Assembly: GCF_017471675.1 (NCBI RefSeq) | Contig: NZ_JAFUSK010000007.1 | Span: 1-39,164, forward strand | DNA length: 39,164 bases | Source of the DNA: Pseudobutyrivibrio sp. | GTDB taxonomy: Bacteria; Bacillota; Clostridia; Lachnospirales; Lachnospiraceae | Reading direction: 5' to 3' | Shown here: positions 1 through 39,164 of the stretch, one piece after another | Layout of the letters: each line of letters opens with the position of its first letter | Numbering within the stretch: position 1 is the first letter of the stretch | The notes under the pieces: generated by a model | Database searches by the model: none | What the model saw: the letters and a program-made list of their open reading frames with translations, nothing else | Told to the model about the DNA's origin: nothing | Program-made: the position numbers and the translations under genes

Positions 1-64
1 TAAGATCTGACTCTTGAAACTCTTTTCTGATTTTATTCCAGTTGTAATTTTTTCTTTTGACCAT
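1..64 (-). CDS. N-terminus of a probable IS66 TnpA-like protein (partial)
   Basis: The ATG at 62-64 is preceded by AGGAGG with 7-nt spacing. Only 21 codons are in the window (MVKRKNYNWNKIRKEFQESD, then L). The Trp and the basic/acidic helix resemble the first helix of IS66 orf1 proteins, and also of phage small terminases. The GTAA terminus 73 bp upstream favours the IS66 reading. Too little is present for a firm family call. Confidence 0.45.
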   Translation of the reverse strand, partial: MVKRKNYNWNKIRKEFQESDL

Positions 65-137
65 AATGTTTTCCTCCTGAAAGGATTATGGCATTTTGGG
101 ATGGGCTTTCCAAGACGGCCGTTCTAGCTACACTTAC
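1..137 (-). mobile_element. End of an IS66-like insertion sequence (partial)
   Basis: Read on the minus strand, the element starts GTAAGTGTAGCTAGAACGG at 137. IS66-family inverted repeats characteristically begin with GTAA. A small ORF with a strong ribosome site begins 73 bp inside, the usual position of IS66 orf1. The element interrupts the gene at 138-622, so only its outer end lies in the window and the 8-bp target duplication cannot be checked. The IS66 assignment is an inference from the terminus and layout. Confidence 0.55.
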
Positions 138-622
138 GTTCCATCGAAGCCTTTCTCTCCGCCTTTTCCGAAGCCAGCTTTCTGTTTTATCTCATTGGAA
201 TAGTACTCTTCATCCATCAGTTCTTCGGCATACAAATCCATGATTTTCTTCTGCCTGGCAGATGCCTTACCATCCTCCCAAAGAGCATCAAAATCATAGC
301 CATCCCTGCGATAATTCACAAAGTATGGTAGCCACTCTTTTGAAATGAAGCCTGCCTTCTTATCAAAAAACTTGCCATAGGCTACATCTCCACGGCGGGC
401 AATTATCTCTCGCCACTCCCAAGGATCCACTGCTGGATCTTCCGACCACCAGTACTCTGGAACCGTGCGTTCCTCTAGCGAAAATCCTGGAATATCATTT
501 TTGAAAAGTGGCAAAAAACCAACTTCATTAATATATTCAATTGCTTCATCCACTGTATGTAGGCATTCTGGGTCATCCCAGTCTACACCATACATAATCC
601 ATGTTCCACTTTCGTTTGGCAA
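134..622 (-). pseudogene. Truncated AlkZ-like/hypothetical protein, cut by the IS66-like element
   Basis: An open frame of 162 codons from a TTG (GAGGTG ribosome site 5 nt upstream); an in-frame ATG ten codons in is an alternative start. The body contains NEVGFLPLFKND, DPWEWREIIAR, YGKFFDKKAGFIS and FGKGGEKGFDG. I associate these with a Clostridia family of uncharacterised proteins loosely linked to AlkZ-type winged-helix DNA glycosylases. That assignment is from memory and uncertain. The family normally continues well beyond the last motif. Here the frame ends in TAA bases supplied by the GTAA terminus of the inserted element, so the C-terminal part is lost. Confidence 0.6.
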
Positions 623-638
623 AATCGCACCTCATTAT

Positions 639-799
639 TCACTTTGCTAACAGTTTAACTCCTGAAAACAGAATTCCAAGAGACATGCCTGATAAGGCTT
701 GCCATGGAATTCCTTTTCACACTGATCTTCTGCAAGAATCTTATGTCCTGCACTTCCAACTACTATAAGGATAACACATATGGATAGAATTCCAATCAA
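639..799 (-). pseudogene. Remnant of a small multidrug-resistance (SMR/EmrE-like) transporter 3' end
   Basis: A TTG after GGAGGGG opens a frame reading LIGILSICVILIVVGSAGHK, with TAG at 647. The end in another frame reads SLGILFSGVKLLAK and stops at 639. Both pieces look like the last transmembrane helix of SMR transporters, so this appears to be a frameshifted, internally rearranged remnant. About 36 bp around the ICVILIVVG codons are nearly identical to the second SMR remnant at 3306-3422. It could instead be a 50-aa membrane peptide, but the frame shift at the SMR-like tail argues against that. Confidence 0.4.
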
Positions 800-895
800 A
801 AAATCCCCTCCACATCTGTATGTAGAGAGGATTTAAAAACAATCCTAAAATAATATAAATTCCCGACGCAAAAAGCTACACCATCTAATCATCAA

Positions 896-1660
896 CTACT
901 TCCTTCCCATGAGAATCGCTGAGCCTGAAAGGCTCATCCACGTAGATTCCCACTTACTCATGAACATTCCGTTTGTTGTATCAACAAACTTTACTTCTTC
1001 ATAGCCCATGTCCTTAAGCTTTTTAACAAAGCTTTCCATATCTCCGTACTTCGAATTTGACATGATATCGTGAATAGCAAAGGTGCCACCCTTCTTCAGT
1101 GTCCTTAGTGTTTCTAAAAGAATGGCCTGCCTGTCCTTACTAGGAATGTTGTGATATACATAATTACTGGTAACTGCATCAAAAGTCTCATCCGGAAAAT
1201 CCAGCTTACAAGCATCCCCTTGCTGGAAAGAAGTGTTGCCCACACCCTCTGCTGCTGAATTACTCTCACATAGGTTCTTACTGAATGATGCGTACTCTTT
1301 GCCCCATCTATCAATTCCAATAACCTGAGCATTAGGATTTCTTTTTGCAACTGCAATACTTAATGCGCCGCTGCCGCAACCAACATCCAGGCACTTGCCA
1401 CCATCAGGAATTTTCACATATGAAGCCACACCTTCGATAATCTGTTTTGACATCTGTCTCGTGCCATTGTAAGAAAAAGCTCTGTGCATCAAAAACATCC
1501 ACAGTGTTATTATTGCGCACAAAATGGTCAGCACCAGCACAACCTTTCCCACTACAGATGCAACTCCTATAATCACAGTTGCAATACAAAATACCACTGC
1601 AACTGCAAGAGCTCCTAATATCATTCCCTTTGGCATCCAATTCTTATAATCTGCTTTCAT
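896..1660 (-). CDS. Membrane-anchored class I SAM-dependent methyltransferase
   Basis: 254 aa. The start is the ATG at 1660, because the GGAGG ribosome site lies 5 nt upstream and overlaps the more distal TTG. Two hydrophobic segments (about residues 10-33 and 38-58) anchor the protein. The cytosolic part has motif I CLDVGCGSGALSIAVAK near residue 88, the acidic post-I strand VIGIDRW and a NYVYHNIP motif IV-like region, typical of Methyltransf_11/25 enzymes. The substrate is unknown. It is divergent from a MerR/TipAS regulator, separated by about 250 bp that carry a probable operator and an orphan terminator-like element. The family call is firm and the role is not. Confidence 0.85.
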   Translation of the reverse strand: MKADYKNWMPKGMILGALAVAVVFCIATVIIGVASVVGKVVLVLTILCAIITLWMFLMHRAFSYNGTRQMSKQIIEGVASYVKIPDGGKCLDVGCGSGALSIAVAKRNPNAQVIGIDRWGKEYASFSKNLCESNSAAEGVGNTSFQQGDACKLDFPDETFDAVTSNYVYHNIPSKDRQAILLETLRTLKKGGTFAIHDIMSNSKYGDMESFVKKLKDMGYEEVKFVDTTNGMFMSKWESTWMSLSGSAILMGRK

Positions 1661-1710
1661 GTTGTCCTCCAATCGTTGTGTATTTTTATGATTATATAAT
1701 ACTACTTTAG

Positions 1711-1726
1711 GTTAGCTTCGCCTAAC
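1711..1726 (-). promoter_or_regulatory. Inverted repeat in the methyltransferase promoter (possible DtxR-type box)
   Basis: GTTAGGCGAAGCTAAC (minus strand) is followed by CTAAAG and, 15 bp on, by a TATAAT-like box at 1691-1696. The half-site GTTAG/CTAACCTAA resembles DtxR/IdeR-type iron boxes, though the spacing between halves is longer than the classical 19-bp site. Operator function is inferred from the position over the expected -35 region. Confidence 0.35.
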
Positions 1727-1744
1727 TTTTTTTATTAATCTCTG

Positions 1745-1833
1745 CTCAGGGCAGTGCAAATTCCAAAACCATCGCCGGCACTGCCCACCCCACACAAAAA
1801 GACCCCAGCCCCGTCTGACGCCGGTGGCTGGTC
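1745..1833 (-). repeat. Two-hairpin element, copy 1 (orphan terminator plus second stem)
   Basis: On the minus strand, a GGACCAGCC/GGCTGGGGTC hairpin (1801-1833) is followed by TTTTTGTGTG. It looks like an intrinsic terminator, yet no minus-strand gene ends here. Next comes a perfect 9-bp inverted repeat, GGGCAGTGC at 1749-1757 with GCACTGCCC at 1778-1786. The same two-part layout lies behind ppdK at 10295-10401. It may be a relic of a gene lost when the merR unit arrived. Confidence 0.45.
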
Positions 1834-1859
1834 CCGAATAAAATATTTCAAAATAACTA

Positions 1860-1895
1860 TTGACTCTAACGTTACGTCATAGTTTATTGTATAAT
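1860..1895 (+). promoter_or_regulatory. MerR-type promoter of the TipAS regulator
   Basis: TTGACT (1860-1865) is separated by 19 bp from TATTGT (1885-1890), the stretched spacer typical of MerR-controlled promoters. The spacer contains an imperfect dyad, ACTCTAACG/CGTCATAGT (7 of 9 symmetric). A better TATAAT at 1890-1895 overlaps but lies 24 bp away. Autoregulation of the gene at 1915 is the natural inference. Confidence 0.55.
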
Positions 1896-1914
1896 TACCA
1901 CGGAGGGAAAAGCA

Positions 1915-2640
1915 ATGATGACAGTAAATGAAGTAAGCAAATTAGCAGGCGTGAGTATACGCACACTGCAATACTATGATTCGATTGGACTATTAAAGCC
2001 GGCAGAGTACACCGAATCAGGGTATAGACTGTATGACGATGCAGCAATGGAACGTTTGCAACAGATTTTATTATTCAGAGAGCTGGAGTTCCCGTTAAAA
2101 GAAATTAAGGAAATTGTTACGCGGCCTGATTTTGATAAGAAGAAGGCCTTGGAACAACAGATTGAGCTTCTTACAATGAAAAAGGAACATCTGGAAAACC
2201 TTATAGAATTCGCCCGTGGAATACAAAACGGAGGAAATAATATTATGGATTTTACAGCATTTGATACTAGTAAGTTAGAGGAATACACAAGAAAGGCTAA
2301 AGAGCAATGGGGAGATAGCAAAGCTTTTGCTGAATATGAACAGAAATTAGCTTCCCGTTCTAAGGATGATGAGAAAAAGCTTTGGAGCGATTTCATGAAG
2401 CTATTCGAGAAATGTGGCAAGCTTAAGGATTCTAACCCTAAATCTGCCGAAGCTCAGGCCATGATAAAGGACATCCAAAACTACATCTCACAGAACTTCT
2501 ATGAATGTACCAATGAAATTCTTGCAGGTCTTGGCAAGATGTACGCTGCAGAAGGCGAGTTCAAGGCGAACATCGATAAAGCCGGTGGAAAAGGAACTGC
2601 TGAATTTGTCAGCCGTGCAATTGCAGAATATGTAAAGTAA
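1915..2640 (+). CDS. MerR-family transcriptional regulator with TipAS-like domain
   Basis: 241 aa; GGAGGG at 1902-1907 lies 7 nt before the ATG. The N-terminal MerR winged helix has VSKLAGVSIRTLQYYDSIGL and ESGYRLYDD, followed by a dimerisation coiled coil (residues about 75-105). From residue about 115 the protein is a TipAS antibiotic-recognition domain (KLEEYTRKAKEQWGDSKAFAEY, then a helical bundle ending in SRAIAEYVK). TipAL-like regulators bind drugs or small hydrophobic effectors and activate efflux or modification genes, often including their own. A perfect hairpin follows. The neighbouring SMR, GNAT and methyltransferase genes are plausible but unproven targets. Confidence 0.92.
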   Translation: MMTVNEVSKLAGVSIRTLQYYDSIGLLKPAEYTESGYRLYDDAAMERLQQILLFRELEFPLKEIKEIVTRPDFDKKKALEQQIELLTMKKEHLENLIEFARGIQNGGNNIMDFTAFDTSKLEEYTRKAKEQWGDSKAFAEYEQKLASRSKDDEKKLWSDFMKLFEKCGKLKDSNPKSAEAQAMIKDIQNYISQNFYECTNEILAGLGKMYAAEGEFKANIDKAGGKGTAEFVSRAIAEYVK

Positions 2641-2645
2641 CCAGA

Positions 2646-2669
2646 CAGGAGGCACCGAAGTGCCTCCTG
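2646..2669 (+). terminator. Hairpin terminator after the MerR/TipAS gene
   Basis: A perfect 10-bp stem CAGGAGGCAC/GTGCCTCCTG with a CGAA tetraloop, beginning 6 bp after the stop codon. The downstream T tract is weak (CTATTTAT), so termination may be partial. Confidence 0.7.
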
Positions 2670-2704
2670 CTATTTATCTAATATCCTCATATTCTTTAAC
2701 GTAT

Positions 2705-2797
2705 TTACGAATTATCTCCAGCCTGAATATGCCCAGCTGATGAAGTGTCATATCTGCCCGGAAAAGAATCCCTATTCATAGCTCTCTTCTGCCATAT
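2705..2797 (-). pseudogene. Nudix hydrolase fragment
   Basis: Directly after the GNAT stop codon, in the same frame, 30 codons read QKRAMNRDSFPGRYDTSSAG then HIQAGDNS before TAA. This is the strand preceding the Nudix box in IPP-isomerase-like/YfcD-type Nudix hydrolases (consensus QKR..NKDSFPG.YD.SSAGH). The catalytic Nudix box itself is missing. Another frame just downstream (KYVKEYEDIR, then stop) may be the old C-terminus, which would imply a large internal deletion. Confidence 0.6.
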
Positions 2798-3298
2798 TTA
2801 CTTCATCCTCTTCTCAAATCTAAAGAATAAATCCGAACCATCATCTCCCTCTGGAGCATTTGGCGAAATGTGCTTTGGATTGTAAAACTCCACTGCTGAA
2901 AAGCCACAGCGATTAATATAGAAATGCAGATTTCTGGTATCAAAATAAGGAGTACAAGTCTCCCAAAGAGTAACCTCCGGATGCTTTTCTTCAATTGCAT
3001 TCCAAATCATTTGACCAATGCCTTTACTTTGCGTTCCACTCTTTACATAAAGGAAATCCAAATCTCCGTGTTCACCATTAATCACAACAATGGCTCCGCC
3101 TAAAAGTTCTCCATCAACAACAGCTTTATATGCGATGGCGCCCTTAGCGCTCAATGATTTATTTATATGTGACTCAGGCAGAATTTCTTCATCCAAATTC
3201 TCTTCCCACGCAGCTGCTCCTAATTGAAAAGCCTCCTGCATGTCATGTTTGAACTTAGTTAAATCTGCTTCCTCAAGAGGTAGTAAATGAAAATCCAT
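2798..3298 (-). CDS. GNAT family N-acetyltransferase
   Basis: 166 aa, normal for a single GNAT domain. The acetyl-CoA binding motif A is DFLYVKSGTQSKGIGQMIWN (residues about 80-99), followed by HPEVTLWETCTPYFDTRN and FYINRCGFSAVEFYNP, the usual beta6/beta7 region. The ribosome site is weak (AAAGGA, 10-nt spacing). The SMR remnant ends 7 bp upstream and a Nudix fragment follows immediately, so it probably sat inside an SMR-GNAT-Nudix operon whose other members have decayed. The substrate is not predictable. Confidence 0.85.
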   Translation of the reverse strand: MDFHLLPLEEADLTKFKHDMQEAFQLGAAAWEENLDEEILPESHINKSLSAKGAIAYKAVVDGELLGGAIVVINGEHGDLDFLYVKSGTQSKGIGQMIWNAIEEKHPEVTLWETCTPYFDTRNLHFYINRCGFSAVEFYNPKHISPNAPEGDDGSDLFFRFEKRMK

Positions 3299-3305
3299 AG
3301 TTTTA

Positions 3306-3422
3306 TTATTCCTTTGCCAAAAGTTTTAGTCCTGTAATTCCAACTACTATAAGGATAACACATATGACCTGTGGAACCGACAGTTTTTCAAAAAAATACG
3401 CCATTTCTCCAGCTGCTAAGAC
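3306..3422 (-). pseudogene. C-terminal fragment of an SMR/EmrE-like efflux transporter
   Basis: In frame: VLAAGEMAYFFEKLSVPQV, then ICVILIVVGITGLKLLAKE and a stop. This matches the last two helices of SMR or small DMT transporters. An in-frame TAG and foreign sequence lie immediately upstream, so only about 38 residues of the expected 105-120 remain. The upstream junction falls against the 62-bp repeat shared with the intact Rpn gene. Confidence 0.6.
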
Positions 3423-3438
3423 CTAACGGTAAAGGAAT

Positions 3439-3500
3439 GACATAAGTCCACTGCTTTCAATATGCTTTGTAGCTATAATTAAGTTTTACTTTTGGAGCTG
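3439..3500 (-). repeat. 62-bp direct repeat, copy 1 (3' end of Rpn pseudogene)
   Basis: Identical over 62 bp to 8299-8360. It covers the last codons and 3' untranslated region of both Rpn-family genes. In this copy the distal arm of the terminator hairpin is missing, so identity stops inside the stem. Confidence 0.9.
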
Positions 3501-4092
3501 TTGAGTAATAATTGAGCGCTCTCTATCAGAGACACCCATATTATTTAGTGTCTGCTCCAATGTCCATTTCATATTTTTCATAAGATTTTTCACTGTAACA
3601 ATCTTATCCTCGGTATTATATTCTTCTGCGTATTCTTTTGCATAATTCTTTACTGATTCACACATAATATCACGTCCTTCCTCAGTTTCTTTAAAATGAT
3701 GAATTTCTTCCGCTAGTTCCTTATAATTCATATCCTCAGATGTTAATGAATTAAAGTCATGCATTAGCTTGCCTATCGCATCATTTTCCTTTATAAGTGC
3801 CATTTACATAAATGATGTGCGAACCATCATTTAATGGTTCTCCTGTTTCTTCAATAATTCTACTTGCTGTATATATCGGCAAGCCTTTACCAAATTTATC
3901 CTGTTTATAAATGAAAATGATATAAGAATCTCTTAGGTCCTTAAAATTCTGTTTTTTCTTGAGCATGCCATGATCCATGGCTGCACTATGGAATCTTGCT
4001 CTTCGTACATGAGAACCAACCTCATTTCCTTGAACCTCAATATCCATTTCAACACCATTTTCATCTATTGCAACAAACATATGGACAGGCAC
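3486..4092 (-). pseudogene. Rpn-family (PD-(D/E)XK) nuclease, N-truncated and frameshifted
   Basis: Two overlapping frames together match the intact paralogue at 8346-9197. Positions 4092-3781 carry VAIDENGVEMDIEVQG, GSHVRRARFHSAAMD and GSHIIYVNGTYKG. Positions 3803-3486 carry AIGKLMHDFN, HHFKETEEGRDIMCES and the end NMKWTLEQTL. A frameshift lies at about 3788-3800, and the first roughly 87 residues of the family are absent. Rpn nucleases promote recombination and are common in repeat-rich, mobile regions. Part of the acidic active site (DIEVQ) is retained, but the gene is almost certainly inactive. Confidence 0.8.
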
Positions 4093-4118
4093 TTATATTT
4101 TTTGCTGTTTTGTTTTAG

Positions 4119-4282
4119 GTCTCATATATAGATTTTATAACTAAGTCTCATAAAGTCTCATTTACGTATGAGACTCAGTGAGACTATAGTGAGACTGCAA
4201 TGAGACTTTCCTATATAAATCCCACCATTTCAGCATTTTTCAATTAATTCAAAGTCTCATTTTGATGAGACTGATATGAGAC
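4119..4282. repeat. Cluster of ten RTGAGAC/GTCTCAY heptamers
   Basis: GTCTCAT or ATGAGAC/GTGAGAC occurs at 4119, 4145, 4155, 4168, 4178, 4189, 4200, 4254, 4265 and 4276, in both orientations, within 164 bp. It lies between the Rpn and COG2865-like remnants. It may be an operator array for the AlbA/HTH regulator, or the eroded repetitive 3' end of that gene; some family members I recall end in a repetitive tail. Both explanations are inference. Confidence 0.6.
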
Positions 4283-4288
4283 TCGGTA

Positions 4289-4786
4289 TTATAATTTCCA
4301 CACAGATTCATTTTTATCATAAACAGCACCTGTGATTTTCTTTATCTTAGCATAGTCTCTAAATACTGTTGCCCTTGAAATATCAAACTCAGCCATAACC
4401 TGCTCTACAGTCAAATGTTTATTCTCACAGATCAAATTATAAATGGCCTGTTCTCTATCTGATAACTTCTTTTGATCATTAGCTTCTTCAACTGCTTCCT
4501 TATTCAAAGGAATAGTAATCTTAAAAACATCGTCTTCAAACAGCTCAGGTTTTCCACCATCGGAAAAAATCGGAGTATACTTATATAAATTAATCACACC
4601 GGAACCAATCGTATCCGTTCTACCTATATTAGCAAAAAATCTTTGAATAATAGGGTTCTTCGGATATGGCTGAAACTCGTCCTGCATAATATTTCCGTGT
4701 CTTCTTGGAATACATCAATTTTCCGTTTTTAGCCAATCCTTTTCAATAATTACCTTTGCGGGATAAGCGCTGGAATAGTCATTTTC
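4289..4786 (-). pseudogene. AlbA/COG2865-type ATP-binding transcriptional regulator, C-terminal remnant
   Basis: The readable frame gives YSSAYPAKVIIEKDWLKTEN, a TGA at 4715-4717 (a Trp codon, TGG, in homologues), then IPRRHGNIMQDEFQPYPKNP. It continues with FFANIGRTDTIGSGVINLYK, the HATPase_c_4 signature. A linker leads to an HTH (HLTVEQVMAEFDISRATVFR). Family members have an N-terminal AlbA_2 (Schlafen-like) domain of about 200 residues, which is missing. The part after the TGA could still be translated from 4687 (132 aa), but truncation plus the nonsense codon make a pseudogene the simplest reading. Confidence 0.75.
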
Positions 4787-4806
4787 TTAGCCTCCTTGAA
4801 TGTCAA

Positions 4807-5415
4807 CTATTTCCATAATTTATCTATCTCACAATATAACTCCGTATTCTGCTCCTTCGTCCAACCTCCAAACTCTTCATTAAAGCTTGTATGTAAAAGA
4901 TTCTCATTAAAATTGCGTTCACTCTTTATGTAATCTACGAAGATTTGTAAAATTGCCAAATATACATCCTTATCATTCTCCACCAATCTATGACAGTTAA
5001 GCCTCCATGGTTGCTTTGTAACCCATCCAGAATACAAATCATTTAATTCCGGAACGATAAAATTAACAACACCTCCAATTCCAACATCGGCTATAGGTAA
5101 CTTTTCCGGAGAAGGATACTTGCAAATCAATACATGCAATAATAAATGCTCCAAATAATCACAATAAACAATATTCTCTTTTAGCTGCCATTCATAAGGA
5201 CACATTTCTGCAAACGCCTTGGTTGATAACATAATCATCTTATCTTCAGCCTTATGATGAGCTATTAATCCTTCAGATGTTCTTGAACACTTGGAGTTCT
5301 TATTAAAGGATTTTGTCATATAATCAGCTCTTCCTATTCCATATTTTTCCTGAAGATAATCGCAGTATTCTAAGTATGTCATCTCCTTAACTCTTAAAAA
5401 TTCATTCATATTCAT
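4807..5415 (-). CDS. Uncharacterised protein with HNH-like HH..E and EHLLLH motifs
   Basis: 202 aa from the ATG at 5415 (AAGGAGG, 11-nt spacing; a TTG 9 nt upstream is too close to the ribosome site). Central motifs are SEGLIAHHKAEDKMIMLS (residues about 46-63) and YCDYLEHLLLHVLICKYPS (about 84-102). Paired HH..E and H motifs after a 'GL' strand recall HNH-type nucleases of phages and integrative elements, but a canonical Asn/His pair is not clear. The gene is flanked by pseudogenes and divergent from the 5619 gene. I do not recognise a named family. Confidence 0.6.
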   Translation of the reverse strand: MNMNEFLRVKEMTYLEYCDYLQEKYGIGRADYMTKSFNKNSKCSRTSEGLIAHHKAEDKMIMLSTKAFAEMCPYEWQLKENIVYCDYLEHLLLHVLICKYPSPEKLPIADVGIGGVVNFIVPELNDLYSGWVTKQPWRLNCHRLVENDKDVYLAILQIFVDYIKSERNFNENLLHTSFNEEFGGWTKEQNTELYCEIDKLWK

Positions 5416-5484
5416 ACGCTTCAAAGCCTCCTTGTAGAAATAATGAGTCTACATTCCGGTAGCAGAATCACATATAATAGGTAA

Positions 5485-5530
5485 TATCAAAAGCCCCGGA
5501 CACCGTTGATCAAGTGGTGTGCTTTTGATA
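5485..5530. repeat. Long inverted repeat between divergent genes
   Basis: TATCAAAAGC (5485-5494) pairs perfectly with GCTTTTGATA (5521-5530), and inside it ACACC pairs with GGTGT around a GATC-containing loop. It resembles a bidirectional terminator but lies in the divergent region before two gene starts. It could be an old terminator or an operator. A hairpin with a similar TTGATCA loop is at 7849-7896. Confidence 0.6.
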
Positions 5531-5618
5531 ATAAGATTAAATCATGTTTTTCTCGAAAGCGGGAGTTGTCATATAGTTGCAATTTAGTTGCACGGCGATA
5601 TTAAGAGGGATTTTTATT

Positions 5619-6890
5619 ATGAGCAAATTATGTTTAAGCACATATTTGAGTGTATTAACACTTTACAAACGTACAATAAGGACAGGTCAATTCAAAATAC
5701 TCAACGGTCTCGTAAAAAGTATATGTTCGAATCCTGACATTATTGATAAGGAATTAGTTTCTCACATTAAAAACGGAAGAAGAAATCTCCCACAAGTAAT
5801 AATTGATGAGCTAGAAGAAAAACATTACCAGAACCCTCATTACTTTGAATTCTTCAAATCAAATGTAGAAATCAATCTTCACCCAGAAAAAACGACAGAT
5901 ATATGTAAGGTTCTAAAATATATAGCATCACATGATGAACGAATTGATGATAGTAGTGTAATCGATTATATATCCCACGATAAGAAAAGTGATTTTGATC
6001 ATATCGGAGACCCTGTTAGCTTTATCGCCGGTGTCTTCCTATATGTAATTCAATTTCAAAATGATGAAACTGCAGATTATGCCAAAGAGATAACAGAAGA
6101 ATTCTGTAAAAGTGCTGTTAATGAATATGATGCCAAAATCTTCACTTCTGCGGCAAACACTAATAGCGAACTAAGAAATAACATCATCGATACGGATATA
6201 CCTTCTCAGGCAAAATCATTCTGCCGAAGACACGAGGATAGCATAGGGCTTCTTCCGCTTTGTCAAATTGCAAATATTGTAAATCCAGCACATAACCACG
6301 TGAACAAAATGTACGATGAATATTGTGATTGTAGCGAAACCCTAAAAAAACAAATCTTGAAGGAAAATAACTGCCCAATGATTCATGCTGATGACGAATA
6401 TGCTTTATATGGGCTTTTAAGTCGTTTTGCTGATGATATAGAAACAATGGAGCTAGCCTCAAAAGATAAGACCTACATGTTCTGGCAGTATGTAGTTAGA
6501 TCTCTTGATTATGAAGAATTAGAACCACTAGATATTAATCCTTCTTTTTTCCCTATAGCTCCCTCTAGAATAATGCCAGACCGTAATACATCTGTATTAT
6601 CGCAGTTTATAGGGGACTATCTTTTCTATAAAGATAAAGACATGAATATTTCTCTTCCTGTCCCGCTTGACTGGATGTGGGCAAATCTTAACTTCGGAAG
6701 TTGTGCAGAAAGGGACCTAATCTTTTGGCTTAATTTATTCATAATAAGTAGCTGTTACGATGTGCAAGCATACTTTAAATATAATAACAATGAATCTCTT
6801 AGTATCCCTAATATTACAGATACTAAAACAATAGAAGATTTATTCTTTTTATCGCTACTAATGCTATATGACACCTATATGAATTCATAA
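5619..6890 (+). CDS. Unrecognised 423-aa protein
   Basis: The ATG at 5619 has AGAGGGA 8 nt upstream; the longer frame back to a TTG at 5577 lacks a good ribosome site. The protein is soluble and mostly helical, with no transmembrane helix or signal peptide. Landmarks are YLSVLTLYKRTIRTG near the N-terminus, HIKNGRRNLPQVIIDELEE (about 50-68), DPVSFIAGVFLYVIQ (about 129-143), LLPLCQIANIVNPAHNHVNK (about 212-231) and a C-terminal FWLNLFIISSCYDVQAYF. I cannot assign a domain. Base composition is AT-rich like the following XRE gene 99 bp downstream, with which it may form a unit. Its place between remnants of mobile and defence genes hints at an accessory function. Confidence 0.75.
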   Translation: MSKLCLSTYLSVLTLYKRTIRTGQFKILNGLVKSICSNPDIIDKELVSHIKNGRRNLPQVIIDELEEKHYQNPHYFEFFKSNVEINLHPEKTTDICKVLKYIASHDERIDDSSVIDYISHDKKSDFDHIGDPVSFIAGVFLYVIQFQNDETADYAKEITEEFCKSAVNEYDAKIFTSAANTNSELRNNIIDTDIPSQAKSFCRRHEDSIGLLPLCQIANIVNPAHNHVNKMYDEYCDCSETLKKQILKENNCPMIHADDEYALYGLLSRFADDIETMELASKDKTYMFWQYVVRSLDYEELEPLDINPSFFPIAPSRIMPDRNTSVLSQFIGDYLFYKDKDMNISLPVPLDWMWANLNFGSCAERDLIFWLNLFIISSCYDVQAYFKYNNNESLSIPNITDTKTIEDLFFLSLLMLYDTYMNS

Positions 6891-6989
6891 TGTGTCACTT
6901 ATTCATCAAAAGTAAAGCAACTCTTTATTTACTAAAGTATAGAGGTAGCGTTATCGTAATAGTAGAGAAAACAAGGAGGTTATACATTA

Positions 6990-7562
6990 ATGAACGCACA
7001 GCAGCAACAGATGCTACGATTAAACATAAAAAAATACCGCAAAAAGCTCAATATTACACAGGAGATGCTTGCTGAAAGATTAAATTACACAAAACAGGCA
7101 ATTTCAAATTGGGAAACCGGAAAGAATCTTCCCTCAGATGAAGATATAGAAAAGATAGCAGAAATCTTTGGTGTTGAGCCGCATGCTCTTATCACACGCA
7201 GCACTGACAAGAATAATAGAATTCCCGATTTGGAGTTCCTTGAAATATTACCCATTCCAAATAGAGTTTTTACCTATGCTATTTTCTTTAAGAACAACGT
7301 AAACACACAATGGCAAGCTTGGATCTATGATATGGATTACCCTGCTATGATTTTTTCCGGCTATAGCTGCTCTATCCATGACAATTACGCATCATTTAAA
7401 GAAGATTTCCTAAAAGATATAGATGAGGCAATTGAAATAGCACGTGACTTCATGGATGAACGCGATGTTGATGATTATGCAAAAGAAATGCGTAGTACCA
7501 AAAATATGCTCGAAGCAATGGAAGCATTTGCAGATAACACTGAAGCATTTAAACTAGATTAA
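6990..7562 (+). CDS. XRE-family transcriptional regulator
   Basis: 190 aa; AAGGAGG at 6973-6979. Residues about 8-65 form a Cro/CI helix-turn-helix (KYRKKLNITQEMLAERLNYT, then QAISNWETGKNLPSDEDIEK). The C-terminal 120 residues have no recognised domain but contain strands and two helices (FKEDFLKDIDEAIEIARDFM). It lies 99 bp after the unknown gene at 5619 on the same strand and may control it. It converges on a minus-strand terminator at 7573. Confidence 0.9.
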   Translation: MNAQQQQMLRLNIKKYRKKLNITQEMLAERLNYTKQAISNWETGKNLPSDEDIEKIAEIFGVEPHALITRSTDKNNRIPDLEFLEILPIPNRVFTYAIFFKNNVNTQWQAWIYDMDYPAMIFSGYSCSIHDNYASFKEDFLKDIDEAIEIARDFMDERDVDDYAKEMRSTKNMLEAMEAFADNTEAFKLD

Positions 7563-7572
7563 TAAAAAAAGA

Positions 7573-7601
7573 GGCCGGTCCCACCACTATGAGACTGGTC
7601 C
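7573..7601 (-). terminator. Minus-strand intrinsic terminator converging on the XRE gene
   Basis: The minus-strand hairpin GGACCAGTC/GACCGGCC (one bulge, one wobble pair) is followed by CTCTTTTTTT. It would end transcripts coming from the Abi/small-ORF side and lies 10 bp past the XRE stop codon. Confidence 0.6.
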
Positions 7602-7606
7602 AATAA

Positions 7607-7741
7607 CTACCTACACACATTCTTATTTCGATGCTTATACGTTTTACTATCCCAGATTTCTACTCTATGATCCGTCTTAGCTACAATCTCCACTACTCGC
7701 TTCAGCACATCGTCGTAATCATTAGTGCGTATCTTTTTCAT
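7607..7741 (-). CDS. Small basic protein or gene remnant
   Basis: 44 codons from the ATG at 7741 (GAAGG 8 nt upstream), reading MKKIRTNDYDDVLKRVVEIV and ending RNKNVCR, just before a minus-strand terminator. The frame stays open upstream for about 20 codons (FGRSYFRMKVRT) to a TAA preceded by MSRNY, so it may be a nonsense-broken longer gene. No family recognised. Confidence 0.35.
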   Translation of the reverse strand: MKKIRTNDYDDVLKRVVEIVAKTDHRVEIWDSKTYKHRNKNVCR

Positions 7742-7848
7742 AGTTCGTACCTTCATTCGGAAGTAGCTTCTCCCGAATTTTCCTTTCTTGAAAATAGATT
7801 AATAGTTTCGGCTCATGTCCATTCCTTGCGCTAAAAAGGGGCATAATA

Positions 7849-7896
7849 ATAGACCAGTACGAATTGATCAGGGCGTCCCCAGAGGTACTGGTCTAT
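7849..7896. repeat. 12-bp perfect inverted repeat hairpin
   Basis: ATAGACCAGTAC (7849-7860) pairs with GTACTGGTCTAT (7885-7896) around a 24-nt loop containing TTGATCA. It lies between the Abi_2 remnant and the small ORF at 7607. It could be a terminator without a U tract, a recombination scar or a structured RNA. Confidence 0.65.
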
Positions 7897-7913
7897 GTAA
7901 GAGTTATTATTCT

Positions 7914-8027
7914 TTATATGTCAGCATTCAAGAACGCTATAACAGCATCCTTATCTGATATCTCTAGTCCCTTGGACTCTAATATTTGAACCTGTTCATC
8001 ATAATTCTTAGCTTTTTTGAGTAGCAT
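7914..8027 (-). pseudogene. Abi_2 (AbiD/AbiF-like) abortive-infection protein, N-terminal fragment
   Basis: 37 codons (AKNYDEQVQILESKGLEISD, then KDAVIAFLNADI) from the ATG at 8027, with AGGGG 5 nt upstream. Abi_2 proteins typically begin K.y.EQ...L.srGL.I.D...A...L...nYYrls. The match runs to just before the YYRL motif and then stops. The expected roughly 270 further residues, including the HEPN-type catalytic motif, are absent. Its promoter and a short hairpin-terminated leader remain upstream. Confidence 0.65.
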
Positions 8028-8041
8028 AAATACCCCTAAAT

Positions 8042-8093
8042 AAAAAATGTGCTCCCATTGGACACATCAAAGAGAGGTGTGGGAGCTCCTGTT
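8042..8093 (-). ncRNA. Hairpin-terminated leader or small RNA upstream of the Abi_2 fragment
   Basis: From the promoter at 8100-8127 the predicted RNA reads about 50 nt and ends in a hairpin, GCTCCCA (8080-8086) with TGGGAGC (8051-8057) and an inner CAC/GTG pairing, followed by ACATTTTTT. Hence a complete promoter-RNA-terminator unit precedes the abi start codon. AbiF-type and type III toxin-antitoxin systems carry a short RNA in this place. Whether this RNA belongs to that class is inference; it could be a simple attenuator. Confidence 0.4.
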
Positions 8094-8099
8094 AAATTT

Positions 8100-8127
8100 A
8101 TTGTAACAGATGTCCCATTAAAAACAA
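8100..8127 (-). promoter_or_regulatory. Promoter of the Abi leader RNA
   Basis: Minus strand TTGTTT (8122-8127), 16 bp, TACAAT (8100-8105). Confidence 0.5.
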
Positions 8128-8141
8128 TAAATTTATATAAA

Positions 8142-8219
8142 TTAGGTGGTCGTCATAATCTCCCTTGTTGTTTTATTGCCATCATAGAAGGCAGTAATTT
8201 GATAGTATGTTTTACCCAT
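8142..8219 (-). CDS. 25-aa peptide ORF with strong ribosome site
   Basis: MGKTYYQITAFYDGNKTTRE, then IMTTT and a stop. GAAGGAGG sits 7-8 nt before the ATG, the best ribosome site for several hundred bases. Nothing longer is in frame. It could be a genuine small peptide or the surviving 5' end of a lost gene; the abi promoter follows within 15 bp. Confidence 0.4.
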   Translation of the reverse strand: MGKTYYQITAFYDGNKTTREIMTTT

Positions 8220-8291
8220 TGAAATACCTCCTTCAACCATAAAAACAATAGAATCACTGTATTTATCGGTTTAAAAAATTTCGCGAAAAAA

Positions 8292-8315
8292 AGCAGTAGA
8301 CATAAGTCCACTGCT
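8292..8315 (-). terminator. Terminator of the Rpn nuclease gene
   Basis: Minus strand AGCAGTGGAC/GTCTACTGCT (one internal mismatch, TTAT loop), then TTTTTTT at 8286-8292. It lies 30 bp after the stop codon. The proximal half is conserved in the copy at 3439. Confidence 0.85.
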
Positions 8316-8360
8316 TTCAATATGCTTTGTAGCTATAATTAAGTTTTACTTTTGGAGCTG
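8299..8360 (-). repeat. 62-bp direct repeat, copy 2
   Basis: Identical to 3439-3500. It spans the 3' end of the intact Rpn gene and half of its terminator. Confidence 0.9.
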
Positions 8361-9197
8361 CTTTGCTATGATTGCACGTTCTTTGCCTTGTATACCACTA
8401 GCTGTAAGAGCCTGATCCAAAGTCCATTTCATATTTTCCATCAGGGACTTAACGATATCAACTTTAGTCTGCTCAGCTCGTTCATCTGCAACTTTATCAG
8501 CTAACTTTGTAAATGATTCACACATAGCATCACGTCCTTTCTCTGTTTCTTTAAAATGTCTGACTCCATCTGCAAGCGGTTTAAAATAAATGTTATCAGC
8601 CTTCTTGCAATTAAAGTCATGTGCTAACTTACCGAAATCATCTTCACCCCTATACTTACCGTTAACATAAATTATATGAGCTCCATCATCAAAAGCTTTT
8701 CCTGTTTCTCTGATAATCTTATCTACATGATATATCGGCTTGTTTTCCTTAAATTTGTCATGTTGACAAATGAAAATAACATAAGTGTCTTTCAGTTCCT
8801 TAAAATCTTGATTCTTCTTTAAAAGCCTTGAATCCATCATGCTTTGATGAAATCTTGGTCGTCTAATATGGGATCCCTTAGTATTACGCTGAACCTCTAC
8901 ATCAAACTCTACACCTTTTTCATCTACAGCATCAATATCAAGCTTGATATTTCTTCCACCCGGATATGGGCTCTTAAGTTCAATCTGACCTTTAACTCTG
9001 ACAACCTTGACATCCTTACGTTCAAGAATAATCTGCAATAAAAGTTCTGTGGCTTCAATATTTCCATCAAAAACCTTGCTCATAAGGTCATCATCGAATA
9101 AAGTTAAATCATCAATCGCTTTATCAAGCTCAGCATTAATTTGAGCGCTAAGCTCTTTTCTAGAGGATTCATCCTCTGTAACCTTTTTTCTAGCCAT
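8346..9197 (-). CDS. Rpn family recombination-promoting nuclease/putative transposase
   Basis: 283 aa, the usual size for the PD-(D/E)XK_2 (transposase_31-like) family; GAGGAG lies before the ATG at 9197. N-terminal SKVFDGNIEATELLLQIIL is the typical 'dynamic genome' lead-in. The catalytic core is KLDIDAVDEKGVEFDVEVQ (residues about 84-102: the Asp, then the E-x-Q element), followed by the helix RRPRFHQSMMD and the strand DTYVIFICQHD. The C-terminal helix NMKWTLDQALTASGI is shared with the broken paralogue at 3486-4092. Rpn enzymes are Mg-dependent endonucleases linked to recA-independent recombination and horizontal transfer. The gene is flanked by its own terminator and appears intact. Confidence 0.88.
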   Translation of the reverse strand: MARKKVTEDESSRKELSAQINAELDKAIDDLTLFDDDLMSKVFDGNIEATELLLQIILERKDVKVVRVKGQIELKSPYPGGRNIKLDIDAVDEKGVEFDVEVQRNTKGSHIRRPRFHQSMMDSRLLKKNQDFKELKDTYVIFICQHDKFKENKPIYHVDKIIRETGKAFDDGAHIIYVNGKYRGEDDFGKLAHDFNCKKADNIYFKPLADGVRHFKETEKGRDAMCESFTKLADKVADERAEQTKVDIVKSLMENMKWTLDQALTASGIQGKERAIIAKQLQK

Positions 9198-9311
9198 ACT
9201 TACTCCTCACATTAATAATAGCATCATATCACACCCAAAACAATTAGCAAAGAGCCGATTTAATGCAAACTTAATATGTATAAATGCACATCCACACTAA
9301 AAAAAGCACCT

Positions 9312-9422
9312 TTACCTGTCAAGATAACTGCGCTTTCGTGTCTGCTGTCTTTTATGTTGTCGTTCAAGTGTGCTATGGTCATTGTTGAGCTCACGGTCCT
9401 CATTGATCTTGTTGAACTTCAT
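9312..9422 (-). CDS. Possible 36-aa basic peptide (uncertain)
   Basis: ATG at 9420-9422; MKFNKINEDRELNNDHSTLE, then RQHKRQQTRKRSYLDR. GAGGCAAATG precedes it. It overlaps the next small frame by 23 bp. It is rich in charged residues like a DNA-binding tail but matches nothing I know, and may be the tail of a decayed gene. Confidence 0.25.
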   Translation of the reverse strand: MKFNKINEDRELNNDHSTLERQHKRQQTRKRSYLDR

Positions 9423-9513
9423 AATCATTTGCCTCTTTAGCAACATCCTTATTTGAAGAAATAGATATGAAAGCATTGCTGATTATATGCTTCCCCCAAT
9501 ATACCCATTTCAT
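9400..9513 (-). CDS. Possible 37-aa peptide (uncertain)
   Basis: ATG at 9511-9513 with AGGAAG upstream; MKWVYWGKHIISNAFISISS, then NKDVAKEANDYEVQQDQ. No family recognised. In the rest of the 9198-9704 gap I see only AT-rich sequence, a short run of C residues at 9664-9671 and no other convincing signal. Confidence 0.25.
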   Translation of the reverse strand: MKWVYWGKHIISNAFISISSNKDVAKEANDYEVQQDQ

Positions 9514-9704
9514 GTTCTCTTCCTATGAAAATACTTCTCTCTACTGCAAAAAATCACTCTACCAAAATGTCTTTTACTAAAATATATTTTAGCATAATTT
9601 TTCAGCACAAAATCTTTAAATGTCAATGTAGAATTCTACCCCTTATATCGATAATAGAGGGAACCCCCCCTCAAATACAAAAATCCCCATTTTCTACACA
9701 GCGT

Positions 9705-10175
9705 TTAAAGTATATACTGCATAAAATTACCATTATGCTTGAACCCATAAGCAGTATACAGTTTCACTCCCATATCCGAAGCTGTAATATGTACAGCTCC
9801 ACAGCCATAAGCTCTTGCTTCTTCCACCACTCTATTAAGCAATTCTTTTGCTATGCCCATCCTGCGATAATTGGGATTAGTATACATGCTAGAAAGCAGC
9901 CCCAATCTTCCGGTCGGACATCCAAAATATGGCGGCTTCTCTACAAAAGACATGCCACTAGTTCCAATTATTTTGTTGTCATCCATGGCTAGCCAGGAAA
10001 CAAATGTGCCATCCGCTAAATGTCTATTATAATAATCTTTCAATGCAGATTGCAGGTCAACATCTGTAGGAACAGTTCGCCCTGATGAAACATATTCCTC
10101 TGTAAGTTGCGTAATTCTCATATCAATAAATACATCTAATTCTGAAGTTGTTAGCTTCTTATAAGAAATATCCAT
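9705..10175 (-). CDS. GNAT family N-acetyltransferase
   Basis: 156 aa; the ribosome site AAAGGGGG lies 5 nt before the ATG. The protein starts MDISYKKLTTSELDVFIDMR. Motif A is SSMYTNPNYRRMGIAKELLN (residues about 94-113, with R-x-x-G-I-A for acetyl-CoA pyrophosphate), then VVEEARAYGC and the end LYTAYGFKHNG, the standard final strands. The N-terminus places it among streptothricin/aminoglycoside-like and housekeeping GNATs; the substrate is unknown. It is a single-gene unit between ppdK's terminator and the decayed region. Confidence 0.88.
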   Translation of the reverse strand: MDISYKKLTTSELDVFIDMRITQLTEEYVSSGRTVPTDVDLQSALKDYYNRHLADGTFVSWLAMDDNKIIGTSGMSFVEKPPYFGCPTGRLGLLSSMYTNPNYRRMGIAKELLNRVVEEARAYGCGAVHITASDMGVKLYTAYGFKHNGNFMQYIL

Positions 10176-10294
10176 TTGTCCCCCTTTACAAACTTAACAT
10201 TAACTATTTCTTCAATATATTATAGCTAATCTACTTTCTCCATAAAAGACCACAGCTCTGTAGATATAACTGGCACTCCTTATTTACAGTATCT

Positions 10295-10401
10295 GAGCAG
10301 TACTATATTCATTTTTCTTCCCAGTACTGCCCAGTCGCACCAGCCCCCTGCCATCGCACACAAAAAAGACCCAGCCCCCAGGAAACCCCAGGGACTGGGT
10401 C
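10295..10401 (-). repeat. Two-hairpin element, copy 2 (behind ppdK)
   Basis: It holds the ppdK terminator plus, further downstream, a perfect 8-bp stem GCAGTACT (10297-10304) / AGTACTGC (10323-10330). The layout and several stretches (TCTTTTTTGTGTG, TGGGCAGT, CTGCTCAGA on the minus strand) are shared with 1745-1833. Confidence 0.45.
10368..10401 (-). terminator. ppdK intrinsic terminator
   Basis: Minus-strand stem GACCCAG/CTGGGTC with further CCC/GGG pairing inside, followed by TTTTTTGTG. The 116 bp between it and the ppdK stop codon show nothing else I can identify. Confidence 0.85.
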
Positions 10402-10517
10402 AAATACTCTATTTAAGCTAACTGCCTAAGCAAAGCCGCCAATTACTTATTTGCTACACAAAGCAGCTTGCCTGCTTTGATGGGCTTGTCCCATCGTCGC
10501 AATCCTGCAATTGCAAA

Positions 10518-13154
10518 CTACTTGTTTGCAATTGCAGCCTGTGCTGCAGCAAGGCGAGCGATAGGTACTCTAAATGGAGAGCATGATACATAGTCAAGAC
10601 CAATCTTGTGGCAGAACTCTACTGAAGATGGGTCTCCACCGTGCTCACCGCAGATACCTACGTGAAGCTTAGGATTTACTGGCTTACCAAGCTTGATAGC
10701 TGTCTCCATAAGCTTACCAACACCTGTCTGGTCAAGCTTAGCAAATGGATCGTTCTCGAAGATCTTTGTGTCATAGTAAGCATTTAAGAACTTACCAGCA
10801 TCATCACGAGAGAATCCGAATGTCATCTGTGTAAGATCGTTTGTACCGAAGCAGAAGAAGTCAGCTTCCTTAGCAATCTCATCAGCTGTAAGAGCAGCAC
10901 GTGGGATTTCGATCATTGTACCAACTTCGTACTCAAGCTTAGCACCTGCTGCTGCGATTTCAGCGTCAGCTGTCTCAACAACAACCTGCTTTACATACTT
11001 AAGCTCCTTAACCTCACATACAAGTGGGATCATGATTTCAGGCTTAACATTCCAATCTGGATGAGCCTTCTGTACTTCGATTGCTGCACGGATAACAGCC
11101 TTTGTCTGCATCTTAGCAATTGAAGGATATGTAACTGCAAGACGGCATCCTCTGTGACCCATCATTGGGTTGAACTCGTGGAGTGACTCGCAGATGTTCT
11201 TGATTTCTTCTACTGACTTGTTCTTAGCCTTTGCAAGCTTCTCGATATCAGCATCCTCTGTAGGAACGAACTCGTGAAGAGGTGGATCAAGGAATCTGAT
11301 TGTAACTGGGCATCCCTCAAGTGCTTCGTAAAGAGCCTTGAAGTCTCCCTGCTGGTAAGGAAGAATCTTATCAAGAGCAACTTCTCTTTCTTCCTCTGTA
11401 TCAGAGCAGATCATCTCACGGAATGCAGCGATACGCTCTGGCTCGAAGAACATGTGCTCTGTACGGCAAAGACCGATACCTTCTGCACCAAGCTCTCTAG
11501 CCTTCTTAGCATCAGCTGGAGTATCTGCATTTGTACGAACCTTAAGTGTTCTGAACTGATCAGCCCAAGCCATAACACGACCGAACTCACCAGCGATTGT
11601 AGCATCAACTGTTGGGATGATACCAGCGTAGATGTTACCTGTTGTACCATCGATAGAGATTTCAGAACCCTCTGTAAATGTTGTGCCTGCAAGAGTGAAC
11701 TTCTTGTTCTCCTCATCCATAGCGATGTCGCCGCAACCAGATACACAGCATGTACCCATACCACGAGCAACAACGGCAGCGTGTGATGTCATACCACCAC
11801 GAACTGTAAGGATACCCTGAGCAGCCTTCATACCTGTGATATCTTCTGGAGATGTCTCAAGACGAACAAGAACTACCTTCTCGCCGCGAGCAGCCCATGC
11901 CTCTGCGTCATCAGCTGTAAATACAACCTTACCGCAAGCAGCACCAGGAGATGCACCAAGACCCTTTCCAAGTGGAGTTGCAGCCTTAAGAGCAGCAGCC
12001 TCGAACTGTGGATGAAGAAGTGTATCAAGGTTACGTGGGTCGATCATTGCTACAGCCTCTTCTGGTGTCTTGTGTCCCTCATCAACAAGGTCGCAAGCAA
12101 TCTTAAGAGCAGCTGGAGCTGTTCTCTTACCGTTACGGCACTGGAGCATGTAAAGCTTCTTGTTCTCTACTGTGAACTCCATGTCCTGCATATCATGGTA
12201 GTGATTCTCAAGAGTCTCACATACCTTGATGAACTCTGCATAAGCCTCTGGGAATTCCTTCTCCATCTGAGCGATTGGCATTGGTGTACGAACACCAGCA
12301 ACTACGTCCTCGCCCTGTGCGTTGATAAGGAACTCACCCATAAGCTTGTTCTCGCCTGTAGCTGGGTCACGAGTAAATGCAACACCAGTACCAGACTCGT
12401 TATTTAAGTTACCGAATACCATAGGCATTACGTTAACAGCTGTACCCCATGAATAAGGGATATCGTTGTCTCTTCTATATACGTTTGCACGAGGATTATC
12501 CCATGAACGGAAAACTGCCTCGATAGCAAGCTTTAACTGCTCAACAGGATCTGATGGGAAGTCTGAACCTAGCTGATTCTTGTACTCAGCCTTGAACTGC
12601 TCAGCAAGCTCCTTAAGGTCAGCTGCTGTAAGATCTACGTCAAACTTAACACCCTTCTTCTCCTTCATCTCATCGATAAGCTGCTCGAAGTACTTCTTAC
12701 CAACTTCCATAACAACGTCTGAGAACATCTGGATAAAACGTCTGTATGAATCATATACGAAACGCTCAAAAGCTGGATCTGGGTTACCAGCAATCATAGC
12801 TGCAACTACTTCATCGTTAAGACCAAGGTTAAGGATAGTATCCATCATACCTGGCATAGATGCTCTAGCACCTGAACGAACTGAAACTAAAAGTGGATTC
12901 TTAAGATCGCCGAACTTCTTGCCGTTGATCTCTTCCATCTTCTTAACACCTTCCATAGCCTGAGCCATGATTTCATCATTAATCTTGCGACCATCCTCAT
13001 AGTACTGTGTACAAGCCTCTGTTGTGATTGTGAAGCCCTGAGGTACTGGAAGACCGATGCTTGTCATCTCTGCAAGGTTAGCACCCTTTCCGCCGAGAAG
13101 GTTACGCATGGTCATGTCGCCTTCGCTAAACATATACACCCATTTGTTAGCCAT
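10518..13154 (-). CDS. ppdK: Pyruvate, phosphate dikinase
   Basis: 878 aa, the normal length for bacterial PPDK. The enzyme reversibly converts pyruvate + ATP + Pi to phosphoenolpyruvate + AMP + PPi in the cytosol; in anaerobes it serves PEP synthesis or PPi-linked glycolysis. The N-terminal ATP-grasp part has LLGGKGANLAEM (residues 19-30) and VRSGARASMPGMMDTILNLG. The phosphohistidine domain has ILTVRGGMTSHAAVVARG with the catalytic His near residue 455 and CCVSGCGD after it. The C-terminal TIM barrel has MGHRGCRLA, GTMIEIPRAAL, FCFGTNDLTQMTFGFSRDD and GICGEHGGDP with the catalytic Cys. AGGAGG precedes the ATG. It is monocistronic with its own terminator. Confidence 0.99.
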   Translation of the reverse strand: MANKWVYMFSEGDMTMRNLLGGKGANLAEMTSIGLPVPQGFTITTEACTQYYEDGRKINDEIMAQAMEGVKKMEEINGKKFGDLKNPLLVSVRSGARASMPGMMDTILNLGLNDEVVAAMIAGNPDPAFERFVYDSYRRFIQMFSDVVMEVGKKYFEQLIDEMKEKKGVKFDVDLTAADLKELAEQFKAEYKNQLGSDFPSDPVEQLKLAIEAVFRSWDNPRANVYRRDNDIPYSWGTAVNVMPMVFGNLNNESGTGVAFTRDPATGENKLMGEFLINAQGEDVVAGVRTPMPIAQMEKEFPEAYAEFIKVCETLENHYHDMQDMEFTVENKKLYMLQCRNGKRTAPAALKIACDLVDEGHKTPEEAVAMIDPRNLDTLLHPQFEAAALKAATPLGKGLGASPGAACGKVVFTADDAEAWAARGEKVVLVRLETSPEDITGMKAAQGILTVRGGMTSHAAVVARGMGTCCVSGCGDIAMDEENKKFTLAGTTFTEGSEISIDGTTGNIYAGIIPTVDATIAGEFGRVMAWADQFRTLKVRTNADTPADAKKARELGAEGIGLCRTEHMFFEPERIAAFREMICSDTEEEREVALDKILPYQQGDFKALYEALEGCPVTIRFLDPPLHEFVPTEDADIEKLAKAKNKSVEEIKNICESLHEFNPMMGHRGCRLAVTYPSIAKMQTKAVIRAAIEVQKAHPDWNVKPEIMIPLVCEVKELKYVKQVVVETADAEIAAAGAKLEYEVGTMIEIPRAALTADEIAKEADFFCFGTNDLTQMTFGFSRDDAGKFLNAYYDTKIFENDPFAKLDQTGVGKLMETAIKLGKPVNPKLHVGICGEHGGDPSSVEFCHKIGLDYVSCSPFRVPIARLAAAQAAIANK

Positions 13155-13205
13155 TTTGATAATCCTCCTAATTTTTTAAAAACATTATTCTGCGAACTGT
13201 TGATT

Positions 13206-13232
13206 TAAACGGGGTTTCAGACAGTCCGTTTA
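13206..13232 (-). promoter_or_regulatory. Inverted repeat in the ppdK leader
   Basis: TAAACGG (13206-13212) pairs with CCGTTTA (13226-13232), 50-80 bp upstream of the ppdK start, next to AT-rich promoter-like sequence. It may be an operator or a leader hairpin; no known riboswitch is recognisable. Confidence 0.3.
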
Positions 13233-13291
13233 TATTTAAACACAATTTAGACCCCAAATCAATCAAAATCGTTGTACGATAAGTAGAAAAA

Positions 13292-13333
13292 CAGCAAAGT
13301 TTTTTGTGCACTTTTATCACAAAAACTTTGCTG
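13292..13333 (-). terminator. Terminator of the accessory Sec/glycosylation operon
   Basis: A 16-bp stem CAGCAAAGTTTTTGTG with its complement (one extra T), a 9-nt loop, followed on the minus strand by TTTTTC. It lies 20 bp after gtfB. Confidence 0.9.
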
Positions 13334-13353
13334 TCTGAATATAGTTTCCATTT

Positions 13354-14706
13354 TTAATTAAAGTCATACTCTGCCGGATTTGCCGTAAGTGCGTATTTTT
13401 GCTGGCTTATCACAGCTTTTTTCAACTTTGTTCTATCACTAATCAATCCCTTTAGTCGATAGATGAGTTTTCTGAAATCTTTTGCATCAAATCGATTTTC
13501 CGGTGCCGTATAACATAATCCGTGGGCTGTTTCATTGAATGCCAGCAGCAATTGATTTTGAATAAATGCCTGCCTTGTGGCATTCACTATCTCCCCCTCA
13601 TGATTAATATCAAGATAGTAATCACATCTTGCAAACAAGCCATTTAGTGTGGACATTTTGATATTAGGATACAAAATAGCATTGTCATATTTTTCATGAG
13701 CTAAAAGCTTTGCGGACATTTCTGTAAGTGCCGCCACATGAAACTTTACCTCAGGAAGGGCCTCTATTAGTTCTTGCAGCTTTTCCACCTCCTGGGTGTT
13801 GGTGCAAATCAAAGCCTCCTTGCGTCCTAAGTTTTCCCTTTCAAATGGGTATATGTACCCAAGCCTTGATACTATATTTTTAGCTCCATCTACCTTACTT
13901 AGCCTTTCATAGGATGGATTGTTTTGCACTACTATCCTGTTACATCTAGGAGCCTTTCCATCTAAGATAAGCTGCATATTCCCCGGTATGTCTTTGCCCA
14001 TTTCTTCCTGCCAAAACAATATATCGCATTTACGATATTCACCCTCAGGTAATGCATTAGATACAAAAAATGGAATTGATAATGAATTAAAGTATATTGC
14101 CTTTTTATCAAAGCCATTCAGCAACATGTAGTAAACCACAAATTCAGTTCTATTTTTAAAGAACCTTGTAACCCCTTTATAATTTAAAATAATATCGCCG
14201 GTAACAAAATTCTCAATAATTACCTCATTTCCTGTTGCATCAAAATAGGATTTGCTGACCTTTTTGGCAAATTTATTAAAGATTGTTCTTCCATAGCAAA
14301 TACCATATTTATTGTAGTGGTCGCTGGCCTTAACCACTCCATCCTCGTCCAGCCAATCAACCACCTTTACAAGCCTTTTGTTTTTAGGCTCCTGGTAAAA
14401 GATTCTTCCTCGTTCCTTGGATTTGTCATGGACACTTCCACTGTTATTATTTCCACTAATCTGCCAATATTCTGGCACTTTTATCTGATTAAAATATAGG
14501 GGCTTTGCTAAATTGTTTCCACCAAAAATATCCCCAAGGAAATATTCAAAAACATTCTCCACATTATCAGGCAAAAAGCCTTCATCATTGATGCATACAG
14601 CTTTTATTTCATAACCTGCATTAGAAAAAGAGGCAAGCAAATCTCTGCTTCCCAAATTAAAATAATCAAACAGCAACACTATATTGTCTCTATTAGATTT
14701 TTCCAT
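13354..14706 (-). CDS. gtfB: Accessory Sec glycosylation chaperone GtfB
   Basis: 450 aa, matching GtfB of serine-rich repeat protein loci (about 440-450 aa). GtfB has a glycosyltransferase fold but lacks activity; it binds the unglycosylated adhesin and activates GtfA. Landmarks: NIVLLFDYFNLGSRDLLASF at the N-terminus, WLDEDGVVKASDHYNKYG (about 120-137), DILFWQEEMGKDIPGNMQLI (about 228-247) and the C-terminal RCDYYLDINHEGEIVNATRQ. GGAGG lies 5 nt before the ATG, and the first 28 nt overlap the end of gtfA, so the two are translationally coupled. It is the last gene of the operon. Confidence 0.95.
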   Translation of the reverse strand: MEKSNRDNIVLLFDYFNLGSRDLLASFSNAGYEIKAVCINDEGFLPDNVENVFEYFLGDIFGGNNLAKPLYFNQIKVPEYWQISGNNNSGSVHDKSKERGRIFYQEPKNKRLVKVVDWLDEDGVVKASDHYNKYGICYGRTIFNKFAKKVSKSYFDATGNEVIIENFVTGDIILNYKGVTRFFKNRTEFVVYYMLLNGFDKKAIYFNSLSIPFFVSNALPEGEYRKCDILFWQEEMGKDIPGNMQLILDGKAPRCNRIVVQNNPSYERLSKVDGAKNIVSRLGYIYPFERENLGRKEALICTNTQEVEKLQELIEALPEVKFHVAALTEMSAKLLAHEKYDNAILYPNIKMSTLNGLFARCDYYLDINHEGEIVNATRQAFIQNQLLLAFNETAHGLCYTAPENRFDAKDFRKLIYRLKGLISDRTKLKKAVISQQKYALTANPAEYDFN

Positions 14707-16175
14707 TTTGCCTCCACTTCATGGGCTAAGTATTCCTTAGCCTTTTTGTAAGAATGCTCATGCATCTCATCTAAATCATCTTCCATAAAAAGCTTTTTAA
14801 TTGCATCCACTATAAGCTTTTGCCTGCGGGATTTTTCTATTCCAATATTGTATGGAAGCTTATATCCGTTCTTTCCTTCGTCTATAAAATTCTTGTTGCC
14901 ATATCTCACATCAAATCCTATTATTGGAAGCCCTGAACCTATGGCTTCCATAAGGGTCAATCCAAAGCCTTCACTGGTGGAGCCAGATAGATATGCTTCG
15001 TAGTTTACATACACATTCTCCAGGTCATGCTGCCCCATTAACCGTATATACGAATCAGCCTTAAGAGCTTCAATCTGCTGCTTTAGAGTCTTTTCTGCTG
15101 CGCCCTTTCCATAGATATCAAGGGTAATATCCTCCATCTCCTTATGCACTTCTGCCACTGCATCCACCAGCCAATCCACATGCTTTTCTGTGGCAAGCCT
15201 TGATGCTGTTATTAAAGAATGTGCTTTTCTTTCCTTGTCAGGATACTTTAGCTCTGGCAAAGCACCTACTGGTATCGTATATACGTTAGGTGTTACATTC
15301 ATATATTTTTGAAACTGGCTAATCATAAGCTGCCTTTGGTCTTCTGTGGCAGTGATGTAAAAATCAACCCTGCCGTGCATAGCAAAGGAGTACTCATAAT
15401 AATTATTCCAAAGGATGTTATCATCATCAGTAGCCCCCTCACTAAAGTGGTCTGCATGGATAACAATTCCAAGCTTGGCCTCACCTATATTTTCCATTAT
15501 CGCCTGGCCCTGGCCTGTGGTTCTATCAATAATTACAATGTCATCCTTTGTAAGCTGAAGCTTCTTTGTCATATATCCAATTAGCTCCTGCTTAGAGCAT
15601 ATCAACTTGTCAGGAAACTTATACATTACATTGCCATCATCATTTATCTCCTCGTAAGCAAGGCTTCCATCCTGATTAAAGAACCTGCGATGATACATGT
15701 GAGCCTTACCGTCAAGTGGGGCATAATATTCTGAAAACACCCTGCCTGAAATAAAATAATCCTTTCTAACCAGGCAGCCTCTTGATACCATTTCCACTCT
15801 ATGAACGCAGTCTGAATCCGCATTTACGAAGTAGATTCTGTAAAAATTGTTATCTCCTTCAAATACAAATTTTCCTATTTTGCCTTCTCTTTCATAGGTT
15901 AGGCTTACATCCCCAACACTAGCTCTAAGGTCGTCCAATGTGTATGTAACAGGCCCTAAGGTGATATCAGTGAAAAATGTATAAAGCCATATAATCTCAT
16001 CATCCTCAAAGCCGATATTCTCAGTCATGTCAGTTAAATTGTCTCTTGGAAACATATCGGTGAATATGAACTTGGCTGGCTTATTTATATTTCTTAGGAC
16101 TTTGGCTCGGTAGCTTTGGGCGTATTCTACACCAGAGCTGGCCCAGCCTATGCCTAGGTTGAAGTTGTAGATCAT
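14679..16175 (-). CDS. gtfA: Accessory Sec GlcNAc transferase GtfA
   Basis: 498 aa. The start is the ATG at 16175 (GGAGC just upstream), giving MIYNFNLGIGWASSGVEYAQ, the conserved N-terminus of streptococcal GtfA (about 503 aa). A longer frame to 16214 would run into the hairpin repeat. It is a GT-B enzyme of family GT4 that adds GlcNAc to Ser/Thr of the adhesin in the cytosol. The EX7E signature is SEGFGLTLMEAIGSGLP near residue 400, with SRLATEKHVDWLVDAV and DIYGKGAAE before it. It acts as a complex with GtfB, encoded in overlap. It is separated from secA2 by a triple-hairpin repeat that may alter expression of the last two genes. Confidence 0.96.
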   Translation of the reverse strand: MIYNFNLGIGWASSGVEYAQSYRAKVLRNINKPAKFIFTDMFPRDNLTDMTENIGFEDDEIIWLYTFFTDITLGPVTYTLDDLRASVGDVSLTYEREGKIGKFVFEGDNNFYRIYFVNADSDCVHRVEMVSRGCLVRKDYFISGRVFSEYYAPLDGKAHMYHRRFFNQDGSLAYEEINDDGNVMYKFPDKLICSKQELIGYMTKKLQLTKDDIVIIDRTTGQGQAIMENIGEAKLGIVIHADHFSEGATDDDNILWNNYYEYSFAMHGRVDFYITATEDQRQLMISQFQKYMNVTPNVYTIPVGALPELKYPDKERKAHSLITASRLATEKHVDWLVDAVAEVHKEMEDITLDIYGKGAAEKTLKQQIEALKADSYIRLMGQHDLENVYVNYEAYLSGSTSEGFGLTLMEAIGSGLPIIGFDVRYGNKNFIDEGKNGYKLPYNIGIEKSRRQKLIVDAIKKLFMEDDLDEMHEHSYKKAKEYLAHEVEAKWKNLIETI

Positions 16176-16187
16176 AGTTGCTCCTTT

Positions 16188-16253
16188 CGTCAGCTGCGCT
16201 GACGCGACCCTCATCAGTCACCTGCGGTGACAGCTTCTCCCAAAGGGAGAAGC
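16188..16253. repeat. Triple-hairpin intergenic repeat between secA2 and gtfA
   Basis: Three stems in 66 bp: CGTCAGC/GCTGACG (16188-16204), GTCACC/GGTGAC (16217-16231) and GCTTCTCCC/GGGAGAAGC with AAA loop (16233-16253). The segment reads ...CCCTCATCAGTCACCTGCGG.... I recall very similar dispersed repeats in many gut and rumen Clostridia, so this is probably a MITE/REP-like element rather than part of either gene. Confidence 0.7.
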
Positions 16254-16261
16254 CTCATTGT

Positions 16262-18610
16262 TTACGGAAGAATAATGTGTAGTCTATTTTTCTTATCCAT
16301 GCTCACTTCCGATAGAAGGATGTTTCTTATGATATTTTGTTTAATGGTACTTTCCATTTTTCTAAAGGATTCCAAGGCCTCGGCCTGGTATTCATACATA
16401 AGATTTCGCTGTGCGCTGCTTCGTCCAGACACTGCCGCCTGCAGCTGCTGCAAATAATCCACCTGCTCTATCCATGCTTCATCAATAGCAGAAAGTGCCG
16501 CCACCCTTATAAAATCATTCATGCCATTTTCCGATGCAATAGCCTTACTTTTCCCTGCCAGCGATTCCTCCACTCTTTCAAGCACGTATTCCTTAACCTG
16601 CTTTTTATTTTTCAGATTCAAATACATGGTGCCCTTTTCCATTCGATAGGATATATTATCCAAAAGATATCTATTCAAATCACTGGTGGTAAGTCTATTA
16701 TTTTGTTTAAGAAAAGCATCTATATTTTCCTCGGCAATTTCCTTTATTTTCTCCTTTTCAAGGGTTCCTCCATCCAGCAGCATATCTCTGGTTTCGTACA
16801 TCAGCTTTCGCTCCAGCTGCAGCACCAAATCATAGTCCTTGGAAGTCTTTCTATTGGTGCTTCCAATTTCCTCATTGGTGCGCTGGGCATTATTGACTAT
16901 TCGCTTAACTCTCCAGTCACTGATTTTTTTCTTGCCATCTATGTATTTTTTTAGCTTCGCCGGGTCTGTGCCCTTTTCCACAATATCATCCTCCAGGGAT
17001 ACTATAAACCTGCTATAGCCTGGGTCTCCCTGCCTTCCGGCTCTGCCTCTGGCCTGCCTTTCATCACGTGTATTAAGCATTCGCCCAACACCGATAACTG
17101 CAAGTCCTCCCAGCTCCTTAACACCTGGGCCAAGCTTGATATCAGTACCACGACCTGCCATGGATGTGGCCACGGTCATAGCCCCAAGCTGACCTGCCTC
17201 CTTAATAATATCAGCCTCCCAAAAGGCATTGTTGGCATTAAGCACCGAATGAGGAATCCCTTCCTTAACCAGCAGATGCGATATGATTTCCGTATCAGAA
17301 ATCATTGTAGTTACTATCAAAACCGGCTGACCTGTTTCATGCTTTTTCACAGCCAGGCGAATAGCCGCTTCAAATTGCTTTGAAGAATCACTAAAAAACC
17401 AATCAGGACAATCCACCCTCTTTATAGGATTATTGGTAGGAATCACCACAACCCGTTTGCCATATACCTCAAACAGCTCATCCTTGGCATCATAGATTGT
17501 TCCACTCATTCCACTCATCTTAGGAAACATTGAGAAAAAATTCTGGTAGGTAATAGATGCCATGGAACGATTTTCCTGGGTAATCTCTACCTGCTCCTTA
17601 CATTCCAGTGCCTGATGCTGTCCACCTCTAAGCTTAACGCCTTTTAACATTCGCCCTGAGCTGGCATCAATAAGAGCTACCTCCCCTGTTTCAGAAATCA
17701 TGTACTCAGTACCTTTTTCTATTATTTTGTGGGCTCGAAGTGCCAGTACCAAATGACGATAGATTTCAAAATACTTAGGATTGAAAATATTGTCTATTCC
17801 AAAATATTCTTCCGCATAGCTTAATCCCTTATCTGTAAACCATACATTCTTTTCCTCCACCTCATAATCCTGGTCTTCCCTAAGGGTTCTAACAAAGAAA
17901 TCTGCTGATTCGTACAGATTAGATTGAACTCTTGGTGAACCAGAAATAACAAGAGGTGTGCTGGCACTGTCTAAAAGCACCGAATCTGCTTCGTCTATAA
18001 TGATGTAATTAAATGGTCTAAGGAACCTGTCTTCGCTGGATTTAACCAGATTGTTTATCAGGTAATCGAAGCCTAAGGCAGAGTGGGTGGTATATACGAT
18101 ATCTGCTGCGTATATTTCCTTCTTTTCATCATTTTCAAATCTATCATCCTCGTCACGTTTTACGCCTGCTTTTATAGATAAACCCATAAATTCATAGGCA
18201 GGTCCCATCTCTTCGGCATCCCTCAGTGCCAGATATTCGTTGTTTGTAACAAGGATTGCCCCCTTTTTTGTAAGGCCATTAAGATACATTGGCAAAGTGG
18301 CAGTAAGTGTCTTGCCCTCTCCTGTGTTCATCTCTGCAAGATACCCTTGATGAAGAGCTATTCCAGCTAAGATTTGCACATCAAAGGGATACATTCCAAG
18401 CACTCTTTTATCTGCCTCGCACATGGCAGCAAAGGCTTCTGGCAGGATTTTATCCAAGGATTCCCCTGACTCAAACCTTGTGCGAAAATCCTTAGTCAGC
18501 CCCTTAAGCTCATCATCTGAAAGCCCACTCATGCTTTCTTTAAGAGCCTTTACCTTCTTCAATTCCTTAATCAACTTCTTTACAGTCGCCTTGGTCTTTA
18601 CTATTTTCAT
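16262..18610 (-). CDS. secA2: Accessory Sec translocase ATPase SecA2
   Basis: 782 aa; the C-terminal zinc-binding tail of housekeeping SecA is missing, as expected for SecA2. Walker A is MNTGEGKTLTATL (GEGKT at 97-101), Walker B IIIDEADSVLLDS (DEAD at 206-209). Helicase motifs AGRGTDIKLG and QARGRAGRQGDPGYSRF are intact, and the protein ends in a helical scaffold. The protein drives export of the glycosylated serine-rich repeat adhesin through SecY2. Its ATG overlaps the asp3 stop by ATGA, and GAGGAAG provides the ribosome site. Confidence 0.97.
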   Translation of the reverse strand: MKIVKTKATVKKLIKELKKVKALKESMSGLSDDELKGLTKDFRTRFESGESLDKILPEAFAAMCEADKRVLGMYPFDVQILAGIALHQGYLAEMNTGEGKTLTATLPMYLNGLTKKGAILVTNNEYLALRDAEEMGPAYEFMGLSIKAGVKRDEDDRFENDEKKEIYAADIVYTTHSALGFDYLINNLVKSSEDRFLRPFNYIIIDEADSVLLDSASTPLVISGSPRVQSNLYESADFFVRTLREDQDYEVEEKNVWFTDKGLSYAEEYFGIDNIFNPKYFEIYRHLVLALRAHKIIEKGTEYMISETGEVALIDASSGRMLKGVKLRGGQHQALECKEQVEITQENRSMASITYQNFFSMFPKMSGMSGTIYDAKDELFEVYGKRVVVIPTNNPIKRVDCPDWFFSDSSKQFEAAIRLAVKKHETGQPVLIVTTMISDTEIISHLLVKEGIPHSVLNANNAFWEADIIKEAGQLGAMTVATSMAGRGTDIKLGPGVKELGGLAVIGVGRMLNTRDERQARGRAGRQGDPGYSRFIVSLEDDIVEKGTDPAKLKKYIDGKKKISDWRVKRIVNNAQRTNEEIGSTNRKTSKDYDLVLQLERKLMYETRDMLLDGGTLEKEKIKEIAEENIDAFLKQNNRLTTSDLNRYLLDNISYRMEKGTMYLNLKNKKQVKEYVLERVEESLAGKSKAIASENGMNDFIRVAALSAIDEAWIEQVDYLQQLQAAVSGRSSAQRNLMYEYQAEALESFRKMESTIKQNIIRNILLSEVSMDKKNRLHIILP

Positions 18611-19041
18611 TCTACTTCCTCAATAGTAATGGAATGATATGTAAACTCTGTCATACCTGCGTTAATAAGCTGCATTTTGTAGCTGTAGGTTTTTAGAGGG
18701 CAGCTAAAATCGGCCTCCGTTCCTCTTATGGTAAAATCCCCTGCTTCTCTTTCATATCTATCTAAGAATACAAGCCTTACCAAGCATCCCTTACCATCTG
18801 GGGTTTTAACATTTATCTTGATGTGATAATGGCTTTCCCCATCTATAATCGGCAGTGCAGGCTCTATCCTTTGTGCCTGATAATTAGTCATGGAATACCA
18901 TTCCTTAATCACAGTGCCTGGTGGCATCAGCTGGTTTTTAAAATGCACATTATTCCTGGCAAAATACTGAATATCCGAACCATACAGATATGTATCAGAG
19001 CTATATTCATTCCAATAAATTGTCCAGCTTGCTTTCTCCAT
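18607..19041 (-). CDS. asp3: Accessory Sec protein Asp3
   Basis: 144 aa, close to the about 150-aa family. N-terminal WTIYWNEYSSDTYLYGSDIQ and central FKNQLMPPGTVIKEWYSM and ALPIIDGESHYHIKI are the characteristic Asp3 beta-sandwich strands. Asp3 resembles a carbohydrate-binding module and forms the Asp1-Asp2-Asp3 complex that binds the adhesin and SecA2. GAGG lies 5 nt upstream of the ATG. It lies between asp1 (7 bp upstream) and secA2 (4-bp overlap), the order also seen in streptococci. Confidence 0.92.
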   Translation of the reverse strand: MEKASWTIYWNEYSSDTYLYGSDIQYFARNNVHFKNQLMPPGTVIKEWYSMTNYQAQRIEPALPIIDGESHYHIKINVKTPDGKGCLVRLVFLDRYEREAGDFTIRGTEADFSCPLKTYSYKMQLINAGMTEFTYHSITIEEVE

Positions 19042-19048
19042 ACCTACC

Positions 19049-20668
19049 TCAATCTTTTTCCTCTATTGTATTTCTTACCATTTTCCATTTTTCAAGCAGA
19101 TGCTTAGTGGTAAATTTCTGACTGATTTCGTAAGAATAAACCTTTGCCTGATTCCAGTTAGCCAGACTTCCCAAAAAGTAATCCAAAGCCACAGGAATAC
19201 GGTCAAAATCCTTAACAACAAACCCATTGTAGCCATTTTGCATGTACTGGGTTTCCCTGCGGACTATCTGAGGAATTGCAGAGCTTATGCAGTTTATCTG
19301 CAAATACAAATCAGGATTATGGCGCATGTCTATCATTATTCTCTGCTCTCTGATACATTTACTTACAGATAGTTCATCCACACACTGCTCCACAAAAAAT
19401 CTTATTGGGATTTCTTCCTCATCCTCATCTGCATCCACTTCATCATTTTCTGCGGTATCATCAACATCCTTATCACTTATTACCATTCGTCTATCGTATC
19501 CTGCTTCCTCAATAATATCTGCAATATTGTTAATCAGAATATCAGGCAAATCGTACTTGGCATTTCTGGTAAAAATATGAATCATGGCGTTTTCATTGGT
19601 CTGAAGATATGCCGCCAGATTTATCATAAGCAGCTTAAACCTTTCTTTTGGAAGGTTATCCACTGGTACTAAAATCTTTTGTACAGTAAGCTGCTCGCTG
19701 ATACCAAAATCCATTCTGGAATCGTAAGGCGAGATATCTACTATGTTAGATAAATCAGTCTTCATTTCACGCTTTAAATAGCGGGTAGTTGCCTCGGAAT
19801 CAGTGATAATGTAGTCAGCTTTTTTTACCAAATCTATATTTTCTTCGTGATCCTTTATCCTATATCTATCCCCGTAAAAGGACAGAATAGATTTGCCATT
19901 TTCAATCAAATCCCTGGTGATTAATACATTTAATTCGTGCATTGCAATACAGAAAATATCACTTTTGTTATCTGTATCAAGATTGGCATTTAATACCTCT
20001 AAAATAACTTCTGCCAGGCTATCATACTTACCCTTGGCAAAGGTTTTGGTGGTGATTTTATCATCCTTAAATACAAGAAAGGTATTGGATTTTTCATTGA
20101 TTTCTACAGAGCCATCTTTAGCAATCACCCTCATCTTTGTGACGCCCTTATCAGTGAGGTAATCCGTATATACGATATTTCCCTTTTCGTATACCTCCGT
20201 GGCAGACACAAAGCCTCTGTCGTCATATATGTTTCGCCTGCTGATTACATCCTCTTCATACATGCTTACTTCGATAGGATTACCAGCTTCCCCAAAATTA
20301 ATCTGGGCATATTTTTTTCCTTCTAAATAAGCGATTACTACAAAAGGTGTATAAACAAATTCTATCTTTTCAGGCCAGGCCAGATTATGAAAGGAGAACA
20401 CCGCTGCCTTCTTTTTTTGCACCTCTTGAATGGAATCAAAAACAGACAAATATGGAGCATGAAATACTCCCTGCCTGTGCAAAAAATGCCTGAAATTTGG
20501 AGTATGGCTCAACAGCAAAATCTTAAAATCCTTAATGCCATTTCTGTAGAACATCTGCACATACTTTACCATGTCGTCAAACTCCGTGTGCATTCTACGG
20601 GTATGCCAGTTTTGCTCCAATTCCTTAAAGCTATTTAATTGATACCATGCCGGGATAAAATATAGCAT
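19049..20668 (-). CDS. asp1: Accessory Sec protein Asp1
   Basis: 539 aa, the usual length. It starts MLYFIPAWYQLNSFKELEQN, the typical Asp1 opening, followed by FDDMVKYVQMFYRNG. Asp1 has an inactive GT-B-like fold with a linker domain and joins Asp2/Asp3 in preparing the adhesin for export. The middle and C-terminus contain ITDSEATTRYLKREM and ISSAIPQIVRRETQYMQNGY, matching the GT-B-like half. An acidic insert DDTAENDEVDADEDEEE (about 400-416) is probably species-specific. The ribosome site is weak (GGAGGA 13 nt upstream); the gene is 26 bp after secY2. Confidence 0.93.
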   Translation of the reverse strand: MLYFIPAWYQLNSFKELEQNWHTRRMHTEFDDMVKYVQMFYRNGIKDFKILLLSHTPNFRHFLHRQGVFHAPYLSVFDSIQEVQKKKAAVFSFHNLAWPEKIEFVYTPFVVIAYLEGKKYAQINFGEAGNPIEVSMYEEDVISRRNIYDDRGFVSATEVYEKGNIVYTDYLTDKGVTKMRVIAKDGSVEINEKSNTFLVFKDDKITTKTFAKGKYDSLAEVILEVLNANLDTDNKSDIFCIAMHELNVLITRDLIENGKSILSFYGDRYRIKDHEENIDLVKKADYIITDSEATTRYLKREMKTDLSNIVDISPYDSRMDFGISEQLTVQKILVPVDNLPKERFKLLMINLAAYLQTNENAMIHIFTRNAKYDLPDILINNIADIIEEAGYDRRMVISDKDVDDTAENDEVDADEDEEEIPIRFFVEQCVDELSVSKCIREQRIMIDMRHNPDLYLQINCISSAIPQIVRRETQYMQNGYNGFVVKDFDRIPVALDYFLGSLANWNQAKVYSYEISQKFTTKHLLEKWKMVRNTIEEKD

Positions 20669-20694
20669 CTCTTATCTTAAGTCCTCCACTCGTC

Positions 20695-21900
20695 CTAAAT
20701 AAACTGGACATAACCATCAAAATCCTTAACCGCTCTTAATTCTCTATACAGATTGCAATTGATGCTTGCCATGGCAATCATAATAGATGGCAGGCTCATT
20801 ACATCCTGTGGCACCAGGCCTTTTAACTGAAGTACCAAAGGCATTCCTATAAAAAGGCTCATAAAAGTGGCAGAAAAAATAGATATTATAAATACTCTAA
20901 TGCCTATATATCTTCTTGTTTTTTTGCCTGCCCTTAATCCTGTGATGCTATCTCCTGATTTTTGCAATGATTCTGCCAGGTTCTTTGGGCTAATAAAAAC
21001 AAAGGAAAAAACTATCGTAATTACGTATAAAACAACAATGTACACTCCTATTCCAAGGGTACAGCTGGTGTTCATATTATCATGTAGATAGCTTATAGTT
21101 TCATTCTCTGGAAGCAATGAGTTCAGTGCCGATAACACATACACAGGCAGGGCAAAAAATGCCGATGAAAACATTACAGGCATCATTCCTATAGGATTAA
21201 GCTTTATGGGAATATAGTTTTTATCAGAATAAATGTTATGAATAGAAATACGCTGCATAGGTATTCTATATTCAGTATTTTCAAAAATAATTGTAAACAG
21301 CAATGCCACCACAGAGATGGTTCCAATCAGCTTTAAATCCGCAAGCTTTGTGTATCTTACAGTATTTACAACGCTATCTAGGATGTTTACATAAATAAGA
21401 ATTGTCTGGCCGCCTATTCCGTATTTACCATTACGTGTAGCAAGCCACAGAATCACAAAGGCACCTGTAACCAGCTGGGCTGCCGATATAAGCTTGGCAA
21501 TAGTCAGCTCAACACCGCCTTCGTATATATAGAAAGTTGAATTAGATGTGAAATAAGCTTGAATACAAGCCCATACCAGCATCAAATTAAGAGTCGCCCT
21601 CGTTACCTTTTTAGGCGACGTATGAGATTTGCTATCTGCATTTTTAAATGCAACAGCCATCTGAACAAACAAAGTAGAAAACATAAAGGGAGAAATACCA
21701 AGGGCTAAGATAGATGTTTTGTATCTATCTCCACCGATTGTCTGCATAATCAAATCCTCGGTATTACCCCTAAGTGCTTCGTAAGCATCAAGATTAACCC
21801 CATATAATGGCAGCTCTCTACCGATTAGATAAATTGCCATAATTATTAGGGTAAAAAACATTTTTTGAATTAGTGTTTTAGGAAAGAAACGTCTTTTCAT
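20695..21900 (-). CDS. secY2: Accessory Sec channel SecY2
   Basis: 401 aa, shorter than housekeeping SecY (about 430) and typical of SecY2. About ten transmembrane helices can be traced, beginning LIQKMFFTLIIMAIYLIGRE and followed by the plug-region loop ALGISPFMFSTLFVQMAV. Cytosolic loop C5 carries FVFISPKNLAESLQKSGDSI and LRAGKKTRRYIGI, as in SecY. It forms the membrane channel for the serine-rich repeat adhesin. The ATG overlaps the stop codon of the GGDEF response regulator (ATGA), so the two are made from one message and are probably translationally coupled. Confidence 0.95.
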   Translation of the reverse strand: MKRRFFPKTLIQKMFFTLIIMAIYLIGRELPLYGVNLDAYEALRGNTEDLIMQTIGGDRYKTSILALGISPFMFSTLFVQMAVAFKNADSKSHTSPKKVTRATLNLMLVWACIQAYFTSNSTFYIYEGGVELTIAKLISAAQLVTGAFVILWLATRNGKYGIGGQTILIYVNILDSVVNTVRYTKLADLKLIGTISVVALLFTIIFENTEYRIPMQRISIHNIYSDKNYIPIKLNPIGMMPVMFSSAFFALPVYVLSALNSLLPENETISYLHDNMNTSCTLGIGVYIVVLYVITIVFSFVFISPKNLAESLQKSGDSITGLRAGKKTRRYIGIRVFIISIFSATFMSLFIGMPLVLQLKGLVPQDVMSLPSIMIAMASINCNLYRELRAVKDFDGYVQFI

Positions 21901-23198
21901 CCAATCTGCTCGACCTCATAAGAAATACTCAATCCAGTATTCATTTCATTCCATTTTCCAAGCAATCGTTCTATTACAACACCTGTGTCCACAGGACTTG
22001 CCTCTAACAATATAACAGCCACTGTATTGCTGCTTCGTTTGGTAACAACATCACTGCTTCTTAGTGAATGTGACATTACATCCACTAGCAACTGGGCAGG
22101 CTCCTTTTTTGCAGCTGCCCCCTCATTTTCTGTAACAGTAAATAATGCCAGCTTGTTTTCCCTGTGATAATTAAGCTCTGCCCTGGCTAGGAATCTATAG
22201 ATTAGCCTAAACTGCTCGCTAGATAACACCATAGCCCCTTTTTCTTTATTTCTCTCACTAAGGATAGCGATTTCTCGCATGATTCCATTATCGGCACAGT
22301 CATTTGAAAGCTCTTCATGCTGATGCTCCCTGTAAATAGCATAGCCGTGCTTGCCATTTTGCTTAACATCGTAAAGAGCCTTGTCAGCCTTCTGATATAA
22401 GGTAAGAAAATCGGTGCCCTCATCAGGAACAGCCACTGCCCCAATTGATGCACCTAGGGGTATTGTCATATCCTCCCCCATGTATTCCCTGGCAGATTTA
22501 AGAAGCTCCTGATTTATATATCTTGCCTTTTCAGCCACTACTTCCTCTTCTGATATATACTGGCAAAAAGCTATGAATTCATCACCACCCATGCGACCTA
22601 CAATATCTGTCGTTCGCACTGCAGATTTGATAATCTCTGCAAATCTAATCAGCACCTTATCTCCCATGGAATGCCCGTACAAATCGTTCACCAGCTTAAA
22701 GCTATCCAGGTCTATCATCATAAGCATTCCTTCAGTATTGCCAGCTGCCTCACCTATTTCAAACTGAGATGAAGCCTTATTAAGCAAGCCTGTCATAGGG
22801 TCTGTATCGGCTGCTTTCTTTAGGCCATTAATCTTCTCCACATTCTTTAGAATATTGGCAACTCTTCTAAGAAGCACATCTGCCCTAAAGGGCTTTTTGA
22901 TATAATCCACTGCACCATTTTCAAAGCCCATGATTTCTGTTTCATCACTGCTATCAGCAGTCATAAACATCACCGGGATATGCTCCTGATACATGTCCTG
23001 CAATGTGTTTTGAAGCTCAAATCCTGACATTCCAGGCATGTTCAAATCAGACAGGATCATGTTAGGACGTTCCCTTTTATAAATCCCAATTGCCTCCTCA
23101 CCAGATGTAGCGCATATAGTCTCATAGCTGGTAGAAAGAATGTGAGCTGTCATTTTTAAGGTGATGATTTGATCATCTACAATAAGTATCTTTTCCAT
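21897..23198 (-). CDS. REC-GGDEF response regulator (diguanylate cyclase) inside the accessory Sec operon
   Basis: 433 aa. The receiver domain (1-120) has acidic pocket D8/D9, phospho-acceptor D51 in LSDLNMPG, T80 and K101. The GGDEF domain (about 130-290) has DPMTGLLNK, MIDLDSFKLVNDLYGHSMGD and an intact GRMGGDEFIAF (204-208), with an RxxD product-inhibition site RTTD at 195-198, so it should make c-di-GMP. Residues about 310-433 look like a second, degenerate GGDEF fold (SLRSSDVVTKRSSNTVAVIL, with SSNT in place of GGDE). It lies 5 bp after the HPt gene and overlaps secY2. It presumably accepts phosphate via the HPt; no histidine kinase lies in the window. Confidence 0.95.
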   Translation of the reverse strand: MEKILIVDDQIITLKMTAHILSTSYETICATSGEEAIGIYKRERPNMILSDLNMPGMSGFELQNTLQDMYQEHIPVMFMTADSSDETEIMGFENGAVDYIKKPFRADVLLRRVANILKNVEKINGLKKAADTDPMTGLLNKASSQFEIGEAAGNTEGMLMMIDLDSFKLVNDLYGHSMGDKVLIRFAEIIKSAVRTTDIVGRMGGDEFIAFCQYISEEEVVAEKARYINQELLKSAREYMGEDMTIPLGASIGAVAVPDEGTDFLTLYQKADKALYDVKQNGKHGYAIYREHQHEELSNDCADNGIMREIAILSERNKEKGAMVLSSEQFRLIYRFLARAELNYHRENKLALFTVTENEGAAAKKEPAQLLVDVMSHSLRSSDVVTKRSSNTVAVILLEASPVDTGVVIERLLGKWNEMNTGLSISYEVEQIG

Positions 23199-23202
23199 TT
23201 TC

Positions 23203-23544
23203 CTATCCTATCAGTGTAAGTAACTTGTTACGTTCTTCCCACATTTTGGCAATAAGCACAGAATAATCCATATCCTTGTTAACTCTTAGCCCTTCTGTTA
23301 TCTCGCTAACAGGATTAAGAATAGGGGTCAATGCAAGATTTGCCAGTATCCCCTTAAGGGAATGAGCCACCTCAAAGGCTTGCCTGAAATCCCCCGCCTT
23401 TACCAAATCCTCTATAGATTTGTAGTAGGATTCCTCAAGGGCTCCCGGTATTAATCCAAGATAGAATTCTTCATCATCTAAGCAGCGTTCTAAGCCTTCA
23501 TCTACCGCTGCTCCAAAGCTTCTTAGTAAATCTATAGAAAGCAT
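23203..23544 (-). CDS. HPt (histidine phosphotransfer) domain protein
   Basis: 113 aa, a stand-alone HPt four-helix bundle. The phospho-accepting motif is FEVAHSLKGILANLAL with His61; flanking helices match the family (LIPGALEESYYKSIEDLVKA before it, ILNPVSEITEGLRV after it). HPt proteins shuttle phosphate between hybrid kinases and receivers. The immediate downstream partner is the REC-GGDEF protein. GGAGGAGAGG precedes the ATG, 20 bp after asp2. Its presence inside an accessory Sec operon is unusual. Confidence 0.9.
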   Translation of the reverse strand: MLSIDLLRSFGAAVDEGLERCLDDEEFYLGLIPGALEESYYKSIEDLVKAGDFRQAFEVAHSLKGILANLALTPILNPVSEITEGLRVNKDMDYSVLIAKMWEERNKLLTLIG

Positions 23545-23564
23545 ACCTCTCCTCCGTTATTTTA

Positions 23565-25055
23565 CTACCTACCAAAATCTTCCTTCAAAATCCTATCGTA
23601 CTGCCCCTTAAACCATGTTGCGATTCCACCTGTATTATCGTTATGTCTACCATGAAGTCCCTTGCCATACACCTGCACTCCCGAAGAATTAAGCTCCGTC
23701 AGAAGCTTTCCGTAGGCTGTAGAATCATAATCATCCTCGTACATATAGGAAACTACAAACTTTGTGCGGCTAAAATCCGTATTTCTAATCTTAGTCCAAA
23801 ACCTGTCATTAAGCTTTTGTACTGCATCCTCATCCATTGCTCCGGCATATTTGTGTAGCAAATCCAAGGAAGTAGGAAATCCCTTAGGGCGCTTTAATCT
23901 TTCATTGGCTGCTATATCACCAAGGCTAGCCAAAGGCTTTCCAAGTATTAAAGCATGTGGTCTCAAATCGCATCCATAATACATGGAGCCAATGGTTCCC
24001 ATGGAAATACCTGAAAGAATCAACTGGTCTGGATAGAACCCAAGCTGAGATAGCTTATCTGTGATAATTTTAACCATCAAGCTTTCAAATTCACTGTCTC
24101 CCATATAAAAGCCGCCACCCTCAAATCTTTGCTCAGCTATAAGCAAAAAAGGACAGTTAAGCTTTCTCATCATGTAATAGCCTTCAAAGCCCTCCTGGGT
24201 TTTGTAGCCAGAAAAATAAACGGTGAGGGGCGGTTTTAAATCACCTGGATCAAAATAACAGAATATTTCTTCCCTGCTACTGGTGACATACCTTTCCCCA
24301 CCAACCATAAACTTGCCCACATCTATGTGAGAAATTCTATCGTGCAATGCAATAATATCAAGCTTACCTGCTCCAGATGCATTTAAAGATACATATAGCA
24401 TCCCCTGTTCCTTGCCTTCTATCACTACAGGATTTTTCATATCATCCTCTGAAAAGTTCCATGAGTTTGATATATCTGCAATGCTACCGCTTACAAACTG
24501 CCTGATGGAAAGTGATATGTTAACAGCTTCATCCTTCTTATACTCCAGCCAAAATTCTATAGCCTGCCCCTTTTGAATAGGGATATTGGTGCGCCAGAAT
24601 GCTATCTGATTCATGGTCTTACCATAATCCCCTTCCAAGGACACGCTATAGTTTCCATCCCACTTAATACTGCCCTTAAATCCTTGAGCTATTCCCACAG
24701 AATTAGGCCTATATTTCTCACCATAAGGCTTTGAAAAATATTTTTTAGCATCGCGGTCTAAAAAAGATTGGATATCTGCCTTACTTATAGTAGCTCCCAT
24801 TCTCTGATTCAATAGCTTTTTAGTGCTATCATTTTGGATCAAATCTTCTGCCACCAGCAAGCAATATGAATAGGAATGAGCCTTCAGTACCTTAAAATCA
24901 TCCTCATCAATATTCTTTTCAAGGATGGTTAGTTCAAAGATATCCTTCTTTTTTATTTCATCAGTCTTATAGGTATAAATCTTTACAAAATCAGGAATAT
25001 TATATTCAGTTTTCCAGTCTTTATCTGAAACAACTAAAATCTTAATTCTATCCAT
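23565..25055 (-). CDS. asp2: Accessory Sec protein Asp2 (adhesin GlcNAc O-acetyltransferase)
   Basis: 496 aa, similar to streptococcal Asp2 (about 500). It is an alpha/beta hydrolase fold with the nucleophile in LILSGISMGTIGSMYYG (Ser351), acidic residues at YMYEDDYDSTAY (Glu440/Asp441) and His471 in GLHGRHNDNTGG. The Ser-to-Glu and Ser-to-His spacings match the S. gordonii Asp2 triad as I recall it. It acetylates GlcNAc on the adhesin during export and is needed for transport. The central beta domain contains WDGNYSVSLEGDYGKTMNQ. The gene begins 1 bp after the stop of the upstream membrane protein. Confidence 0.95.
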   Translation of the reverse strand: MDRIKILVVSDKDWKTEYNIPDFVKIYTYKTDEIKKKDIFELTILEKNIDEDDFKVLKAHSYSYCLLVAEDLIQNDSTKKLLNQRMGATISKADIQSFLDRDAKKYFSKPYGEKYRPNSVGIAQGFKGSIKWDGNYSVSLEGDYGKTMNQIAFWRTNIPIQKGQAIEFWLEYKKDEAVNISLSIRQFVSGSIADISNSWNFSEDDMKNPVVIEGKEQGMLYVSLNASGAGKLDIIALHDRISHIDVGKFMVGGERYVTSSREEIFCYFDPGDLKPPLTVYFSGYKTQEGFEGYYMMRKLNCPFLLIAEQRFEGGGFYMGDSEFESLMVKIITDKLSQLGFYPDQLILSGISMGTIGSMYYGCDLRPHALILGKPLASLGDIAANERLKRPKGFPTSLDLLHKYAGAMDEDAVQKLNDRFWTKIRNTDFSRTKFVVSYMYEDDYDSTAYGKLLTELNSSGVQVYGKGLHGRHNDNTGGIATWFKGQYDRILKEDFGR

Positions 25056-25056
25056 C

Positions 25057-26079
25057 TTAATTGACTCTATCCTCTACCTTTAAGCCCAATAGTTTATCAA
25101 TAAGTGAAAATGCACTGGCAACTGGAACAACATAGAGAGCCTTTGTTAATTCCACGTATGATGGAAGATTATCCCCCTGAAGAGCAATAATAATTATCGT
25201 AAATACAATAATTCCCAACCAGTAGCAAAGGTCTGTAGCAGAATGCTCCACAATACATTTTATTACTATAACCACCACAAACAGCAGCACTATAAAAATC
25301 CAAGGTGTTCCAATCAGTAGCTGTAGTCCTTCTTTGAATGAGCCCAGATTCTTCATATTGTATACAACAACCTGGCTGATAAATGCTGCTCCATTTTTGA
25401 AATACCACAGATAAATACTCATTGGTAGACCTACTGTAATAATTCCTTCTAATGTAGAAAAAACAAAGGAACGATATCTCTTACTATCCAATCCTTCCAC
25501 CTTAAATTTAACTGCAAACATAAGAAGGATTCCTACCCAAATCCATACATAGCCTGGTTGTAGGAAAAACACCAGTCCTAAATCAATTGCAAGCAAATAA
25601 GTATGATGTGACAAATAGCCTGATTTAAGCTGTCGAGAAATATGATAGCAGCTAAGTGTAAGAATGAAGAACATAAGCTCTTCTGCACCTGCATGAGTAA
25701 GGGCACCCCATCCAAAAATAGACAAAAGGGCTGCTGTCACAAATGCAAAAGCTTCTGATGTGTAAAGCTTAGCTGTTTTGTACATGAATAGAATTGTAAA
25801 GAATAGAATCACACATTCCATGGCAAACTGAATCACATGAGAATCTGTAGGCAAATATCCCAATCCAAAGAATTCGTATACCACTGGTCCATAATGTCCG
25901 TCCAGCTCTACGTATGCCAGATAGCCCTCTCTTACAGAATGTGCTATAGAAAGGATTTCATTTTGAATATCCGTAAAAGCGCCGTTCCCCCATGGATTCA
26001 AAGGGCTTGATAGCGCCACAATAAAAGTGGTGGCTACAACTGCCAAGAATTCAATAGTTCTTTTTAGTTTTATATTCAT
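25057..26079 (-). CDS. Polytopic membrane protein, GT-C glycosyltransferase-like
   Basis: 340 aa with about eight or nine transmembrane helices. The first extracytoplasmic loop reads AFTDIQNEILSIAHSVREGY, then LDGHYGPVVYEFFGL, which resembles the catalytic loop of GT-C/PMT-ArnT enzymes (Asp-rich loop, then H-x-GP). The usual soluble C-terminal domain is missing. It is the first gene after the adhesin terminator and 1 bp from asp2, so it belongs to the export/glycosylation operon. It may transfer a lipid-linked sugar to the adhesin outside the membrane; this is inference. I know of no such gene in the classical streptococcal loci. Confidence 0.7.
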   Translation of the reverse strand: MNIKLKRTIEFLAVVATTFIVALSSPLNPWGNGAFTDIQNEILSIAHSVREGYLAYVELDGHYGPVVYEFFGLGYLPTDSHVIQFAMECVILFFTILFMYKTAKLYTSEAFAFVTAALLSIFGWGALTHAGAEELMFFILTLSCYHISRQLKSGYLSHHTYLLAIDLGLVFFLQPGYVWIWVGILLMFAVKFKVEGLDSKRYRSFVFSTLEGIITVGLPMSIYLWYFKNGAAFISQVVVYNMKNLGSFKEGLQLLIGTPWIFIVLLFVVVIVIKCIVEHSATDLCYWLGIIVFTIIIIALQGDNLPSYVELTKALYVVPVASAFSLIDKLLGLKVEDRVN

Positions 26080-26186
26080 AGACTCTACCCCCGTGTCCCG
26101 GTTCTCCCCTGTTTATAATATCACATAAATCACCGAATTAATTAAAATTCACCACATGTTCAAAAATTGAGGGCTTACTGACAGAA

Positions 26187-26217
26187 AAATGCCGCGACAT
26201 TTTTAGCCGCGGCATTT
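26187..26217 (-). terminator. Terminator behind the serine-rich repeat adhesin gene
   Basis: Stem AAATGCCGCG/CGCGGCATTT, 11-nt loop, then TTTTTCTG on the minus strand. It separates the adhesin message from the asp2-gtfB operon. The latter's promoter must lie in the AT-rich 26080-26180 stretch, where TATTAT/TATAAA boxes occur. Confidence 0.85.
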
Positions 26218-26230
26218 GATCTTAAATTAT

Positions 26231-29200
26231 TTACTTATCTGTGTCCTCTACTTCTTTTTGAGTTGCTTTTTTCTTATCTTTAGCGATTTTTCCTGTTATT
26301 GCGCTGATGATGATAAGAATCCAGTACCACCACATTCTTCCTCCAAGTCCGCTCTTGCTCACGCCAAGTGGTGTCTCCTCATCCTCAATAATCGTATCAT
26401 CATCCAAATCAGCATCATCTAATCTTACTGCTAGAGGAACCTGAGCATCTCCAATATCAGCAGGACCAACTTCGTTAAGTCTGTTAACAGTTCTGTTATT
26501 TACATTGTTAACTTCGTTAAATTCTGTTGTAACTGAAGCCTCCTCATTTGTTTCACTAGCTGATGCTGGTGTATTTCCACCATTACCAGTGTTGCCTGGT
26601 GTTTCACTAGCTGCTGCACTATTGCTTGCAGATTCTGAAGCACTCTGGCTGAGTGAAGTACTTGTGCTTTCACTTAGTGAGGTTGATGTACTATCACTTA
26701 ATGATGTGCTAGTGCTGTCACTGAGTGATGTCGATGTACTATCACTGAGTGATGTGCTGGTGCTTTCACTTAGTGAGGCTGATGTACTATCGCTGAGTGA
26801 TGTGCTGGCGCTTTCACTTAATGATGTTGATGTACTGTCACTAAGTGATGTACTTGTGCTTTCACTTAATGAGATCGATGTACTATCACTGAGTGAGGTA
26901 CTTGTACTCTCACTTAATGAAGTTGATGTACTGTCACTGAGTGATGTCGATGTACTATCACTTAGTGATGTACTTGTGCTTTCACTTAATGATACTGATG
27001 TACTATCACTGAGTGATGTACTTGTGCTCTCACTGAGTGATGTCGATGTACTGTCACTTAATGATGTTGATGTACTATCGCTAAGTGATGTACTTGTACT
27101 CTCACTTAATGATGTTGATGTACTATCACTGAGAGAGGTGCTTGTGCTCTCACTGAGTGATGTTGATGTACTGTCACTTAGTGATGTGCTGGTGCTTTCA
27201 CTTAGTGAGGTTGATGTACTATTGCTAAGCGATGTGCTTGTGCTCTCACTTAATGATGTTGATGTACTATCACTGAGTGAAGTGCTTGTGCTTTCACTTA
27301 GTGATGTTGATGTACTATTGCTAAGTGAAGTACTGGTGCTCTCACTTAATGATGTACTTGTACTATCACTGAGTGATGTGCTGGTGCTCTCACTGAGTGA
27401 GGTTGATGTGCTATCGCTTAGTGATGTACTTGTGCTTTCACTTAATGATGTACTGGTGCTTTCACTTAATGAGGTTGATGTACTGTCACTGAGTGAAGTA
27501 CTTGTGCTATTGCTTAATGATGTACTTGTACTATCGCTTAATGATGTACTTGTGCTTTCACTTAGTGATGTTGATGTACTATTGCTAAGTGAAGTGCTGG
27601 TGCTCTCACTGAGTGATGTTGATGTACTATCGCTGAGTGATGTGCTGGTGCTCTCACTGAGTGATGTTGATGTACTGTCACTTAGTGATGTACTTGTACT
27701 CTCACTTAATGAGGTTGATGTACTGTCGCTAAGTGATGTGCTGGTGCTCTCACTGAGTGATGTTGATGTACTATCACTTAATGATGTGCTAGTGCTTTCA
27801 CTGAGTGATGTTGATGTACTATCACTGAGTGAGGTACTTGTACTCTCACTGAGTGATGTTGATGTACTATCGCTAAGTGAAGTACTTGTGCTTTCACTTA
27901 ATGATACTGATGTACTATCACTGAGTGAGGTGCTGGTGCTCTCACTGAGAGAGGTTGATGTACTATCACTTAGTGATGTGCTTGTACTTTCACTTAGTGA
28001 TGTTGATGTACTGTCGCTTAGTGAGGTACTTGTGCTCTCACTTAATGATGTTGATGTACTATTGCTAAGTGATGCGCTGGTGCTCTCACTGAGTGAGGTT
28101 GATGTACTATCGCTTAGTGATGTACTTGTACTTTCACTGAGTGATGTTGATGTACTATCGCTAAGTGATGTACTTGTACTCTCACTTAATGAGGTTGATG
28201 TACTGTCGCTTAGTGATGTGCTTGTACTCTCACTTAATGATGTACTGGTGCTTTCACTTAGTGATGTTGATGTACTATCACTGAGTGAGGTACTGGTGCT
28301 CTCACTTAGTGATGTTGATGTACTATTGCTAAGTGATGCACTGGTGCTCTCACTTAGTGATGTTGATGTACTATCACTTAATGAAGTGCTTGTACTATCA
28401 CTGAGTGATGTCGATGTACTATCGCTAAGTGATGTACTTGTACTCTCACTTAATGATGCCGATGTACTATTGCTAAGTGATGTACTTGCACTCTCTGACA
28501 AGCTTGCACTTGTAGAAGCTGATGTGCTTGCACTTGCTGAAATACTGTTGCTTAGTGACATGCTCTCACTAGTGTACTGTGAAAGACTTGTAGACAATGA
28601 ATCACTAACGCTTGTGCTCATAGAAGTACTTTCTGATGCTGATGTAGAAAGTGACTCAGAGCGAGATGCCGATGCACTCTCTGATGCACTTGCGCTTTCT
28701 GAAAGTGATTCACTTCTTGAGCCTTGGGCACTTTCTGATGCCTTCTCACTACCAGATGCTGATTCTGAAAGTGAGCTTGATTCTGACTTAAGGTCGCTTA
28801 ATGAATTAGAAAGTGAAGTAACTTCGCTTCTCTGCTCATGATACTCATCACGTCCTTTATTGAAATCATCCAGTGTAAAGTAGTTGTATCCCTTAACTCC
28901 AAAGTTACCATTCTTAACTTCGCCAAGTTTGTTTGTATATACTTCTGAACCATCGCCCTTGCGTGCAACAAATTCAGGACTAAATGAATCTGAAGATGTG
29001 CTGGCACTTGCAGCTGTGTAAAGTGTGATTTCCTGCTGTCTATAGCTAGCGCCTCTCTCATCAAAATAGCCAGTTAATGTATATGTTCCATCATGGTTGT
29101 CGATAATATTAGCATTGTAGTAATAGTATGTTTTTCCACCGATATTAAATGCTGTATATTGCTTCTTTCCTCTTAATGCCCAAGACCACTGATCAGGATT

Positions 29201-30661
29201 TTTCCTGTCAACCTTCTTATTAATCAAATTAAGAGTATTGCCATTTTCATCTATTAATGTAGAAACAACTGTATTTCCTTCTGAATCAGTCTGAACTACT
29301 CCAACTGTAGTATCAGCACTGTTTCTGGTGTAACCTACTAAATCATTGTTCCATTCATCACCTGCATTAGAGTACTGTCCCAAATCATGATAAACAGTAC
29401 CATCTGCTGCATCATAAATATAAGACTTATATCCAGGATTTTCCTCTGTAACTGCAACAACCTTAGCATCTGCTCCTGCATTAGACCAAGCTAAAGTAAA
29501 TGTGCCATCTTCGTTAACATTAACTGCCACGTCAGAACGTACTTCATTGCCATTAATATAATAGCGGCATACAGTCTGCTCTTTTCCATCAGCGCCAGTT
29601 TCTGTTTCATACTTCCATGTGAGTACGTTGCCATATTCATCTGAATATTTAACAGTCTTCTTAACAACCATGATACCGTCTACTACGTAAGGGTTATCAT
29701 GCTCTGCACCATAATTAGGGCTGTCCTTGAAGCCTGAAACAAGAGCGTTTCCATCACTATCTACTGTTACATAATCAAAATATGCGTACTTAGTAGCACC
29801 TGTAGAATCAATATATGTTACTTTAACGCTGTTTGTATGATAACTGCTTGAATCCCACTGGCTGTATGTAATCTCACCAACATAACCTTCCTGGTAGAAA
29901 GCATACTGGATAAGAAGATTAGCAAGCTTATCACCAGCTCCATAGTAGTTGTTGGATTTTGAATCGTGATTGAGATACTGACCTGCATCCTTAGCATTCT
30001 GCTGTGCAGCCTCTAATTCAGCCTTGGCCTGTTCTATCTGCTGCATCAATTCCTCTAGATAATCATCCTGATGACCTCCCTCAGAGAATGATGTTGAAGC
30101 TAAGTTGTAGTCATCCTCAGCCTCTGAAATTGCTGTAGACATGCTGGTATTCTCACTGGCTGCGCTTTCAGATGCAGCTGTTGATATGCTGGCAATCTCA
30201 GAATTCTCTGATGACAATGATGTAGCTGCAGATTCCGATGTAGATTCAATGGTAGAATCCTCTGTTGACAATGATGTGCTGGCAGACTCTGAATGCATTG
30301 TCTGATCTGACATAAGGTTAGACTCAGCAGTAGCTGCAGATTCTGATGCAGCTGCCAATTCAGATACAGCCTGATTTTCAACTGTCAAATCAACTTCTTC
30401 TAACTGCTTTTCATTTTCTTCCACAGCCTGCTGTGCTGTTTTTTCTTCTTCTATAGATTCAATAGAGGTTTGAAGCTGTTGCTCAGTCTGTTCTCTAGTA
30501 ACCTGAAGTACCACTTCACCCTGCGCCATAGCATTTGCTTCTTCTTCACCAAGCTCAGCTGCGTATGCAAGATTAGCATCACCTAAAACAGATGCGCCAC
30601 CAACAGTAGCACCTGTAATTGCAACACCTTTTAATAAATTCTCTACTTTCTTCTTTGACAT
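26231..30661 (-). CDS. Serine-rich repeat glycoprotein adhesin (accessory Sec substrate)
   Basis: 1476 aa. The ATG at 30661 has AAGGAG 7 nt upstream; an upstream in-frame ATG lacks a site. The signal peptide is short, with a glycine-rich core ([19 protein letters not shown], cleavage near AYA), as accessory Sec signals require; the long KxYKxGKxW form is absent. Order: a short Ser/Ala-rich region (about 90-190), a coiled coil (about 200-237), a unique region (about 240-605) rich in aromatic and Gly/Asn strands that is probably the binding part, Ser-rich repeats (about 615-1340), a linker with IGDAQVPLA and IEDEETPLG, and a membrane anchor [14 protein letters not shown] with a Lys-rich tail. 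No LPXTG motif is visible. It is transcribed separately from the export operon. Confidence 0.95.
26640..28495 (-). repeat. About 77 tandem 24-bp repeats encoding STSTSLSE/D octapeptides
   Basis: The unit codes for STSTSLS followed by E, D or N. Third-position variation keeps the copies from being identical, but the 24-bp phase is unbroken over about 1.85 kb. Codon choice leaves the opposite strand open for 778 codons, which is an artefact. The repeats are the expected O-glycosylation zone of the adhesin and are prone to length change. Confidence 0.9.
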
Positions 30662-30712
30662 TGTATAACTCCTTACCATTAAAAAAAGCCATCTATTTTC
30701 TTTCTCGGCATT

Positions 30713-30718
30713 ATTGTA
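30713..30718 (-). promoter_or_regulatory. Extended -10 box of the adhesin gene
   Basis: Minus strand TGATACAAT (TG-N-TACAAT), about 50 bp before the start codon, with a weak TTTATT 16 bp further upstream. A third, weaker GCCAAA motif (30718-30728) overlaps the edge of the box. Confidence 0.5.
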
Positions 30719-30756
30719 TCACGCCAAAATTAAAAATAAATAGCTTTTCGTAACTT

Positions 30757-30787
30757 TTCTTGCCAGAATTCCGACATTCGTGCCAAA
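30757..30787 (+). promoter_or_regulatory. Tandem TTCKTGCCARA motif upstream of the adhesin gene
   Basis: TTCTTGCCAGA (30757-30767) and TTCGTGCCAAA (30777-30787) start exactly 20 bp apart. A weaker ATCACGCCAAA begins 39 bp before the first. The same pair with the same spacing is found at 37092-37122 upstream of the fibro-slime operon. Two helical turns between direct repeats is typical of dimeric activators. Confidence 0.6.
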
Positions 30788-30807
30788 ATCCAAGTTTATA
30801 CTCACTT

Positions 30808-31293
30808 TTAAGAATTAGTACCTAGCTTTTTTGAAGATTTTAACCCAGACAAAACCACTCCAATAATTAATATCCCTGCGGCGATTAGCTTGCCACTAAG
30901 AGTACTAATCCAGGTTGCCACATATCCATACACAGGAACATGAAATGCAACCTTGCCAAGCACATTAGTATATGCCACTGGCGTAAAGTCATTAGTGTTG
31001 TTTGCATCACCCTTTGTTGTAATTAGCATATTGTCCTTATCAATAGAAACAACCCGGTGTGTCACAACACTGTCTCCTGAGTAGAATGCGATAATATCTG
31101 CATCTTGAAGCTCATCAAATTCTACAGTTTTCACACAGACAATGGAGCCAACAGTAATTGTAGGCTCCATTGATCCTGATATTACGCAGAAGCCCTGTAG
31201 CCCAAACAGTCTCAAAATAGCTAAAGGGGCAGCTGCAATAATTACCAATATAATAAGAAGATTTCCTATAAAACTTAGTGCTTTATTATTCAT
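30808..31293 (-). CDS. sipW: Signal peptidase I, SipW type
   Basis: 161 aa from the ATG at 31293 (a TTG two codons upstream is possible). It has an N-terminal membrane helix, then CVISGSMEPTITVGSIVCVK with catalytic Ser41. The second catalytic residue is His, not Lys (VVTHRVVSID, His79), the hallmark of ER/SipW-type peptidases. TTKGDANNTND and a C-terminal membrane helix follow. SipW processes TasA/CalY-like proteins. Two such substrates are encoded in the same operon (33262-34528), so this is their dedicated peptidase. It is the last gene before the adhesin promoter; no clear terminator lies between. Confidence 0.94.
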   Translation of the reverse strand: MNNKALSFIGNLLIILVIIAAAPLAILRLFGLQGFCVISGSMEPTITVGSIVCVKTVEFDELQDADIIAFYSGDSVVTHRVVSIDKDNMLITTKGDANNTNDFTPVAYTNVLGKVAFHVPVYGYVATWISTLSGKLIAAGILIIGVVLSGLKSSKKLGTNS

Positions 31294-31306
31294 CAGCAAG
31301 TCTAAT

Positions 31307-32386
31307 CTATTCCTCTCCTTTTTGCTTCTTTCTAACCATCATGATAGTAACAACTACAATACTGAGGATAACAGCGAGAACTATAGGCCATACCATAATT
31401 GAGCCTTTGTCATCAGCATGCTCTGGAACTTCCTCATCTGCAATCTCAGTTTCTCCTGCTGCAGGTGTGCTTTCGTCCCCGATTGTAACATTGCCTGCGG
31501 TATCATCAGTTGCATTTTCAACATCAGCATCGCCCAAAGCCTCTTCATTTACAGTACCATCAGCATTGGCTGTGTCAACTGTAGTGTTAGTACCTCTTAC
31601 TGTGGAGCGGTTAGATACAACAGCTGGTCTGTTGTTTGTGTTGCTACGTACTGATGTACCACCATCAACATATTCGTACTCGTATGTGTAAGTAGTTCCA
31701 CCATTTACATATACAGTAGATGTTTCCTCTGTAATATCATATTCAATAGATTCAGGTAATTTGCTGTAAACGAATTTAACAACTGTACCATCTCCAATAT
31801 TTACTTCCTTATCGATGGCATCTGGTGAGTAATATCTAATGTGTCTGGCTGGAACAATGGTGTCCTCACCCTTTGCTCCATAAAGAGTATCCTCTGGATA
31901 CAGCGTATTTCCATCCTCATCCACATACTGAACCTTGTATGATATTACTGAACCAACACCATAGGCAGCTACGTATGTTTCATCGTTTTCTACCTTAAGA
32001 GTAACTGCTGTAGATTCTTTGTTTACCATTGCATCTGCGCCAGAAACTCTGATTCCCTTAACGTAATACTTTGAGCCCGATGATATTACCATAAGCTTAC
32101 TTACATCAAAGGTAATCGTGTCATGATATGCCAGATTTGAAATAACAAGCTTAAATGGAACCTCTTTTCCATCTTCTGTTTTTCTTGTCTTAATTGCAGT
32201 CTCATACTTATTTGCGCTATTTACTGTAAGAGCATCTGTATCAAAAGATGCGTCAGTATTATTTCCAAGAGAAATAACTATAGTGTATGCAGTACTTGCA
32301 TGTGCAACAACTGGTTCATTAATTGAAAGTGCCACAATAAAAAGTGCGCATAAGAATGTACTAATTATTTTATTCAACTTTTTCAT
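31307..32386 (-). CDS. Membrane-anchored surface protein with MucBP-like domain
   Basis: 359 aa from the ATG at 32386 (GAGGAG 8 nt upstream; an adjacent GTG is possible). It has a signal peptide with cleavage near AHASTA. Residues about 150-205 resemble a MucBP/ubiquitin-like repeat (YKVQYVDEDGNTLYPEDTLY, then YYSPDA). A Thr/Asn-rich, acidic stalk (about 230-315) leads to IADEEVPEHADD and the anchor IMVWPIVLAVILSIVVVTIM with MVRKKQKGEE. It is coupled to the preceding gene: GAGGAGATGTAGTGATG carries the stop of one and the start of the other. Its role is probably presentation or assembly of the TasA-like proteins at the cell surface; inference. Confidence 0.75.
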   Translation of the reverse strand: MKKLNKIISTFLCALFIVALSINEPVVAHASTAYTIVISLGNNTDASFDTDALTVNSANKYETAIKTRKTEDGKEVPFKLVISNLAYHDTITFDVSKLMVISSGSKYYVKGIRVSGADAMVNKESTAVTLKVENDETYVAAYGVGSVISYKVQYVDEDGNTLYPEDTLYGAKGEDTIVPARHIRYYSPDAIDKEVNIGDGTVVKFVYSKLPESIEYDITEETSTVYVNGGTTYTYEYEYVDGGTSVRSNTNNRPAVVSNRSTVRGTNTTVDTANADGTVNEEALGDADVENATDDTAGNVTIGDESTPAAGETEIADEEVPEHADDKGSIMVWPIVLAVILSIVVVTIMMVRKKQKGEE

Positions 32387-32388
32387 CA

Positions 32389-33246
32389 CTACATCTCCTC
32401 GCTAGACTTTTTATTTTTAATAGTTATCACAACATACCAGCTGATAAGACCAACGCCTACAATAAGCATAGCCATACATAATACCAGCGGCATAGCAGAA
32501 TCCCCTGTCTGAGGATTAGCGCCAATAGCAAGTGGAACATCATCTTCATCAATGGCAACAATCTCTGCTCCATTGTCAAGAGTCTTTAACACCTGCTTAA
32601 CAATAGATTTCTTTGTTGTTATTGGAACATTCTTAGTGATTGTATTTACCTTTTTGTTGATAATTGTCTTGCCACGCTTAGCTAACTCAGTATCCTCAGC
32701 ACCAAATTTGATTTCCAAATTTGCCGCTGCATCCATATAGCTGTTAGTCTGTGAATTTCCATCTAATACGATAGTAATCTGAACAGTACCTTTATTTGCA
32801 TTCCCTGTCTTTACAGTACCAAGAGAAAAATAAGCACCTTCATTTCCATTTACCTGCTTTAGACCAACAACTTCTTCAGCATCACCACCGATTGTCTCGC
32901 TATCAAATATTGATTCACCATTGTTGGTAATCTTAAAAGAATAGGCACCGCCCTCTGCTACAGATTTATCCTCCAATGATTTAACAACATCTGCATTCAA
33001 ATAGAAATCTGTATCTTCCTTAGATGCATTAATATAATTTACAGTATAAGTGATAGTATCACCTGGCATTGCGTTCTTGATTACTGCATCCTTAGAATCG
33101 TATGTAGATGAAAACTTGCTTCCATCATATGTAACATCCCAACTGTAACTTAAAATATCCTCTGCCGCGTGAGTTGTAATTGCAATGTTATTGAATCCCA
33201 TTACAAGAGTAAGAGCTAGAATAACATTCATAATTTTCTTTTTCAT
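32389..33246 (-). CDS. Surface protein with NPQTG sortase-type motif
   Basis: 285 aa. Signal peptide ending ITTHAAED; a single beta-rich domain (about 30-190, AMPGDTITYTVNYINASKED resembles DUF11/TasA-like strands); then a helix-rich linker, IDEDDVPLA, and the wall-sorting signal NPQTGDSAMPLVLCMAM followed by a hydrophobic helix and KNKKSSEEM. NPQTG is a common Lachnospiraceae variant of LPXTG, so a sortase elsewhere probably fixes it to peptidoglycan. It lies 15 bp after the second TasA-like gene and is likely an anchor subunit for the secreted fibre proteins. Confidence 0.85.
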   Translation of the reverse strand: MKKKIMNVILALTLVMGFNNIAITTHAAEDILSYSWDVTYDGSKFSSTYDSKDAVIKNAMPGDTITYTVNYINASKEDTDFYLNADVVKSLEDKSVAEGGAYSFKITNNGESIFDSETIGGDAEEVVGLKQVNGNEGAYFSLGTVKTGNANKGTVQITIVLDGNSQTNSYMDAAANLEIKFGAEDTELAKRGKTIINKKVNTITKNVPITTKKSIVKQVLKTLDNGAEIVAIDEDDVPLAIGANPQTGDSAMPLVLCMAMLIVGVGLISWYVVITIKNKKSSEEM

Positions 33247-33261
33247 ATTCTAATCTCCTCT

Positions 33262-34014
33262 CTATAAAGTGTCACCATCAATGCTAATTAAATTGCCTGC
33301 TTCATCAAACTGAGCATCAATTCCCCATGCGCCTAGCATGGCATCCTTAGCATGTCTAGCCTGAATTGCATCTACCCTAACTTCAATCTTAAAGGATTTG
33401 TCCTGATATCCTTCGATTGTAACAAGTGCATTGCCATCCTCATCATATGTTGTACTTTTATAAGCATCTAACACATTTTCATCAAATGAAATAGCTTTAA
33501 GCAACTGAGCCTCACAATCTTTATCAAGTGGTTCCTTGTAATAATAGATTGTTTCTTCTGCATTGTCTTCATTAGATTCTGCTGCCCAGCCATCTGCTAC
33601 ATCAAGCTTAATATAGCTTGCATCAGCACTGGTGTCCTTGTTGCCATCCTTGTCAGTCCAGTATTTGCTAACAACTACTCTAACATACTGTGGAAAATCA
33701 CCATCTGATTTGTTAACAACCTTGACCTCTTCAGAATAAGGATGCTCCACAGCCAGTTCTTCCTTACCGGCAGATACCTGACTTAAAGATGTAATCTGTA
33801 AAGCCTTTGGCTCCTCAGATGTACCTGCTACTGACTGATATTTACCATCCTGGTTTTCCATTAAATCAACAGTAAACTCTGCTGTTTCGAAGGCTACCCC
33901 TTCAGTATTGCTAGAATGTTCCTCTGCTGCTCTTGTTGCGCCAAACGCTCCGCCTGCTACAAGAAGCACTCCAGCTGTAAGTATAAGTAGAGGTTTTGTA
34001 ACTTTAATCTTCAT
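33262..34014 (-). CDS. TasA/CalY-like SipW-dependent secreted protein
   Basis: 250 aa. N-terminal membrane segment PLLILTAGVLLVAGGAFGAT followed by RAAEEHSSN, and strands PYSEEVKVVNKSDGDFPQYV and RVVVSKYWTDKDGN typical of the camelysin/TasA jelly-roll. The canonical AYFTD motif is not obvious, so substrate status for SipW is inferred from domain and neighbours. The gene overlaps the previous TasA-like gene by 11 nt. Probable fibre or matrix subunit. Confidence 0.75.
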   Translation of the reverse strand: MKIKVTKPLLILTAGVLLVAGGAFGATRAAEEHSSNTEGVAFETAEFTVDLMENQDGKYQSVAGTSEEPKALQITSLSQVSAGKEELAVEHPYSEEVKVVNKSDGDFPQYVRVVVSKYWTDKDGNKDTSADASYIKLDVADGWAAESNEDNAEETIYYYKEPLDKDCEAQLLKAISFDENVLDAYKSTTYDEDGNALVTIEGYQDKSFKIEVRVDAIQARHAKDAMLGAWGIDAQFDEAGNLISIDGDTL

Positions 34015-34528
34015 TAGTTTGTACCTCCCTTATTATTTTATTTAAACCAAATTTTTCACTATTAACAGTTGTTTCGTCCCATTTAGCTGTTCCATCATCT
34101 GCAACCTTTGTAGCTTCTTCAACTACTATTACATTAAATGTGTCAGCATCATCCGTATCTGCATTATCAGAGATTTTTATTACCAATTCGCTGGAAAGTT
34201 CTTTAACGTCGATAGGATTATCGTAATAGTAATAACCATCATCCTTAAGTGTCCAATCCTTTGATGCAGATTTGTCAAACTCAAGGTCATGTGTATGTCC
34301 AGCCAATACCTTTACTCTGGCAAACACTGGGTAATCACCTGTGTTCTCAACTGTGATTTTCTTTACATTATTTTCCACTTTTTCGTGTGGAGTGATTTCG
34401 TAGCTGCCAAACTTTACAGTTCCTACAGCCTTATGTGTATCTGTAAAATATGCCATTGCAGGCTTTACAGATACTGCCGCAAGCATCAGAAGAGATGCTG
34501 AAATAATCATTATTTTTTTCTTATTCAT
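34004..34528 (-). CDS. TasA/CalY-like SipW-dependent secreted protein (short form)
   Basis: 174 aa. The signal peptide carries the SipW hallmark at its end: SVKPAMAYFTDTHKAVGTVK. The mature part has VENTGDYPVFARVKVLAG, the usual 'N-x-G-x-x-P-x-x-x-R' strand pair of the family. These proteins form biofilm fibres (TasA) or metalloprotease-like camelysins. It overlaps the fibro-slime gene upstream by 8 nt and the next TasA-like gene downstream by 11 nt, so the three are coupled. Confidence 0.85.
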   Translation of the reverse strand: MNKKKIMIISASLLMLAAVSVKPAMAYFTDTHKAVGTVKFGSYEITPHEKVENNVKKITVENTGDYPVFARVKVLAGHTHDLEFDKSASKDWTLKDDGYYYYDNPIDVKELSSELVIKISDNADTDDADTFNVIVVEEATKVADDGTAKWDETTVNSEKFGLNKIIREVQTNED

Positions 34529-36983
34529 TATCTCCGCCTCCCTCTATTGCCTTTTTAAACTCATACTTAACTTTATTAGCAGCATCAACGATTTTTTCAA
34601 ATACATTTGTAATGCTGATAGAACCGTGATTTGTTCTGCCATCATAATCATTTACGAATTTAACATCAACTGTATCATTAGGCTTAATAACAACCTTAGC
34701 TGTATCTGAGCCCACAGCCTTATAACATGCACCGGAATATATTTCCTTAACAGTTACCTCTACATCTGCTGGAAGCTCTATTTCTATATCTTTCTTAGTT
34801 GCAGCCTTATCAAAATCGTAGGAATAAACATCACTGTATTCCTTATCACCATATTTATAGCTTACTTCAAATACAAAAGAAGCTGTTCCCTGTGAAGCTA
34901 CATATGTTTTTAATGTCTTAACAATTCTAAGCTTGCCAGGGGCTTTTTCGTTAACGATTGCTTTAACTAATGACTTGTCCTTATCATCAAACAATGATAT
35001 TTTCTTAGCGCTATCTGTTAAAGCTGTAAGTGTTGAGCTAGACTCTGATGTAGTAGCCTTTAAATCAAGCTTCCAAACAGCTGCCTCATCAGGTAACACA
35101 TAGTTTTCAGCCGCCTTAGTCTCCTTCATATAGAAGGTCTTTTGAACCTCAGTCTGACTGCTTGTAATGATTCCTAATGATATTCCATCAAACTTAATTG
35201 TTCCGTTCTCATCAGAAACTGCTGTTAATGGATTGCCCATACCATCTTTTACAGTCTGTGTGCAATCAGCATCCTCATATAATGTAAACTCTGCACCAGC
35301 TACTGGTTTCTTAGTTGTCTTATCTAACTTAAGACCCTCGTACTTAACATTTACTGTCTCGTCCTTGTTGAAGTTATAGCTGATTCTACAATTTGAAAGA
35401 TAAGCACCTCTTTCAAAATAAATGACTGTAAGCTTGTGCTCACTCTTGCTAAAATCTGCAAGGTTTGTATCAAGAATGCTATATATATTTTGAGTTCCTA
35501 ATGATTTAGCAGCATAAACAGTATTATCTACAGAAGATGTAAGCTTACTGTTATAATCACCCTGGATTAACACGTTACCAGTTTTAAAATTAATCTGACC
35601 TTTGATACTATCATGAATACCACCTAAATCAAGTACAAGCTTATCATCTATATATACATATACATCATCATCGACTGCGAACTTGAAGATTGTATCCTCA
35701 CCATTTGTCTTACCATCACTATTAACGCAGAAGTTAATTGGAAGCGCCATTGCAAAATGGTCATCATCGCCAAATGGTCTAAACTGCTTGCCAGATGTAG
35801 GAACTAAAACATCATCCTGGATTGTATATTTGTACTGGCTACTATCCATTGTCCAATAGCCGTTTGAATCTTTTCTAAACTGTACTCCTACATTTGTACG
35901 ATAATCAGTAATGTAGCTATATGCTTCATCCTCAGATGAATAATTATCTGACTTAGGGAAGAATTCCTTACCATTATCATCCTGCAACTTAAATGCAGAA
36001 TCTGCTAATGTAGCAGATGCCAATCCTTGGTATACTTGATCAAAATGGCACTCGTTGCTTCCACCATCATGTCCGCCGTTGAACCAGAACTGCTCACCGA
36101 AGATATGGGTATTGTTCTCATAGTTTACAAATGTCGCACCAGCTGCAACAGTTGTTTCATCACTACCCCATTTAACTGGAATAGGACAGATTGAAACAAC
36201 CACCTGATTTACAACCTTGTCTTCGCCCATTCTTGAAAGCTTTATATTTACATCGAAGGATTTTGCATACTCACCATCTGGTTTGTAAGTTTCTTTAACA
36301 TCCTGTGTTTCAACATCAGCCAGTCTAACTGCATCGATGTAATAGTTTTCCGGTGCTGTGAAATGGAACTCAAATTCCTCATCATTCTTATCACTATAAA
36401 TATAGTATTTATCATCTGATGGTGCTATCTTTGCATAGCCACCGCTATAATTATAGTTATAAATCTTTAATGCGTATCTGCCTTCTTTGTATCCATCTTC
36501 GACACTAGAAACATCCTCTAGATGAGATTCACTAGTAGAGGCAGAGCCGTAGGCGCATTTTTCGTAAAGAACTCCGTCAGATTCAATCTCTTCCTCTTCT
36601 TCCTCTTCTTTATCTTCTTCCTCTTCTTTATCTAGTTCTTCATCCTTGTTTTCATCCTCATCTAACTTGGTTTCTGATTCAGATGTTTCTTCTGCTTCAG
36701 CATCAGTTTTCCCATCTTCGCTAGACTTAGATGTTTCTTCAACAGTAGGTTCCACCTCATCTTTTGGTTTTACCTCATCCTCATTTCCTTTCTGAGGAAC
36801 AGCCTCATCTTCTATTACTTTTTCTGATGTCTCTCCCATATTCTCACCAGAATCAGTATCTGCAGTCTCCATTAACGCAGTTTTCTCATCACCATCAGCA
36901 AAAGCACTTGCTGGGGACAATGCAAACAACGCTAATGCAAGACCCAAAGCTGTTAGTTTTTTCAACATTGGCATTCTTCTCAT
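34521..36983 (-). CDS. Secreted fibro-slime/Cna-B-like surface protein
   Basis: 820 aa from the ATG at 36983 (AAGGGAG 9 nt upstream). Signal peptide LTALGLALALFALSPASAFA, then a long acidic low-complexity region (about 25-150, Glu runs). Residues about 300-560 hold a fibro-slime/PA14-like domain (FAVDDDVYVYIDDKLVLDLG then GIHDSIKGQINF). A SpaA/Cna-B-like domain follows (YEGLKLDKTTKKPVAGAEFT). Two further beta domains end in GSISITNVFEKIVD. There is no sortase motif or membrane anchor, so it must be held by a partner, likely the TasA-like proteins with which it is translationally coupled. It is the first gene of the surface operon, behind the tandem motif at 37092. Confidence 0.82.
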   Translation of the reverse strand: MRRMPMLKKLTALGLALALFALSPASAFADGDEKTALMETADTDSGENMGETSEKVIEDEAVPQKGNEDEVKPKDEVEPTVEETSKSSEDGKTDAEAEETSESETKLDEDENKDEELDKEEEEDKEEEEEEEIESDGVLYEKCAYGSASTSESHLEDVSSVEDGYKEGRYALKIYNYNYSGGYAKIAPSDDKYYIYSDKNDEEFEFHFTAPENYYIDAVRLADVETQDVKETYKPDGEYAKSFDVNIKLSRMGEDKVVNQVVVSICPIPVKWGSDETTVAAGATFVNYENNTHIFGEQFWFNGGHDGGSNECHFDQVYQGLASATLADSAFKLQDDNGKEFFPKSDNYSSEDEAYSYITDYRTNVGVQFRKDSNGYWTMDSSQYKYTIQDDVLVPTSGKQFRPFGDDDHFAMALPINFCVNSDGKTNGEDTIFKFAVDDDVYVYIDDKLVLDLGGIHDSIKGQINFKTGNVLIQGDYNSKLTSSVDNTVYAAKSLGTQNIYSILDTNLADFSKSEHKLTVIYFERGAYLSNCRISYNFNKDETVNVKYEGLKLDKTTKKPVAGAEFTLYEDADCTQTVKDGMGNPLTAVSDENGTIKFDGISLGIITSSQTEVQKTFYMKETKAAENYVLPDEAAVWKLDLKATTSESSSTLTALTDSAKKISLFDDKDKSLVKAIVNEKAPGKLRIVKTLKTYVASQGTASFVFEVSYKYGDKEYSDVYSYDFDKAATKKDIEIELPADVEVTVKEIYSGACYKAVGSDTAKVVIKPNDTVDVKFVNDYDGRTNHGSISITNVFEKIVDAANKVKYEFKKAIEGGGDNE

Positions 36984-37091
36984 TTTGTTCAACTCCCTTA
37001 CCATGTTTATTTATGTACTAATTGTAAAAAGTATGTGTAATTATTATGTCCACATGGTATATTAGTTGACCTTAGATTTTTTTTAAAGAGG

Positions 37092-37122
37092 TTTGGCAAG
37101 AACTGCAAAAATCTGGCAAAAA
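37092..37122 (-). promoter_or_regulatory. Tandem TTCTTGCCAAA-type motif upstream of the surface operon
   Basis: Minus strand TTTTTGCCAGA (37112-37122) and TTCTTGCCAAA (37092-37102), start-to-start distance 20 bp, with a further TTCGCCCAAA at 37126-37135. The pair sits 109-139 bp before the start codon. It matches the pair at 30757-30787 in sequence and spacing but in opposite orientation relative to its gene. Confidence 0.6.
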
Positions 37123-37189
37123 CTTTTTGGGCGAAGAATCTATGTATTATTCTACATTATCAAACAAATGGCAATTAAAACAAAAAAGC

Positions 37190-37208
37190 CCAGTATGTTT
37201 AATACTGG
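37190..37208 (-). terminator. Terminator of the mazEF transcript
   Basis: CCAGTAT/ATACTGG stem (extended by GC/GTC neighbours), GTTTA loop region, then TTTTTTG on the minus strand. It insulates mazEF from the surface operon's regulatory region. Confidence 0.75.
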
Positions 37209-37235
37209 ACTTTATATACTCTACTTGTATAGATC

Positions 37236-37259
37236 TTGATTCAAACGCATTTGAATCAA
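37236..37259. repeat. 10-bp perfect inverted repeat
   Basis: TTGATTCAAA-CGCA-TTTGAATCAA, followed by another TTTGAAT half at about 37264-37270. It is operator-like but lies between the nrdD remnant and the mazEF terminator, with no promoter I can defend. Confidence 0.6.
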
Positions 37260-37292
37260 ATCTATTTGAATATAATATGGCACATTTTATAC

Positions 37293-37397
37293 TCACTTGC
37301 CATATCTACCTGCTCTTCTTATAGGATTTCTACATTTACCTTCGTTCCAGTTCTGAACTGGGCGATAGTAACCAGTGATACGGCTGTATACCTCTTC
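37293..37397 (-). pseudogene. C-terminal fragment resembling anaerobic ribonucleotide reductase NrdD
   Basis: 34 codons starting EEVYSRITGYYRPVQNWNEG, directly after an in-frame TAA. NrdD ends in a glycyl-radical segment of the form VYSRITGY.RPVQNWN.GK, so the match is close. The final GKCRNPIRRAGRYGK departs from the usual GK.QEF.R tail. No ribosome site or start is present. It is a recombination leftover or gene scrap next to mazF. Confidence 0.55.
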
Positions 37398-37414
37398 TTA
37401 AATTGCAATTACTT

Positions 37415-37705
37415 TTATATGATATCAAATAACCCCTGAACTACATCCACTACATTTTGCATTTCTTCTAAAGAAAGATTGCCAACCTTTTTGTAGTATC
37501 TAGTAGTTAAATCAATATATCTTAACTGTTCTGTAATGAGTAACTCTTTAGAAAAAGAATTTTTAATATGAGTTACAGACTCACTAAAATTTGAACTAAG
37601 AGGAACAACAATGCAAACCTCGTTTTCATTGATAATGTCTCTACTTATCACTAACATGTTAAGTTTGATACCATCAACCTTAATTATGTCGCCCTGGTTT
37701 ACCAC
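37415..37705 (-). CDS. mazF: MazF/PemK-type endoribonuclease toxin
   Basis: 96 aa, starting with GTG at 37705, which overlaps the antitoxin stop by 7 nt. The N-terminal VNQGDIIKVDG is the first strand pair of the PemK/MazF barrel, then MLVISRDIINENEVCIVVPL with the S-x-d and VVPLSS strands, and a C-terminal helix NLSLEEMQNVVDVV. It is slightly short for MazF (110-115 aa), and the family's usual Arg in the first loop is not evident. It cleaves mRNA when free of antitoxin; inferred from the family. Confidence 0.8.
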   Translation of the reverse strand: MVNQGDIIKVDGIKLNMLVISRDIINENEVCIVVPLSSNFSESVTHIKNSFSKELLITEQLRYIDLTTRYYKKVGNLSLEEMQNVVDVVQGLFDII

Positions 37706-37950
37706 AATTCGTTTCCTCTACTTTCTCCCCAATCAATTTCTTCACCAAATGCTAGTGGCAATCCTGATTCTTCCATTCTCTCCTCTAATGTGCGATGTTT
37801 GATTTGCTTCTCTGGAGATTTCAATATTAAATTTCCATTTTCAAAAGCTGCCTCAAGTGCATCACCTATATGAGCATTAAGCATTTCCATTATTTCTTTG
37901 GATAAAATAATTCCCTGGCTGTTTCCCCATTTTTTTATTGCTAATTGCAT
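37699..37950 (-). CDS. mazE: MazE/AbrB-type antitoxin
   Basis: 83 aa. The start is the ATG at 37950 (AGGAGG 5-6 nt upstream); the longer frame to 38022 reads through the promoter. MQLAIKKWGNSQGIILSKEI is the classical swapped-hairpin AbrB DNA-binding domain. The C-terminus ERMEESGLPLAFGEEIDWGE is the toxin-wrapping tail. It overlaps mazF. Confidence 0.92.
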   Translation of the reverse strand: MQLAIKKWGNSQGIILSKEIMEMLNAHIGDALEAAFENGNLILKSPEKQIKHRTLEERMEESGLPLAFGEEIDWGESRGNELW

Positions 37951-37972
37951 AGCTCGCCTCCTGTATATACAT

Positions 37973-38012
37973 TGTTTAAACATATTATACAGCCTTATGT
38001 GCATATAGTAAA
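37973..38012 (-). promoter_or_regulatory. mazEF promoter with palindromic operator
   Basis: Minus strand TTTACT (38007-38012), 17 bp, TATAAT (37984-37989). A perfect palindrome TGTTTAAACA (37973-37982) sits at the expected transcription start, suiting autorepression by the AbrB-type antitoxin. Confidence 0.7.
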
Positions 38013-38018
38013 TGACGT

Positions 38019-38201
38019 TCAATTTCGGCTGCTAGTTGATAGCACTATATTTTTCTTATAAGACCTCCTCTCCATTAGCTGATTTGCAACAAACAACATA
38101 CCTGCCCCAAACATATTTAATGCTACAGCTGCGATTTCTAGGTCAATTTAAAAGATTGGAATAATATCAATTACTGAGTTGTACTTCATTGCGAAAGTCA
38201 T
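38019..38201 (-). pseudogene. Small membrane-protein remnant with an in-frame stop
   Basis: 60 codons in one frame with a TAA after codon 17: MTFAMKYNSVIDIIPIF, stop, then IDLEIAAVALNMFGAGMLFV and ANQLMERRSYKKNIVL. AAAGGG lies 8 nt before the ATG. The second part is hydrophobic. No family recognised. Confidence 0.35.
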
Positions 38202-38237
38202 TAGATACCCTTTGGTTATAGAAAAAATGATTGCTAA

Positions 38238-38257
38238 AAAAGCCCCGAAGGGCTTTT
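38238..38257 (-). terminator. GC-hairpin intrinsic terminator
   Basis: AAAAGCCC-TTCG-GGGCTTTT (minus strand) followed by TTAGC, with six T in total. It ends the short transcript that starts near 38370. Confidence 0.85.
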
Positions 38258-38286
38258 GTGAATATCGAATCTTATCTTTTTTATTA

Positions 38287-38328
38287 TTATTCTTCTATTG
38301 TACCAATGTCATTATTATGCTGCTCCAT
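38287..38328 (-). CDS. 13-aa mini-ORF in a tiny transcription unit
   Basis: MEQHNNDIGTIEE then TAA, preceded by GGAGGAG (38338-38344) and a TATAAT box at 38373-38378, and followed 30 bp later by the terminator at 38238. It could be a peptide, the stump of a deleted gene, or simply a small RNA of about 130 nt with an incidental ORF. The inverted repeat GTTGCG/CGCAAC lies just upstream of the -10 box. Confidence 0.3.
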   Translation of the reverse strand: MEQHNNDIGTIEE

Positions 38329-38447
38329 AAATAACTACTCCTCCAAAATGCATTACATAATATTGTATCTGTATTATAACATATTTTGTTGCGGGTAGTT
38401 AGCACGCAACCATTTTATTAGCTGCCTCCATACATGAATAACATCGA

Positions 38448-38695
38448 TTATCCTAACTCTAGTCCATATTTTTCACGTGCTATTTTTTGGCAACGCTCAT
38501 ACCAATGATCGAAGGAAGCATAATCTACTGTCTTTATTTCTTTTGCTCGATATTATTTTTCTTTAGATACTCCGTATATGCGTTACTATCATCCCTATCA
38601 ATTCCGTATCTGTTACTTGGGGAAAATACGGCTCTTAATATGGATAATACAGCTATAACAACTAGCAATATAATTGTAGCTTTTTTACTCATCAT
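38448..38695 (-). pseudogene. Small membrane protein, frameshifted
   Basis: The first frame (38695-38534) has an N-terminal helix KKATIILLVVIAVLSILRAV and continues to YTEYLKKNNIEQKK and a stop. In the +1-related frame the sequence continues smoothly as KEIKTVDYASFDHWYERCQK and IAREKYGLELG, stop at 38448. One frameshift near 38535 would give an 80-85-aa protein. It starts 6 bp after the gene at 38702, so it is the second gene of that operon. No family recognised. Confidence 0.45.
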
Positions 38696-38701
38696 TTCTC
38701 A

Positions 38702-39164
38702 TTATTTCCAATTTATTTTTTCCGTTGTGTGATCTTGAAAATACTTGAAGTACTCTATAAGTTCCTCATAATCGTTATAACCAGGGAATATGTAAAACGA
38801 AGTCTTCATAGATGGAACTACCATGCCTAGAGCCGTGCATCTCATTTTCACCTTATATCCTTTTCCAAAACGTTTAATACTTAATACATGAAGTACCTGT
38901 TGACTATATCCCTGTTGTAAAATTTTCTCTAAAAACGCATCATCTTCTGCCATTCTATTCTGTTGCTGTTCTCTTACTTTTACACCTGCAACTGCCATGG
39001 CTCCTCCTGCTAAAGTTCCCGCATCTTGGTTACCAGTTAAAGAACCTAAGCCTTCCATTGCAATACCGTCACGGCCCATTTCATTCGGCAAAACTATTCT
39101 AAATAAAATATCATTGTACATACTGTATATAGATGCATTTGCCGTTGTCCATCTAGTTGACCAA
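38702..39164 (-). CDS. Unrecognised protein, N-terminus beyond the window
   Basis: The frame is open through the window edge (WSTRWTTANASIYSMYNDIL at the edge), so the gene is partial. There is a Gly/Ala-rich segment LGSLTGNQDAGTLAGGAMAV, then a basic beta-rich part HVLSIKRFGKGYKVKMRCTA and the C-terminus YNDYEELIEYFKYFQDHTTE. The C-terminal 100 residues resemble a small PH-like or beta-sandwich domain, but I cannot name it. It is followed by the frameshifted membrane protein. Confidence 0.6.
   Translation of the reverse strand, partial: WSTRWTTANASIYSMYNDILFRIVLPNEMGRDGIAMEGLGSLTGNQDAGTLAGGAMAVAGVKVREQQQNRMAEDDAFLEKILQQGYSQQVLHVLSIKRFGKGYKVKMRCTALGMVVPSMKTSFYIFPGYNDYEELIEYFKYFQDHTTEKINWK

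Follow-up and report, generated by a model that had tools for sequence, protein, structure and literature searches.

The stretch of DNA analysed here (the window) comprises 39,164 nucleotides of a Pseudobutyrivibrio contig. A complete accessory Sec (aSec) gene set, consisting of SecA2, SecY2, Asp1-3 and GtfA/B with a serine-rich repeat adhesin, was identified using Pfam, NCBIfam and translations. The genes were arranged on one (−) strand in the order srrp–membrane protein–asp2–HPt–REC-GGDEF–secY2–asp1–asp3–secA2–gtfA–gtfB. The adhesin gene srrp (26231..30679, −; 1482 aa), whose product is the presumed aSec substrate, was recognised by inspecting its translation by eye. It is followed by genes for a multi-pass membrane protein of 340 aa (25057..26079, −), Asp2 (23565..25055, −; Pfam Asp2, E 1e-180), a stand-alone HPt phosphotransfer protein of 113 aa (23203..23544, −; Pfam Hpt, E 1e-4) and a REC-GGDEF protein of 433 aa (21897..23198, −; Pfam). 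The channel gene secY2 (20695..21900, −) had PRK12417 SecY2 as its best NCBIfam match (E 3.1e-78), at 263 bits against a curated cut-off of 353. The remaining genes were asp1 (19049..20668, −; Pfam Asp1, E 5e-97), asp3 (18607..19041, −; Pfam Sec-ASP3, E 2.4e-47), secA2 (16262..18610, −; TIGR03714), gtfA (14679..16214, −; TIGR02918) and gtfB (13354..14706, −; TIGR02919), the last three scoring above cut-off.

Intergenic gaps were 20 bp between asp2 and HPt, 4 bp between HPt and REC-GGDEF and −4 bp between REC-GGDEF and secY2, the secY2 start overlapping the REC-GGDEF stop in an ATGA (bases 21897-21900, − strand). These coordinates and gaps agree with the original prediction, which had placed the HPt and REC-GGDEF genes between asp2 and secY2 on one strand with an ATGA overlap. 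No terminator-like site was detected on the − strand across the asp2–HPt–REC-GGDEF–secY2 junctions, and the pair is most likely co-expressed with adhesin export, judging from this layout. A promoter-like site lay immediately 5' of HPt (23588-23559, −); such sites occurred at chance level (54 observed, 56.1 in shuffles). At the gathering score the window matched none of the Rfam families, c-di-GMP riboswitches included. A plasmid origin of the pair was considered and rejected, the pair being unmatched in a plasmid collection.

The phospho-acceptor His61 of the HPt protein lies within an HSLKG motif (HxxKG active site) and was invariant in all 17 aligned homologues, each of which matched Pfam Hpt at E<=0.01 (best E 5.9e-10). 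The window protein scored 22.9 bits, under the Pfam cut-off of 24.6, as did the orthologues from genomes G399, G393 and G394; that of G408 scored 27.9 bits. Matches of the HPt profile to solved HPt chains were weak (best E 5.5e-4). On sequence grounds the protein was taken as a genuine HPt protein.

REC-GGDEF contains a receiver domain (Pfam Response_reg, E 9.9e-24) and a GGDEF domain (E 1.5e-38). Asp51 lies in DLNMPG, the GGDEF motif spans residues 204-208 and an RTTD at 195-198 forms the RxxD; these residues and His61 of HPt were all found at the positions originally predicted. In an alignment of 40 rows (35 distinct homologues), D51, the switch threonine T80 and the lysine K102 were invariant in all 40 rows, and the metal-binding D163, D165, the substrate residues N171 and D172 (N/D) and GGDEF were invariant in all 35 distinct homologues. 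The claim that the active site is intact is supported. The nearest solved chains were those of PleD (2wb4/1w25, E 7e-43, residues 3-286), followed by 6zxm (E 2.6e-31) and 3bre (E 8.1e-24). PleD and DgcR were the best full-architecture names in NCBIfam, both far below cut-off. The C-terminal region (about 318-433) was aligned to the protein's own GGDEF domain with hhalign (probability 91.6, E 8.2e-7, 52 columns), which placed an RSSD opposite the I-site; within this RxxD, R380 was present in 30 and D383 in all 35 of the distinct homologues. The region is probably a degenerate GGDEF domain that retains RxxD and is a candidate c-di-GMP sensor. An AlphaFold2 model of REC-GGDEF built from four sequences had a pLDDT of 42 and was left out of the fold search.

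The 340-aa membrane protein adjoining asp2 had no Pfam match. Its AlphaFold2 model (pLDDT 78, pTM 0.83) was matched by Foldseek to AglB, OST and ArnT, and a GT-C (oligosaccharyltransferase/ArnT-like) glycosyltransferase fold is predicted.

The HPt–REC-GGDEF pair was present in 5 of 29 Pseudobutyrivibrio genomes, so the arrangement is not peculiar to a single genome and its gene order is conserved. All five carriers had the order HPt–(3-4 bp)–REC-GGDEF–(−4 bp, ATGA)–secY2, and four of them match metagenome-assembled genomes. Because the three-gene junction is kept in five separately assembled genomes whose SecY2 proteins diverge by up to 26%, it reflects more than chance. Across the genus genomes searched the orthologous pair was found upstream of secY2 only. 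The next best REC-GGDEF match reached 31-39% identity over part of the protein (<=60 candidates scored per genome), and no close second copy of HPt was found in the genus (next best 40%). The pair is linked to secY2 and not to asp2, since an adhesin gene separates asp2 from HPt in G394 and the G408 asp2 lies on a contig other than that of HPt.

The five REC-GGDEF proteins formed one clade (bootstrap 100) which, when unrooted, branched like the SecY2/Asp1/Asp3/SecA2 tree. Identities to the window protein were 97, 86, 77 and 74% for REC-GGDEF and 99, 84, 78 and 74% for SecY2, tracking one another as for a long-resident cassette. In the outgroup-rooted REC-GGDEF tree G408 branches first (75% support); in the midpoint-rooted aSec tree it groups with G394. 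Carriers and non-carriers were interleaved in the aSec tree, so repeated loss or transfer has to be assumed. Values of dN/dS were restricted to the nearest pair, the window and G393, as synonymous sites were mostly saturated beyond it. These were 0.023/0.20 for HPt, 0.013/0.14 for REC-GGDEF and 0.004/0.11 for SecY2, indicating that all three genes are under purifying selection in this one measurable comparison.

Within the genus secY2 was present in 28 genomes, 23 of which were without the pair; the aSec system is thus not dependent on it. By our own sorting of these 28 genomes, the asp2–secY2 slot held the pair in five, was empty (2-7 bp) in three, was about 0.4 kb long with one 128-aa ORF overlapping asp2 in one, and held an extra adhesin-like ORF in six; a simple asp2–secY2 neighbourhood was absent from 13.

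Relatives of HPt elsewhere in Lachnospiraceae were located away from aSec in 36 of 36 fetched loci. In 20 of 31 assessed HPt loci a REC-EAL protein was encoded within two ORFs, with GGDEF detected in 18 of the 20, and three of the 31 additionally contained an APC hybrid kinase. A wider search, with four candidates scored per genome, gave REC-GGDEF relatives in at least 44 of 397 genomes, and full-length relatives of 55-57% identity were found in four other genera. In L190 and L210 such a relative adjoins HPt, and no aSec gene was detected within the 13 kb fetched. Of the four closest genomes outside the genus, two do not have the genes side by side: in G391 the HPt and REC-GGDEF relatives are on different contigs, and in G548 there was no HPt match at E<=1e-8.

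In aSec loci of other genera examined the pair was not found. Ten streptococcal, staphylococcal, lactobacillar and enterococcal loci (L098, L100-L104, L107, L108, L110, L111) were without it, in line with the earlier statement that streptococcal, staphylococcal and lactobacillar systems are not known to carry signalling genes. A redundant set of 114 aSec loci, which included truncated ones but not the window, was scanned with a GGDEF profile, and the cassette was detected in seven loci from four genomes. Other matches were in L033, L109, L085 and L048, and weakly in L096. Independent recruitment of the pair elsewhere was considered and rejected; in L033 and L109 an HD-domain–GGDEF gene, not the pair, follows gtfB and a 203-206 aa ORF.

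A candidate phosphate source was found in G408, where an amino-acid-permease–HisKA–HATPase–REC hybrid kinase is encoded 42 bp upstream of HPt, its start lost at the contig end. Kinase, HPt and REC output stand side by side in this genome alone; no kinase gene adjoins the pair in the other four carriers, window included. A 56% relative of the G408 kinase is encoded on another contig of G394, and the closest match in the window genome reached 38%, over the kinase part only. The G408 arrangement supports the multistep phosphorelay of the original prediction as a candidate mechanism.

Because HPt relatives occur away from aSec elsewhere in Lachnospiraceae, the pair is best regarded as coming from a common signalling family and as having been captured by the operon. 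The explanation we favour, and to which we give about an even chance, is that a phosphorelay-output cassette common in Lachnospiraceae, made up of a hybrid histidine kinase, HPt and a REC-diguanylate cyclase, was captured directly upstream of secY2 and is made together with SRRP export as a source of c-di-GMP. The cassette would be coupled to the adhesin-export genes in both transcription and translation, and any cell building the SRRP export machine would then also build a phosphorelay-controlled c-di-GMP source. Phosphate would pass from the kinase, encoded alongside in G408 and presumably elsewhere in other carriers, to its receiver, then to His61 of HPt and Asp51 of REC. In PleD and WspR phosphorylation drives dimerisation and c-di-GMP synthesis, and phosphorylated REC-GGDEF may act in the same way. 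Product feedback or sensing could come from the RxxD at 195-198 together with R380/D383 of the degenerate C-terminal GGDEF. Ordinary receptors, for which the window genome offers four PilZ matches, would respond to the c-di-GMP and so favour sessile life during adhesin export. The arrangement suggests that in some rumen Pseudobutyrivibrio stickiness and a rise in second messenger are turned on together.

It is possible, if rather unlikely, that the module is a passenger, functionally unlinked to export, which landed in a variable cargo slot at the asp2–secY2 junction. Slot content does differ among the 28 secY2-bearing genomes and the module is found elsewhere without aSec. Against this reading, the ATGA coupling and the gene order are kept in 5/5 carriers although their SecY2 proteins have diverged by about 26%, the single pair close enough for measurement shows purifying selection, and within the genus the orthologous pair was found upstream of secY2 only.

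On the basis of gene position, the original prediction coupled export or O-acetylation of the adhesin to a multistep phosphorelay and c-di-GMP as a post-transcriptional control. In such a reading c-di-GMP made by the pair, or the phosphorylated proteins themselves, would directly control aSec export or Asp2 O-acetylation, and the degenerate GGDEF would be a local sensor docking on SecY2, SecA2 or an Asp protein. The pair does lie inside the export operon, coupled to secY2, its C-terminal RxxD is conserved, and adhesin control by cyclase–receptor contact has a precedent in GcbC–LapD–LapA (PMC6050961). We nevertheless consider this control improbable. Both gene families also occur outside aSec in Lachnospiraceae, so a general cassette fits at least as well as dedicated post-translational control, and the full-length relatives there include the C-terminal domain, which is thus no adaptor specific to aSec. 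Neither Pfam nor NCBIfam lists a c-di-GMP receptor domain for the aSec proteins, and most secY2-bearing genomes do without the pair. A bolder version, an export machine with a built-in c-di-GMP phosphorelay in which the pair sits at SecY2, the permease-kinase relays a nutrient signal and the degenerate GGDEF senses local c-di-GMP to gate export, is rated slightly lower still. That the pair serves mainly in cis, giving secY2 a leader with promoter and translation signals while its enzymatic output is secondary, is very improbable: the secY2 start within the REC-GGDEF stop in every carrier and the promoter-like site ahead of HPt would fit, but catalytic and phospho-acceptor residues are conserved and promoter-like sites are no commoner than chance.

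To our knowledge, c-di-GMP signalling is scarce or absent in the bacteria whose accessory Sec systems have been studied, and these have therefore offered no opportunity to look for a genetic connection between the two. SecA2, SecY2 and GGDEF were not found together, nor Hpt with GGDEF in Lachnospiraceae, in the open-access PMC literature, and no published account of the pair within an aSec operon was found there. A passage of PMC6912079 includes both accessory Sec and diguanylate cyclase among the classes of genes that it describes as unique to Pseudobutyrivibrio, with no link drawn. One genus with natural carriers and non-carriers makes a coupling between adhesin export and a second messenger testable. 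Two more parts deserve study, the catalytic and degenerate GGDEF domains in tandem and the membrane protein with its predicted GT-C-like fold.

Compared with known systems, REC-GGDEF resembles PleD, WspR and DgcR in having REC followed by GGDEF with phospho-acceptor and catalytic residues conserved. PleD has two REC domains, whereas REC-GGDEF has only one, plus the additional C-terminal degenerate GGDEF. The Lachnospiraceae HPt and REC-GGDEF-EAL clusters, for which we know of no name, have a homologous HPt (36-50%) beside a REC c-di-GMP protein and share the G408 kinase type (3 of 31 loci); unlike the operon pair they are outside aSec and mostly contain an EAL domain. GcbC–LapD–LapA differs in working through the receptor LapD and on adhesin retention after export. 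In this Pseudomonas system a cyclase is likewise connected with the display of a large adhesin on the cell surface, cyclase–receptor contact controlling where the adhesin is localised (PMC6050961). All seven core genes and the serine-rich repeat adhesin of streptococcal, staphylococcal and lactobacillar aSec loci are present here. The usual order in other genera is secY2-asp1-asp2-asp3-secA2, with exceptions that include Companilactobacillus L100 and Enterococcus L108; in the window asp2 is instead separated from asp1 and lies upstream of secY2, and the locus has extra genes for HPt, REC-GGDEF and the GT-C-like membrane protein.

The accessory Sec (aSec) operon of the window lies on the − strand and runs from a serine-rich repeat adhesin (SRRP; 1482 aa, 26231-30679) through a 340-aa membrane protein (25057-26079), asp2, HPt (23203-23544), REC-GGDEF (21897-23198, 433 aa), secY2, asp1, asp3, secA2 and gtfA to gtfB (13354-14706), its last gene. 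asp2 and HPt are separated by 20 bp and HPt and REC-GGDEF by 4 bp, and an ATGA is common to REC-GGDEF and secY2. By eye, a good ribosome-binding sequence (GGAGG) stands ahead of the HPt start and the secY2 start has no clear one nearby, as coupled translation of secY2 would predict. The site residues named for both proteins in the original prediction were checked against the sequence, and every one was right. The window HPt was weak by Pfam alone (22.9 bits vs a cut-off of 24.6); its identity was secured through homologous sequences. The block upstream of the adhesin (30808-37004, −) holds a signal-peptidase-like gene, an 827-aa SpaA/prealbumin-like surface protein and several ORFs without a Pfam match over cut-off, and is partly common to other Pseudobutyrivibrio adhesin loci.

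The nearest Asp2 records to that of the window were from Pseudobutyrivibrio. Among 29 genomes of this genus, secY2 was found in 28, asp2 in 28, and orthologues of both HPt and REC-GGDEF (≥70% identity) in five (G000, G393, G399, G394 and G408). All five carriers had the same layout (HPt, 3 or 4 bp, REC-GGDEF, 4-bp overlap, secY2), a recurrence not expected of misassembly in separate assemblies. The gene ahead of HPt was asp2 in three carriers, an adhesin gene in G394 and a kinase gene in G408. The latter, 42 bp from HPt, encodes HisKA, HATPase and REC domains after an N-terminal permease-like part, and lacks its 5' part as the contig starts within it. Contiguity of asp2 with this contig is possible, because asp2 of G408 ends ~86 bases from the edge of a different contig.

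Gene neighbourhoods of 28 Pseudobutyrivibrio genomes were sorted manually by the content of the asp2–secY2 junction. The pair occupied it in five, extra adhesin-like ORFs in six and a single 128-aa ORF overlapping asp2 (~0.4 kb) in one; it was empty (2-7 bp) in three, and asp2 and secY2 were not simple neighbours in 13. In several genomes (for example loci L263-L265, L268 and L270 with L026, L028 and L024) aSec was split, with adhesin, GT-C-like protein and asp2 apart from secY2-asp1-asp3 and downstream genes. In locus L254 (genome G392) an apparent frameshift divides secY2 into overlapping pieces of 258 and 151 aa. The usual order in other genera was secY2-asp1-asp2-asp3-secA2. The pair was not found in their aSec loci (92 loci overall, partly redundant, some incomplete and uninformative on absence), nor when 114 loci were searched with more sensitive profiles.

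In a tree of SecY2, Asp1, Asp3 and SecA2 from 27 genomes, carriers fell into two adjacent groups with non-carriers interspersed; several deep nodes were poorly supported (36, 52, 54, 56). The five REC-GGDEF proteins formed one clade (bootstrap 100). Their branching matched that of the aSec proteins when unrooted, and the rooting disagreed, G408 being first in the REC-GGDEF tree (75% support). These trees would fit either a single capture with several losses or block transfer.

HPt relatives (E ≤ 1e-8) were found in 102 of 397 Lachnospiraceae-level genomes and REC-GGDEF relatives (E ≤ 1e-60) in at least 44, the window genome being counted in both. No Asp, SecY2 or GtfA/B genes were found near HPt in wider stretches from 36 of the HPt relatives. 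Neighbours were counted in the 31 of 36 loci passing an ORF filter (L154-L156 not counted): a REC-EAL protein lay two ORFs or fewer from HPt in 20, with GGDEF detected in 18 of these, a permease-type hybrid kinase was also present in three, and REC-GGDEF without EAL occurred in two. Outside the genus, the best REC-GGDEF identity among the matches listed was 55-57%. Two of the four nearest outside relatives adjoined HPt (L190, divergent; L210, order reversed); of the other two genomes, G391 had HPt on a separate contig and G548 had no HPt match (E ≤ 1e-8). The parts are thus widespread in the family, away from aSec, and the unusual feature by these searches is their siting beside secY2.

REC-GGDEF residues 318-433 had no Pfam match. 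In an hhalign profile comparison they aligned over 52 columns with the catalytic GGDEF of the same protein (probability 91.6, E 8.2e-7), pairing RSSD 380-383 with RTTD 195-198 and SSNTV with GGDEF. Of 35 distinct homologues, 30 keep R380 and all keep D383, vs 25 for D198. AlphaFold modelling was of too low quality to inform on this region, which, as judged from the alignment, is a degenerate GGDEF and may bind c-di-GMP at a putative I-site.

HD-domain–GGDEF membrane proteins (HD-GYP by eye) were seen in two non-Pseudobutyrivibrio loci, L109 (7908-10718) and L033 (2261-5080), in the order gtfB, 203-206 aa ORF, ~80 bp, HD-domain–GGDEF gene. By eye, both carry a C-terminal degenerate GGDEF of the same kind; this would be a second c-di-GMP enzyme adjoining an aSec locus. 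In L085 a GGDEF ORF (2-916), incomplete at the locus start, is followed on one strand by a 421-aa ORF, a 1584-aa ORF at the adhesin position and secY2.

The 340-aa protein adjoining asp2 belongs to a family of 19 aligned proteins with nearly invariant E58/D60, in which its identity to the rest is 56-74%. Foldseek matched its predicted structure to AglB, OST and ArnT, with a best E of 8e-4 and TM values of at most ~0.6, and a GT-C fold is predicted. If the protein is a lipid-linked-sugar transferase, its presence in an aSec locus would suggest outer-side glycosylation besides the cytoplasmic GtfA/B route.

The reading that demands least is a coupling of the pair with aSec by co-expression; from gene position, the pair may also gate adhesin export directly. 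The window genome had four PilZ matches, all on contigs other than the window's, and therefore probably has general c-di-GMP receptors. In open-access PMC literature, as available in part, aSec was found joined with diguanylate cyclases nowhere beyond a list entry (PMC6912079). In passages on L. reuteri biofilm formation (PMC3873254), SRRP, secA2 and two-component systems are treated together, the two-component systems being described as separate from the secA2 cluster.
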